From the NCBI GenBank assembly GCA_964019415.1, contig CAXHTE010000068.1, positions 1 through 64,000 on the forward strand: a DNA stretch of 64,000 nucleotides, given 5' to 3'. Below are positions 1 through 64,000 of the stretch, in pieces. The notes below the pieces were generated by a model. It had not been told where the DNA came from and ran no database searches. It saw nothing but the letters and a program-made list of their open reading frames with translations. Position 1 is the stretch's first letter. The number at the start of each line of letters is the position of its first letter. The translations under genes were made by a program, and so were the position numbers. Source of the stretch: Ianthella basta. Lineage: Eukaryota > Porifera > Demospongiae > Verongiida > Ianthellidae.

Positions 1-124
1 CCCTCCTCCTGGCGCGCATGGAAGGATAGGGTCTGGGAACGAGACTATAAGTGACATCCACAATCCATTAACATGTGCAGTGGCAACTATATATGTGGGA
101 TTACTATATACTGTACTAAGGCAA
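1..124. other. No recognisable feature
   Basis: No open reading frame, repeat match or structured element is visible here. It may be more of the decayed PLE that begins to be readable near 125. Confidence 0.4.
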
Positions 125-194
125 ACATCCATTATTGAAGGTGAATGATGACCATCAATTCAATTCACTAAGGAGATTGAAGAGAACGATAGCC
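125..194 (+). pseudogene. Penelope-like element RT, left piece, interrupted by the gypsy insertion
   Basis: The plus-strand reading just before the LTR (IQFTKEIEEND) resembles the Penelope RT stretch that precedes the 'lpFLDtli' and 'vYRKPTHTD' motifs. The reading resumes directly after the 3' LTR at 4800, so the gypsy element landed inside this PLE. Two stop codons lie upstream in the same frame, so the copy was already dead or is dead now. The identification rests on short motifs and on continuity across the insertion. Confidence 0.55.
191..194. repeat. Target-site duplication, left (AGCC)
   Basis: AGCC at 191-194 is repeated at 4800-4803, immediately outside the TG...CA ends of the two LTRs. 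A 4-6 bp duplication is normal for Ty3/gypsy integrases. Confidence 0.75.
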
Positions 195-486
195 TGTAGC
201 GTACTGTGACATGCATGTGACCTTACCTTAGCTTACCTGTCTGTAGTCCTCATGACCACCCTGTTTACAAGTGTTTTGTTGTAATAGGTCACGATCTCTT
301 GTGTAATTGTCACCTTTTTATCTCAGTTTCCTGTATCACCCTTTTGGTATATAATGTGCTGTTTGTAGTGGCTCAGAGAGCCATCTTGTTATTGATTCAG
401 TGTCTAACCTAAGTTGTGCTCCGTAGTAGCCGGGTAGAAGTGTTTCCTCCTTGGTTTTGCATGCCAGTACGCACTCCTCGGCTACA
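195..486 (+). repeat. 5' LTR
   Basis: 292 bp, starting TGTAGC and ending GCTACA, matching 4508-4799 base for base as far as I can compare. A TATA-like GGTATATAATG at about 346-356 is a candidate promoter for the element's RNA. Confidence 0.93.
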
Positions 487-504
487 TTGGTGACCCTGAC
501 GTGA
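487..504 (+). other. Candidate primer-binding site
   Basis: TGGTGACCCTGACGTGA begins one base after the LTR; TGG is the complement of a tRNA CCA end. I could not assign the tRNA. Position is the main evidence. Confidence 0.45.
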
Positions 505-529
505 TTTTTCACAGCCGCACCCCTTCGCG

Positions 530-1360
530 ATGTCGGAAGACGCTCCAGAACACTCCCCACCCGTCTCACCGCCTGCCACGGTGTCAGCCGTAGCTCTCAA
601 GATACCGCCGTTCTGGCCGGCTGACCCGCGCCTTTGGTTCGCCCAGGTTGAGGCTCAATTCACTACCAGGTCCATCACTAGCCAAAAGACTCGGTTCGAC
701 CACGTTATCGCCTCGCTTTCACCCGAATTTGCCACGGAGGTACGCGACCTTATCCTCAACCCACCGGAAGCTACACCCTACGATACCCTAAAGGCCCAGC
801 TCATACAACGCACTGCCGCTTCGGCCCAACGACGCCTGCAACTCCTGTTCCATTCTGAACAGCTTGGAGACCGCAAACCAACCCAATTGCTCCGCAGAAT
901 GCAGCAACTGATGGGAGATTCTGCTCCGGCTAACCCATCCGACAATTCTTTGCTCAGGGAACTCTTCCTGCAACGCCTCCCTAGCAATGTACGGATGGTA
1001 CTAGCTCCGACAGGGGAAAACTTATCCATCGACAACCTAGCAGCTATGGCCGACAAGATTATGGAAGTGGCAGTGCCCACTGTGTCTTCAGTCGCCACCC
1101 CTCCACCCCCTCCCAACCCCGAGGTCGCCCAACTTAGGGAGGAGGTAGCGGAATTACGCCGGCTCATCAACTCCCTCCAGGTGTCCCAGCCACCCACTGC
1201 CCAACGTTCCAGATCTCGTTCCCGATCTCGGCACAACAGTCCCTCTCGGGACAATTCTCCAGCAGCTGGTTTGTGCTGGTACCACCAACGCTTTGGTGAA
1301 AGGGCCACTAAGTGTACTTCCCCCTGTTCGTGGACGGGAAACACCCAGGCCAAGTGCTAA
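530..1360 (+). CDS. gag: Gag polyprotein of the gypsy element
   Basis: 276 codons starting at ATG 530, the first good start after the LTR. Gag forms the retrotransposon particle and packages its RNA. The first 40 residues are Pro/Ser-rich. The segment [20 protein letters not shown] (about 25-44) is the typical metazoan gypsy Gag core start, and the capsid-like helical part runs to about residue 180. A Pro-rich, then acidic/Leu-rich stretch and an Arg/Ser-rich tract (about 222-245) follow. The end carries CWYHQRFG...CTSPC, the Cys/His knuckle-like motif of Mag-type Gags. The pol frame overlaps the last 49 bases in the -1 frame, so Pol is probably made by -1 frameshifting or a similar recoding event. 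No interruption is seen. Confidence 0.9.
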
Positions 1361-4266
1361 TGGCGACAAGCACCTCTGGCCAAACACCAAGTCGCCTATT
1401 TTTTGTCTCCGATCGCACTACAGGCCTAAAGTTCCTAGTTGATACGGGTGCAGAGGTGAGTGTTTTACCCCCCTCCCGTCGTGTTTGCACCCCTTCAACT
1501 CCCGGACCTGCTCTACAAGCAGCCAACCAGTCCCCCATTGCGACTTTCGGCACGCGGACCCTTGTCTTGAACCTAGGACTCAGACGCCCTTTCAACTGGA
1601 CATTTATCGTCGCTGAGGTGCGTCATCCCATCCTAGGTGCAGATTTTTTGGGGCACTTCAACCTCATGGTGGATATCACAGGTAGCCGTTTGGTCGACAA
1701 CCTCACTCAACTGAGAATCAACGGCATTACTACCCACACCACCTCTCCTAGCCCCTCTGTTCCGCGCCCACCCTCTAGCAACCCCTTCTCAGCCCTACTC
1801 AACGAGTTTCCCACACTCGTCCATCCACCTCCCCCGGATCAACCAGTCAAGCACCAGGTGACTCACCACATCACCACCGAAGGACCTCCAGTAGCTGCAC
1901 GTCCTCGCAGGTTGCCTCCAGAACGTCTTAAGGTAGCCCGTTCTGAGTTTGACCAGTTGCTCGCCTCAGGCATCATTCGACCCTCTGCTAGCAGCTGGGC
2001 TTCACCCCTTCATATGGTGCCCAAGAAGACACCGGGACAGTGGCGCCCCTGTGGCGACTACCGGGCACTCAACCACACCACGGTCCCTGACCATTACCCT
2101 GTGCCACACATTCAGGATTTTTCATCCTCCCTACGTGGCTCCATGATCTTCAGCAAGATTGACCTGGTGAAAGCGTACTACCACATCCCTGTGGAACCCT
2201 CAGACATCCCAAAAACTGCGGTTGTTACCCCCTTTGGTTTGTTTGAGTTTGTTCGCATGCCTTTTGGGCTGCGCAACGCAGCCCAAACCTTCCAGCGTTT
2301 CATGGACCAGGTCCTCCATGGGTTGCCGTTCAGCTATGCCTACTTGGATGACATCCTAATTGCCAGCAAAGATGCAGAGGAACACCATTCACATCTACGA
2401 CAAGTGTTCACCCGGCTACAGGATCACGGCATTCAAATCAACCCTGCCAAATGCGTCCTCGGTGAACCTACCTTGGAATTCCTCGGCCATCTGGTTGACA
2501 AAGATGGTATTCATCCACTGAAGGACAAGGTCCAGGCTGTTCGTGGCTACCCACAGCCCACAACTCAACGTGAGTTAAGGCGGTTTTTGGGTCTTATCAA
2601 TTTCTATCACAGGTTCATCCCAGGGTGTGCTCGCATTCTTCACCCACTGCACGCCCTATTGTCTGACAAGGCACCCAAGAACGCCACCCTGGAGTGGACC
2701 CGTTCAGCCACAGAAGCCTTCAACGCCATTAAAGAGGCTTTGTCCAATGCATCAATGCTGTGCCACCCTCAATCAGATGCACCAACCTGCATTATTACAG
2801 ACGCCTCTGATGTGGCTGTCGGAGCAGTCTTACAGCAGTGCATTGACTCCATCTGGAGTCCCATCGCCTATTTCTCCAGAAAGCTGCGCCCAGCAGAGAC
2901 CAGGTATAGTACATTCGACCGTGAGTTACTTGCCATCTACCTTGCAATCAAACATTTCCGACACTTTGTTGAAGGTAGACCTTTCCACATCATCACGGAT
3001 CACAAACCCCTGATCTTTGCTTTCTCCACCAAGCCCAGGCACCAATCCCCAAGGCAGATCCGCCACCTTGACTTCATTGGACAATTCACCTCTGACATCC
3101 GCTACATAAAGGGGTCAGCCAACTTGGCTGCAGATGCCCTCTCACGCATTGAGGTTGATGCGGTCCACACACTGCCTATCCCTGGCATCGACTTCAAGGC
3201 CATGGCCGAGGCCCAGCGTCAAGGTATCCCACACCATGACTCCTTACAGCTCCAGGAGTTGCCTGCCCCCACCACAGACGCCACCCTGCAATGTGACGTG
3301 TCCACGGGAACACCTCGACCCTATGTACCACAGCAGTTCCGGCGAAGCGTGTTTGACAGCCTCCACAACCTCTCTCATCCTGGCATCAGGGCAACACAAC
3401 GCCTCATTGCCAGTCGTTTTGTGTGGCCTGGCATGAATGCTGATGTACGACAATGGGCACGCTCATGTCTACAATGTCAGCGATCCAAGATCCATCGACA
3501 TACAACCACTCCAGTGTCCACTTTCAAAACCCCTGACAGCCGTTTTGACCATGTACACATTGATTTGGTTGGACCACTGCCACCACAAAGAGGCTACACG
3601 TACCTGCTCACTTGTGTCGACAGGTTCACTCGCTGGGCAGAAGCACTGCCCCTCCCAAATATCACCGCTGACACCGTAGCCCACACTTTTCTACTAGGAT
3701 GGGTAGCCCGTTTTGGGGTGCCATCAACTATCACTACGGACCGTGGAAGCCAGTTTGAATCCGACCTCTTCCGTCAACTCACTCGGTGGCTGGGTTCCCA
3801 CAGGATCCGCACCACTGCCTACCACCCCTCGGCTAACGGCCTAGTTGAACGCTTCCATCGACAGCTCAAAGCAGCCCTGATGGCCCATTCACCCACTTTC
3901 AACTGGCTGGATGCTCTCCCAGTAGTCCTTCTCGGGATACACACTGCCTTCAAGGAAGACATCACCTGTACCAGCGCAGACCTTGTTTATGGTACAACAC
4001 TTCGTCTCCCAGGGTCCTTCTTCTCTCCATCTGTGGATACTACCACCATGGACCCTACTTCCTATGTATCCCGCCTCAAAGCCATCATGAGCAAGCTACG
4101 GCCCATGCCATCGCAGCCACACTCACACAGATCAAGCTTCATCAGCCCAGAGCTTCAGTCACCTCCCATGTCTTTGTACGGCGGGATGCTGTTCGCAAGG
4201 CACTACAGCCACCTTACGATGGCCCATTCCCTGTACTGGAACGAAGTGCCAAATTCTTCACCTTAG
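1312..4266 (+). CDS. pol: Pol polyprotein (protease, RT, RNase H, integrase), C-terminus frameshifted
   Basis: Read in the -1 frame relative to gag; the formal start lies inside gag. Visible domains in order: aspartic protease [13 protein letters not shown] (about residue 42); reverse transcriptase with [29 protein letters not shown] and the catalytic YLDDILIAS (about 344-352); RNase H with [28 protein letters not shown] and TDHKPL; integrase with the HHCC zinc region (H-NLSH-P to CLQC) and a D,D-35-E type core ([31 protein letters not shown]). These copy the RNA into DNA and insert it. The frame stops at 4266, but family-like tail sequence continues in frame 3 from about 4161 to a TAA at 4455-4457. 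A single-base indel near 4155-4165 therefore truncates the integrase C-terminal tail. The core catalytic residues are all present. Confidence 0.92.
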
Positions 4267-4457
4267 ACATCAAGGGACAGACACAGACTGTTTCACTGGA
4301 CCGGCTCAAACCAGCCCACATTGACAACACCTTCCCTTGCACACCAGCACAAACAGCACCTGTTCAACCCGATTCGGTAGCTACTGAACCAGCACAGCAA
4401 GTTCGCACTACAAGGTCTGGACGACGAGTCCACTGGCCAGACCGCTTGACATATTAA
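4155..4457 (+). pseudogene. Frameshifted tail of gypsy Pol
   Basis: The family's usual C-terminal tail is open in frame 3 here, ending TAA 4455-4457, whereas the pol frame arriving from upstream is frame 1. The shift is consistent with loss of one base near 4157-4161. Confidence 0.7.
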
Positions 4458-4493
4458 AGACATTCTCTGTTTTACCGCTCCCTAGTCGTTCAC

Positions 4494-4507
4494 TGGGGGG
4501 GAGCACC
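4494..4507 (+). other. Polypurine tract of the gypsy element
   Basis: TGGGGGGGAGCACC directly precedes the 3' LTR. A purine run at this position primes plus-strand DNA synthesis in LTR elements. Confidence 0.7.
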
Positions 4508-4799
4508 TGTAGCGTACTGTGACATGCATGTGACCTTACCTTAGCTTACCTGTCTGTAGTCCTCATGACCACCCTGTTTACAAGTGTTTTGTTGTAATAG
4601 GTCACGATCTCTTGTGTAATTGTCACCTTTTTATCTCAGTTTCCTGTATCACCCTTTTGGTATATAATGTGCTGTTTGTAGTGGCTCAGAGAGCCATCTT
4701 GTTATTGATTCAGTGTCTAACCTAAGTTGTGCTCCGTAGTAGCCGGGTAGAAGTGTTTCCTCCTTGGTTTTGCATGCCAGTACGCACTCCTCGGCTACA
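4508..4799 (+). repeat. 3' LTR
   Basis: 292 bp, TGTAGC...GCTACA, apparently identical to the 5' LTR at 195-486. Confidence 0.93.
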
Positions 4800-4803
4800 A
4801 GCC
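4800..4803. repeat. Target-site duplication, right (AGCC)
   Basis: Matches AGCC at 191-194. Confidence 0.75.
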
Positions 4804-5303
4804 TACCATTCCTAAACACACTGATCAAGCGGGGAGATAAAGGGATGATTGATTTCAGTGTGTATAGGAAGCCCACACATACGGATAGCTACTTGCAGTA
4901 ATCCTCCCACCACCCCTGCCATGTGAAAGGAGGCATGGTTTCTGGCCTCATCCACAGGGCCAGGGCCATCACATAAGGAGAAAGCAAGGAGGAGGAAGGA
5001 TGCCTTACTCAAGTGCTGCAGGAGTATGGATACCTGTATGAAGTGGTCAGGGCTGCATCATAACCAAGACTACAAAGCATACAGGAGGAGGGGCCGCTCC
5101 ACACCTTCCACATCCCCTATGTGGCAGGCCTCAGCGAGGACCTCAGGAGAGTCCGCAGGAAGCACAGAATCAGAACTGTCTTCAGGACTCCTTTCACTGT
5201 CAGGTGGGAATTGAGCAGAGTCAAATACAGACCCTGCACTGAAGACATCTGGAGTGGTCTCTATGAGATCCCCTGCAGTGGTGGGCAGAGTACACAATTT
5301 TGA
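4800..5303 (+). pseudogene. Penelope-like element RT C-terminus and linker, decayed
   Basis: Right-hand part of the PLE split by the gypsy insertion. Plus-strand readings give MIDFSVYRKPTHTDSYL and then, in other frames, CHVKGGMVSGLIHRA, AGLSEDLRRVRRKHRIRTVF and YEIPCSG. These are the thumb and the RT to GIY-YIG linker motifs of Penelope RTs. Frame changes and stops (for example after SYLQ) show it is non-functional. The GIY-YIG endonuclease that should follow YEIPCSG is lost at about 5303. Confidence 0.8.
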
Positions 5304-6700
5304 CATAGTCTTCCATTTCCATTTTCAATCGATCGTTCCCTCTGGTAGCTGAAAAGATAATGTGTCACAGCTAGAGTTGACATTCACAGCAGCTTGTGAT
5401 CAATAAAACTGATACGATTTACACGTCTAAACCATTTCCACATTGCTGCTATCTTACACATACATGGATATTTGTAAAACAATTATAATGACTGCCTGCT
5501 AAATGGCATGCAATTTTGTGGCAGCAGTGTTTTGTAAAAAGCGAGTATTTGTTCCCTTTAAGCAGGAGTATAGATGAACTGATGCATCAGAGGTGTTACA
5601 GTATCTATACTTATAGAGCTAACATATGACACAATTTTTGTAATAGCTAGCTATGTACGTATGCATAATATTATTTAAGGACAACCAGTAGACTATAAGC
5701 AGCATTTAATGATGTGGTAGAGGCTCATGCTGCAGTACGGTATGAACTTGAGTGTTAGCATTGTGATTAGTCTGTATTGTAACTGATGAAGATCTTCGCA
5801 GTCTAAATGACTTGCTATTGTTCTCTGTTGCTATATATGTGAAAGCTCACTAACACAGCATTCAGCCATAGCACATACAACAACAAGTATTTCACAGACA
5901 GCAACCACCACCTCTACCCGTCATTTTAAGAATACCTTGCCAATACTTGAAAGTGGCCAGGAGTTTGACATATGTATTACCCTGTACGGGCACTTTCTCA
6001 CTGGCTACATCATCCCAAGTAATGGAGATGTGTTTGGGAGATTACGAGCACTAATTGTAACCTTCAGCTGTAGCATGTAGCATTCCCTGTTGCTGTGTAT
6101 ACGAAAGCTGCCTTGCACACATGTTCAAACAACATTCAGCCAGAGGTAGGGCGGTACATCATACTAGGTGTCAAAGTGTGGTCAACCAGCTCAGCAGTAC
6201 CCTGAAGAACAGGAATGGCTTATCAGTGTACTCAATGGTGCTATTCCCATCAGCTATTCCTGACACCCCCTGCTAACTGAATTAGATGTGAGGACTGCAC
6301 AGACATGGCTGTTGAATGTCCTTCCATTGCACAAATGGTTAACTTAGCAATCCTGCTGTCCTGTTATAGACTCGCTACCAGCGTCTGTAGAGTCACTGCT
6401 ACAGCAGTGCCAGATGACTGATCAAGCTTGGTTGTTTTCAAGCTACATACGTAATTAATCCTAAGTCAGCTCTTCAGCCAATGCTGACATACCTGTTGAA
6501 CTGACTAATATATGTATATCGTGTAGGTATAAAGCCAAGGCTGCTGCAGGGAGATGCGGCTCCCAATTCTATTATCAATATAGAAGCAAACAACTTAGTG
6601 AGTTGCTGTTCTGCAGTGGACATTGAGTATTCTTTGCTTGCTCTTGAAGACTCACTTCCACAGCAGCCCCTGAAGTCTGCTATTTCTCTCTGCCTCTGAT
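5304..6700. other. Intergenic, nothing recognised
   Basis: AT-rich, no open frame above about 60 codons and no clear repeat structure. Two weakly similar segments near 5815-5890 and 6080-6145 (both with 'gctgt...gaaagct...aacattcagcca') hint at an old duplicated repeat. Confidence 0.4.
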
Positions 6701-6727
6701 AACACAGCGAAAACTCCTGTAGACTTA

Positions 6728-8805
6728 CTACTGCCTCCAGTCTGAGGGCAGGTCTCTGATGAGGGCTCCACTACGGTGACTGAATTGGTGACTCCAACTT
6801 GAGTCCCCCCCATCTACTTTCAAGGAGTATGCATTAGGGTTTGACAGGATAACTTGTGCTAGTCCTTCCTCGTCCATCTGGAAAGATGTTGGCTCAAGTT
6901 GTACAGAGAAATCCTCTTTGTAATTATCCGATTTCTCTACCAGCTGGTGGTGCCCTTTACTGTGCACCGTACCTGTGCACAGACACTCTGATGGGGTAAG
7001 TAGAAGGTAGACTTCACCAGGTTTACTTTCACCTGTGGCACCGCGGCTGAATCCTGGATGGGAGAACTCCTAGATGCAGGCTTGTCAGTGTCTATGACAG
7101 GGCGTACCTCAGGGTGACAATGGATAATACCTAGCTGCCTGCAGATTCTCTTGGATAACAACAGATCATCAGGGGAATCTATGTTTACGTAGACTGGTGT
7201 GTTCAGAACACGGCCATCGAACTCAACATCAAGGTCAAGGCAACCATGGAGAGCAAATGTCTTCAGGTCATACATCCAAGGCATTTTGTTGGCACTCTTT
7301 AGTTCCCGTTTCTGCAATTTGGTTGCATGCCACAGCTACTTGCTTAAATGCCTCTCCACCCATAATGGTTATACCCGCACCAATATCCACCATGCCTGTC
7401 ACAGGTACTCCATGCAACATTGTAACACACTTCGGGTCACTACCACCATCCTGGATAGTGACATTGTTGACAGCCCCCTCGTCTGAATCAGACGAGCACA
7501 GAAATGAGAGGGGGTCATTGTCAACATCCGTGATTGAATTTGGGGTCTACCTCCTGGAGCTTCAATATGCCTTGTCTCTGCCTTCCCTGTGGCTGCATTG
7601 TTCCTTGGAGGTGGGTGTCCGGTGCTCTCACTCTTTTGGGACTAGCAATCCCTTGCAATGTGTCCTGATTTTCTGCAGTTGTGGCAAGTGATGTTGCTTC
7701 GTAGTGACCTGGGTGTCCGGTCTCATTTCTCCCCAGCTGATGTTGTGGGGGGTTGCTTTGGAGCACTTGTAGCTTTTGGCTGGCGCTGGTAGCCCTGGCG
7801 CTTCCTCGGCTCTGCCAATCGGCATTCCTTCGTTTTGGCAGCTGCAGCCAGTTCCTTGTACCCAAGTGCACCCAAACTGCAGGCCCTCTTTGAAATTCCA
7901 TATAGGCCCTCCTGCAGTTGTCCAAAGTGCATGGTCTCCTTGGTCTTGGCACTCATCCTATCCCAACACACGCTCAAGGAGGTGGATGAAATCTGCCACT
8001 GTCTCATGAATCCTCCAGCTGGGCGGTATGCTGGAAGTCCTGCCCAGCCAAGACCTTACTGCCGGGATTCAGCTTGTCCCTCAGTGCTTGGATGGCACCA
8101 TCATAGCTGCTAATCTGGCCCTCACTCAGCATCTTCCACTCTTGCAGGGCCCTTCCTTTCAAGTGCCCAGCCTGCATCAGTAATTCTTCGCTGGACCAGT
8201 TGTTCCATGTGGCTGCCCTACTCAAACTAGGGAGCCAATCATCGGGGTGAACTTCCCAATCATTCCCAGTAAACATCTCGACCAGAGGGGTCTTTCCCTT
8301 CCTGGGTTTGGACTGAGGGGTCTGCTCAGCTGGCACTTTGTCAGCTACAGAGCCAGGTGAGCTTGCATGGTGACCTCTCTCTGAGCATCTGGCACATGAC
8401 AGCAATCTCCCGGTCCTTGTTCAACAAGGTCACATCAAACTCACTCATGCAATATGCCGCAACTCTTCATTCTATTCTTGCTGGCTTGCAGTTCAGCTGC
8501 CATAGCCTCATTCTTGGCTCAAGCCTCAACTAGTGCCTGTCTCAGCGAGTCTAGTGTATCTCCTCTTCCTCGCTGGCCGACTCACTCACCTCTTGACCAC
8601 CTTGGTTATTGGTGGCCCCCCACACAGGAACATCCCATCTTGGTCCTCTAACATCAGGGTCACACCCAGGCCTGACTTGCTCACCTTTACTTGAACCTTC
8701 ATGGTTTCGCGACCGCACTCCTGGAGTTTGGCGTCTATACGAGTTGGCGCACGTCCACAATGCTACCCGACGTGGGTACCCCCAATTCCAAGCCAGCTGT
8801 TTCAC
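6728..8805 (-). pseudogene. Remnant of a second gypsy-type gag-protease
   Basis: Minus-strand fragments in different frames read in order as one retroelement. About 8805-8450 is an N-terminal coiled-coil-like stretch (AKNEAMAAELQASKNRMKS). About 8405-7700 is a Gag core with WEVHPDDWLPSLSRAATWNN, ALRDKLNPGSKVLAGQDF, then ETMHFGQLQEG and ALGYKELAAAAK. About 7690-7520 is the linker where a zinc knuckle is expected but broken. About 7317-6937 is a retropepsin-like region whose flanks read GCLDLDVEFDGRVLNTPVYV and LLLSKRICRQLGII, followed by 6967-6728. Several frameshifts separate the pieces and no RT follows. It differs clearly from the gypsy element at 195-4799. I found no LTRs. Confidence 0.7.
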
Positions 8806-8809
8806 CGGT

Positions 8810-9439
8810 GAATCGCCTCGAACCTATATAGCGGCATAAGCTCCACTGGCGGCTCCGGCGACTGGGTAGCTGGCCCGGGTCCTCCATTGTCCTCGAGCTC
8901 CTCGCGAAGCACGATCAGCTGCAGCTGGAAATCGCGGGATCGTCAAGAGAGATCTAGAGAGGTATCGACTCACAGGCCCTCGAACAATTCCCGTGATCGG
9001 GACGTTTCCCCCTTGAATGACGACGCGCTCCAATCTCGGTGGGACCTCCACTGTAATTTGGAGCACAGTCAAGGACAAATGGACTCAAATAACTACTCAA
9101 TGAATCAACAACAATGCTGTTCATACACGTGTTCACCCTTCTCAGCACGCCTACTAGTTAAATAATGATGGTTTATACATAAACACACGCTAGAACAGTT
9201 CCTAATGACAACACAACACTTAAGCTCTAGTCCAAATAGTCTATTACAAGTGCATGGTATGTATGCTTGTGCAGGTGTACAGTACACGTTCATGTATACA
9301 TGGCAGCTAATACACTTTGCAGAGATGTCAACATTTCAAACAAATATATGCAAAACAAGTAAGTTGATATATAATAATTACTTCAATATGTTAAAATATG
9401 GAACGTATCAATAATGAGTAATACAAATGTTTAGATCTG
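8810..9439. other. Spacer between gypsy remnant and HSPA12-like gene
   Basis: No gene recognised. This would contain the 3' UTR of the minus-strand gene ending at 9440, but I see no AATAAA on the minus strand close to the stop. Confidence 0.4.
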
Positions 9440-10684
9440 TTACTTGTTATACTGAGATGATGGAAGAAAATCAATTGTTCGCTGGTTGCCGTTTCTACTG
9501 CTGTCATAAGCAGAAACGACGATCTCAGGACCGGAGAATTCCATGCTGACTGTTACACAGCAATCTTCAGCTGATGCTCTAGTTAGCAGGTGATCCATGT
9601 CGAAGTAAACCTCGCCAATCTTGACACAGTCACGGTCTGTGACATATTTTGGTTCCTGTGCATCTGTGGCATATATGGAAATGGTATCGGTTTGGCCAAG
9701 GTCCACAGGGGAGTACTTCTTATGGTATGATTCAGTAGGGTCCAGTTTCTGTCCCTTGGTCACAATCACCGAGAAGATTTCACGGCAGTAGTAATCCTTA
9801 TGCTCCTCTGACCGGATCTTCTTTTTTGGATCATCATCACCTTCCCTAAAACGATGGCGGCATTCAATGCCGTAAGTGGCAGGGCTGGTCCTGTATGCAA
9901 TGGCTTTCAGTGGACCAAATCGCACTGCTCCTTTGATGATAGCAGAGCCTGGGTCATTAGGTATCACTACTGCTAGTTCAGAAAACTCTGCCTCCAGTTA
10001 CTTATGCAGTATCTTGCATTTGGCAAAACCACCGACAACAAACAGGGCATCCACTTCGTGTTTGTCACGCAGTGACTTGATTTGCTCAACTGTGCTGGAG
10101 ATTGTGGGCTCGTACCATTTCAAGCATTGTTCTGATGACACACGGAGGATGTGGGACTTTGGTTTGATGTACGCTTGAGGGCTCTTTTCCTTGTCAATGT
10201 CAAGGCAACTCAAAATCTGTTTTGATTTATTGGGAAAATGAACAAACATGGCTCCTGGTAATTCAATTAGCATTTCATGGTTCCCCTCATACTCCAGTTT
10301 GCTTGCTTCAAAGTTAGCCATTATCGCATTCCATACTGGTGGATTATCTGTCATCTCTGAGAAAACGTTTGGGTAGCCAGTGACATCCAGATTACAAAGG
10401 AAGTCCACAAACTTCCTGTCAATGGCTGCAGCACCATCAGCTGAACCTATGTATACCTCAATCTCGTGCACTAATTCCTTTCCCGGCTCTTCCAGGCCTA
10501 CAATCTCGTGTACCGCTACATCAATTGTACCTCCACCGATATCAATTACAATGTAACGCTTGACATTGGCTGCACTGCCCATAACCAAGTCAGCTTTTTG
10601 AAGACTCCGAACATGCAAGGCGGCTGACTCAGGCTCCAAGGCAATGGCTAGTTGATGTGGAGTGCAGAATGAGTAAATTTTTGC
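9440..10684 (-). CDS. Exon 12: HSPA12-like ATPase second half and C-terminus, with in-frame TAA
   Basis: Acceptor TTCAG before GCAAAA at 10684; open in one frame for 415 codons except for TAA at 9998-10000 (minus strand). Contains [15 protein letters not shown], the phosphate-2 loop [25 protein letters not shown] and the adenosine-side motif [16 protein letters not shown]. After the TAA the same frame continues with [16 protein letters not shown] and about 175 further residues to a TAA at 9440-9442. The paralogue at 44262 has Gln (CAA) at the aligned position, so a single C-to-T change explains the stop. It may be a true null, a polymorphism or an assembly error. Confidence 0.88.
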
Positions 10685-12685
10685 CTGAATAAGGAGCAGA
10701 TAGTTACTCATAAAGTCCATTCCATAGTATGATGCACACATGATGTAAATCACTAAGTCACAGCAGCTGTATCTTGAATGTCAAATTGCTACTTGTAAAA
10801 TACCCTTCAGAATTGAGCTAAGATATTACATTGCTGGTCTGTGTATGGTGTCTTTGTGTATGAGTGGGTGCATGTATGCATGTGCATAGACGTGTGTTGG
10901 CAAATGAGTATACCCTCATTTGTGTTATGTAATAGTTAAATGCTGACCAAGAGGTGTCTCTGAGATTTAGAGCACGAGACACGAGGGCGCGAAGCGCCTG
11001 AGTGCCGAGTGGTCTAAATCTTCAGAGACACCGATTGGTCAGCATTTAAGTGTTATAGATCCCAACGATTGGGCAAGGAGTGGCAGCGAATCAGTTTAAC
11101 TACTCGTACTTGCGTCATCACGCGTCTTCCGGAAGTAGTTAGCAATTTCTGACAATGGCCGAGAAAATGTCGTTTGGTTATTGGGTTTGTCATCTCGCAG
11201 CAGACGTTCCTAAAGGTCGGCAGTGGATGCGGCGCGTAAGCTAAACGTAAGCTTACTCACTGTCAGCCCCGTCAGCCACAGCGTTTCCCAGAGCGGTGTC
11301 CTAAGCCTGTTCCCAGCTCGTAACCAGTTCCTTTCTCGGCTCTGGTTCGTAGGCCGCTGCATTCCGGATTGTTGCATTACCCTGTTTGTCGACGAAACAA
11401 GTAATCCGAGCGAACTGTGCATCGTATGTTGTGGAGTTAGCTACTATTGTTATCGCAGCTGCAGTTTCTCTGCTATAGACCACGGGCCCAAGCCACGCCT
11501 ATGCTCTAAATCGCTATTTAGAGCATAGGCGCGAACGCCGCGCGTGCCACGCCCATGCTCTAAATTGGCATTTAGAGCATAGCGCGAACGACGCGCGTGC
11601 CACGCCCATGCTCTAAATCGGCATTTAGAGCATAGGCGCGAATGCCGCGCGTCGAATTAGAACACGGCTAGACGAAATAGACCACGGCGCGAAACAACAC
11701 CCAGGGTGTCTACGACGTTTAGAAACATCGTTTAGACGCACGTTACCATGGCAACGGGATCTATACATGCTTAAGCTAGTGCACGTACATCACGTGTGTT
11801 TGTGTATGCACAATCTTATAATGCACATTAGCTCTTTAGCAATGCTAGATGAGTTTCCTCATGGCAAAATGAGAGGTTGCAAATGATGAAAGACGGGATT
11901 TCTTGTCAAGTTTAAAGGAGTTTCTTTTGTAGCCATAATAAGGAGCAGAGATGAATGATGCCATCCATTTAACTTCTATATGGATTCACCAACAGTTCAA
12001 ACATTGTACCTAATCTGCCCTTGTAGTAGGTGTGAAATCGTCCTGTACCTTCTCCTTCCACAAATGCACACTCATCAAAGCCTTCAAAAGAGTTCCAGGA
12101 AGCAACACATTGAATGAATCCTTCTCCAGTGGCAGAGTTCATGAGTATAGAACCATAATGGATGATTCACCTGCAAAGTGGCACTGGAGAGAGCCTTTAC
12201 GTACGTTTTTAACAAATGTGGCTTGTATGGAGCATGCGTATTCCAACACAGACAAAGCTCCAGGAACCACTAACTGGCATGAATCATCTTAGCCAATTTC
12301 ATACAGATTACTCTCCGTCTACAACAATTCATCTTTGCCAAAACTTTCAAAAAGGCAATTTCAAGGAGTGAAAGGTGCCCTTTGAGGACAGACATTTTAT
12401 CCCTGGAATTGCATTATTTTGGGTTATCTATCAGTATGCATGGGTTTGCAAGACCCATGAGATAAGAGAGGTGGGGTACAGCCTTGAGTGACAGCATCCG
12501 AGTATCTGTCCTGGGCTCCTGGCCATAGAATTCTCCAACTGTGCTTGGTAATAGGTGGCTAGCATAACTTGCACAACCAGTGCCAAACAGTGGTAAGCGT
12601 ACTAGCACCTAAGAGAGTATTACACGAGTTACTATAATCTCCTCAGTGGTTTGTGGTTCACAAGTATGACTAGACTTGTAGCCAA

Positions 12686-12727
<42 letters not shown>

Positions 12728-12737
12728 AATACACTCA

Positions 12738-12770
<33 letters not shown>

Positions 12771-12816
12771 CATCAACACACACACACACAAACACACACA
12801 GACACACACACACACA

Positions 12817-12850
<34 letters not shown>

Positions 12851-15800
12851 CACCTGCCAGAAGTGATGCCAGACACAACCTGAAGCTGTTCTGGCTTCAT
12901 ATACCGTATAGCGGGAAAATTTCACGAGGTTTAATGCTCGCAATTTGACCAAATTCGCGAAATTTTCCTTCGCGAATTTTCTCTATCCATCATTATAATT
13001 ATATGCAAACGTCATAATAAGATGGCCGCCGCGTGGTGCAGAAGTGGATTTAGCCATTAAGTGCTATTTCACTGTTCCATGCTCAAAAATTCCTTCAACT
13101 AAGTAGTTTGCCTGCCTAGGAGTTGTTTTGGAGGTTGGAAATTGCGAAATTATAACTGCGAAATGTTTGGTTTTGAACAAAATCGCGAAATTTTCTTCCA
13201 TGAAATTTTCCTGCTATACGGTATAGTGGAATAGCCAAGATGCTGGAAGGCTTCCATTGCAGTGTAGAACACTCTGGTCTCTGCCATTCGTGGACATGAG
13301 TATAATAAATATTTCACACCTTTCCTGCAATCTGATTGGGCATGCAGCTATTGCTGTGGGGTGTACAAGTCAGTGTATTAGACTTAACCTGACCCTTCCA
13401 TGTGTGCAGGGGTCATGTACATCTGATTAATGCACTGCCAATATCATTTTTGTAATTGTGTGCAGGACATTAGCTTTAAACTTCACGTATCATCATGGAG
13501 CTAGGCTGATTTTTTGTTTGCTGCCAATGCAGATCGAATGTTCAAGCACCACCTGTATGCTGTCCTTGGCGGGGAGTTTCAGCAAAGGCTTGCAAAATAA
13601 GGTTTTCTGGCACTTTGCCATATGCACATATGGGACAACATCTTTGTCTTATGAAGGAAAGTGAGCTAGATTACAAATTTGCAGTGAATTTGGTTGTTAT
13701 AAACTCTTCCTGGGGAGATGATGTGACGGCTTTTTAGCTATCATTTTAGCATGAAGTAGGTGGCCATAGGTGACATAAACTATATGGCGGAAAGTGTCTT
13801 CTTGAGAGAAAGAAAGCAGCTAGATGGCAAAAATGGGCCTCAAGTTATCTTGGTTGGCGATTGCACAAGGAACCAATGGCGTCATCACAACTTTCTACAG
13901 GGCAATCTGCAGTGTGAATAGGCCGAAAGTGAAGCCAAACCACCAGACTATCCAAGAAATGAAGATGTTCAGGGATGCTGAGAGCTCTCAAAAGCAGTCA
14001 TCAACTTTCAGCACTCGAAGACCAGCACTCAACCGATGATCATCAGAAGTTAGCTCAAGGGAAGAACCATGTAGGAGCCAGCTCAAAGGAACAACCAGGA
14101 GGCAGCTCAAGAGAACAACCAGGAATCAGCTCAAAAGAAGAACCAGGAGTCAGCTCAAGGGAACAACCAGGAGCCAGCTCAAGGGGAGTCGGCTCAAAGG
14201 AACAGTCAGGAGTCGGCTCAAGGGAACAACCAGGAATCAGCTCAAGAGAAGAACCAGGAATCAGCTTAAGAGAAGAACCTGGAGTCGCTTAAAAGAAGAA
14301 CCAGGAGTCAGCTGCATGCTACTCTACATATAACTGCAACTTACAACCTCATAACCTTCACTCAGTAGCCATTACTTCATAGCTATCATTGAAATTGCTT
14401 TGTATCAGAAGCGCCGGAGCAGAGCAGCTAGAAATGGGTTACAATAGAGTGGTAAATACTGAGGTGGTGAACAACAAACAAGTAATGCACGCAAAGGGTA
14501 TTCAGCTAGTACCAACAATATTCATTACATGTTGTTTGATGCTGGCATACTAGCAATACAGTCTCATCAGATTATAACAATTGAAAGAAAAGCAGGATTT
14601 CGAACTGAGTTGTGGCATTCCTATTAATTCCATACATTCAAATACTTCTATCTTAGGCCCAGGAGACTTTGAGTGTGTACACTCACCCAGTCATGCAACC
14701 ATCATGAAGCATGCTAGTGTTAGTTTTGCATACCTCTTGCGCTGCATGCCTCATGACATCCCTTGCTGATGCCCTCCACATGGCAGGCACTGTTAGCACC
14801 CATTTGATGTCTCCCTCAGAGTAGGCCCATCCATGTAATTCATACATTCTATCTAGAAAGAGATCCTTGATATGCAGTAGGATATCACCAAACACTTTCA
14901 CAGCTGGAAGAGTGACAGAGGTTGAGCTGCCTCCCTTGATGCTGCCAGTCAACTGAACATCTTTGACAAAATCCTGATTATGTCAATGGTGAAAAGTAAC
15001 TATTATTTGATACTAAAAGTGTGTGAGCACATAACTAACTACTGCAGGTACGTAGCAATGTGAGGCTGTATTATTCAAAACACACAATAACGGAATAGCA
15101 AAACTACATTAGAATGGTGGATAATTCACAATCGAGACACATGATATACATGTAAGACAGCAGTTAAGGAGACAGATAAAGTAAGTGCAGGCCCCTTTGC
15201 TTCAGTCTGTAGTCTATACTCTCCAGAGCTGGGGGGGAAGGGGGGGGGGGGCAAAGAATCCCTACGTACTTTGCACCAAAATATGATAATCTATATATAT
15301 ATATTTCAGTAGAGCTGAAAAAGTTTGTTTGCAAACTCCTCCCACAGTTTGCTCGTGATCGATGTGAAACGCAGGATTATTACGGGGTGCCACATGGAGA
15401 TCAGTATCAGTATCAGTATCAAATCATTATTATGCTGGCAACTCCACTTAGTCAAATGGCTACTTTCCAGGGAGCCCAGTGAAGTGGCAAATAGTACAAT
15501 GTATTGAAACAGGAGTAAGGATGAGTTAATGAAGACACAGGACAAGGAGAATGAATAGTTTTAAGGTGACATTGAAATAATAATACAATTAGAACTGGAC
15601 ATTCGGAGTAAGGTGAATTGGAGTATGGCTATAATCAGACGTCACGTTCGTGACGTCTATTTAGGAGTGTGCATGGTTCTGCCTGCAAAAAGCTCTGCAC
15701 CTGCGAAGAACACTGCATATTTTCTCTTCATTATGGAAAAAGACGCCATGTTTTTCGAGCGTTTACAGACTGCGTTTACAGGATTCTGGTTACTTAGTGA

Positions 15801-18800
15801 TTTAAAAAGACGCACCATGCTTAAAAGGGAGAGTGCTTGTGCTCTGCCCTGCAGCAGAGCTGCAGATACACTATCTATGGCACTATACTGATGTTATTCA
15901 GCTACAATATGAGACTAAAATGCAGCAACATGGTAAACCTATTCCTTCTGCAAGCATGATGCTGCTATTTTGCACAAAGTCAACAATAGCTGACTGTCAG
16001 TCAACAACAGTTTGCATGTCATTGTACTATGCACATTACAACTCCTTTCTAAAATTTCTACTCGTTACTACCATGTAATCACCTTCTTTCCACCTTTGTA
16101 TACACTGCTCTTCGCTTCTTTTCTATCAATCATGTAGTTGTGTCTATGTTGTATCTATTGTCAGTGCATGCATGCATGATTCTGCCTTTACTGTGTGATT
16201 CTCGCTATCTGTCCACATCACACACAGCATCGCCTGGAATGTGCATGGCTGCGGCCTACAAACTGGCATACCCACACCATCATAAGCCATACTGGTGTCA
16301 CCTGGCCATTGTGGAACAACCGTCGTCGAGCAGCTGTTGTGGAGTAATCGTTGTGGGGGCGCCTGAGTAGTTTCCTGCTAGTGAGCTATAAAGCACTGAT
16401 AGTGTAGAGGTCACTCCAGCATACAAACAATTATTGAATGACTTCTTTCTTCAAGTTCATCCCATCAAGCTTACTTAATTGTTTACTTCAATTCAGAGAA
16501 ACCTTTCTGTTCAAAACAATCCAGGTCAGTCAATATACCGTATGGCTGGAAATTTTGGCGGGAATTTATTTTGGCGGATTGCTGAAATTTCTGTATTTGG
16601 CGGAATATACTTTGGCGGTTTGGCAAAGCCTGTGCCATAATGATATTCATAGCAAAATGGCTAACCCGGACGAACAGAGCTAGATTGCTGATGACTTGCT
16701 GAAGAGTACACGCGTTGTTGTTTGACCATAATTGGATTATTTTGTTCCAATCCTCAGCTTTTCCCACGAATGCTACAATGTACAAAGGCTTTCAAGCTTC
16801 CTTTTGGCAGATCTGCTGACGCTCGCCTGCAGCCTGACCTTGCACACAATCGTACTGCTCCAACACAGAAACAGAGAACAGGCTCTCAAAATCTGCTGCA
16901 CTAAGTTACCAAAATGATCTCAATGATCTTGACAGCGATTGCATATAAGACGCTGTTCAAATTGCCTTCGGCCTCCTCGTGCTCTACTTCCACTTCCGAT
17001 GTGCAAAAATCTTTGGAAACACAATGTCCTCGCGCTGCTGTCAGTTGTGAACTCCATGCTGACGATTAATCTATAGGCCTGGCGCAACAAGGCTTGTTAA
17101 GCGCAAAACCAGATGATTGCACAAATTTTGGCGGAAGAAATATTGGCGAATTGCTCTCAAAACGCCAATCCGCCAAGATTTCCGGCCATACGGTACCTCT
17201 TTGCCTATATCACTTCATCTGCAATATGAAGCTTTTCTTGTTTGTGTGCTATCGTGAGCAGTCCACCATCTATAGTTGTACTGTTTGCTTTATTCCATGT
17301 TTCATACAGTACAGTCTCCTGCTAGCAGTACAGTTAGACACCTTACCTTTTTATCATGTAACGCCATCTTGAAATTTTTAAACAGTGCCCAGTTCTTTTC
17401 TCCTCTTGTGTGCATCTTTATTGCTTTATGTCCGAAAGCAGCGAACTCCCAATCAGCACCAGATGGTTTGTAGAGCACAGTAGTTGGAACTTGATACTCG
17501 TCTTTCCATAGCTGGTCTGTGAACTGGTGAACCACTGTTTTTCCAAGTTCCGTTCGGCTCCATGCCACTTTGGTGTAAGTTGTTCCAATATCCACAGCCA
17601 CAATAAATTCGCATTCAGCTGGGATAGCTTCAAAAGCTTCTGTAGGATAATTTACCCTGTCAAGGCAGTAGGGGTCTGCAGGACACAGTATATAAGGGAG
17701 CCAACTGCAGTACACCTTCCCCTCCCCTCTTCTCTTCCCTCCCTCACACTAACCCTCCCCTCACCAGAAGGCACTAAGAGGAGGAGGTCTCTGACAGAGT
17801 CCCTCAGCCTTGGCTGTTTGTTCTTAAGTGCAAAGTCACCAATCTTCAGCAATAACTGGGTGTGCTCCTGTGTCATGGAGATAATCTGGGAGAGCGAGAC
17901 ACAAGGACATGTTCAGCCGGGCACTCTCTTATATATAGGTTAGACTGAGATCCGAGGTGCCTATGGTATATAGAACACCGTGGGAAACCGATTACTATAG
18001 AGGCCTGTGTGCAAAGCGCAAGGCCTCTATATCAATTTCTAAGGAGTTCTATATCTCATAGATACCTTGGATCTAGGTCTAAGGTGTTTAGAATTTGATA
18101 GCAACCAGCGTCAATACGGGTAAGGACCGTGCTGACCAGTACTACCAAGAAATGATGACAAAAAGATAGCTGAGTAGTCAAATGGCAGCGTAAACTGTGT
18201 GGCAACGACCCTGCAAAACCCAGCTGCTGCGAAATACCTTGGAACAGTGCTAAAATTAATTTCGCTCCAAGCTTGTCACAGCTACATTGTCAAAATTTTG
18301 CCTTAAAGCGCTAGAAGCTACCAGAGGTGGTATAAGTTGAATCAGAGGTGGTATAAGCAATTTAGAACACTGCCATTGGACCAATCAGATTACAGCACTT
18401 TGTTGCATCATAATCTAAGCTTGGTTGTAAGACCTTGTGTGTACAAAGAACTTACTATGACATTAGCCCCCCACTCACCACTGATGGTAGTCTCTCCTCA
18501 GCCTCAGTGCTGGCTCCCTCAGAGTTGGAGGAGCTGCTATGGGATGACCCATCACCCATGTTAGTTTCCATGAAGACCACCTTTATCTCTACTACCTGCA
18601 GTGGACAACAAGTGCACACTACACTAACCCACAAGTCAACACAGAGCCACCAAGAAGGCATAAGTAAGGTGGGGGGTAAATGAAGCACATACGACTGAAC
18701 AATAAGACTACAAGCAGCCAATGACAGCCAAGGACCAGCCCCACACAATGCAGAGAACATCTCCTTGACTTTATCCCACCCTCACAGCCGTGTCTTTCTG

Positions 18801-21800
18801 GATCACTGTGGACACATGCTTGTGGTCCTCTTCGGTGGGGATAATACTGCCTTCAAAGAAGATCTTCATGTTACTGGATGGAGCCAGTTTCAATCTATTG
18901 AGGGAGACGAGAGGAAAGGGGAAAGTTTGAGAGGGAAGGATTGTATTCTGAACACAGAATGTTATAATAGATATGTAGAAAGCAACAAGCTTGTCAGTTT
19001 TCTTGTGTAGTCAGCCGCTTTCCTCTATTGTGCAATACCACAGAGGAATATATAGGTATAACTCAACTGTGAACATTAAATGTCCATGGGAACATTGCCG
19101 AACAGTGCGAATAATTAGGCCTTTGATTTAGTAGACAAGTCATTGGTGTAAAGAGCACATGCAGATGAAGTCATTCAGGACTGAGATGATCATAAAAGCA
19201 GTATTCGGTGATTTGTCATGAATGGATTTTATTGGGCAAGCAATACACAAAGCAGCAAGTTATTGGCACTCTCTGCAAACCATGCTATTTTCTTCAAACA
19301 CCACACTGTTACAGCAAAGATCTTTGGGCTGCTGGTGATAATTGCATAGTGAAGAAACTTGCTGTCTCAATCAGTCTCTGATACTTCCTCCTGTCAGCCT
19401 ATCATCAGCATTTCACTTCATAAAGTCATAATAGCCACACAGACTACGTATCATGCAAGGTATCAGGTGAGGAGCCACCTACATGTCTGTATATATAAAC
19501 TGCATGGGCTCAAATAGAAGCTGTGGGTCAGAGCAGTGATTCTTTAATAGAGGCCAGGTTTGAAATGACACCTCATCTAGAATCCACAGCCCAGGCCTCC
19601 ATTTGGGCAAATACAGTCATTGTCTGGGTACAGGAGACTATCTCTACTAAGGCAAGCCCCTCCCAATAAACCACGCACTGTCTTTTGATTCTTCTTCGCA
19701 CAGAAGCCATTGTTTCCTTGGTGTGGGAGGGTACCTCAAAAACGTTTTCACACCCGCAGCTGTACTGGATCACAAAAGGCCGACCCCAAGTGGACCTAGG
19801 GGGTGGGGTCACAGTGTAGACATCATACGGCGAACATCATCATACCTTAACTCGCTGTAATGGATGTTGTACAATCATGCCACAACAGTGCATTCTACAC
19901 TGTCATGCAACATGATGTCAGTTGATGTCACAAACAACATACTTTCTATGATGAGAGGAACCCTTCTCATCAAAGTAGTACTTGTCCATCTCTGCAGTGT
20001 ATCCCTTGAGCAAACGTAGACATCGTGTCAGCTCCACCACGTTCTGCTGGAAGACATCCACATTCTCTGTTGCCTCCTTCGCAATCTCCTGGTTGGCACG
20101 AAGGCCCTCCCAGACACAACGCATCTTCTTAAAACAGTTGTGCAAGAATTCATCCTTGAAAGAAAACACATTGAGGGGAGGATGACCAGCCAGTAGGGAG
20201 GTTGCAACAATGTGGTCACTAATCAAAGTAAGACTTGAGGGGGGTAGACAGTCTGCCACAGGCACGTTACTTCTGGTACTATATTCTATGTGATCTGCCT
20301 ATCAGATATCTTGTAAACAGGCAACATCGGTCATCAAAATGCATTCTCCCTCCTCCCCTCTCCACGAACTTCATCTCCCTCCTAACCTTCCCCCTCTACT
20401 CCTCTCTCCACAACTTCCTTCTCCCCTTCGAAGACAAACATACTATTATAATAACTAATAAAGGGAGTAGAAAGTCACCTTAACATGCAGTTCTTCTAAT
20501 TTACATGATGTGCCTCAGCACATCATGCTAATTAGAAAGAAGATTCACCTTCTTTGATAGAGAATCCTTCAGCTTTTGTTTTGCTTCTTCTAGGTCTGAT
20601 TGTACTATTCTGAGTGTTTTTTGTGTCTCATTCAGCTCTTGTTTGGTTCTGCTGAGCTCTGTTGTCCCTATAAATTCTTGTTGCATTGTTTGGCCCTCCT
20701 GCAGTGCCCTGTCATTCTTTTGTGGTGTCTTTTCTACACTCTAAGAAGCAGTAAAGATACATTTATGGCACAAATTGCAATAGATTCATACATACCACAA
20801 ACATAAAGTAAATTAATCTACTTATACCATGCAACTACGTATATGTCACCACCATCGCTGCAGTGATATCCATACACATGAACCGATTCCTAACAACAGC
20901 AATGATACGCTGGAAAACAAATTATGTTATAGATGAGTAATTATGCCATATACTGTACATACAACATGCTACTACAAACACAGTATACATAGACACGTAT
21001 AAGGGCATAATGAATAAAAATTACAATATATATTGCATACATACATAAAAATTGCAAATCAGTAACTAACATTTCCTCCAATTAGCTCTTTCTTCAGGTT
21101 GTCTTGATGCTGCACACCAATTTCAGAATCCTCCATTGCTTTAAACAGTGGTTCCCATGTAGGATCACTATCAGTCCATTTTCTTAATCCCATCTGAACT
21201 GCTTCAACTTCACTATTAAAGTTCTTATTAAAGCATTCTTCAATCTTCTCATCTTCAAGAAGGTGCTCAAGCAGTGCTCTGCCCTTGCCTGATGCATTCT
21301 TACTCACATGCTTTCGCAAAAGTGGAAGCCAATTTCTAGAACCTAAAATGGCATGTTGGCAGAATCACTGCATTACTGACATGACCATTGACAGTAAGTT
21401 ACTCTATACCTCACTCTACCGTGAGCTATATCAGCTCACGGTGAGCTCTAGAGCTATATCACATGTACACTACATTAGAGCAAGACTTTGTGTCAAATAT
21501 TACATACACGTAATGAGATGGTGAACAATAAATCGGGGTAAGTGGCCAAGACAAAGGTTGAGATCAGCAAATCTTCATGATCTGACAATGTTTCTCAGTG
21601 AGCCAGAGTGTCAGAAAGTATTGCAGTAAACATCGCCAAACGGTAAGTACAAGTCTACAACTGGACATGCTGTCTTCTTAAATGATAAAAGTGAGTGTCT
21701 AGGAAGATCCATCTTGTAGAACTACACGGAAATGCTAGCTTAATCACAATTCAATCAGACATTTCGGCAGCCACAACAGTGAAGTCAGTTGTAGGCTGTT

Positions 21801-24800
21801 GAAATGTCTGATTGAATTGTGATTAGGCTAGCATTTCTACGAGATTCTACATAATGCTGTTTTCTTGCTTATGTACACACAGTTGCCTTCTTCATGGCTC
21901 AGAACTAGCATACCATTTTCCATCTCAAGTTCTGTTGCCATTCTACATAGGTCCACTTCCATCTACTGCCCAAGATGTTCAGTTATCACCTACACTAAAT
22001 ACATACACCCACCTTTGGGCACAGTGCACATGCATGTGAGACTATGGCACTGCCTCCATACCTGGCCACCTAGTAGCTGCCTCCCTTATGTATTCATTGG
22101 CATAACCAAACTTAAAATACAAATTCTTCAGCACCTACACAAGATTGTTAGCTACAATATGGTGCATAAAAAAGGTAATAATAATTCTGTTTGTTGCTTA
22201 ATGGTACCATATGGCGAGAAAGTTTGGCAGGGAATTTATTTTGGTGGATTGGTGGTTTGAGAGCAATCTGCCAATATTTCATCCGCCAAAATTTGTCAGC
22301 ATTAGTGTGTAATCATATAGTTTCTCATATAAACTAGACTTGTAGCTGGATGCACCGGGCCTATAGCTTAATCGTCGGCATGGAGTTCACAACCGACAGC
22401 TGCATATGAGGACATCACGTTTCCAAGGGTTGTGGACACCCGAGGTAGGGAAAGAGCTGTCTAGATTTGTCAGTGTGAGGAAGAATTGGAGGAAATTTTG
22501 GAAGAAAGTGAAGGAGAGGGAAAGTACAAGTAGGCTGCATGAGAACTGGAATTGAGGGAAAGGATGGCAAAGTGCTGACTGATATTGTTGAGGTGAAGAA
22601 GAGGTGAATGGAACATTTCAGTGAGTTGCTAGAAGGTGATAGGGGAGCGGTAAATATGGTGTTGGAAGAAAGGGAGATTGAGGAAAGGCTATTGGAGGGG
22701 ATTATGGAAGAGGAGATCAGGAGAGCTATAGTAGACTGAGAGGGGCAAAGCTGCTGGAGTGCGTGGTATACAGGGAGAAATGTTGAAGGCCGGAAGTGAC
22801 ACAGTAGGTTGCACATAATCTTCAATATGGTGTGGGAGGAAGGAAAAGCCCCTGAGGACTAGCAGAAGGCAGTGATAGTTGCAATACATAAGAAAGGAAG
22901 CAAGAAGTTGTGCAAGAATCAGTGTCTATCTATGTAGGGATGGCCATGATTGTTTGTATGCTGTAATACAAACAAAAAGTAGTGCTACTACTGAACAGAA
23001 GCAAGAACTGACAAAAGGAACTGCCAGCAAGGAAGGAAGGCTGTACAGCTTACATAGCTAATTTTACTTCCAAGTGCCAGGGTGCCATCAAGTAGAAAAC
23101 GTCGGTGCCTTTTTCCGTGCTTCGTCGTCTTCTTCTCTGTCAGCTGTAACTCACAAACAATAAGGAGTAAAAGAATAATTTATCCACAATTCTGTGACGA
23201 TTTTGGGAGGCAAGTGCCTTTTGCAGGTTAGAGGGCTCTGCGAGCCAGTCCACAAATGGAGGTTAACCAGCCTTCGTGAGACATTGCTAGGCACAAGAAG
23301 CCATTTTACAATGACATATCACATGTATGACGGTTGGTCGCTCTTCTTTTACATTTTGGGCCAATAGAGGATATGCAATAGTGACACAATACCGGAAGGT
23401 CAAAAGGTCGATGGTGAACAGATGTACTGTTGTCCATATGTAAACATAGGGAAATTGCATTTGGGTCTACTTATTCCACCTGTGCCGCATGTGTTGTGCC
23501 ATCAAAGCAGGTTTAGAGCCGCTCAAACAGTAAGAGGCCATGCCTAGAATATGTTCGAGGCAAGAGGTAGATGCAAAGGGGCGAATACGCCATGCTGTTT
23601 AGAATTGGAGGTGTATACTCACACTTCACATCGTTGGAAATCAACCCAAGAGCGTCAGCAAGGCTTCTGGTAGCACTGTGTGGAGGCCTTCGGGTCCCAG
23701 ACCTTCACCTGTAACTTGAATGGTGACGGATAATCAGGGGCGGTATCAAGCGAATCGCAACATGTACCGACGCTATTCAAGTGGGCACAGCAGCAAGAAC
23801 TCTCTCTGCAGGAAAGGGAAAGGCAGTGGTGCCTTCTGGATGTGTCCAAACTACTTGCTGATGATGATACGTGTGCCTTCAATTGCTGCGAAACCGGTTT
23901 CCTAATGTACAGAGTATTGGCTCATTTGTTGTGATCAGCAGGCGATCAGATACAAACAGCTTGCACAGGGGAGGATGTTCATGCTTGGTAGACTGACAGT
24001 TAGTATACCACTACCCCAAAAAGTGGCTTCAAAGTACATGTCCATACGTACATTAGAGTACCTCCATACAGTAGACCCCTGTGAGTCCTCACGAATCCAT
24101 CAAACGATGGAAAACCCATTCCTCGGTGACTTGGGACATCTTAAGCCACTGTTGGGAACACCCTCAAAGGGTAGCAATGTGCTACGCCTCAGTTTTGAAG
24201 TGCAGCAAGATCAAACTTCCAGTGAGTGTTCGGCTTCAACCTCGAGAAAGTGTGCGCCATTCTTCCCAATTCGCTATTGCAGTCACTGACTACGAGCACC
24301 TTCTATTTAACAACAATTTAATCCTCCCAGGGCTTAGAGAAATGGACAAATCTCCATTGACGTTGTCAAAGCACTGCAGGTGCCCATTTTCCTATGTTTA
24401 CATATAGCAATGTAGTGTACCATTCACCATTGAACGTCACTTCCGCAAAGTGGGCGGGGCAATGCATATCCTTTATAGCCCCACAATGCGTCAGATGAGT
24501 GTTCGCAAGTGTATATGGCACAAGCTTCGGCCGCCGTTAGTCAGCACGCCATTTAGGACATCTGCGGTGGTTGTGCCAGTGGGCGCCATTTGAATTACTA
24601 CGAGGCAGCTTCCGGTGGATGTTTCCGAGTTCGTGTGGAGCCCAGGTTCTAGCTGCCACTTCAGTTCTGCTCCAGAATAAATACATGAGGGCCATATACC
24701 TGCATTGCTGTCCTATGGTTGTGGCAATTTATCATATCTGAGCTTATGCTCCATAAAAAGTGCAGAAACAAGAAAGAATAGAAATTTTCTACAAAACCCA

Positions 24801-27800
24801 CTAAAGATATAGGGCTGGCATGAAAAGTACAGAAACAAGGAAAGGCTACTACACAGTGGAGCATTCACCATTCATTGTCCCTACATGCAAGAGTGCTGCA
24901 CCATATGGTGCAACACTCTTGCATGTAGGGACAATGGTGAGTGCTCCACTGTGTAGTAGCCTTTCCTTGTTTCTGTACTTTTTATGCCAGCCCTACATCT
25001 TTAGTGGTTTTGTAGAAAATGATTACTCTTTCTTGGTATAGAGGGATCAGTCTGCTCAGTATCCCAGGCAAAGTCTTTGCAAAGATTCTGGATGCCAGAA
25101 TCTTTGTACATTGAAGAATTCGTGGACAAAGTGAAGGACTGGAACGAAAATACAGCCACATTTCATCACCATTGCAATTTAGCTCTTACCCATTCTGGAT
25201 TAATCATTTTGCTATGAATATCATTATGGCATAAGGCTTGGCCAACGCCAAAGTAAATTCTGCCAAATGCAATAATTTCATCAATCCACTAAAATAAATT
25301 CTCACAATAAGTGCTCCTACAAGAGATACTCTACAAGCCAACAGACCATATGAATCTATTTACAGCTAACATTCCACCATAGCTGGGAATTAATGCACGA
25401 TTTCATTGAAATAGCCATGCAGTGTACAGTGTACCAGCAAGATGACCAGCCCTTTGGGTGGATCCATCCATTTTATGCTAAGGCATTCAAACAGGCTTTG
25501 GGAGTACTAACCAGTCACCTTCCGGGACAACATATCCTCTTTCTCCGGCACCTTATCTGTGCAGACATAATTATAATGAGAATGCACTGATGAATTAGCT
25601 GCCATAGGGTGCGAACATCATACTAATAGGTTGTTTGTAAACCACCTAGACTCCCTTCCTATATCTCTGAATATAGTGCCAGTAATGTACAGTAGCTATT
25701 GCATCCACAATTATTTTTCATAAGAGTCATCTCACCTCCGGTGGCATACTGGTGTGAGTGGCCTCCAGATGAATATGGATTTCCTTCAGAGTGTGGATTG
25801 GTGCTAGAGTCAGGATTGCATTGCTCCATATGATAATGGGAAGGTTGAGTTGAGCTTTGAAACTACATAACAAGCAAGGATAGAATGAAGTTAAGTGATT
25901 GTATGAACAGCACAAAAAGGAAAACAAGTTGCTATCAAAAGTGTACAGCTGTAACCCTACAGCAGTGATTTCCTTTAGCCTCCTCCACCATAGTACAGGG
26001 AGGTGCTTGCTTTGAAAGTTTGGGATGGTTGAGGCCCGTTGAGTGACTAGTTGTCCATGTGTCACAGGCATGCCAAACGTCCCTGAGGGCTCATGTTTAT
26101 CTGCATGCTCAGAGTATGTCTACGGTGACTTGCAACACTGTATGGGATAAGGCTAGAACTGCTAGACTCTTCAACGTGTGCAAACCTCTCGTTGTTGTGC
26201 ACGGTACTCACGCAGAATCATGTACCTTGTTTTTGGTTAGACTTTGGCTAATTTCCACACTTCATATGCCGTGGCCCAACGTATATAAATTCCATACTTT
26301 TGCACCATCTTGGAATGTTCATTTCACCCATCTCTGTATTCACAAAATTGATCACACAGGTGCCGACGGATATTACGTATTAGGTGTGAAAATCCTTATG
26401 CCTTGCATGCACGTGGTCCAATGTAGAGTGACTTGCATAGTTGTGTGGGCAGATTAAAGTACGTAACTTTGAATACTTTACTTTGCAAAATCCTACAGTG
26501 TGCTTTATGGCTGTTCCTAAATTTCCACAGGAAAGCTAGGGTGCCATGTCAATGCTAGCAAGAACTGTTAACACTGACACTTTTCTCACACTTTGAAATG
26601 CAGAGCCTGCCCGGGATATTCCAAAGGTTGCAAATTCAAAAGATCGAAGCTGGCTAACATGCCATGCCACATTGTGCATGCAGCCATTTAGTCAGTACTG
26701 AAGGAAGAATAGGCAGACAATTACAGTCAAACTGAGCACCAGGTCCTACATTATTGTAAAAGACATATCCCCGTTACTATGGCAACAGGCCCTGATAATT
26801 TTCATATACATTAAGAGCCCAGGGCTGATGACTTGACCTGTGCGTATATATATATATATACTAGCGGACAGACCTGCCCTTCGGGTAGGTCTCTTTGCGT
26901 GCTCGGCGTATGCCAGCTGGTTGGACACAGGCTGGTAATGCCATTGCTACTCAGGCCCCAGCTAGTAATGCACTGGCTGGTCATGCATGCTCTGGCAAAG
27001 GATAGTCCAGGCTGGCCTGGTGACGTCAGTGTGACTGACCTACCATGTGTTCATGCAATTTACATGGAAGATCACCGTAGACAAACAACGGATAGTTGTA
27101 AGAAGCTGATGGTTTCTGTGTGTGAGACAACCCCCCTTTCCTTTTTTCCGCTTCGGCATTGCGCTAGCTTGGGTGGAATCCTCGCACCTGCGCGCGAATG
27201 CCTAGGATACGGCATACTTTCTTCCAAGATCCAAGATGGCCGACGGTCGGTTCATCCTGGGCTTTAGCTGCGCGCTCCTCGGCATCAGCTTATTTTAGCA
27301 CGTCTACCACCTTATATTGATGTGAGGTACAGCGTACGACGGCTGGGAACGTTTGGGCGCTTTTCGTCGATGTTCGCGGGAGGAGTTCGCGAACAACGGT
27401 TGGGGTTCTTTTGTATTGGCAGCATAGGAGCGTGCGCGGAAAACCGTATATTTTCTCCGTAAATCCAAGATGGCGGACGGTTGTTTGGAGGTTTTTTCGC
27501 CGCGCACTCCTCGGCAGGGGCTTCTTCGCGCACATCGCCCCCCTTAGATCGAGACCGGGTGTGGCGTCCGTAATCTGGGAAAGTTTGGTGTTCATGCGCC
27601 GTTGCTCGCGGGAGGAGTTCGCAAACAACCATTCTGCTCAACTCCTTCTTTATATATATAGATGAGGGGTCGCACAGGTCAAGGGTAAAATACCGCACAG
27701 GTTAAACCACAAAAATGTCATCAAAATGTCATGAATTTCATTATACACAACAAAATCCACCAGAAGTAAAATAACACAAGGCTACAGTACAAACATTGCT

Positions 27801-30214
27801 TTAGTATAAGTTTGCTATAGCAGTTACTAGAAGTGGCAGAATTTCTCAGCTATGCTGTGAAAAGTCCTCCAGAAGTTGGTCAAACTCTGCCTGTGTAATT
27901 TCTGGAGGACTTTCCATATATACATAGCATAGCCAAGACTTTTCTGCTCGGCTAATAGAAATCGTCACTGGCCTGCCTGGCTTTAACAGTGAACAGAGTC
28001 AACCACTTGGCCAGATGGCTAAGGTCTGCTCGTTCGAGCAAATCTCCTGGGCAGTATTCTTCGCCCGAGAGCTGTCATGCCTGCTTCCAGTCAGCAAAAA
28101 CCTTAATGGCCCCAGCACTGTCGATTTCTAGATATTCGGCTGAACGTACTTCTGCTGTGCCGCTTCCACATCTTTCTTAGAAACGAACTGGAAGCAGGTG
28201 GAATTTCCAATATTGCCAAGAGTTAGCTAAGCGTTTCTTTGCCTTTCAGAGGCTCGTTCTCCCTCTCTGCACTGGCTATGGCATTTAGAGCACTTGTCAA
28301 TGTTGGGACAAGAACAGTCAACAAAATCGTTACGACACAGGCAAAAGCAACCGGGATTGATGGAGCTCATCCTTGCAGCAGCTGGCTATGGTCTCCTGCC
28401 AAAAGAGAAGGTGCTTAAAGGAGCTGCGTGACCCACAGGAAATGAAATATAACAGGTATAGTCCTATTAGTGTGCTATATGATGCATATGCATCATATCG
28501 CACACTAAGAGGACTATAATTATTACATATTGCTGATACGTAGCTACATTGGCAATAGGCCCAGAAACGTCCATTTGTGGACTCGGTTCTGGAGCTAATT
28601 AACCTACAAAGGAATGCAGCCAACCAAAAACAATTCAGCATGTGGTACTGTAATGGTTTTCTCCTGTTCACTATGGAACATGGTACAGTCTCTTTGGACA
28701 GGTTGGAGCTAGGGACGGTCTAGGAAGTAGCATAGCCCTAAAATAGCTGCAAAATGGCCAAACACAACAAAATCATATTGACGTTGTGGGGCATCTGTAA
28801 CCAAGCACACTAGGACTGTGAATGATGACGGCTCTACCTGGCACGTGGCATGATGATGATAGTCTTGCGTGGCCCAGACCCCTTTCCTACCTCCTGCCTT
28901 TATATTGCACAAGAGGCAGGTTCTCATCAAGTGCTTGTTCACAGGAGGATATTATAAGATAGGAGGAATTAGCTAAGTGAGTGACGTACCACGAGGGAAG
29001 CAGAAATACTATAGTGTACAATACCCATCAGGTCCTGCTCCTAAAAGTGCCACTAGCTCACACCTCCATTATCAAAACCTGCGGGTTTTAAATTATTACA
29101 GTAGAGAAGTTTAGACTGCCTTGGAATAAGCGTGAGAGGAACCAGCCCTGCATAGGAAGCTCCAATATATAGACCCTTTCCTCTGCACTCTTATGCAATA
29201 GAGGAAAGGGTAGCCACGCGAGACTAGAATAATGACTGAAAGGGTTACGAATAAGGGTCGAACAAATACTCTACATTAAGTTCGACTATTCGTTGCTTCC
29301 AATGAACGAATATTCAAATCTTCGTTCCACCGGAAGTGATTACTAAATATGGCCGTCTTCTGTGGAGCGATTACCAGAAAAAAATGGGAGGAGAAAGTCG
29401 AATGAAGAGCAGAACAGGCGAACTTGACCTGACAGAAAGCATTTTTATACAGTCTCTGCGTAATCCATAAAACATTGGAGGTGTTTCGTTCCATAGATAT
29501 CGACTGATTCATGAGCGAAACGAGTTTTGTTGGCGGCCATTTTTATGACCTCATTAAGCGTCATCAATCCAAACGAATAAAATTATCCTTCGAATATTAG
29601 GCTATATACGGAACGAATAGTCGATTATTCGGTTATTCGTTCGACCCCTAGTTACGTACATGCAGGCCATTCGATAATACACAAATGGAAGCAGTACTGC
29701 ACTTCATTTGCATGGGTTGGTTCATTTTGCAGGTTTTGGGGGTGAATAAGTTGGTCACACACTAGGAATGCTTGAAAACGCACCATTTACAATACTGCCT
29801 TTACGTACACATATAGGGCAAACAAGGACTCCCATAGGCAAAATGGCGCGCATATGGGCCCTGCATATGCGCATGTATGCCTTGCAATCCAAGCCTAGAA
29901 GGATAAATAGTTAAGTTCATGCGGTGGGTCGAGATTCGTACCATTCTTGAACTTCTCTGATCACGAGGCACAACTCTGAACGTTTGTACTGGAGTAGCCA
30001 CAAACCCAGGAGGAAGATCCACCCACTTTTTAAAGTCCCCATCAAACGTCTGAAGCACAATATCAGAAGTCTCCTTTTCAGCTAGGTCTTCGAACATAGA
30101 AATCGCCAGCTTCGCGATGGCCAGTAGGTCTGTATCAGAGCTGGGAGTTGGCAGCCAGCCCACTCGATTACTGTCGTTGTACGTCAGCAGCACTTTCCTG
30201 GGGTCCTCGGCCAT
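9440..30214 (-). CDS. 12-exon gene: PB1-like / death-fold-like / coiled-coil / HSPA12-type HSP70 fusion (one in-frame stop)
   Basis: Gene model from the 12 exons listed separately. Every junction has a plausible GT donor and AG acceptor, and incoming and outgoing phases match throughout, giving 3279 nt (1093 codons). Conceptual order: beta-grasp/PB1-like N-terminus (1-91), polar Ser/His/Tyr linker (92-134), death-fold-like helices (about 134-224), coiled coil (225-288), helical segment (289-359), short linkers including a Ser-rich one (410-448), a helical exon (449-488), and an HSP70-type ATPase of the HSPA12 branch (about 489-1092). The ATPase motifs are [26 protein letters not shown] and [16 protein letters not shown]12 proteins are atypical HSP70s without a canonical substrate-binding domain. 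An in-frame TAA at 9998-10000 would end the protein at codon 907. Expression is not shown by sequence. Weakest points are exon 1 (distance), exon 2 and the 42-nt exon 6. Confidence 0.7.
9998..10000 (-). other. In-frame stop codon inside exon 12
   Basis: TAA on the minus strand after ...CKILHK. The downstream frame stays open and family-like for 185 codons. The aligned codon in the paralogous exon is CAA. Confidence 0.85.
10936..11049. repeat. Palindromic foldback element in intron 11
   Basis: Outer arms TTAAATGCTGACCAA / TTGGTCAGCATTTAA. Inner arms include GGTGTCTCTGAGATTTAGA against the complementary TCTAAATCTTCAGAGACACC, around a GC-rich loop (GGGCGCGAAGCGCC). A closely similar element occupies the same intron of the partial paralogue at 45110-45224. 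Confidence 0.8.
11491..11656. repeat. Tandem palindromic 60-65 bp repeats, GC-rich
   Basis: About three units of 'catgctctaaat / atttagagcat' arms alternating with 'ggcgcgaacgccgcgcgtg' type loops. Each unit can fold back on itself. No coding potential is evident. Confidence 0.75.
11974..12300 (-). other. Unrecognised coding-like stretch in intron 11
   Basis: The minus strand reads 57 codons from an ATG near 12144 ([20 protein letters not shown]...) and, just upstream in another frame, [18 protein letters not shown] and [13 protein letters not shown]. The composition looks protein-like, but I do not recognise the family and there is a frame change between the two. It could be a decayed exon of an unrelated gene. 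Confidence 0.2.
12687..12849. repeat. (CA)n microsatellite
   Basis: About 160 bp of CA dinucleotides with minor interruptions. The long frames across it on both strands are artefacts. Confidence 0.95.
12901..13224. mobile_element. MITE with ATACCGTATAGCGGGAAAAT-type inverted ends
   Basis: Ends ACCGTATAGCGGGAAAATTTC (minus its last base, 12904 on) and its imperfect reverse complement ending at 13224; TA at each end suggests a TA target site as in Tc1/mariner. The 324-bp interior is rich in 'cgcgaaattttc' words and has no open frame. Confidence 0.75.
13225..14050. other. Intron 11 sequence, nothing recognised
   Basis: No repeat or coding match recognised between the MITE and the minisatellite. 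Confidence 0.4.
14056..14305. repeat. 24-bp minisatellite
   Basis: About ten units of the type 'ggagtcagctcaagggaacaacca', translating to [12 protein letters not shown] octapeptides on the plus strand. It lies inside an intron of a minus-strand gene, so the 105-codon plus frame is probably incidental. Confidence 0.85.
14734..14973 (-). CDS. Exon 11: HSPA12-like ATPase subdomain
   Basis: 240 nt, phase 0 in and out. Acceptor AATCAG before GATTTT; donor GAG/GTATGC. Contains [20 protein letters not shown] and [19 protein letters not shown], the conserved 'DIrWViTVPAiW' region of HSPA12 proteins. The paralogous exon at 45602-45841 has exactly the same length. Confidence 0.9.
14974..16535. other. 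Intron 10 sequence with short simple repeats
   Basis: A poly-G run sits at about 15231-15251, a short (TCAGTA)n near 15400-15420 and the 20-bp palindrome at 15638-15657. Otherwise nothing recognised. Confidence 0.4.
15638..15657. repeat. 20-bp palindrome GACGTCACGTTCGTGACGTC
   Basis: Near-perfect inverted repeat containing two TGACGTC half-sites. The same word with one change and about 13 shared flanking bases (CTATTTAGGA) occurs inverted at 41752-41771, so it belongs to a dispersed repeat. Confidence 0.65.
16536..17195. mobile_element. MITE with TACCGTATGGCTGGAAATTT-type inverted ends
   Basis: Left end TACCGTATGGCTGGAAATTT, right end the near complement (TTTCCGGCCATACGGTA at 17179-17195). 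About 660 bp, with internal 'ggcgggaatttattttggcgg' words. Fragments of the same family lie at 22202-22310 and 25195-25308. Confidence 0.75.
17347..17675 (-). CDS. Exon 10: N-terminus of the HSPA12-like ATPase
   Basis: 329 nt; acceptor CTGCAG before ACCCCTAC (incoming phase 1), donor AAG/GTAAGG (phase 0 out). Carries the phosphate-1 loop [16 protein letters not shown], followed by [20 protein letters not shown] and [17 protein letters not shown], the standard start of HSPA12-type ATPase domains. The paralogous exon is 47796-48103. Confidence 0.92.
17765..17885 (-). CDS. Exon 9: helical linker before the ATPase
   Basis: 121 nt, phase 0 in, phase 1 out (donor TCTG/GTGAGG). Encodes [20 protein letters not shown] and [14 protein letters not shown]. 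The paralogous exon 48192-48312 is also 121 nt and clearly similar, which supports both exon boundaries and membership in the same gene as the ATPase. Confidence 0.85.
17936..18412 (+). repeat. Dispersed repeat, copy 1 (partner at 58738-59225)
   Basis: Starts with a foldback (TCCGAGGTGCCTATGG... / ...CATAGATACCTTGGA around GCGCAAGGCCTCTATA) and then runs through CAGCGTCAATACGGGTAAGG to two 'cagaggtggtataag' units. Copy 2 shares the whole layout. A 79-codon frame open in copy 2 is interrupted by TAG here. Confidence 0.8.
18479..18595 (-). CDS. Exon 8: Ser/Glu-rich linker
   Basis: 117 nt, phase 0 both ends (acceptor CTGCAG, donor GTG/GTGAGT). Encodes [20 protein letters not shown] followed by a Ser-rich and Glu-rich tail. 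The partial paralogue has a matching Ser-rich exon at about 48430-48550. Confidence 0.7.
18786..18894 (-). CDS. Exon 7: short linker exon
   Basis: 109 nt, incoming phase 2 and outgoing phase 0. Encodes [20 protein letters not shown] and [16 protein letters not shown]. Acceptor CTCAATAG, donor GCT/GTGAGG. No family recognised. Confidence 0.6.
19754..19795 (-). CDS. Exon 6: candidate 42-nt microexon
   Basis: Acceptor CCCCTAG; donor GG/GTGTGA gives 42 nt in phase with exons 5 and 7 ([14 protein letters not shown]). An alternative donor GAG/GTACCC further down breaks the phase. This is the least certain exon; the open frame continues to 19573. Confidence 0.45.
19943..20154 (-). CDS. Exon 5: helical segment
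   Basis: 212 nt; acceptor TTTCTTTCAAG before GATGAA (phase 0), donor AGAAA/GTATGT (phase 2). Encodes [38 protein letters not shown] and [14 protein letters not shown], strongly alpha-helical. No named domain recognised. Confidence 0.65.
20340..20430. repeat. Pyrimidine-rich tract (purine-rich on minus)
   Basis: Long CT-rich run on the plus strand, within intron 4 of the minus-strand gene. Confidence 0.6.
20549..20740 (-). CDS. Exon 4: coiled coil
   Basis: 192 nt, phase 0 both sides (acceptor CTTAG before AGTGTAG, donor AAG/GTGAAT). Encodes [20 protein letters not shown] and a heptad-like stretch [37 protein letters not shown]. Probably an oligomerisation segment. It is absent as a single open reading frame from an ATG, so it was found only by splice-aware reading. 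Confidence 0.7.
21071..21342 (-). CDS. Exon 3: death-fold-like domain
   Basis: 272 nt; acceptor TTTTAG (incoming phase 1), donor AAT/GTTAGT (phase 0). Encodes [20 protein letters not shown] ... [40 protein letters not shown]. The second half matches the usual end of death domains: amphipathic helix, 'W..sdPTW..Ll.Am', then the final helix 'LkkeL'. Death-fold domains mediate homotypic adaptor contacts in apoptosis and immunity. Assignment is by pattern only; a profile search is needed to separate Death from DED/CARD. Confidence 0.65.
21730..21836. repeat. Inverted repeat, possible PLE end remnant
   Basis: Arms AAATGCTAGCTTAATCACAA and CAATCAGACATTTCGGCAGC against their imperfect complements ending at 21836. 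The words GCTGCC-GAAATGTCTGAT resemble the PLE repeat at 49454-49475 (GCTGCC-GAAACGTCTGAT). Confidence 0.55.
22202..22310. repeat. Fragment of the TACCGTATGG-type MITE
   Basis: GGTACCATATGGCGAGAAAG and 'ggaatttattttggtggattgg' match the left end of the MITE at 16536; 'caatctgccaatatttcatccgccaaaattt' matches its right end, with the middle deleted. Confidence 0.6.
22433..22925 (+). pseudogene. Non-LTR retrotransposon RT fragment (upstream part)
   Basis: Plus-strand readings in shifting frames: [55 protein letters not shown] and [18 protein letters not shown]. This is the conserved lead-in to RT of metazoan non-LTR elements, normally followed by 'NYRGISLLS'. That next motif is found at 25038 instead, so about 2.1 kb of other repeats appear to separate the two. 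Many stops; non-functional. Confidence 0.7.
23340..24490. mobile_element. Element with long (about 120 bp) inverted ends
   Basis: Left arm at about 23340-23465 (with TATGTAAACATAGGGAAA) and right arm at about 24385-24485 (with TTTCCTATGTTTACATATA) are imperfect reverse complements. The roughly 0.9-kb interior has no recognisable protein. Probably a non-autonomous foldback-type element inside intron 2. Confidence 0.55.
24768..25037. mobile_element. Palindromic MITE (family A), full copy
   Basis: Near-perfect 270-bp palindrome centred at about 24903. Arms include TTTTCTACAAAACC..., GGCTACTACACAGTGGAGCA and CATTGTCCCTACATGCAAGA. Related copies: 46564-46686 (half) and 47393-47655. Confidence 0.85.
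25038..25110 (+). pseudogene. Non-LTR RT fragment (continuation)
   Basis: Reads [20 protein letters not shown], the RT motif that should directly follow KKLCKN at 22925. It abuts the end of the palindromic MITE, consistent with nested insertion into one RT. Confidence 0.7.
25195..25308 (-). repeat. Fragment of the TACCGTATGG-type MITE, inverted
   Basis: The reverse complement matches 16550-16665, including 'gccataatgatattcatagcaaaatg'. Confidence 0.65.
25736..25862 (-). CDS. Exon 2: polar linker exon (candidate)
   Basis: 127 nt; acceptor TTATGTAG before TTTCAA (phase 0), donor GGAG/GTGAGA (phase 1). Both phases match exon 1 and exon 3. Encodes [20 protein letters not shown] and [20 protein letters not shown], a low-complexity Ser/His/Tyr/Asn linker. 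The support is phase agreement and composition. Confidence 0.5.
25863..26837. other. Intron 1 sequence, nothing recognised
   Basis: No convincing coding or repeat signal. Confidence 0.35.
26838..27665. repeat. Dispersed repeat R1, long copy with internal duplication
   Basis: Bounded by (TA)n-CTAG at 26848-26862 and TATATATATAGATGA at 27652-27664. Contains two related units, each running through CCAAGATGGC(C/G)GACGGT..., 'gcgcgctcctcggc' and 'cgcgggaggagttcgc'. Similar copies lie at 46010-46563 and 47270-47395. The minus-strand frames across it are not conserved between copies. Confidence 0.7.
27666..29243. other. Intron 1 sequence with one hairpin
   Basis: Only the hairpin at 28457-28518 stands out. 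Confidence 0.35.
28457..28518. repeat. Near-perfect 62-bp hairpin
   Basis: TATAGTCCTATTAGTGTGCT... folds onto ...CGCACACTAAGAGGACTATA around TGATGCATATGCATCA. The arms differ at a few bases. Confidence 0.8.
29252..29650. mobile_element. hAT-type MITE with 8-bp target duplication
   Basis: Ends TAAGGGTCGAAC and GTTCGACCCCTA; flanks GTTACGAA (29244-29251) and GTTACGTA (29651-29658) form an 8-bp duplication with one mismatch, the size hAT transposases make. The interior is rich in 'cgaatattcg' words. The same terminal motif occurs at 54290-54362. Confidence 0.75.
29942..30214 (-). CDS. Exon 1: PB1/ubiquitin-like N-terminus (candidate)
   Basis: 273 nt from ATG 30214 to a donor AATG/GTACGA (phase 0). 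[40 protein letters not shown] and [20 protein letters not shown] read as strand-strand-helix-strand, resembling PB1 or another beta-grasp fold. It is the only good first exon upstream of exon 2, and the phase fits. Distance to exon 2 is 4.1 kb, filled with repeats. The domain could instead start an independent short gene. Confidence 0.5.
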
Positions 30215-30266
30215 AGCTCTCGCGGTACCCCGCCCTGAAATCTTCTAGTCACTCCCACACGGCTGT

Positions 30267-30363
30267 AGTCTCGTCCCAGCCCCACTTCCGCAAAAATGGC
30301 TGCCGCCGTCGAAAAGTTATCGCGGGCCGCAGCCATTTTTGCGGAAGTGGGGCTACGAGACTT
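30267..30363. repeat. Inverted repeat just upstream of the gene start
   Basis: AGTCTCGTCCCAGCCCCACT and TTCCGCAAAAATGGCTGC pair with GCAGCCATTTTTGCGGAA and GTGGGGCTACGAGACT. The right arm lacks two bases. It sits 50-150 bp upstream of ATG 30214, in the expected promoter. Confidence 0.8.
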
Positions 30364-30448
30364 TAACCCTCCTCGTATCTAGGCAATTGCCATTATTCTA
30401 ACCTAACTACTTCCTGTGGCAAAGGGGCAAGGGCACGCTCGTGACAAG

Positions 30449-30531
30449 TTGGGAGGCAACCTGCGGTGCCTCCCAACGACTTGGCAGGTGGAAAGACTGT
30501 CCACCTGCCATTCATTGAGGGGCAGCCCCTC
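30449..30531. repeat. Three consecutive short hairpins
   Basis: TTGGGAGGCA...TGCCTCCCAA (30449-30476), TGGCAGGTGG...CCACCTGCCA (30482-30510) and GAGGGGCAGCCCCTC (30517-30531). Confidence 0.75.
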
Positions 30532-30676
30532 CACCAGGTGCCCCTGTACGCATGGGAGCACTGGTTAGAGCTAGCTGCTGCTGGGCTGCCCCTGCTTTGC
30601 CTGCCTGTGGGTTGCTGCTGCATGGCAAACCCTCGCTGATCAAGTGAGGTTAGGGGCTGCTGCCCCTCCTATGATT

Positions 30677-30980
30677 AGCTGCTTGCAATTGGGTTGCGCT
30701 GGCAACCTCTGCTGCGAGAGCTATGGGCTGCTGAGCCCTCTAGGCTTAGCTGCTTGGGTTGCGCTGGCAACCTCTGCTGCGAGAGCTATGGGCTGCTGAG
30801 CCCTCTAGGCTTAGCTGCTTGGGTTGCGCTGGCAACCTCTGCTGCGAGGGCAATGGGCTGCTGAACCCTCTAGGTTTAGCTGCTTGGGTTGAGCTGGCAA
30901 CCTCTGCTGTGCATGCTATGGGCTGCTGAGCCGCCTAGGCTTAGCTGCTTGGGTTGCGCTGGCAACCCTTGCTTTTGGTG
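30677..30980. repeat. 65-bp tandem repeat, about 4.5 copies
   Basis: Units of 'gggctgctgagccctctagg' + 'cttagctgcttgggttgcgc' + 'tggcaacctctgctgcgagagctat'. Likely part of the non-coding 3' region of the neighbouring DIRS-like element. Confidence 0.85.
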
Positions 30981-31349
30981 CCTGCTGGCCCGTTGCTAGG
31001 CTGGTACGGACTTTTGGGGATACCCCATACACACGAAAGTAATCACCTAGGGTGATTCATCCCCCAAAGTCAGTACATATAAATATGCTAGACGTCCCCC
31101 TCTGGGTAGCCGTACTCTGTACCCCGACCACTACTGGTCTGTCGCTCAGCGTCAACAAGTTCTCAATGGTTAACTCAAATAAGTATGTCCACATCAGCCA
31201 ACTGAAAAGTACAAGGCATGCACTGAAAGATGATTGAACTGACATGCACTACAAAATTTGCCATTATGACTCAACGCAACTCAACAGTAGTTCGGTGTGT
31301 GCTAACATGTGGTTTGGCTTATACGTGTGTGCCACATATGAGTCCCTGC

Positions 31350-32340
31350 TCATCTTCCTAAGCTCGCTGACAGTTGTGCCAGGGTCTGCTGAGGCATCCG
31401 AATATATCTCAGATTGGAGTCGCTGGCCCATCTTCCCAATGTCTGGATTGTAGAATCATGGATCCCACATGCTGCTGCTGTGGTTGCTGCACCAATCCTG
31501 AATGAGTGGCAGGAGTACCCCTGTTGGATCGATGCCAGCTGCTGTGAGAGTTGACCTCAGGAGGCTAACCAGTTTGGCTCGTGTGAGTGGCTGACGGTCC
31601 TCTGTCTGGAACAGTGGACCCTGGTCAAAACCCCGTGCCGCCAAGTACGCGAGCATTGCTGCTATTGGACACAACTCGTTGTTGGTCCTGCCGATGAATA
31701 GATTGATGCCCTGCCGTGCCTGGTCAGTCTTGGAGCCTTTAAGCGATATTTGAATTAGCGAGGGGCTCTGCAAGTCATCCACCGCGATGTCCATGGGGGT
31801 CAAGTGCCACGCTGGGTCAAATGAGTTAACCGATGGTGATGTCATCTCACCTGACCTCAGGAACGCGAAGAATCCTAGACAGCATGCCGACCACAGCATC
31901 ACGTTGTCCCACTTGTGTGGTTCCCGGTCCAATGCTGCCTTGACTCTCCTCAGGACGCACGGTGTTATGGGAAAGTGTGTGTCCTTCGCTTTGGGTTTCG
32001 ACCTCTTTAGCCCTTTTAAAGCTAGTTGGAGCCGCAATGCGCCTGCCAGTGGGTCCCCAAGCCCCTGTACAATGTGCATGTGACGGATGGCCGAGAGATA
32101 GGACCTCACTGAGCTGTGGGCTAGGCGTAACGAGAGGTGAGCGACGAACAGGATCAATATGAATTCTCGAGCTGGCAGTGGGGATACTCCCATACAGTGG
32201 CAGAACTGCATGAATTCTGACTGGCCGACCCGGTAGGCCTTGCGAGAGCTCGGTGCTAAGCTGTCCCTGATGAGGTCCTTAGCCACTCCTTCCAGGCCGG
32301 TGACGTCCACTTCGGTTGCTGGTTCGTCAGAAAGCTCCAC
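31350..32340 (-). pseudogene. Tyrosine recombinase of the DIRS-like element, one frameshift
   Basis: A long frame (294 codons, 32340-31456) begins within the linker after RNase H. It carries DSLAPSSRKAYRVGQSEFMQ (core-binding region), FFAFLRSGEM with the first catalytic Arg, and KGSKTDQARQG. The frame then diverges at a G-run near 31522. In the next frame the sequence continues with CHSFRIGAATTAAA (catalytic H-x-x-R) and LRYIRMP (catalytic Tyr), ending at TGA 31350-31352. One extra base at the G-run explains this. YR integrates circular DNA copies in DIRS elements. Confidence 0.85.
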
Positions 32341-32919
32341 AAGGGGGATGGGACCGGTGTAGGGGATCTGTGCGCCTGGGGAGTTGCCTCGAAGAAAACC
32401 TGCATGTGGTTACGAGAGACAGCATCAGCTGGAGTGTTGGAACTCCCTGGGATGTGCTCAGCCCTCAGTTTAAAGTCGCACCTAGCACAGAAAAAAATGG
32501 ATGCGCCGCAGTAAGTGCATTAAGATGTGGTCTTTGCATGACTGGGCTGTGATCACTTGGACCACAGCCATGTTGTCGCACTGGACCAATACCTGTTGGT
32601 GATGCCATTCTGGGCCCCAAACGGCACATGCAACAGCGATGGGGACTAGCTCTTTAGCAGCGATGCTCTGTGGCATCCATTCTTCATCCCATGAATGCTG
32701 TAGCCATGCCTGTCGTCAGACTGCGCCACAGCCCCATGCACCGGAGGCATCTGAGGAAAAGATGACAGTTGGAGTCCATTTTGGATTGTGGACCTCCATC
32801 ATGCTCCGTGCATTCCAAACTGAAATGAAGGTCTCCCACCAAGCCAAGTCAGCTTGGAATTCGGCATCCAGCTTGACCCAGTGGTCTGGGTGTCTTGCCT
32901 TCGTGGATAGATCTATCAT
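32341..32919 (-). pseudogene. RNase H of the DIRS-like element
   Basis: Readings in order: WWETFISVWNARSMMEVHNP, VIFSSDASGAWGCGAV (first catalytic Asp), IAAKELVPIAVACAVWGPEW (Glu), VLVQCDNMAVVQVI (Asp) and AEHIPGSSNTPADAVSRN. Frame changes occur between the first and second blocks. Confidence 0.8.
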
Positions 32920-33576
32920 GCGTCTTAAAAAGACTCAGCCTGGGTGCACCACTTTGCAGGCATGTGAGAGCTTCCCCACTAGTGACAGTAATTCACGTTT
33001 CTTGCAGGCTTTCTTGTACTTCCACAGCCTGATCAGTGCCTTCAATTCCTCCAGCTTTTGCTCGGGCAGGCGGATCTCCCTACGCTCTGTATCCAATGCG
33101 ATGCCCAAGAATGTGAGTACTGCCGATGGGCCTTCGATCTTCTCCCTCTTCAACGGCACCCCTAGCCACTCACAGGTCCTCAATATTAAATCTAGGTTGT
33201 CCCTGCATTCTGTGGTGTCCGGTTGGCCCATTGTTAGAAAGTCATCGATGTAATGTGTGCTCCATGACACACCCTGTTTGAGGAAGGTCCATTCCAGTGC
33301 ATCAGCAACTGCTGTAAATATCTTGGGGGATGACCTGAGCCCAAAGGGGAGGGTCAAATCAAGGTAAACCTTTCCATCCTAGCTCATGCCCAGTAGGTGA
33401 CGATCTTCTGGGTGTACTGGGATATTCCGGAAGGCGTGAGCTATGTCAACTTTGGCTAGCATGGCGCCTGGGCGTAGTCCCAAGATATGGGCAATAGCTT
33501 GGTCCACGGTTGGATACTGTACTGAGCATAACTGAGGGTTGATCACTCCTGTGAGGTGGCGAGGATAGATCCAGGA
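32920..33576 (-). pseudogene. Reverse transcriptase core of the DIRS-like element
   Basis: Reads LCSVQYPTVDQAIAHILGL, AMLAKVDIAHAFRNIPVHPE, an in-frame TAG, LTLPFGLRSSPKIFTAVADA and the catalytic box THYIDDFLTMG, then FLGIALDTERREIRLPEQKL. A TGA separates it from RNase H. DIRS-type RTs use YIDDF here rather than the gypsy YLDD. Confidence 0.85.
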
Positions 33577-34191
33577 TTTGGACCGAACAGACTACATGAT
33601 GAAGATGGAGAATCTGCTGGAAGACGATGCCTACAGGAAGGTGACACGTGACCCCACAAGCAGGATGGAGAAGAGGATCTCCACTGCACTCAAAGATTGT
33701 GAACACAAAGGCTACATCACAACCAAGCAACGCATGCACCTCGCCCACCAGGTTATTTCCCCTTCCCCACCACAGATCTATGGCTTACCAAAGGTGCACA
33801 AAGAAGGTGTCCCCCTCAGATCTATTGTGGCAGCCATTGGATCACCATCACACCTCCTTGCGAAGGAACTCACCAGGATCCTGTCACCACTGGCTGGCAA
33901 GAGCCCCTCACATGTAAGGAACTCAGCGGACTTCGTGCAGAGGATCCGCCAGACATGTCTTGCAGAGACCGACATTATGATCAGCTTTGATGTAGTGAGC
34001 CTGTTCACCAATGTTCCAGTGGATGAGGCCCTCCTAGTCATTGCTGAGCGACTGCAGCAGGACACAACACTTGAGGAGTAAACAAGCATCCCCATTCTGG
34101 ATCTTTGCCACTTGGTGGAGCTCTGCCTAAAGTCGACTTACTTCCAGTTTGGCGGATCTTTCTTTGAACAAGTGAAAGGGGCAGCAATGAT
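33577..34191 (+). pseudogene. Penelope-like RT fragment inserted in the DIRS-like RT
   Basis: Plus-strand frame DRTDYMMKMENLLEDDAYRK ... IYGLPKVHKEGVPLRSIVAA ... IMISFDVVSLFTNVPVDEAL, then a TAA near 34080 and, beyond, VELCLKSTYFQFGGSFFEQV. These are the fingers and palm motifs of Penelope RTs. Missing on the 3' side is the YxDD region. DIRS coding sequence flanks it on both sides on the other strand, so this is a nested insertion or a recombination scar. Confidence 0.85.
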
Positions 34192-34560
34192 CTCAGGAAT
34201 GGACTGGTGATCCTGCCCGCTGCCAGCTCAGTGGCTAGGTACTGCTCTACTGGTATGGGATTCCTTACGGCTGATAACATGTTTGCTGATAGCGACGATC
34301 TCCTACTGCTGCTGTACTGGTACCCAATGTGGAAGCTATTTGACAGGCCTGAGATGACATAGGAAGCTAGGGCCTGGTTTGGGTGCTGGTGCAAGAGGCC
34401 TTCCCAGCGGTGTGGGAGTAATGGTGTGACAATGTGGGAGGCTGTTGAATGAATCGAGACAAGGTGTTTGGGTGTAGGCTTGCAACTCTCTAATTGAATC
34501 AACTGGTTGGTGTCTATGTGTCCTATACAAAATAACTCATCTGAATTCATTAGAGGTGCT
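34192..34560 (-). pseudogene. N-terminal RT region of the DIRS-like element
   Basis: Reads PLLPHRWEGLLHQHPNQALA, SYVISGLSNSFHIGYQ and VEQYLATELAAGRITSP, the usual pre-RT block of DIRS/Ngaro pol, cut at the PLE junction near 34192. Confidence 0.75.
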
Positions 34561-34639
34561 GTTTCTCTGATTGGGTGTTGACAGGGGCCATCAAATATTT
34601 CCCAGTGGGTAATCAGGTCTGGATCATGTGCTGCAACTG

Positions 34640-36003
34640 ACTCTATTTGCTCACTTCCACAGGCCTCCGCGGAGGCCCTCTCGCGGAAAGGGGGGGCTTG
34701 GGTTGTCTGAGGCTGTCTCTGCTAAACTTCTGGTCACTTTGCACACTTTAGCTGGGTGTCCTGCTGAGTGGCAGTCCATGCAAATATGGTTAAATTTGCA
34801 ATGGAGCTGTGTGCAGCGGCTGAAGTTCCACGCCCTGCAGATCTCACCTGGGATGGAGTAGGGAGCAGTTGCTCTCTGACAAGCGGCTCTTGACCCCGTA
34901 GCCACTCGCTGGGCCCCTCTGGACCCCCATCTTTCGTGGGGGACAGGACAAATGCCAAACCACTGGCGCCCTTTGATAACTTTGCACTTGTGAAATAGCT
35001 AGTTCAAAGAGACGCGTCTACCTGTGACCATTGAGTCAGTCTGTTGGCTGCTGCCAAACGTCTGAAGTGGGCATCGTATGCAAGCGACGGGGTTCCTTCA
35101 TAGTCAAGACTGGCTTTTGTGATCATTGATGAGTAGCCGAGGAGGTCCTGCACACGTTCAGGGTGCTTGAGAGCCATTACACTGATGACGGAGTTAAAGC
35201 AAACCACCCACTGCTGGATCGACGTAATCCTTTTCAGTTCTTTGGGTTTGTCTCTGTTTGACATCAAGTCCCTCAGTGTTACCTCAGGGGCTCCCAGCCT
35301 ACTGGGAAGCAGCTTGCTTAGCTCAACAAATTCCCCCTTCCAAATCTTTTCAGCTAGCATTCTTGGGACTGGGGGGGAGTGGATACCCACGGAGATTGCC
35401 TCGCTAGATGAAGGGGCGGGATGTGGTGGAAGTAGGCTTGCTAGGGGTGTCATTGGCTGGAGCCCTGGGTCATGTTCCACGGTTGCTGGGCTGCCCATGC
35501 AGGCTCATGATCGGGGTGAGGCTGCTACTGCTCGCTGGACCAGCTGTAGGCACCGCCGGCATCACTGGCATGCCTGACAGAGCAGTGGTTGGGGGCAACA
35601 GACCCCCACTAGGCATGCTAGCTATCCCCCCCCCGCTACCCACTGGGAACGTACCATTGGCTGGGGCTGCTTGGGTCGCTAGGTGCTGGTCCACCACCTC
35701 TCTGAGTTCGCGGGTTGTGTTTGCGACTGCTGCTCTCACCGTGTCTTTCACCAAGGACTGTACTAGCTGCAACGCTCTTTGGTTCCCTCCGTCAGAGGTT
35801 GTGGCTGCCCCAACGTGGGTGTGGGGGTCCCTTCGGGGTTCTCTGCCATCGTCGCCGGACACGTGCTCACCAACGTGTTTGTTTTCAGTTAGCTCTGCTG
35901 GCTTGGAGGTTGCCCATGCTCGCTTAGAGAACAGCTTGGCCCGCCAACACTGAGCACGTGACCCCTGCCCCTCCACACGTGCAGCTGAGTGCTTGCCAGA
36001 CAT
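34640..36003 (-). pseudogene. Gag-like ORF of the DIRS-like element
   Basis: Starts MSGKHSAARVEGQGSRA at 36003 and reads a Thr/Arg/Ala-rich region (LVQSLVKDTVRAAVANTTRE), then shifts frame near 35470-35498 into VPRMLAEKIWKGEFVELSKL and QQWVVCFNSVISVMALKHPE, then a zinc-knuckle-like ICRAWNFSRCTQLHCKF...CMDCHSAGHPAKVC at 34850-34750. DIRS-type Gags have this capsid-like middle and C-terminal Cys/His motif. At least two frameshifts. Confidence 0.7.
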
Positions 36004-36560
36004 CCTGTGTTAACGACCTTTAACCCATTAAAGTGTCATAGACCGTCCTTTCCCAGCCCTAAGCACCCGGCGTTTAGATGGGATGGTCTAGTGAGCCAAA
36101 CTACCCACAGGCTGTAATCAGGGGGCCCTGGGCTGTTATTGACAGGAAGTGCTTAAGCATATGCATGTGTTTGAAAAATGGCCGATTTTGATGCACATGT
36201 GTGTAGGGTAAAGTAGGGGGTTTACTAGCCTCGTCCCCAGGCCCTTCGCGTTAATTGCGGGGGAGGAGAAGAAGGACCTGGGAGTCACTGCTCCGTGACG
36301 TCATACTTCCATACCGAAATGGCGCGTCGATGGCGGATTGCATAAGGTTCAACGGATGGCAATGAGTGCGGCCTTTGCTAATCAGACGTGTCTCCAAACT
36401 GATCTTCCTCGCTGTTCAGCCGAAAGGGGCTGAAGGAAGACATACCTTCCCGGGCGCCTTAGTCGGCTACTGTTGGTGCCAATCGAGGATGGCGACGGTT
36501 TGCTGCAGTACGTGTGCAAGCCTAGCAACAGCTCAGTCCATCGAAGAACAATCCTGCCAG
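36004..36560. other. Flank of the DIRS-like element, nothing recognised
   Basis: Presumably the 5' non-coding end of the DIRS-like element plus host DNA. No repeat matching the 30.4-31.3 kb region could be confirmed. Confidence 0.35.
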
Positions 36561-36585
36561 ACGTACTTCCAACGAAGTCGAAAAG

Positions 36586-36738
36586 GGATGGCAATACCTC
36601 ATAGCAGACCGACTTCCTGAAACCAGTTGGTAGCCACAGAAATACGTCCTTCCGTTGGTAGAGATAACAAATAGCAGTCAGCTGTTCTTGCTTGAGCGCG
36701 ATACTAGAAAGTCCAAGAGAGATATTCAAAGAGCGCAC
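36586..36738 (-). pseudogene. RecQ-like helicase fragment with altered Walker A
   Basis: Reads LKQEQLTAICYLYQRKDVFL and LPTGFRKSVCYEVLPSLF. RecQ-type helicases have LPTGxGKS; here the glycine before Lys is Arg. The next RecQ motifs are not readable downstream. Could be the first exon of a gene or a fragment carried by a repeat. Confidence 0.45.
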
Positions 36739-37152
36739 GACAGAGCATCAGTGAATATATAGCCTGTCCTCTGTAACTTGTGCAGTAGCCATTGCCGTAG
36801 TTGACATTACGAATAATATACGGACGTGTCAGTTTCCATTCCCCTACTATTGGGGGCAATTTGCACATGCGCATACAGTGTATACCAGGCCGTCTTTCCC
36901 GCCCACGCTAATTATTGCAGATGGCCTGGGTACTAGGCTAGAGATTTGCGAACAAGATGGGGTTTCCAAACACTGCGCCATGCTCCGTCTGTATTCGAAG
37001 GAACAGCTTCTCACTGTGCCAGTTTATACATTGACTCTTGGGCTAACTGCATACAGAAAAGAAAGCTGTTCTACTGCGTGCAGGCGAAAGCGGCGCCCTG
37101 TTCAGAAACCCCATCTTGTACGGAAACTCCCTACCCTACCTTACTCACGATC

Positions 37153-39015
37153 ATGGTGATTTGCATTGTTGTTGGCTGTTCCAAGCGCTCAGACAGAGAC
37201 AAAGACATATCTTTAAATTTCTTTCATATGCCATCTGTGAGGTATTATGGTAGTAGTAGTGAAAAACTAAAACTGAGCAGAAGAGGAGGAAAGGGCTTCT
37301 AGCGGCAATTTCTAGGGCGGTTTTGATGGAAAGCAGGCTGGAGAATGGCCGTATTTGTTCCAGACATTTCGTATCAGGGAAAACCGCTGATCTTTTCAAC
37401 AGCCTCAACCCAGACTGGCTGCCGACATTAAATCTCGAACACTCTAGGGTGAAGATATCGTCTACAAGTGAAGACAGGTATCAGAAGAAGAGGAGCAGAG
37501 TGGCCAGGCCTAGGGTGAGTGATGGCATGAACTCGACTGTAGAAGCACCAGTGCCTGACTCTGATAGGCAGGTAGTGATTTATGGGTGTAATGTTGCAGT
37601 GCAGACGGAGGAATCTGGAGAACTTGCCCCTAAGCTGTGTAGGGAGCTCAACTCTGCATTTGAAACTATCCACACCCTTGAAGACACCATCAGTCATATA
37701 ACACCATTTACAGAATCATAGCTACATGGAAAAGGCAGGTGATAAATTTGTGTAGCATTATACTGGTCTTCCTATTTACTTCCAGAATGTTGAAGGTGTC
37801 TTTGACTTTGTGGCCCCTAAAAGTCAGAATACTAAGTTGTCCTCATTTCAAGAGTTCATGGCTACGTTGATCAAACTGTGCCACAATCCATCATCCCAAG
37901 ATCTAGCATATCGATTCAATGTGTCATCCTCAGCAGTCTCAAGTGTATCATTGAAGTGGTTAACAGCAATGGATGTGATAGAAGTCAATGATTATATGGC
38001 CTGAGAGAGATCACCTTCGAAGGACAATGCCGAATTGTTTCAGAGAAGCCTTTGGAGACAAAGTTGCTGTTGTATTTGACTGTTTTGAGATTTTTATAGA
38101 ACGACCATCTAATCCTCTAGCCTGCTCACTCACATGGTCTCAATAAACATCACAACACAGTGAAATTGCTGATTGATAGTACTCCTCAAGGGTCTGTATC
38201 TATACATATAATTCAATATGTTTGTTTGTTTGTTTGTTTGTTTGTGATTCAGGCAAAACCTACTGCACAGGGGGCCACCAAACTCTCAGGGATTATAAAG
38301 TGGGGCTCCAGAAGTGTCCTCCACAGGTTGAAATCACCCGTCTTGCAGTTCTTGACAAGCTATCCTTCCATTTTTGGTTTTTCATTCGCGGCTGACGGCC
38401 GTTTTATTAATTACCACTCCTTGACTTCCGGTTATCGAGCGGTTTGATTCGCTGTGTGAGTCGACAATTGAATTTAAACTCGATCGCAGCTACCTTTTGT
38501 TGCTAACAGCGCAGATTCTTCCAATCGGTCGATCTGGGCCCGACTCGCTGTTGTGACTTGCCATAGCAGAAGCCTGCCGAAGGCGGGGTGCCCTACTAGT
38601 CCTATATATTCGATTCTTGGGAAGAAAGGGCAAGTGACAAGCACCTGACAGAGCATTGTGGAATCTTGAACTACTTGCTGCTGGGAGACATTATGCTTGC
38701 TGACTGCGACTTTGTTATTGCAGAGTCTGTACGTCTGCATCAGGCGAAGCTGCACATTCCAGCTTTTACTAAAGGAAAGACTCAGCTGTTAGCTTTAGAA
38801 ATTGGATAAACCAATCTATTGCTAACGTCTGTATTCATGTAAAAGAGTAACCAGGACTGTCTACCAGAAATATACAGTTCTTCAAGGAACATTGCTAGTT
38901 GACTTTGTCACAATACACTATGGGGAAGACTGTCCTTTGATTGATAGAATGGTTAGAGTGTGTTATGCATTATCTAATGTTTGTAATTCAGTGGTACCAT
39001 TCGACAAGTTACATG
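37153..39015 (+). pseudogene. THAP-DDE transposase (ISL2EU/PIF-Harbinger type), decayed
   Basis: ATG 37153 starts MVICIVVGCSKRSDRDKDIS (C-x4-C of a THAP zinc finger). The frame breaks near 37300 and resumes with GRICSRHFVSGKTA...NPDWLPTLNL (C-x2-H and the end of the THAP fold), 37323-37721. A DDE_Tnp_4-like catalytic region follows: [60 protein letters not shown] (first Asp) to 38150, then a 0.4-kb repeat insertion, then LTEHCGILNYLLLGDIMLAD (second Asp) and HQAKLHIPAFTKGKTQLLAL at 38640-38800. THAP plus DDE_Tnp_4 is the plan of ISL2EU-like transposases. Multiple stops make it inactive. Confidence 0.8.
38205..38605 (+). repeat. Repeat inserted in the transposase (family shared with 61690-61890)
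   Basis: Begins with (TTTG)n and GATTCAGGCAAAACCTACTGC; ends near AAGCCTGCCGAAGGCGGGG. The minus-strand copy at 61690-61890 shares these blocks and 'ttaattaccactcctt'. SINE-like or MITE-like; 44146-44165 carries the same terminal word. Confidence 0.6.
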
Positions 39016-39067
39016 GTTGTGAGTAATGGGGTTAATTTGTTGTTTTTTTATAGTATGCAATATACAG

Positions 39068-40720
39068 TTAAAACTGTTGCAAGCTCTTACAGTAAGTGTG
39101 ATCTTTCCTGACCTTGCAAATACTGTGACTTTGAAGTGGGCTTGTACACCACTTACCGAGAAGCTCGGGTAAAATGCAACTTTTGAAAAAGTTCATAGCT
39201 GACAAAATACATTGTCCCCATAGCTTGTCGTCTGGATATATAGATGCGCTGAATGTGGAGGTTTGGACTTGGGTCAGTAGGAAACATACACACACAAAAG
39301 TCACAATAGTCCGCACTGCAGATGTATCTGTGTCTGCACTTGATAGCATGAGTCTTATCAAGTACAAAAGAACCATAATGTGACTTGGTCAAGCAAGATT
39401 TTGGGTCACTTGCTACATCATCAATCCCTTCACCACGATAGCAGTAAGGACACTTGATTTCAAGGGTTCCTTTCTCACAACACACAATTCCATCAGGTGA
39501 TGCACCAAGGTGAGGCCAATTGGGATTGAGGACAATGCAAGCCGCTAATCTTTATAGTGACACTGTCATGTTCTTCTTGCATTACCGTATCCACTCTAAA
39601 AATTCGTCAATCTAATTTTCGTCAGGGGAAAAAAATATGCTCAACTGTACTCTAATCGTGACGAATTTCCTGTCTCTCTAATTTCTGCCATTGTCCTCTA
39701 ATTTTCGTCATGAACAGGAAGCGTTCTAAATATTCGTCAGAAATGCCTGCAATATGGCTGCGACGGCCAAGGAACAAAGCCTAGGAACAAAGCCAACAAC
39801 GCTCGCTGTTGTCTTTGTCCTTCTGCCATTGTTCCATTCGTCTATAAGCCTTTTCGACGCTGTCTGCGTCGTCCATTTTCCTTTTAGTGCGACAATGGAG
39901 TTCAGCGATCACTAATTGTCTCTAGATCCTTCTTGTTCAGACAGTAGCCATGCACTGCTGTTCGCACGGTCAACGTGAAAGCGGTCATTTCAGCAAGGAA
40001 TGCCCATACTGAAAAGCTCTCTAATGTTTTGCCTTTGCTCAAATGTTTCGTCCAAAAACTCTAAATATTCGTCACCTTCAACGGTCTTCTCCATTCCAGC
40101 TCTAATTGCCTCAAAAGACAAAATTTTCACTGCACTAGGGGTGACAAATTTTTAGAGCAGATACGGTATCTTTGTGTAATGTTGTCCGTAGCTAGCTTTT
40201 TGTCTTGGCTTCCCCATTGAGTTGCTGCAGTCTTGAATCTATAGGCTTCTGGATAGCAAATTTATTTTATTAAACTCCATGCAGGCTTTAAATGGTCTGT
40301 CCTACAATTTTCATACAAGAAACAGTAACTCTCCCAGCCTATATGTGTACTATAGCTTTGATGCGCTCTGTTCCTTAGAGGCCTCCTCTACAGACGTTAC
40401 CATTTCCTCTGTGACATTTACATTTACTTTATCACAAGTGTCTAGAAGCTCAGTGAAACTCAGTTTCTGATGAGCAGCATCACTAAGTGATTGCAATGGC
40501 TTTGGAAAGTTACTCTGCCTGGACTTGAGGAAATAACTGCTCACATACTCAGGAATCAGAGACAAAATTGCAGGCTTTGTCCCACACTGACTCAGAGTTG
40601 CAAAAAGGCATTCAATTCCTTCTCATTTGGAGGCTGCGCTCTTCACTTAAATTGGTCACCTGCTGGTCACATGAAATCCACTGCTGGACCTGGTTAATGC
40701 TGTGGTGAGTGTCTCGCTGC
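39068..40720 (-). pseudogene. YqaJ-type nuclease ORF of the same transposon, decayed
   Basis: Minus-strand blocks in order: CGTKPAILSLIPEYVSSYFL, KSRQSNFPKPLQSLSDAAHQ, LLDTCDKVNVNVTEEMVTSV (40620-40350); then, after a MITE, NWPHLGASPDGIV and CEKGTLEIKCPYCYRGEGID, YICSADYCDFCVCMF (39520-39230), and ILPELLGKWC. 'GASPDG ... LEIKCPY' is the catalytic region of YqaJ/lambda-exonuclease-like PD-(D/E)XK nucleases. ISL2EU-type transposons carry such a second gene. It is convergent to the transposase. Stops and a frame change show loss of function. Confidence 0.8.
39583..40168. mobile_element. MITE with TACCGTATC...GATACGGTA ends, inserted in the YqaJ ORF
   Basis: Left end TACCGTATCCACTCTAAAAA, right end ATTTTTAGAGCAGATACGGTA. 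Interior built of 'tctaatttttcgtca' words. Terminal TACCGTAT is shared with the MITEs at 12901 and 16536. Confidence 0.75.
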
Positions 40721-40741
40721 CGGACTTATATCCACTTCGTT

Positions 40742-40800
40742 TTATCAATCAATCATCAATAAAGTGCACCACGCCCATTGGCACTAGGGCACAGATTGGC
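40742..40800. repeat. Short repeat shared with 43325-43400
   Basis: 'agtgcaccacgcccattggcactagggcacag' here and 'agtgcaccatgccaataggcactaggacacat' at 43352 are clearly related. Both follow an (AATTC)n or (ATCA)n simple repeat. Confidence 0.6.
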
Positions 40801-40835
40801 CCCATGCAGAACTTACACATAACAGGCAAAATGAA

Positions 40836-41164
40836 TAGTGTATAAAAATCCTTTAGAATTAAAGGGGATTTAGGAATGGCCAGCAGAAAAAGCATAGAAA
40901 CAAGCAACAGTAACTCAACATCATGGTGAACCACATTGCCGTGAAGTTTGCTATGCATTCCTAATTTCCTTGTACAGCTACGTACATAGGCCCAAATGTC
41001 TAGCTAGCTAGTCCCATGTAGCTACAAGGAAATTAGGAATGCATAGCAAACTTCACGGCAATGTGGTTTGCCATGATGTTGAGTTACTGTTGCTTGTTTC
41101 TATGCTTTTTCTGCTGGACATTCCTAAATCCCCTTTAATTCTAAAGGAATTTTTATACACTAGT
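40836..41164. mobile_element. Palindromic MITE (family B)
   Basis: Arms of about 145 bp (40836-40979 and 41019-41163) with ACTTCACGGCAATGTGGTT and AGGAAATTAGGAATGCATAG words, separated by about 40 bp. No open frame of its own. Confidence 0.85.
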
Positions 41165-41884
41165 TTGTACAGTTTTTGCATATCCAAAGGACTATGGTTA
41201 CATCAGATTGATACCAGCGCTGACTAATACCTCTTCCTTAAATTAGCTGAAGATTGTGCAGAGCATCGAGCACAGTTATGCCACTTTAGAGGAAGCATCT
41301 GCCGTGTACCGTACGGTATACCAGCGCAACAAAATGGCGGCATTGGGGTATCCTTAATACACGGGGAGGACAAATTTCCTGCCCGCTCCAGCGCTGTACT
41401 TGTCGGATTGCCACCGGCGCTCAGATCCTAGTCCTTGAGCTAGGTACGTAAGTCCTCGTACACGACTTGGGTCCGTAGGTGCCCTGTGTCGTGCGCTAGG
41501 AGCGCACAAATATTCGGTGGGAAGAACAAGAATAATATGAAAAGACAAAATGGGGTACGAGCAGCTTATGATGCTTTTCTCTTACGAGCACTCCAGGTTG
41601 CCTTTGGGTACGCTGCCGTCGTCAATACATCAAAAGAAGCCTATTTGTGGCCTTTAATTGTTCTTTGCCACTGCCGTTAGGCTAGTTTCACTGAAGCGCC
41701 CTAATACATTAAGATAGGGACGCCATTTTGAACCGGGCACGTTCCTAAATAGACGTCATGAACGTGACGTCTGATACATGAACCTGCAGTAGTGTTACCC
41801 AAACCTTGCATGCCACATACACACAATGATAGATAACAGTTCATAGTTGTGACATGCAGCAGACAGCAGGGACGCAGTGGGATC
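41165..41884. other. Intergenic, nothing recognised apart from one palindrome
   Basis: Holds the GACGTCATGAACGTGACGTC palindrome at 41752-41771 and no convincing gene. Confidence 0.35.
41752..41771. repeat. 20-bp palindrome, partner of 15638-15657
   Basis: GACGTCATGAACGTGACGTC, in inverted orientation with similar flanks. Confidence 0.65.
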
Positions 41885-42610
41885 CTGGGTATTGCCCTTT
41901 TCACTGTGACGTCTCATCAAGGCCTTCAATAGTACTCGTTGGGATTTCCAAGCTTCGCATCTCATCAACCATCTTCCACTTCACCACTGTCAATTCCTTA
42001 CACACTCTCTCCTGTTTGGTCACCCCCTCTATCTTCCCGTCTCCATTTGAAAACCTGCCGTGCCTCCCCTCAGTTTCATCATCATTCCCCTGTCTGCCCT
42101 TCTCATCACTTTTGCACACTCCGACCACTCTCCCAACCTTACAATCCTCTTTAGCATCTCCAACTTAGGCTTCATCTCCATCTCCTGGTCCCATTCCTTC
42201 TGCACTTTCCTCCAAGTAATGGCCTCCAGTATCTCCGTCACTTTCACATCCGACAATTAAGTCCTTAAGTACCTCCACATTAAAAGCCTCCCACCCAAAC
42301 TGCCCCAACACATGCTAATCTTACCCATCCAAGTACCTCTGCCAAACCTCACTGCTTCCACTGCTATCCACCTGAACAATCGACCTTCATACGTTCTGCT
42401 GGTCAGGACCTTACTCCAGAACATCACACACCGCATCCTTGCCAGCCACTTAGCCGGTAGGTCCCCCATCTCCACCTAAAGTGAGACTTTTGGGTGAAGA
42501 GTTCGAATGCCGAAAAACAACCTTAGGGCCCTCATCTGAGCTTGCTCAATCTTCTCCAGATCCTGATTACACCCCCAAATCTCTACACCATACAGCATGG
42601 TTGACTCCAT
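41885..42610 (-). pseudogene. Non-LTR retrotransposon, 3' end of the RT ORF
   Basis: Minus-strand readings: MLYGVEIWGCNQDLEKIEQA and QMRALRLFFGIRTLHPKVSL, EMGDLPAKWLARMRCVMFWS, then VKVTEILEAITWRKVQKEW, LKRIVRLGEWSECAKVM and MMMKLRGGTAGFQMETGRW. This is the conserved C-terminal domain of RT ORFs of common invertebrate non-LTR elements. Frames shift several times. It could be the same family as the fragment at 22433, which covers a different part. Confidence 0.75.
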
Positions 42611-44261
42611 ATTGACATAGCTTATTTGCTCTTAAAGCGGGTGGTAGGGAAAAGCCAGCAGAACAGTCTCTCCGGAGCCAGCACAATGCTGTACGATGGC
42701 TGGGCTATCTTCACATGTTAGTCATTATGCCAGGAAAACTTGGAGAGGCGCGCTACAAGCAGTTAACCGAAACAAGTGTATGCCAAAATCACGTGCAATG
42801 TAAGGCATAAGCAATGGTTTTAACCTGAAAAGCACATAGCACATGCACTATCGATCCCACTGTTTCCTTAAGTATTTGTGGCGATTTTGCCTGCAATCAA
42901 GAGGTAAAAGGCTAAAAACTGACGTGTCCTTTGCGCATTATCAGCAAGTCCGGCTCCGGCTCCCAATTTGCACATAAACAAAGTTGCAACCTCGACACAG
43001 CTGTGTAGGGAATGCCTACATGTGAGGCTAGGGGCCAGACCATATTTCCTAGAGATCTAGAGATTGCAGTATTGCACAAGCGAGCGGAAGGGGCTGGCTC
43101 ACTAGACTAGGTACATTTTGCTTCCAGCAGCTCCTGAATGGCCGAATTGCCTAGTTCCCTTACAACGACAATCCTACATGGCCCACTCACCGCATTTAAT
43201 CTCCTTCTAGTAGCATATTTCAAAATGGCACAATGGCTTGGCTAATTGTAGGTGTTTCTAATAACTTACACGTGTGCTGCTTTAATTTATGGTAAAGAAG
43301 AGCTAGCTTGCACATATCCCCCTAAATTCAATTCAATTCAATTCATTATTGGAGTGCACCATGCCAATAGGCACTAGGACACATCTTGGTCCAATGTAGT
43401 ACTGTACACATCATGTACCATGTGAGATGCAGAGATACAGATGAGTACTATGGCCCTGTAAATAAACTATATTATGCTATGATTGCAATTGTAAGCTAGC
43501 TAATTACAAGTGACAAATTAGTGAAGGTACATAGCTCCATGCACGGACACAGTTCACACAGCTGTACAGTAGCTATCAGCTTATAATAGTATCAACACAG
43601 CAAGTAGTATGTGTTCCCCCAGAATTCAGTTATATAACACTTTGGACACACCCAGGTACGTTGTATAGGCAGAAATGTCCTGTATTTAGTCTTGTTAGAC
43701 TACATATCCACCAGGTCATGCATGGCCACCATGGAACTTGGTTTGATCATGAGAACTAGTGATGTACATTGCAACTTGCACTATATATATTCACTAGTTT
43801 CTTTGTGAAGTATATATTTACAAATAGCCCCCCAAGCCTTTGATTACTATTATTATTTATATAATTAGCTACATACCGCAGTGTCTGTCAACATTAAACG
43901 CAGCCAAAAGTTCATAGGGAGACAACCTGGAAGGGTTGCAATGGGTGGTGATTACTCAGTCTCATCCAGTCCTACTGGCAGACATAACCTTATGTAACCT
44001 ATAATAGAATTTCCTTTGCTGCTGCTGATCATCATTACGTGCATAAATACATTGCCAAAGACTTCCCATTGACACAACAATCAACCATCATCCCGTAGCC
44101 TATGCCATCACTACTCATTGCTAAATTAACTGGCACTTGAATTCTGTAGCAGTAAGCCTGCCGAAGGCAGACACTCCTGCCACCCTTACATATTACAATT
44201 TGTAGACACATAACAGCATGCACTCCATATAATTCAAACACAGTCATAATGTTGTAATACT
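42611..44261. other. Intergenic with simple repeats
   Basis: (AATTC)n near 43326-43346, the 43352 short repeat, and AT-rich DNA. The C-terminal HSPA12 coding seen at 9440-9967 has no counterpart here. Confidence 0.45.
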
Positions 44262-45032
44262 TCATAAACCATGTCGTACTGCTCCTTTGACAGTGGCAGA
44301 GCCTGGCTCATCAGGTATCAACAATGTTACTTTAGGAAACTCTGCTTTCAGTTGCTGTTGCAGGATCTTGCATTTGGCAAAACCACCGACAACAAAGAGG
44401 GCGTCCACTTGATGTTTAGCATGCAGTGACTTGGTTAGCGTGACTGCACTGGAGATGGTGGGCTTGTACCATTTCACGCATTGTTCTGATGACACATGGA
44501 GGGTGTTGGTATATGGTTTGATGTATGCTTGAGGGCTCTTTTCCTTGACAAGGCAACTCAAAATCTTTCTTGTTTCTTTGGGATAGTGAACAAACATGGC
44601 TCCTGGTAGTTCAATTCGCATTTCATGTTTCCCCTCATACTCCAGTTTGCTTGCTTCAAAGTTGGCCATTATTGCATTCCATACTGGTGGATTATCTCTC
44701 ATCTCTGAGAAAACCTTTGGGTAGTTAGGGACATCCAGATTACAAAGGAATGCTTCAAACTCCTTGTCAACAACTACGGCACCATGATGCGAGCCTATAT
44801 ATACCTCAATTTCATGCACTGCTTCCTTTCTCAACTCTTCCGGGCCTACAATCTCATGTACCGCTAAATCAATTGTGCCTCCACCGATATCAATTACAAT
44901 GTAACGCTTGACATTGGCTGCACTGCCCATAACCAAGTCAGCTTTTTGCAGACTCCGAACATGCAAGGCGGCTGAATCAGGCTCCAAAGCAATGGCTAGT
45001 TGATGTGGAGTATGTGTTCTATAGATTGTTGC
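44262..45032 (-). CDS. HSPA12-like paralogue, last exon, truncated
   Basis: Acceptor CAG before GCAACA at 45032. Encodes [46 protein letters not shown] and [16 protein letters not shown], closely parallel to exon 12 of the first gene. It ends KGAVRHGL and TGA at 44262-44264, where the other copy continues for about 160 more residues. Homology stops within a few bases of the TGA, so the 3' end was lost by deletion or rearrangement. Frame is open. Either a shortened gene or a pseudogene fragment. Confidence 0.85.
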   Translation of the reverse strand, partial: ATIYRTHTPHQLAIALEPDSAALHVRSLQKADLVMGSAANVKRYIVIDIGGGTIDLAVHEIVGPEELRKEAVHEIEVYIGSHHGAVVVDKEFEAFLCNLDVPNYPKVFSEMRDNPPVWNAIMANFEASKLEYEGKHEMRIELPGAMFVHYPKETRKILSCLVKEKSPQAYIKPYTNTLHVSSEQCVKWYKPTISSAVTLTKSLHAKHQVDALFVVGGFAKCKILQQQLKAEFPKVTLLIPDEPGSATVKGAVRHGL

Positions 45033-45109
45033 CTGAAAAACAGATTGAACATTCATTCACTCATACAGTCCATCCCATAGTATGTTTATGTTGTGCTACA
45101 TACGTAATA

Positions 45110-45224
45110 GTTAAATGCCGCCCAAAAGGTGTCTGCGAGATTTTGAGCACGAAAGTGGAGGGTGTGAAGCGCCCGAGTGCTGAGTGGTCTAAATCTTTGC
45201 AGACATCGATTAGGCGGCATTTAA
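45110..45224. repeat. Palindromic foldback element, partner of 10936-11049
   Basis: Arms TTAAATGCCGCCCAAAAGGT / complement ending GGCGGCATTTAA, and a GTGAAGCGCCCGAGTGC loop. It occupies the same intron as in the other HSPA12-like gene. Confidence 0.8.
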
Positions 45225-45601
45225 GTAATATTGATCCAAAAACTGCTCCCCTAAAATTGTCTCCCCTATCTCTCTTGACGATGTCTGTGTCACTGGCAAC
45301 CAACGACGATGCAGAAGCTGAATAGAAGAACTCTCCGGCACCTGTGAACCTTCTTGTTGCACTCCTTCGCTGTCTGCCCTTAATCCTACTTTGTAGGGAA
45401 ATTCAAGCTGAAACACCTGTGTCCTTGACCATAGGAGGCCAGCCACATCATTACAGGTAACCTGCCAAATATGCATGCACATTGCACACCATCCAAAGCT
45501 CTACTGGCAAGTCCAAAAATCAAATTTATACTTACACCACTAGGTTGGCAACTATATATTGTTACATAAGTACATACTGTATTGGTGCTAGTTGTGCATA
45601 C

Positions 45602-45841
45602 CTCTTGAGCTGCCTGTCTCATGACGTTCTTGGCTGATGCCGTCCACGTGGCTGGCACAGTCAACACCCACTTGATGTCTTCCCTAGTGAAAGGATGCCC
45701 ATGTGATCTACGAATATGGTCCAGGATGAGGTCACTAATATATTCCAGGATGTCACGTAACACCCTCACAGCTGGGAGAGTGACAGTGGTTGATCTGCCT
45801 CTCTTGGTGCTGCCAGTCAATTGATAGTCCTTGCCAAAATC
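45602..45841 (-). CDS. HSPA12-like paralogue, exon equivalent to exon 11
   Basis: 240 nt, phase 0 both sides, donor GAG/GTATGC as in the first gene. Encodes DFGKDYQLTGSTKRGRSTT, VTLPAVRVLRDILEYISDLI and [20 protein letters not shown]. Confidence 0.88.
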
Positions 45842-46009
45842 CTGTGGTGTGAAAAGGACTACTTGAGACACTGAGTGCAAATGTATTTGCGTGTATGATT
45901 GAACAGTCTGCTGTATTTGCAAGTAATCTAATGAAAGTCATGACCCAAAGCAAACAGGTGAGGATCCTCAGAGCTGTTGCAAGATTGCATAAATCTGCTG
46001 TATGTATGT

Positions 46010-46563
46010 ACTAGCTGCAAGGCCCCCGCCTTTGGCAAGCCCTGTAGGAGGGTTCAGTGTATACTGTAAAGTGGTCGAGTGCTTCCTGTAGGGGAGTCTA
46101 GTGCACCCTGTCGAGGGATCCTGTATGTTTTCGCAGATCCAAGATGGCCAACTGTCGGTTCATCATAGGTTTTCGCCATGCGCTCCTCAGCAGCAGCTTA
46201 TTTGCACATGTAGACCCCCTTAGATTGAGGTTAGGTACAGCGTGCGATGGCTGGGAATGTTTGGGCGTGTTTCGTCGACATTCACAGGAGGAGTTCGCAA
46301 AGAACGGTTAGGGTTCTTCTTTTGTATAGGTAGCATAGGAGCGTGCGCAGAAAACCGTACATTTTCTCCATAAATCCAAGATGGCAGACGGTCGTTTGGA
46401 GTTTTTTTGCTGCACACTCCTCGGCAGGGGCGCACACATTGCCCCCCTTAGATCGAGACCGGGTGTGGCTTCCATAATCTGGAAACGTTTGGTGTCGATG
46501 CGTCCTTGCTCACAGGAGGACTTCGTGAACAACCGTTCTGCTCAACTCCTCTTTATATATACT
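46010..46563. repeat. Dispersed repeat R1, second copy
   Basis: Same word order as 26838-27665 (AAGATGGC...GACGGTC, 'cacactcctcggcagggg', 'tcacaggaggacttcg'), ending TTTATATATACTAGAA. Lies in the intron between paralogue exons 10 and 11. Confidence 0.7.
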
Positions 46564-46686
46564 AGAATTTATAAACATTTTCTACAAAAATAGTAAGGAT
46601 GTAGGGATGGCACAGAAACTACAGAAGCAAGTAAAGGCTGTTACACGGTGGAGCAGTAACCATGGTCCCTACATGCAAGAATGTCT
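46564..46686. repeat. Half copy of palindromic MITE family A
   Basis: TTTTCTACAAAAATAGTAAG through GTCCCTACATGCAAGAATGT; only one arm is present. It abuts R1. Confidence 0.75.
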
Positions 46687-47269
46687 CATTAATTAAAAAT
46701 GGCGGGATATGCATGAACCACGGATATCCTTTGAAACGACACGCAAGCTAACTTCGACCGAAGCTTGTCTCATATGCACCTCCGAACGGATATCTGACGG
46801 TCGAGCAAGGCTATTGAGCAGACATTGAATGAAAGTATTCGGAAAACTGCTGGTCGTCAACGTCATTGTAAAATGGCGTCTTGTGCGTAACAACATCTCC
46901 AGACATACCCAGTAACCGTAATGAGTGATACTTGCTCATGGCGGTTTCTAACCTACAAAAGAATACATTTTGGCTAACTTGTAGTAGCTTCGTTTGGAAT
47001 TAGTTCGATAACTACTTCTGTTCGTCACTTACAGCTGGCGAAGAAGAACAATATGAAGACAAAAATGGATGTTTTCGAGTGTCATTTTCTTGCCGACAGA
47101 CCATGTTTGCTTGCTTTCCAGGTCACTTTAGTGTAAGAATAGTTGGTATTTAACCCTACCTAGCTTTGTTTTGGCGGTTTTCGGCGGTTTTCATGATTTC
47201 CTCCCTATACCAATGTATTGTGAATTCGAAACACACAGTAACATCCCTACATAGAGAGTACTATTGCAC
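46687..47269. other. Intronic or intergenic, nothing recognised
   Basis: No recognisable feature. Confidence 0.35.
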
Positions 47270-47395
47270 TCTCTGATAGACTAGCTGCCAAGTGGCATCC
47301 ATAATCTGGGAAGGTTTGGTGTTGGTGTGTCATTGCTCGCAGGAAGACTTTGCGAACAACTGTTCTGCTCAACTCCTCTTCATACTAGAACTAAT
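47270..47395. repeat. Dispersed repeat R1, short 3' copy
   Basis: GTGGCATCCATAATCTGGGA through CTCAACTCCTCTTCATACTAG, matching the right end of R1. Again followed directly by MITE A. Confidence 0.7.
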
Positions 47396-47655
47396 AATTT
47401 TCTACAACAATAGTAAGGATGTAGAGATGGAATAAAAAGGACAGAAATAAGTAAAGGCTGTTACACAGTGGAGCATTAACCATGGTCCCTACATGCAAGA
47501 ATGTCACACCGTATAGTCCTACACCCTTGAATGTAGGGACAATGGTTAATGCTCCACTATGTAACAATCTTTACTTGTTTCTGTCCTTTTTATGCCATCA
47601 CTACATCCTTAGTATTTTTGTTGAAAATATATATCATTCTAGTTTCTGCACTTTT
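47393..47655. mobile_element. Palindromic MITE family A, full copy
   Basis: Arms with GTAAAGGCTGTTACACAGTG and GGTCCCTACATGCAAGAATG and the complementary right half. Confidence 0.85.
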
Positions 47656-47795
47656 ATAGAGCATGAGCTAAGAGGCATGATAATATTATAGCTATTCAAC
47701 TTCATTGTATAGCTCCTGATAGAATTAGCTAACTACATATTACGTACTTACATAGTAATATAGCACCATACTACGCAGTATAACAACATTCTTAC

Positions 47796-48103
47796 CGATT
47801 CAGAATGCAATGTCATCATGAACTTGCTGAACAACACCCAGTTCTTCTCTCCTTCCGAATGCATCCGTATTGCTTCGCGGCCAAAAGCAGCAAACTCCAA
47901 ATCACCACGATGATGCTGTGATGGTTTGTAGAGTATGGTAGTTGGAACTTGACCCTGGTTTGCCCATTGGCCGTCTGCTATCAGGAGAACAACCTGTTCT
48001 GCGGTTCTTGCTATGCTCCATGCTACCTTGGTGAAGGTTGATCCAATGTCCACAGCCACGACAACATCATAGGCAGCTGATTGAGCCATTGTAGTCTCTG
48101 GGG
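47796..48103 (-). CDS. HSPA12-like paralogue, exon equivalent to exon 10
   Basis: 308 nt; acceptor CTGCAG (phase 1 in), donor TCG/GTAAGA (phase 0 out). Carries VVVAVDIGSTFTKVAW, VPTTILYKPSQHH and GEKNWVLFSKFMMTLHSES. GSTFTK replaces GTTYTK of the first gene. Confidence 0.9.
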
Positions 48104-48191
48104 CTGCAGGGCAAATTAAACCAAACATCCAAATATTGTAATCTTTTGTAGTCCCCTCCCCACCCCCAACCCCTCCATTCCCCTCCCTCAC

Positions 48192-48312
48192 CAGAAGGCA
48201 CAAAGAGAAAGAGGTCTCTGACAGAGTCCCTCAGCCTGGGCAGTTTGTTCTTACGAGCAAAGTCACCAACCTCCAGCAAGAACTGGGTGTATTCCTGAGT
48301 CACAGTGATGCT
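48192..48312 (-). CDS. HSPA12-like paralogue, exon equivalent to exon 9
   Basis: 121 nt, donor TCTG/GTGAGG; encodes SITVTQEYTQFLLEVGDFAR and [20 protein letters not shown]. Same length and phases as 17765-17885. Confidence 0.85.
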
Positions 48313-48429
48313 CTGTGAACGAGACACACACACAAGTACATGTTCAGCAAAGCACTATCCTATGTCTGCTCATAACACCTTGTGTGAGATCATACAATGA
48401 CCTCACTATAGCGTTAGCTCTCCACTCAC

Positions 48430-48550
48430 CAATGACAATCCCTTCTCAGCCTCAATGTTGAGTCCCTCAGACTGCAGGGACACACAGTCAGAGTCAGAAG
48501 AGCTGTTGTGGGATGACCTATCACCCACACTGGCATACTGCTCCTTGCTA
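48430..48550 (-). CDS. HSPA12-like paralogue, Ser-rich exon equivalent to exon 8
   Basis: Donor TTG/GTGAGT at 48430. Reads KEQYASVGDRSSHNSSSDSD and LQSEGLNIEAEKGLSL; the acceptor is near 48550 but its exact place is unclear. No further upstream exon (coiled coil, death-fold) is seen before the PLE at 48584 or beyond it. Confidence 0.6.
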
Positions 48551-48583
48551 CTGTATAAGAGATAGACAAACATGCCAGTCTCC

Positions 48584-48694
48584 TGTTGATATTTCTAAAA
48601 GACACTACCCAAAGGGGATCAGGTATCAGACGTTTCGGCAGCACTACGGCTGCCTTCATCAGTGATTATAATGACACTTACAAGCAGGTGTATA
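48584..48694. repeat. Left inverted repeat of the PLE
   Basis: TGTTGATATTTCTAAAAGAC ... CAAGCAGGTGTATA; complement of 49402-49512 with about one visible mismatch. Carries the ribozyme-like core on the minus strand (48633-48662). Confidence 0.88.
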
Positions 48695-49227
48695 CACACA
48701 CTGCGGTCCCTACCACTACACACACTGAGGTCCCTACCACCACACACACTGAGGTCCCTACCACTACACACACTGAGGTCCCTACCACTACACACACTGA
48801 GGTCCCTACCACCACACACACTGAGGTCCCTACCACTACACACACTGAGGTCCCTACCACCACACACACTGAGGTCCCTACCACCAAGGACCCTGTCCCG
48901 GTGTCCAAAAGGAAGGGGGTGGTCTACAGCATCCCGTGTGCTGAGTGCCCCCGCACCTACATTGGACAGACTGGGAGGTCACTGGACCTGCGCCTGCAGG
49001 AGCATCGTCGGGCCCTGAGGAATGGAGATGTTACTGCTTCGGCTGTTGCTGAACATGTGTTCACAGCTGGCCACCAGGTTGACCTGTCGAAGGCATCGGT
49101 GATTGACTACCATCCGCACACCCAGACCCGGTGCTTGCTAGAGTCCTGGCACATTCAACACCAGCAAGCCCCTCTCAACAGAGAGAGGGGCCCCATGCCA
49201 GGGCTCTATGCAACCCTTCTAGATTGA
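48586..49227 (+). CDS. PLE GIY-YIG endonuclease domain with THTEVPTT repeats
   Basis: 213-codon open frame; no ATG near the start, so it is probably the 3' part of a longer PLE ORF (RT lost). Residues 1-35 come from the inverted repeat and are unlikely to be native coding. Residues about 36-100 are eight copies of an octapeptide (THTEVPTT) from a 24-bp minisatellite. From about 108, GVVYSIPCAECPRTYIGQTG, RSLDLRLQEHRRAL, AVAEHVFTAGHQVDLSKASV and CLLESWHIQHQ match Penelope GIY-YIG domains (Tyr pair, catalytic Arg, Glu), which nick target DNA during insertion. No break inside the domain. Confidence 0.88.
   Translation: MIFLKDTTQRGSGIRRFGSTTAAFISDYNDTYKQVYTHTAVPTTTHTEVPTTTHTEVPTTTHTEVPTTTHTEVPTTTHTEVPTTTHTEVPTTTHTEVPTTKDPVPVSKRKGVVYSIPCAECPRTYIGQTGRSLDLRLQEHRRALRNGDVTASAVAEHVFTAGHQVDLSKASVIDYHPHTQTRCLLESWHIQHQQAPLNRERGPMPGLYATLLD
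48625..48666 (-). ncRNA. Hammerhead-ribozyme-like core, minus strand
   Basis: Mirror copy of 49430-49471: CTGATGA (48656-48662 complement), GGCAGC/GCTGCC stem, GAAA (48633-48636 complement), then CGTC. Confidence 0.55.
48694..48888 (+). repeat. 24-bp minisatellite in PLE ORF
   Basis: About eight units of ACACACTGAGGTCCCTACCA + CYAC; alternate units differ at one synonymous position (actaca/accaca), suggesting higher-order duplication. Confidence 0.9.
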
Positions 49228-49401
49228 TTTATGTAACCATCCATCCGTTATTAGTATTATTTCATTTTCACTTATTATTTTAACCCCTGTTCCGGTTAAA
49301 GACATTGCATGATGTATGCTTATTTCTACAAACACTAGAGACATTACTTGATGTATGCCTTTCCTGTAAACACCAATGCCTCACGTGACCACCCCCCTAT
49401 T

Positions 49402-49512
49402 TATACACCTGCTTGTAAGTGTCATTATAATCACTGATGAAGGCAGCCGTAGTGCTGCCGAAACGTCTGATACCTGATCCCCTTTGGCTAGTGTCTTTTA
49501 GAAATATCAACA
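49402..49512. repeat. Right inverted repeat of the PLE
   Basis: TATACACCTGCTTGTAAGTG ... AGAAATATCAACA. Confidence 0.88.
49430..49471 (+). ncRNA. Hammerhead-ribozyme-like core, plus strand
   Basis: Order of conserved parts: ATCA (half of helix I), CTGATGA (49434-49440), helix II GGCAGC-CGTAGT-GCTGCC (49442-49459), GAAA (49460-49463), minimal palindromic ACGT helix III, GTC cleavage triplet, then TGAT pairing with ATCA for helix I. Short-helix-III hammerheads are known from PLE terminal repeats. Cleavage activity is not shown. Confidence 0.6.
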
Positions 49513-50280
49513 TGAATCTGCCTAGCCACTCAGGCCTTTACAGCATGCCAGTCTCCAATAAAACACATAATATATCACAATCATCTGTAATAATATTTAA
49601 TATACCCCGTTGCCATGGTAACCATGTGCAAATATATCAAGTAAACAAGCCAGCCAGGATATAACAGGAGCTAAGAAGCACATATATAGCGTTACTAAGG
49701 AAACCATGTTTTCTCATGCTAATATCACCTATTTTGCACATGGTTTCCTTGGTATTGGTATATATATTACACATAGACCTCTTGAAGGGGCTGTATTAGG
49801 TGATATTTCCCGAGGCTGAAGGTCTATATATATTACATATATGCACAGGGGTGCTTAACCCTTTGTCTTGGATGAGCCACTATAGTGGCTTTCGCGTGAC
49901 CACAGTCTCGTGTGGGATACAATGTCACATTGCTTCATCGTCATGGTGGAAAAGCCATTATAGTGGTTCGTACTTTGTAGGCAATTTTTGACCCACTCTA
50001 GCCGTTCTTTGGTTCTGTTCTTAGCTATTCATAAACTGCAGGCATTGGTAAGATCAAACAAGCACATAATCAAAGAAATGCATTTGTGATCACTTGAAAT
50101 TTCATACATATATGACGGCTACCATCTCATCGAATCGAAGGCAAAGTGCACCCAATATTTTCCCACATAATCCGTCCAAAATCTAGTCATATCTATTCTA
50201 AGACACAGAAAGGCGGCAAACCTGTCTCATTACTCCTTCGATATGGCCTGACAATTGAGAGCCCAACAAATAACAAGAAT

Positions 50281-51910
50281 GGTAGAAGACTCGGACTGGG
50301 AGAACTCAGACACAAGCTCTGACGACGAGGACTACTCCTTTCTTACTTCAACTCAACCAGACCCTCTCAAGCAGGCAGAGAGTGATGAAGAGCATGAGGA
50401 GACAGCACAGCCAGTCACCACGACTCCCCAAACGTCTCCTACAGACTCCACCAACTCGGAAGTCACTAATTCTATCCCGGAAGCACCACTAATAGTACCG
50501 TGACCTCCAACGCACTGAGTACCAAGCAATTTAGTGAACCTGTGGGCCCTGCAATTGAAATGGAAAGTACAGCAACAGCATTTGATTTTTTCAATATAAC
50601 ATTGGGCAATGACATAATGGAGCTGATAGTTGAACAGACAAATCTTTATGCTGAACAACATCCGCCGAGTGCTAGGTACAAGTGGTATGACACTACTGTG
50701 TCCGAGATGTACCTATTCTTAGGAATCATCATTGCAATGGGGGTCCACTTCTTGCCATCCTTTGCTGACTACTGGTCATCCGACTCGCTCCTCCGGGTTC
50801 CTGGAATATGTGCTGGGATGCCTATCAACCGCTTCAAGGCCCTTTTGCACTGCCTGCACATCAATGACAACACCAAAGCAGTACCCCGAAGTCAGCCTGG
50901 GTATGACCGATTGCACAAGCTCCGGCCCATGATCCAGTGGCTCTGGGAAACGTGGAGAACTTGCTAGCATCCACCACAAGAGCAATCCATTGACGAAGCC
51001 ATGGTAGGCTTCAAGGGCAGAAGTGCTATGAAGCAGTACATGCCCACAAAGCCTACCAAACGTGGCTTCAAGGTGTGGTGTCGCTGCTCCCCCAATTGCC
51101 TTACCAACGACTGTGAGGTGTATGAAGGTTCTTCTGAGCAATCCCGGGAAAGAAGCCTCAGCACCAGTGTCGTACTCAGACTGGCAAAGTTTATATACAA
51201 CAAGGGCCATCATCTGTTTTACGACAATTACTTCTCAAGCATTGAGCTTGCTCAAGAGCTGCTGAGAAACAACACCTACTGTTGTGGCACTGCTAGGTCC
51301 AACCGAAGGCTGTATCTGAGCTTTCTGAAGCGGGTGGTTCTGGAACGCAGGCAGCACAAGTCTGAGATCGTTGGGAATGTGCACTGCTTCGATTGGAGAG
51401 ACAAGAAGAACATAGATTTTATCCAAACGATCTGTCCCTCGAGTGAGCAGGCACAAGTGATGCGCAAGAACAAGGATGGCTCAAGGACAGCTGTTGCCTG
51501 TCCACTAGCCGTGAAGCTCTACAATGAGAACATGGGTGGGGTGGATCTGGCTAACAGCAAGAGGCAAGTCTACACATGCTCACGCAAGGCCAAGAAGTGG
51601 TGGCATCGTCTTTTTTACTTCTTCCTGGACATGGGGTGGTGAACGCTCACATCCTGTAAACTGAATCCCCGCATTGTGCCCACCAATCCCAGAAGGAATT
51701 CCGCATCGAACTGGCGAGAGAGATGATGGCTCAGCATTCCTCCAGGAAGAGAAAGGGCAAATTTTCTGTGGATAGCGGGCCTCCTTCCTTTCTGCGAGCG
51801 CCACTTCCCTGATCTCTTGCCCGGTGTCTTGAACTACCGCTACTGCTCCACCAAGGACAACCGCAAAAGGACCAAGTACTGTTGCAAGCAGTGCAATAAG
51901 GAGTGGTAAG
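50281..51910 (+). pseudogene. piggyBac transposase, broken
   Basis: Pieces in order: an acidic N-terminus VEDSDWENSDTSSDDEDYSF (ends TGA 50501); YKWYDTTVSEMYLFLGIIIA, YWSSDSLLRVPGICAGMPIN and FKALLHCLHINDN (50500-50967); EAMVGFKGRSAMKQYMPTKP with the first catalytic Asp just before it, HHLFYDNYFSS (second Asp) and ENMGGVDLANSKRQVY (third Asp) in 51001-51642; then a Cys-rich end YCSTKDNRKRTKYCCKQCNK near 51840-51905. At least three frame changes or stops. piggyBac transposases cut and paste at TTAA without footprints. Confidence 0.85.
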
Positions 51911-52124
51911 TGGTAAGTGGTAAGGAGCCTGTTCCTCTCTGTGTTGTGCCTTGTTTTCTGCTATACCACACAGAAGAAAGAAGAGTCTGAAGACGAATCA
52001 CTCAGGACTTTCTGCATATCATCGTACTTCTTAGGCTTTTGTAGTATACTTTCCGCATAACACAGTATACCATTAACCGGAATGATAGATTTAATATGCC
52101 CATACAAGGTAATGTGAGCAATGG

Positions 52125-54098
52125 TTAAAGTGACAAGTGATTGTACAAGTCCATGTTCTTGTTCAAATACAAGATAGCCTGGACATTCTCTGGCTTCAAG
52201 CTACTTCGTAGTTTGGTGACTGTTCGGCCAGCTGCAGAAAAGAGCCTCTCAGACGAAGCAGAGGTTGCAGGAATAGCCAACATGTGTCGGGCCACTTTGG
52301 CCATCCGGGGAAAACGTTGACAGTTTGCTTTCCACCATGCCAAAGGATTACTGTCCTTGAAAGGTGGTTTTTCTGCAAAGTAGGCCTTAACCTCTTCCTC
52401 AGCACTGCGGTCTTGCTCTGCCTCTTCATTGCCATCTTCTTCATCAGAACAAAGCAGGATGCTCATTGCACTACGCGTGGCACTCTTCTGCTTCGTTGTA
52501 GAATGTGGAGATGATGGGGAGGCCTGCAATTTCACCCTACTACATGAAGAAATCATCTCCTCCACAACTTCATCTTTCACTGTCCTAGGCACCCCCTTCA
52601 GTGCTAGGAAACGTGGATCAGCAGCTGCACACAGAAGGAGTGGGTTGTCAAACTCGATCGTATCTAGCTCCCATCTCCTCTTGATTGCCACAGACACAGT
52701 CTCCTTGAACCTCTTCATTGTAGCAGATTTGCTTGCTTCCACTGTCAGCTTATTTAGGATGGCAATGAGTATAGGGTGTACAACCGACAGAGAGGGGAGT
52801 TGCTCAGCACTAAAAATACCCGGGTGGCTAGCTCTAAAGGCTCTAATACCTTCTTTAGATCTTGCAGCAGAAGCCACTGGCTGCTTGTGAGGTCGAGGCC
52901 CCTGTCAGATACACGTGTAACACTATCATCTGACAGAACTGCAGAAATGGGCCAGCGAAGCTCCAACAGGCGTTCCACCATGTAGAAAGTAGACTTCCAC
53001 CGTGTGGGACAATCCTGAATGAGTTTCTTGTATGGCTCTGTCATCTTCATGGTCTCCTGCCTCTTTACCAGCTCTGCTGTAGCTTTGCTGCTGTGCTTGA
53101 AGTGGCCAACAAGCCTCCTGGCTGCAGCAATGGCCTTTGTAAGGACCGGGATGTCAAGTCCTTCCTTAATGCATAGTTGCAAGCGATGACCAGCGCAGCT
53201 AATGGGATAGCAGTGCAGTTGACTGGCAAGCTCTCTAGCTGCCACCTGCATGTTTGAACCTGGCATGGGCCACAAAATTAAGAAAGATTAATTTCCATGA
53301 AGTTAGTATTGATGTGTAATGCAATAGACAGCCCTCATGTGTGCACATGTGTATAGCATTGTGTTTACCTTCATCATGGGCAAAAGCCAGCACTTTGGCA
53401 GAGGGTATTGAATAGCCTTTTACAATCTCCTGCAATGTACTAGCAATGTTTATGCCAGTGTGCTAGACAGGAAAGGGCATGATGTCCAGAATGACACTTT
53501 CCATAGCCCAATGATCAGTGATGAAGTGGGCAGTGGCTGATAGGTAGGCATCATTAGCGCTGCTGGTCCAGATATCGCTTGTCAGTGAAAAGTTGCAGTC
53601 AAGGGTATGCAGGAAACCCTCAAATTTGGAGCGTACAAGTAAATACTTCTTATTCAAAAGCTCCATGATATGGCGATCTGACGGCACCCTGTAATTGGGC
53701 TCTACATAGGCCATCAATGCCCTGAAGTGCCTACCAGACACCAAAGCTGCAGGCCTTGTGTCACCATAGACCACAGCAGCAATTAGGTTTGTGATGGTCT
53801 TTGCCCTATCTGCTGAACAGGGTCTTTGGGGTGCAGCTGAGAAGCAGCTGGTAATTAAAGTCTGCTTCTTGCTGCTATCATCACCTGTCCTCCTGTACTG
53901 CAGAGGATGCTGGCCAATAAGATGAGTTCTCAGGCTGGATGCCCCTCCATGCCAGGCCAGAACCCTGCTGCACAAGCTACACTTCACCTTAGACTCATCA
54001 ACTTTGTCAAAGAAGTCCCACACGTCCGAACGAACAGCCATACTTGCGTACACGTGTGAACAAGTGAGCTGTGAGCTGGGTAGCATAGCGGCGACCAC
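52125..54098 (-). pseudogene. hAT (ZBED-like) transposase gene with one intron, broken
   Basis: Starts near 54098: VWDFFDKVDESKVKCSLCSR and LRTHLIGQHP form a BED zinc finger (Cys-x2-Cys ... His-x4-His). Then NKKYLLVRSKFEGFLHTLDC, FSLTSDIWTSSANDAYLSA (first catalytic Asp region) and FAHDEG with donor G/GTAAAC at 53373 and acceptor CCAG at about 53256, then ASQLHCYPISCAGHRLQLCI, QDCPTRWKSTFYMVERLLEL, and the dimerisation domain NPLAWWKANCQRFPRMAKVA, RHMLAIPATSASSERLFSAA. Two defects: an in-frame TAG at about 53463, and a frameshift at a T-run (52812-52816). Confidence 0.85.
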
Positions 54099-54289
54099 GG
54101 AAGTGTCACATCGAGCATGAATACGTACTCTCTAGACTACTATTTGATGTTTACCTTACCATAGATCAACGTTATTGATAGCCAATAGTCAGCGCGGAAG
54201 TTTATTGAACAGTTAAAGCGCGGCGGATCTAGTACCGTACCGACCACTTTGCAGGCAGCCATCTTTATGACGCCATAATTTATGCACGA

Positions 54290-54362
54290 ATATTCGAACG
54301 ACTATTCGAATATTAGACAGCCGAACGAATATTCGGTTATTCGGTTATTCGTTCGACCCTTA
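54290..54362. repeat. hAT-type terminal repeat
   Basis: Ends GTTATTCGTTCGACCCTTA with CGAATATTCGG words, the same terminus as the MITE at 29252-29650. It lies 190 bp upstream of the hAT transposase start. No opposite end was seen below 52125. Confidence 0.6.
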
Positions 54363-54639
54363 ATTATAACGTCATCAGTCAACTGCAGATTCAGAATACA
54401 ATCATAACGTATGTCCTACGTATAAAGTTTGAAATGAATTGGCGGAAGTAATGCAATCGCCCACAGCTGCAGGCAAAGCCACTATAGTGGCTATATAGCA
54501 GGGCACTATAGCAGCTACTACTTTAATTGGAAAAATGGCGGACTGATGGCGCTGCAGATGGAGTGTGTTTGAGCATGAGCTCCTGATCTGCAACCCGTGA
54601 CGATTCCTTTTGATCATTCTGACCGCTCTGACCACGATT

Positions 54640-57600
54640 CGAAGATGACCCACTGCTGCCGGTGCAAGGGCATGGGTTCATGCTGAAACTGCGTCTGTCG
54701 CCAGAGAGGGATTTGTTGCTGCGATTGTCTGCCTCAGAAAAATGGGCGGTGCTCCAACTCGGACCAAGGAGTAACGACTTCTTCAACTGCATCCTGTCAA
54801 GCTGTAGGAGAGGCTAACGACGAAAGGCCTCTAGGAACAAGAACTTGTCGGGTAGGAGCCGATGACAGCGAAGTTTCTGATGGCTTTAGCTCTCATCCTC
54901 TCCCTGACTACCCCGCGAGTGCTCGGTACCCACTCAATGGGGTGAAAAGAGCGGCGAGGAGATCGTGCGCCTGTTTGACAAGGCTGACAGGATGATTGTG
55001 CACCGGAGGGCGAACACCTTCAGAGTCCCATCTGGAAAGGTGGGTAAGATGTTTGTTACCGAGATGAATCGTGTGTTAGGCCAGTGGGAAGCCGAGAATC
55101 CTCTCAAAGGAGTTGCTATCAAAGCTGCGATGTGTATGCCTGCCCTCCTCCTTCAAGTCCCCCATTCTAAAGCTAGGAGAAGGCTGATCAGATTGTCTGC
55201 TTGAAGAGGAGACTGGAGCTGTGGCACAAAGGTGACATTGAAAGCTTGCTGCACGAGTGTGTCACCATCCAAACAAGACTGAAGGACACTCACAATCACT
55301 CATTGAATGGAGTCATTTTGCCAGGAAAGTACAGCAGGGCAATGCGAAAGCTGCTATAAGGATGATAAGCAAGAATGGCTTCACCGGGGTTTTGCAGACA
55401 GACAGCATCCAACAGGATGGCAGATCAGTGAAGCAGCACCTTGAGGATAAACACCCAGACAGACGGCCCTTGCAGGAGAGTGTTCTCGAGGAGGATCCAG
55501 GTGGTTCCCAGCCACACCAGGTGATATATGACGAAATCACTGCCCAAATGATTAGTTCAATTGTTCTTAAGATGACGGGCTCAGCAGGTCCTTCTGGTTT
55601 AGACACCAACAGATGGAAGAGAATCTGTTCATCCTTCTCAAGAGAGTCGGACGACCTCTGTTCCACAATCGCAAGGATGACAAAGCGTCTCTGCAGTGAG
55701 TAAGTTGATCCAGAGGGTGTCTCTTGCCTACTGGCCTGTCGCTTCATAGCCCTTGATAAATCACCTGGTGTAAGACCTATTGGAGTAGGCGAAGTTCTTA
55801 GAAGACTCATGGCCAAAGCAGCACTGCAGGTGACCTCTGATTACATCTTTGAAGTGACAGGTCCTTTGCAGCTATGTACAGGCCACATTAGTGGGTGTGA
55901 GGCTGGGGCTCATTCCATGAGATGTCTCTACAACAATACCAATACTGAAGCGATTTTGATGATAGATGCTACCAATGCCTTTAATTAATTGAACAGAGAA
56001 ACGGCCCTGAGGAATATTCAAGTAATGTGTCCACCAGTTGCTCTATTTCTTGTCAATACCTATCGATGTGATGTCCCCCTGTGTGTTGATGGTGAAACGT
56101 TGCTCTCTAAGGAAGGCACAACGCAGGGCGACCCCATGGCAATGCCCATGTATGCTCTGGCTACCATCCCATTGATCAAGAAAGTTGCGGCTGATGTGAA
56201 GCAAATCTGGTATGCTGATGATGCCTCTGCTGGTGGCAGTGTCAAAAGAGTACTACAATTGGTGGCAGAAGGTCCAGGATGAAGGTCCTCGCTATGGCTA
56301 TTACACAAACCCGGCGAAGACTTGGCTGCTTGTAAAAGAGGAGCATCTGTCTCAAGCCCAAGAAGCTTTGAGGATTCGGGTGTTAACATCACCTCAAGAG
56401 GACACCAACATATGAAGTCCCAATTGGCACAAGAACATACATCAAGGAAGTGGTCTCAAACAAGGTGCGTGAGTGGGTTGCTGAAATTGAAGAACTTACA
56501 TCCTTTGCTGTAACTCAACCTAAGGCGGCATATGCAGCACTAACGCATGGAGTAATGGAGAAGTGGAACTATTTTACGCGCGTCATTCCAGACACTGGTG
56601 ATCTACTAGCTCCCTTCGAGAGGGCCTTCCGGGACAAACTCTTGCCAACCATCACAGGAAGGGCAGCTATCAGCGACGATGAAAGAGATCTGCTTGCACT
56701 ACCAGTGAGGCTAGGTGATCTCGGGGTCCCTAGAGCTGATGAAAGGGCCCAGAGGTAATTTCAGGCCTCTTTTGGAATAACAGGACCACTGGTCTCTGCC
56801 ATCTTAGGCTGCAGCAATGGCAACCTCATGGCTGTCCGCAGCTCACAAAGAGAGGCTAGAGCAGCAAGCAGGAAGGAAGCGAGAGCAAAAATTGAGGAGG
56901 AAGCAAATGTTCTCCGGGACAACTGCCCAGGAAAAAGAAGAAGGCGATGGAGTTGGCATCGGAAAAAGGGGCATCTGCATGGTTAACCACATTGCCTCTT
57001 GCTGAGGAAGGTTTTAATCTACACAAGCAGGCCTTCAGGGATGCTCTCTATTTGAGATACGGGTGGGATCCAGTGAGGCTGCCAAGCACATGTGTCTGTG
57101 GATCTGCCTTCACAGTGGAGCATTCCCTCAGTTGCCCTCATGGCGCCTTTCCCAGTATCAGGCATGACAGAGTAAGGGATCTGACTGCCAACCTCTTGAC
57201 GGAAGTCTGTCATGGTGTGGAGATCGAGCCCCATCTTCAACCTTTGACTGGGGAGCAGCCGATCTGCCATCAATGGTGACAATGCTAGACAAGACATCAA
57301 AGCCATGGGTTTTGGGGGGAACAGCAGACAACAGACTTTCTTTGATGTGAGAATCTTCAACCCATTTGCCCCATCCAATTCATCTGACTCCCTGTTGTCT
57401 ACTTACAAGAAGCACGAAAGAGAAAAGAGGAGAGAATATGAGCATCGCATCTGTGAGATTGAGCATGGCACCTTTACCCCCATTGTTTCGGCCACTACCA
57501 GGGGTTGGGGACCATCAGCATCTGTGATGTACAAGAGATTGGCCTCTCTGATTGCAGACAATACTGGCTCACCCTACAATCAAGTGATGAGGATGATCGG

Positions 57601-57730
57601 ACGCCGCATTTCCTTCACCCTGATTGATGCCTCAATTATGTGTTTACGAGGTGCCAGATCCAGTTTGCACCATCCAAAGAGATTGAACCTGTCTGACAGC
57701 CCTATTGATCTCCATGACAATATGTGCTAA
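54640..57730 (+). pseudogene. Retroelement with RT and PD-(D/E)XK-like endonuclease, fragmented
   Basis: Blocks in order across changing frames: Cys-rich N-terminus THCCRCKGMGSC and CVCRQRGICCCDCLPQ; EEIVRLFDKADRMIVHRRAN and FRVPSGKVGKMFVTEMN; QMISSIVLKMTGSAGPSGLD; VRPIGVGEVLRRLMAKAALQ; ILMIDATNAFN; LSKEGTTQGDPMAMPMYALA; KQIWYADDASAGG (RT catalytic YADD); FERAFRDKLLPTITGRAAIS; EKGASAWLTTLPLAEEGF; CVCGSAFTVEHSLSC (Cys-Cys-His-Cys); FFDVRIFNPFAPSN and YKKHEREKRREYEHRICEIE. The C-terminal half resembles restriction-like endonucleases of R2/NeSL-type non-LTR elements; exact clade unassigned. At least seven breaks. Confidence 0.75.
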
Positions 57731-57933
57731 TTAACCTGCCTATTAACTATACTACTGCCCATGCTTATTATTGCTTTGTTTACTTCATTTTGCATGTATA
57801 TGTACTCTATCACAGGCAGTGCGCATGTGTGCCTGATTCATAACAATGATGGTTTCAGCTGTAAAAAAACTATAGTGGTTTCTCCACGATAACGTGTTGT
57901 TGCAAAAGAATGTTTGCCATGATAAAGGGTTAA

Positions 57934-58637
57934 ATCATGTTGTTACATGAGTAAAGCCATACATCAAAGCAAGCTGCATAATGCCATTGTTTACACTTTC
58001 ACACCTCATAACACATTGCATCGAATGGGGCTCTTATTTGCTAACCCAATCACTTTCTAGCCTTAAACAAATGTTTTGTTTACTGCTTTAGCAAAATGTC
58101 TTTGATGTTCATCAGCTTGTAAACTTTCTCATGAACATTGGCTCTGGAATGATGAGTGCTTGGCACTTGAAAGCACGGCCATCAACATAAATTTATGCCT
58201 AGCACAGCAGTGCACGTGTACTTTTATGGCAGTGACATGTAATTGTGCATGTAATGTCCTTAGTGATAGAGAAACTCAAGATTCCCTTTCCCGAGTTCAC
58301 TTGATGGATCAATTTGAAGGTAGGTCTCGCCACCAAGTTCTCCAGTCGTTTAAATTCTAGTACACTCTCTAAAAAGAAAGTTTTCCCTTCATTCGCTGCT
58401 TGTAGGACTTCTAATCATCTGCCCTAGTGCCGACTCAAGTGGCGCTGACGCTTTATTCAGTACCAGAGGCCGCTGACAGTCTTTTTCTTGCAAAGCTTCT
58501 CGCCTTTCGCCTTGTGCTCCGAGAAGTGCGTGTTCTCTGGTTTCTATAGTAATTTCAGTCAGGTTCGTTCGGTAAATTCATTCGACAGCAAACGAATTCA
58601 AACGTTAATCGCTGCTGTTTGAAACGTAACAAGTCGA
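57934..58637. other. Intergenic, nothing recognised
   Basis: No gene or repeat recognised. Confidence 0.35.
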
Positions 58638-58737
58638 TTATAACATGGCCGCTCGGGCGCTTAGCTGATTTATCACACTCGGGCGCTCCACGCCCTGGTG
58701 TGATAAATCAGCCAGCGCCCTCGCAGCAATGTTATAA
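58638..58737. repeat. Foldback element
   Basis: TTATAACATGGCCGCTCGGG and AGCTGATTTATCACAC pair with GTGTGATAAATCAGC and the mirrored GCGCCCTCGCAGCAATGTTATA. Confidence 0.8.
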
Positions 58738-59225
58738 ATATAGGTTATACCAAGGTCCGAGGTGTCTACGAGATTTAGCACACCATGGAAAACCGATTAC
58801 TATAGAGGCCCGCGCGTGAAGCGCAAGGGCCTCTATATCGGTTTCCTAGGTGTTCTAAATCCAGTAGACACCGAAGGAGCTCGGTATAAGGTGTTTAGAC
58901 TATGACAGCAACCAGTGTCAATACGGGGAAGGACCGCGCTGACCAGTTCTACCGAGAAATGACGACAAAACGTAGCCGAGTAGTCAAACGGCAGCGTAAA
59001 CAGCGCAGAAACAACCCTGCGAAGCCCAGCTGCTGTGAAGTACCTCGGTACGTTGCTAAAGTTGATTTCGCTACAAGCTTGTCACAGCTACGTTGTCGAA
59101 AGTTTGCCTTAAAGCGCCAGAAGCTACCAGAGGTGGTATAAGTTGAATCAGAGGTGGTATAAGTGAAATCAGAGGTGGTATAAGTGATTTAGAACACCTT
59201 CATTGGACCAATCAGATTACGGCAG
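58738..59225 (+). repeat. Dispersed repeat, copy 2 (partner at 17936-18412)
   Basis: Foldback with CCGAGGTGTCTACGAGATTT and AAATCCAGTAGACACCGAAGG arms around CGTGAAGCGCAAGGGCC, then a 79-codon frame and three CAGAGGTGGTATAAGT units. Confidence 0.8.
58902..59141 (+). CDS. 79-codon basic ORF in the repeat (doubtful)
   Basis: [20 protein letters not shown] then a Lys/Arg-rich tract KRSRVVKRQRKQRRNNPAKP and KFALKRQKLPEVV. In copy 1 (about 18097-18330) the frame is similar but has a TAG, so this may be chance or a relic. No family recognised. Confidence 0.25.
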   Translation: MTATSVNTGKDRADQFYREMTTKRSRVVKRQRKQRRNNPAKPSCCEVPRYVAKVDFATSLSQLRCRKFALKRQKLPEVV

Positions 59226-60467
59226 CATCATAATCTAACTAGTACTTATATCTCAGCCCAAGGAAAGTGTGAGAGATAACAAGGAATTGTTATTGATAAC
59301 AATGAAGGTGTCAAATCACACCAAAGCACAAACGCACAAATGCAGCAACTTGCAGTCTGCTTTAACTTTGCGTGGCTTTGGGAGTGTCCGCAAAGCATTG
59401 AAAAGGAGACTACCTCCCTCCATCACACTGCATCCAATGCACGCAAGCCAACAACCTAAAGCGCTCCGTAGCTGAGCTAGAAAAACCATCTATGCAACCC
59501 GCACAATGCACAAATGAGAAACAGTAAGCTCGTGCGCTAATTCATACGCAAGAGCACTTAACCTCACTGCAGCAGTGGGAGGGCACTGTTTCAAGGAGAA
59601 CAGAAAAGCGAGCAGTGAGCACAGAGATTTCTTGAAGGCCGAGAACGTCGCAGAAGCCTCAATCACTTCACTAGCTCTATAGAGTGTTGTTCCAGTGGCT
59701 TAACTTCAGGCAAAAAGTTTACAGCACTTGCGAATTCAACAAAACTTGGCAGCTGCTCTGCAGGGAGCTGCCGTCCTGGAAGAACCCGCCTTTCGAATAA
59801 GAACCTAGACATGCTAGACGGGGTATATATCACTTATACCACAGCGCTTTGGTGTATATGAATTTTAGATGCACTCGCCCTCGGGCCTCGTGCGCCTGAA
59901 ATCCATATACACCTCAGCGCCGTGGAATAACTACTAGACAAATGCAGAGCATTGTGGGGCGAGCCTGAGCAGTGCATGTGGAATTCCTTTGGCTGCAATC
60001 AGCAGCAAGCGACTGCAATCAAGAGTGGCAGCACACAATGTCTAGCTACTGCTAGCACGATGACTTCATGTGCAAAGCACAGCACTGTAAGGAAAAACTT
60101 AAATGTATGGTCAGCATTGGTGCTGTGCAGCCATGTTAAGATGGAAATGTGCTTGGCTTGCATAGAAATCTAGGTAACGTTGAGCTAGGGTACGGGCGGA
60201 AAGCAGCCAACATTTCATTCGCGTAGTCTACCTCGCGCTTGAAAGAGAAGGTAGCAGCAGCACCTACTGTAGTGATTAGAAATACTGTACCATGGTAAGC
60301 GCATGTAGCGTGCACCTACCTGCAGGCTACGTGTGTGTGCGCGCGGGTACACGCAAATTTAACACAAAGATGACGTCACAGTGGTGTAAAATGGCCGCCG
60401 ATACGCACGTAAACAAAATAAACGAAGTGTGAAATCCCACCTTATATCGAACGAAAGTGAGAGAACT
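59226..60467. other. Mostly unrecognised; one foldback
   Basis: A foldback at 59832-59935 (CCACAGCGCTTTGGTGTATA against TATACACCTCAGCGCCGTGG) has a CTCGCCCTCGGGC loop. No gene recognised before the Tc1 element. Confidence 0.45.
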
Positions 60468-61490
60468 ATGCCGAGTCATCTATCATCCTATCTGAGGGAA
60501 CGAATTGTTGCTTTGTGGGAAGAAGGGAAGAAAGTTTTGGAAATTGTGATGACTTTGGAATCCGAAGAGAAAAGAACTTCGCGTGCTACTGTCCGGAGAT
60601 GGGTGTTTCGCTGGAGAACCAATCGTGGTTTGAGAGACAGACATCGTTCTGGACGACTATCGAAGATCACCGCTGAAATAGGCTCTTTTGTGGAGGCAAA
60701 ACTACAAGAAGACGATGAAATAACCTCTGTGGAACTGCAGAGGTTAATATCCAGGAAGTTCTCTATCAACATTAGTGCACCCACTATTCGAAGACATATA
60801 AGGATGCACCTGAAGTGGGTAGTTGTACGCACAAGGTTTGGCCCAATGATTTCAGATAAAAACAAGGCGAAAAGAAGTACATTTGCTCAGATGTGCCTGG
60901 ACACAGAAGATTCATTTGATAATGTAATCTGGACAGATGAAAGTTCGGTGCAACTGACACGCCACAGCCAGACGATGAGAGTGAAGATGGGGAAAGAGCG
61001 TGTACTGAAGCCTGCTGCAAAACATGCTGTCAAAGTGCATGTGTGGGCTGGAATATCAAAGAGAGGAGCCACGAATATATGTGTATTTGATCAGATAATG
61101 GATGGTGGATTGTACACTCAAATTTTGGACCAGTATCTGTTGCCGTTTCTGGAGAAACAGTTTCCTGGCACAGAATATCGTTGTATGCAAGACAACGATC
61201 CCAAACACACCAGTCGCATTGCCAAAGATTATTACCAGGAAAAGGGAATCAATTGGTGGCCAACACCTGCCAGTAGTGCGGATTTCAATCCTATTGAACG
61301 TGTTTGGAGAGAACTAAAGCACTTCATTGCCCGGCATGTGAAGCCCCTGAACAAGAAGGAACTCGTTGATGGAATTTGCTTGTTCTGGAAAGAGAAGATG
61401 TCACCGGCTAAATGTATCAAGTACATCAACCACACTCACACTGTCTTGCCAAAAATTGTGGCAAAAGAGGGAGGCATTACCGGAGAATGA
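60468..61490 (+). CDS. Tc1/mariner-type transposase, intact (DD34E)
   Basis: 340 codons from ATG 60468 (MPSHLSSYLRERIVALWEEG) to TGA 61488-61490, without interruption; Tc1 transposases are usually about 340 residues. Two N-terminal helix-turn-helix units: residues about 8-55 (RERIVALW ... RATVRRWVFRW) and about 65-110 with the GRLSKIT/‘GRP’-like hinge between. Catalytic residues: NVIWTDESSVQL (first Asp), CMQDNDPKHTSR (second Asp) and FNPIERVWRELKHF (Glu), the last two 34 residues apart. The protein binds terminal inverted repeats and does cut-and-paste at TA. I could not identify the element's inverted ends, so mobility is unproven. An in-frame GTG 39 bases upstream is a less likely start. 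Confidence 0.93.
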   Translation: MPSHLSSYLRERIVALWEEGKKVLEIVMTLESEEKRTSRATVRRWVFRWRTNRGLRDRHRSGRLSKITAEIGSFVEAKLQEDDEITSVELQRLISRKFSINISAPTIRRHIRMHLKWVVVRTRFGPMISDKNKAKRSTFAQMCLDTEDSFDNVIWTDESSVQLTRHSQTMRVKMGKERVLKPAAKHAVKVHVWAGISKRGATNICVFDQIMDGGLYTQILDQYLLPFLEKQFPGTEYRCMQDNDPKHTSRIAKDYYQEKGINWWPTPASSADFNPIERVWRELKHFIARHVKPLNKKELVDGICLFWKEKMSPAKCIKYINHTHTVLPKIVAKEGGITGE

Positions 61491-61580
61491 CATTATAACT
61501 CTTTATTATTCAGGTCAATTTTATCTGTAAAATGTTTGACTATAACAGACTTACAATACAATAAGTAGTATATAATTATG

Positions 61581-61956
61581 ACAAAGATACAATATGTCGT
61601 ATGTACGTATTTATATGAGATACAATAAGTAGTATAGCATATGTCATATGTACATACTTATATAAGACTAACCAGTAAGCCCACCTTTGGCAGGCTTACC
61701 CACTATGGCGAAGGAGTGATAATTAAAAATGGTGTCCCTTCGCAAAGCCTAACTCCCTGAAAATGGTAAGATGGTCGATTACAACGTGCGGAGTATAAGC
61801 CCAGGTGTGTTATTCATATTCCCTGAGAGATTGGTTGCGCTCTGTGCAGTAGTTTTTGCCTGATTCGTAAACATCCAAATGAACAAAGATAAGTAGCATA
61901 ACAAAGATACAATATGTCGTATGTACGTATTTATATAAGATACAATAAGTAGTATA
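61581..61956. repeat. Direct repeats flanking a SINE/MITE-like insertion
   Basis: 'acaaagatacaatatgtcgtatgtacgtattt' with 'agatacaataagtagtatag' occurs at 61579-61637 and 61901-61956. Between them, 61690-61890 is the minus-strand copy of the repeat at 38205-38605. Confidence 0.65.
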
Positions 61957-61999
61957 GAAAAAGATACAATAAGTCGTATGACATGCATAGTAATGAGTG

Positions 62000-62005
62000 T
62001 TTATT
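62000..62005 (-). terminator. Candidate polyadenylation signal
   Basis: AATAAA on the minus strand, overlapping the last base of the TAA stop of the BEN-domain ORF (62005-62007). Position right at the stop is unusual but possible. Confidence 0.4.
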
Positions 62006-63781
62006 TAGTTTACAGTATAAAGTTGGTAAAACACAGTTCTCCTTGTGTACCTGCTGAGTTGGCGACAACTGCTGTCGACAGATCGCCTGTACTCTTTCCA
62101 CGCTACCTTGTCAGTCTGGCCTGGCCTTACAGGATAAATAGAGTAGACAGCATTTTTGACTGCTGCCATTCGCTTTGGTGAAAGCTGCCTTTTCCCAATC
62201 CCTGCACAATTGGATGTGGCTCTTTCAAACTTTGTGAAACACTTTTTCACTAATTGTACTGCCAGATTGTTCTCAGAATTAGCAGCTTTGTAACATTCAG
62301 CAATCACATCCTGTCTGATCTTCAGTGGCGATGACGAGCCATCCTCAAAGACTGCTTCATAATCAATGGTATCATCTTCACGTGGTCTAAGCTCAGTCTG
62401 ATGGAATGATGACTGTGACTCATGTGGGGTGTGTTGATGCAGTAGGTGCTGAAATGGTCCAGGTGGGTAAGATGAGTAAGGTGTGCTGGGGTGCACTGGC
62501 CCAGGTGGGTAGGACATGTGAAGGGTGTTGGGGTGCACTGGCCCAGGTGGGTAGGACGTGTGAGGGGTGTTGGGGTGCACTGGCCCAGGTGGGTAGGACA
62601 TGTGAGGGGTGTTGGGGTGCACTGGCCAAGGTGGGTAGGACATGTGAGGGGTGTGTGGGTGCACTGGCCAAGGTGGGTAGGATGAGTAAGGTGTGTGGGG
62701 GTGCACTGGCCAAGGTGGGTAGGCTGAGTAAGGTGTGTTGGGGTGCATTGGCCCAGGTGGGTAGGACGTGTGAGGGGTGTGTGGGTGCACTGGCCCAGGT
62801 GGGTAGGACGTGTGAGGGGTGTGTGGGTGCACTAGCCCAGGTGGGTAGGACGTGTGAGGGGTGTGTGGGTGCACTGGCCCAGGTGGGTAGGACGTGTGAG
62901 GGGTGTGTGGGTGCACTGGCCCAGGTGGGTAGGACGTGTGAGGGGTGTGTGGGTGCACTGGCCCAGGTGGGTAGGACGTGTGAGGGGTGTGTGGGTGCAC
63001 TGGCCCAGGTGGGTAGGACGTGTGAGGGGTGTGTGGGTGCACTGGCCCAGGTGGGTAGGACGTGTGAGGGGTGTGTGGGTGCACTGGCCCAGGTGGGTAG
63101 GACGTGTGAGGGGTGTGTGGGTGCACTGGCCCAGGTGGGTAGGACATGTGAGGGGTGTTGGGGTGCACTGGCCCAGGTGGGTAGGCTGTAGGATTGTGGG
63201 GGGCATAGACTGTGGAAGCACTCCAGGTGGCTGAGATGCATTAGGAGTCGAGTGTGATGAGTGATTTGGGGATGAGTATGATGAGTGATGTGGGGATGAG
63301 TATGATGAGTGATGTGGAGATGAAAGTTGCAGAGGGGAGTGTGGAGGACTAGGTGGTGGTTGTTGCGGTGGGGAGGACTGTTGTATGTTAGTTAGCTCAC
63401 TCAAAGCTCTTCTGGATGTCTCTTCAACCTCGAGCTCTCCTTCTGAGTCGACTATTGATGTACTGCTCTCGTGTCCTTTTGCAGGTGAACCATTCCCCAA
63501 AAATAGAGGCTTCTCTTGATCCTTACTGGCTCTCTTGGGCTTTTTTGTCTTTTTAGCAGCAGTAAAAGTTTTTTTTTTTTTCGCTGCTTTGGGGGCTTCC
63601 AATCCAGCAAGTCTACTACCTTGGCTTGGTAGCGACGAGAATTGAATTTCACCGCGACTACGCTGTCTTTGGCAAGGTCCACAAGATCGCCAATCACGTG
63701 CTTGACGTTCACACGATTCCTCTGTCCTTTGTCCTTAGATTCCAGCCACTCCATGCAGATTTCGTTCCTTCTTCTAGCCAT
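62005..63781 (-). CDS. BEN-domain protein with coding minisatellite (frame changes unresolved)
   Basis: N-terminus from ATG 63781: MARRRNEICMEWLESKDKGQ, then LAKDSVVAVKFNSRRYQAKV, a Tudor-like block also seen before BEN domains (from memory). A Lys-rich tract with 12 consecutive A follows (63570-63590) and the frame changes there. The next part (SPAKGHESSTSIVDSEGELE, ALSELTNIQQSSPPQQPPPS) is Ser/Pro-rich. The 42-bp minisatellite (about 17 units of PVHPHTPHTSYPPG) comes next in a third frame and leads directly into IRQDVIAECYKAANSENN, LVKKCFTKFERATSNC, KRQLSPKRMAAVKNAVYSIY and WKEYRRSVDSSCRQLSR, a BEN domain (DNA/chromatin-binding). The two frame changes may be indels, assembly error at repeats, or missed short introns. 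Confidence 0.72.
62455..63190. repeat. 42-bp minisatellite
   Basis: About 17 tandem units of CACTGGCCCAGGTGGGTAGG + ACGTGTGAGGGGTGTGTGGGTG. Units in the centre (62775-63140) are nearly identical; those at the edges are diverged, the usual pattern of ongoing expansion. All three minus frames and all plus frames stay open, so ORFs here are unreliable by themselves. Confidence 0.95.
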
Positions 63782-64000
63782 TCTCCTTCTACACGATATG
63801 ATCACACTTTGAAATGCCACCTCGGGGCGGTATTATAGGTGCTAATGGGCTGTACGCAATAACGTAGCGAACGAAACTAAATGCAGAGCGCAGAGGTTTC
63901 GTATCAGAGTGAGCGGCTTTGGATTATCGACGATTTGAAGAGAGAAACGTCCGCTACTAGCCCTCGCTATTACAAGAAAATTGGGTAAAATGATCGTGCT
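63782..64000 (-). promoter_or_regulatory. Likely 5' flank of the BEN-domain gene
   Basis: On the minus strand a TATA-like CTATAATACC lies about 45 bases upstream of ATG 63781. Nothing else recognised to the window end. Confidence 0.3.

Follow-up and report, generated by a model that had tools for sequence, protein, structure and literature searches.

Whether a single gene can carry a death fold, a coiled coil and an HSP70-family ATPase on one chain, and whether its product could work as a signalling scaffold, is the question raised by the locus at 30214-9440 (minus strand) of the window, i.e. the whole stretch of 64,000 nucleotides analysed here. This window corresponds to bases 1-64000 of contig C68 (87,737 bp), in an assembly of 209 Mb and 96 contigs. 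The evidence set out below indicates that the locus is probably a chimera, as predicted from its sequence, of death-fold, USP9X-like and HSPA12 families, which would have been fused, duplicated and given a different front, and which now bears a stop.

Exon chain and reading frame of the locus

Fourteen minus-strand exons with GT/AG borders and compatible phases were rebuilt from the sequence between an ATG at 30214 and a stop at 9440. The chain comprises 1155 codons, the final stop included, and its frame is open and in phase over the 14 exons except at one codon, a TAA at 10000-9998 (codon 969 of 1155) inside exon 14, which deprives the HSPA12 part of its 185 C-terminal residues. The first-pass annotation had described 12 minus-strand exons with compatible sites and phases: the strand, the GT...AG borders and the phases were recovered, but the count is 14 and an exon at 19795-19679 had been missed. 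Its length of 1093 codons was superseded and the TAA had gone unnoticed. The order of domains, given as PB1, death fold, coil and HSP70, was revised to death fold, coil, USP9X piece and HSPA12; between the coil and the HSP70 there is no linker, this stretch being made of five exons (7-11) that form a USP9X-like fragment. Two candidate exons, 12608-12482 and 12170-12010, were dropped, the latter because stops come with it, and exon 13 joins exon 14 directly.

The front of the chain

Exon 1 (29942-30214) encodes a domain of 91 residues for which 11 further matches were found in the genome at E≤1, with 32-43% identity, the last two being weak. It had been read as a PB1-like start. This assignment was abandoned, as exon 1 matched none of the Pfam families and a profile built from six family members returned two PDB rows, neither of them significant (best E 0.42, a C-type lectin). 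Five copies of the exon-1 type, on contigs C6, C21, C16, C5 and C20, are 92-99.7% identical in DNA alignments whose blocks reach 3 kb. Such an identity indicates a recent dispersal, in which the domain was perhaps carried by a mobile element. Relatives of exon 5 were absent from the 11 exon-1 loci other than that of the window (about 3 kb each). Exon 1 is followed by a Ser/His-rich linker (exon 2, 25736-25862), a short linker of 38 nt (exon 3, 25519-25556) and the 24 residues of exon 4 (22062-22134), which fails to align with the other members of the exon-5 family.

Exon 5 (21071-21342) belongs to a large family, with at least 150 matches in the genome, itself included, all at E below 1e-12; this number is a lower bound because 150 of the 385 candidates were scored. 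When a profile of 12 members was compared with the PDB, FADD came first (E 0.0091), and FADD or CRADD accounted for 12 of the 18 rows at E≤10, including the best 11. The same profile matched 23 of 129 proteins at E≤0.001, among which P0114 (E 3.9e-7) and P0067 (E 4.9e-7), and in these two proteins the matched stretch is a Pfam Death domain (31.2 and 32.0 bits, respectively, for a cut-off of 22.6). Against this, the peptide of exons 4-5 gave no match with Pfam Death (PF00531), which was detected in only one of the 12 family members (E 0.041), and the single-sequence model of exon 5 displays six helices with a poor mean pLDDT of 52.8. The profile results support the assignment of exon 5 as a death fold. 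The death-fold-like domain of the first-pass annotation is consequently retained on the basis of its kinship with FADD/CRADD and with Pfam-certified Death relatives, exon 5 itself staying under the PF00531 cut-off.

Another region of the genome, at C9:638158, contains an open frame of 1431 residues in which a death fold of the exon-5 type occurs with ankyrin repeats that exceed the Pfam cut-offs and with a Pro-rich tandem repeat; Roc is matched weakly there (17.7 bits for a cut-off of 27). In a further frame beyond it, Death is matched below threshold (19.3 bits for a cut-off of 22.6). Of 7992 proteins scored with the Roc-like part of the C9 frame as a query, 707 were matched at E≤0.001, and nearly all of the 120 listed are nameless.

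A USP9X-like fragment in exons 7-11

The middle of the chain is formed by exon 7 (19943-20154), exon 8 (19679-19795, 117 nt, phase-preserving), exon 9 (18786-18894), the Ser-rich exon 10 (18479-18595) and exon 11 (17765-17885). Exons 7 and 9-11, joined into one query without exon 8, matched human USP9X (7yxx_A) with an E-value of 5.8e-8. The strong part of this match covers residues 948-1068 (i-E 2.6e-5), exon 9 starting at about residue 948 and exon 11 ending at about 1068. Exon 7 alone is only weakly similar to the human protein (832-890, i-E 90) and owes its USP9X identity to exons of contig C22, with which it is 62-64% identical. On this contig, exons 7 to 11 are found in order both at 5.87 Mb (minus) and at 5.89 Mb (plus), and exon 11 of the window is 85-90% identical to these copies. 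Upstream in the plus copy, one exon matches 7yxx 716-825 (E 3.8e-29) and also PF25010, and downstream a UCH-like stretch reaches 20.7 bits for a cut-off of 23.9; in the minus copy, of which a few kb were read, the DNA preceding exon 7 is nearly identical. With the C22 genes as decisive evidence, exons 7-11 are identified as a USP9X-like fragment equivalent to residues ~832-1068. Seven other USP9X-like peptides from C22 and C68, covering ~499-825 (and nothing before 499), regions beyond 1068 and the catalytic box, did not match the window at E≤0.1. The C22 catalytic-box peptide stood for the UCH catalytic domain in this search.

The USP9X-like gene at C22 ~5.88-5.90 Mb is preceded by a protein-kinase frame (PF00069) and a coil exon. 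Its catalytic-box-like stretch reads GATGYMN, within a frame that has no Pfam match. Active USPs possess a cysteine in the catalytic box at this place, and for this reason the C22 gene may encode an inactive deubiquitinase.

The HSPA12 part and its join to the USP9X-like exons

Exons 12 (17347-17675), 13 (14734-14973) and 14 (9440-10684) were assigned to HSPA12 by sequence comparison. What we take to be the phosphate-1 motif (exon 12) and the phosphate-2 and adenosine motifs (exon 14) of the HSPA12 ATP site are all in place. The HSPA12 part is 25-29% identical to four relatives, one of which is a mollusc protein named heat shock 70 kDa protein 12A, and the peptide of exons 11-14 up to the stop remained under the cut-off of PF00012 (HSP70; 12.8 bits vs 20.6). 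By this kinship and by the three motifs, the HSPA12-type HSP70 ATPase announced by the first-pass annotation is indeed present, cut by the in-frame TAA. A complete nucleotide-binding domain in one frame is absent, the TAA preceding the conserved GA..FG stretch. Since, according to the alignment, a stretch conserved in this fold lies behind the stop, the HSPA12 part as read is probably inert as an ATPase.

The nearest HSPA12 sequence outside C68 is a copy on C22, with an identity of 63% to the last exon over 227 residues. Its first exon has its own ATG (by eye), and exon 12 of the window has no in-frame ATG ahead of the ATP motif. Intron 11 was compared with the introns that follow the same exon in the two C22 USP9X-like copies, and scores of 72 and 53 were obtained, which none of 500 shuffles reached in either case. 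This alignment extends to ~17683, and from ~17648 exon 12 resembles the first coding exon of the C22 HSPA12 gene (score 80, with 100 shuffles reaching 32 at most). Since the intron likeness ends and the HSPA12 exon likeness begins there, the breakpoint between the USP9X-like intron and the HSPA12 first coding exon was placed in the zone 17683-17648. Four HSPA12 matches at C22:5.91-6.00 Mb (plus), two of them with internal stops, follow the USP9X-like gene. As both lie in this order on the same strand, the fusion would be explained if the DNA between two neighbours had been deleted; we infer this step from the arrangement of the parents, the deletion itself being unobserved.

A second USP9X-HSPA12 chimera, copy B, stands in the window at 48483-44262 (minus); the exon chain described above is named copy A hereafter. 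Copy B, which is interrupted by repeats, comprises the tail of exon 10 (48483-48427), exon 11 (48192-48312), a first HSPA12 exon with its own in-frame ATG (47796-48103), a second one (45602-45841) and a third one with an early stop (44262-45032), behind which no match for the C-terminal part was detected. A blastn block of 607 columns (68%, E 1.5e-58) links A and B across exon 11, the intron and exon 12; many other blocks between them correspond to dispersed repeats and were set aside when gene homology was assessed. The introns at the join, taken alone, score 63 (0 of 500 shuffles as high). The copy B intron is weakly similar to the C22 USP9X introns (a score reached by 17 and 50 of 500 shuffles, respectively), and its share in the fusion event consequently rests on its likeness to A. 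Copy B retains more of USP9X, since C68:64-72 kb encodes peptides that match 7yxx 499-555 (E 1.7e-14) and PF25010, and a relative of exon 7 occurs at C68 65.1 kb.

Transposase-like frames of several kinds of DNA transposon (by eye) occupy 50470-54131 and 60390-61490 of the window and separate exon 11 of copy B from its upstream USP9X-like exons, which lie beyond the window. An open frame of 984 residues at 1312-4266 (plus) resembles a Ty3/gypsy-type polyprotein (by eye), and a long Pro/His-rich tandem-repeat frame covers 62005-63240 (minus).

The presence of two copies bears on the possibility of a misassembly, in which parts of duplicated loci would have been put together in the 87.7-kb contig. 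C68 is short when compared with the other contigs (mostly 6-16 Mb) and has dispersed repeats in common with other loci, as would be expected of such an artefact. We nevertheless consider it very improbable: the USP9X/HSPA12 join occurs twice on C68, in copies diverged to 68% over the block, and the exons of the window differ by at least 10% at the protein level from every other copy found (10-26% for exon 11, 36% or more for exon 7 and 21% or more for the last exon), which argues that they are not misplaced pieces of C22.

The proposed join between the death fold and the USP9X-like exons

The passage from the death fold and coil to the USP9X part would lie in or near intron 6 (20155-20548), because the later part of this intron resembles the sequence found before exon 7 in the USP9X-like copies. 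The score was 54 with copy B (shuffle maximum 37) and 59 with one C22 copy (43), the other C22 intron being borderline (50 vs 49); the likeness to C22 sits in a purine-rich tract. Exon 6 (20549-20740) is coiled-coil-like by eye, in agreement with the coil noted earlier. Together with its flanks it resembles the coil exons upstream of USP9X-like exons (68 vs 47 for copy B and 61 vs 50 for C22), and its peptide resembles the C68 and C22 coil peptides (p 0.006 and 0.004, respectively, with 500 shuffles). As coils are alike by composition, this likeness places exon 6 only weakly with the USP9X part.

The same region could also consist of two units, namely a complete death-fold gene in exons 1-6 (331 residues) and, behind it, an untranscribed USP9X-HSPA12 relic. 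This is a reasonable possibility, though we do not expect it to be the case. In its favour, read-through past exon 6 stops after six residues, and the phases of exons 6 and 7 would agree by chance one time in three. Moreover, a protein search of the genome with exon 6 returned no sequence other than exon 6 itself (E≤0.1), by which the idea of a widespread coil was not borne out. The two units are harder to reconcile with the donor after exon 6, which fits, and with the weak resemblance of exon 6 and its flanks to the coil exons that precede USP9X-like exons on C68 and C22. A second death-fold/USP9X join was not seen, and C68 64-75.5 kb contains no convincing relative of exon 5, a single match of 19 residues (E 0.07) not being counted. 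The putative death-fold-to-USP9X join of the favoured chimera is argued from phase and intron likeness only, and a shorter death-fold protein from exons 1-6 is possible.

The internal stop and the pace of change

The consequences of the stop were analysed by counting the changes in the last HSPA12 exon. With C10 as outgroup, copy A has accumulated 47 changes and C22 37 over 408 sites (chi-square 1.19), i.e. 22 vs 20 before the stop and 25 vs 17 behind it (184 sites, chi-square 1.52). With C22 as outgroup, 12 changes were assigned to A and 13 to B over 224 sites. The dN/dS ratio of this exon between A and C22 is 0.33 before the stop and 0.54 behind it, and reaches 0.55 between A and B. For exons 7-11 it is 0.51-0.53, with 0.21-0.25 for exon 11 alone and 5.7 for exon 8, a value obtained on only 18 codons. 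Ratios mostly between 0.3 and 0.55 fit both a weakly kept gene and the mean of a kept and a free copy. These sequence comparisons suggest that, until recently, the frame was maintained, and that it may since have been released from constraint.

For the locus to encode a functional signalling scaffold in a single gene, as originally suggested, the stop would have to be an assembly or base error. Its 14 exons are open and in phase but for that one codon, the HSPA12 exon changes no faster than its free-standing relative even behind the stop, and at least one other death fold of the exon-5 family is joined to ankyrin repeats in this genome. As to the stop, a base error or a rare allele may account for it. 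We nonetheless hold the scaffold to be unlikely in view of the stop as read, of the likewise truncated copy B, of the dN/dS of exons 7-11 and of the greater number of changes in exons 9-11 of A than of C22 (11 vs 5 over 107 sites, with human USP9X as outgroup).

The first-pass annotation had gone further and suggested an ATP-regulated, NLR-like scaffold. For this copy the suggestion is unsupported: its HSPA12 ATPase is cut by the stop, and neither NACHT nor LRR was matched in Pfam by the five peptides scanned (exons 1, 4-7, 9-13 and 14 up to the stop, i.e. all but exons 2, 3 and 8). As to the remark that no protein with this order was known, the combination is absent from the nine relatives returned by the HSPA12 part among 7995 candidates scored; these proteins measure 616-900 residues, cover 38-52% of the query and do not have Death among their listed Pfam domains. 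The death-fold part used as a protein query yielded no match among 67 candidates scored. Likewise, no description of a death-fold/USP9X/HSPA12 architecture was found in the titles and abstract openings that the literature searches returned. The parts are known and the combination is new to us, fusion after duplication being a known process.

Discussion

The chimera that we favour can be written as a series of events. A USP9X-like gene was joined, inside an intron, to the first coding exon of an HSPA12 gene, presumably by loss of the DNA between tandem neighbours such as the pair still standing on C22. The joined piece was duplicated and exists twice on C68. In copy A, the USP9X-like front would then have been replaced by the front of a death-fold gene, with a break in or near intron 6; the likeness of this intron accounts for part of that step. 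That the fusion may once have provided a frame that was translated is suggested by two features of the HSPA12 part: it lacks a start codon ahead of the ATP motif, and its rate of change does not exceed that of the free-standing relative. Finally, in the assembly, the reading frame is cut by the stop at codon 969, behind which lie a conserved motif of the ATPase and the C-terminal part. If a protein is made, it would contain the death fold, the coil and the USP9X piece, followed by a truncated and probably inactive HSPA12 part. More probably, copy A represents a pseudogene of recent origin, or else a null allele.

Should intact alleles exist, they might place a death fold and a coil on a USP9X ARM/UBL piece and an HSPA12 ATPase, and so form an ATP-regulated assembly platform, an outcome that we judge quite unlikely. 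If true, it would be a new kind of signalling protein, obtained by exon shuffling between expanded families. The favoured reading describes a traceable chimeric gene in the making, of which the parental arrangement, the intron breakpoint, a sister copy and the disabling stop are found in one genome. It suggests that genomes rich in death folds can try out new signalling architectures through duplication, and it calls for caution, as a tidy domain order at a single locus can conceal a relic.

Compared with known systems, the exon chain recalls the NLR receptors in having a death-fold front and an ATP-binding domain further back, whereas its ATPase, which is truncated, belongs to the actin/HSP70 kind, and NACHT and LRR were not found in the scanned exons. 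Exons 7-11 follow the residue order ~832-1068 of USP9X/FAF-X, a protein of ARM repeats with a ubiquitin-like insert, of which only this piece was found in the window. With the death domains of FADD/CRADD and of ankyrin/Roc proteins, the likeness is that of the exon-5 family profile; in contrast to these adaptor, ankyrin and Roc domains, exon 5 has no Pfam Death match and precedes USP9X and HSPA12 pieces. Lastly, exons 12-14 have the three ATP-site motifs in common with HSPA12 proteins, from which the window copy differs by the lack of its own start codon, by a stop before a conserved motif and by its position behind USP9X-like exons.
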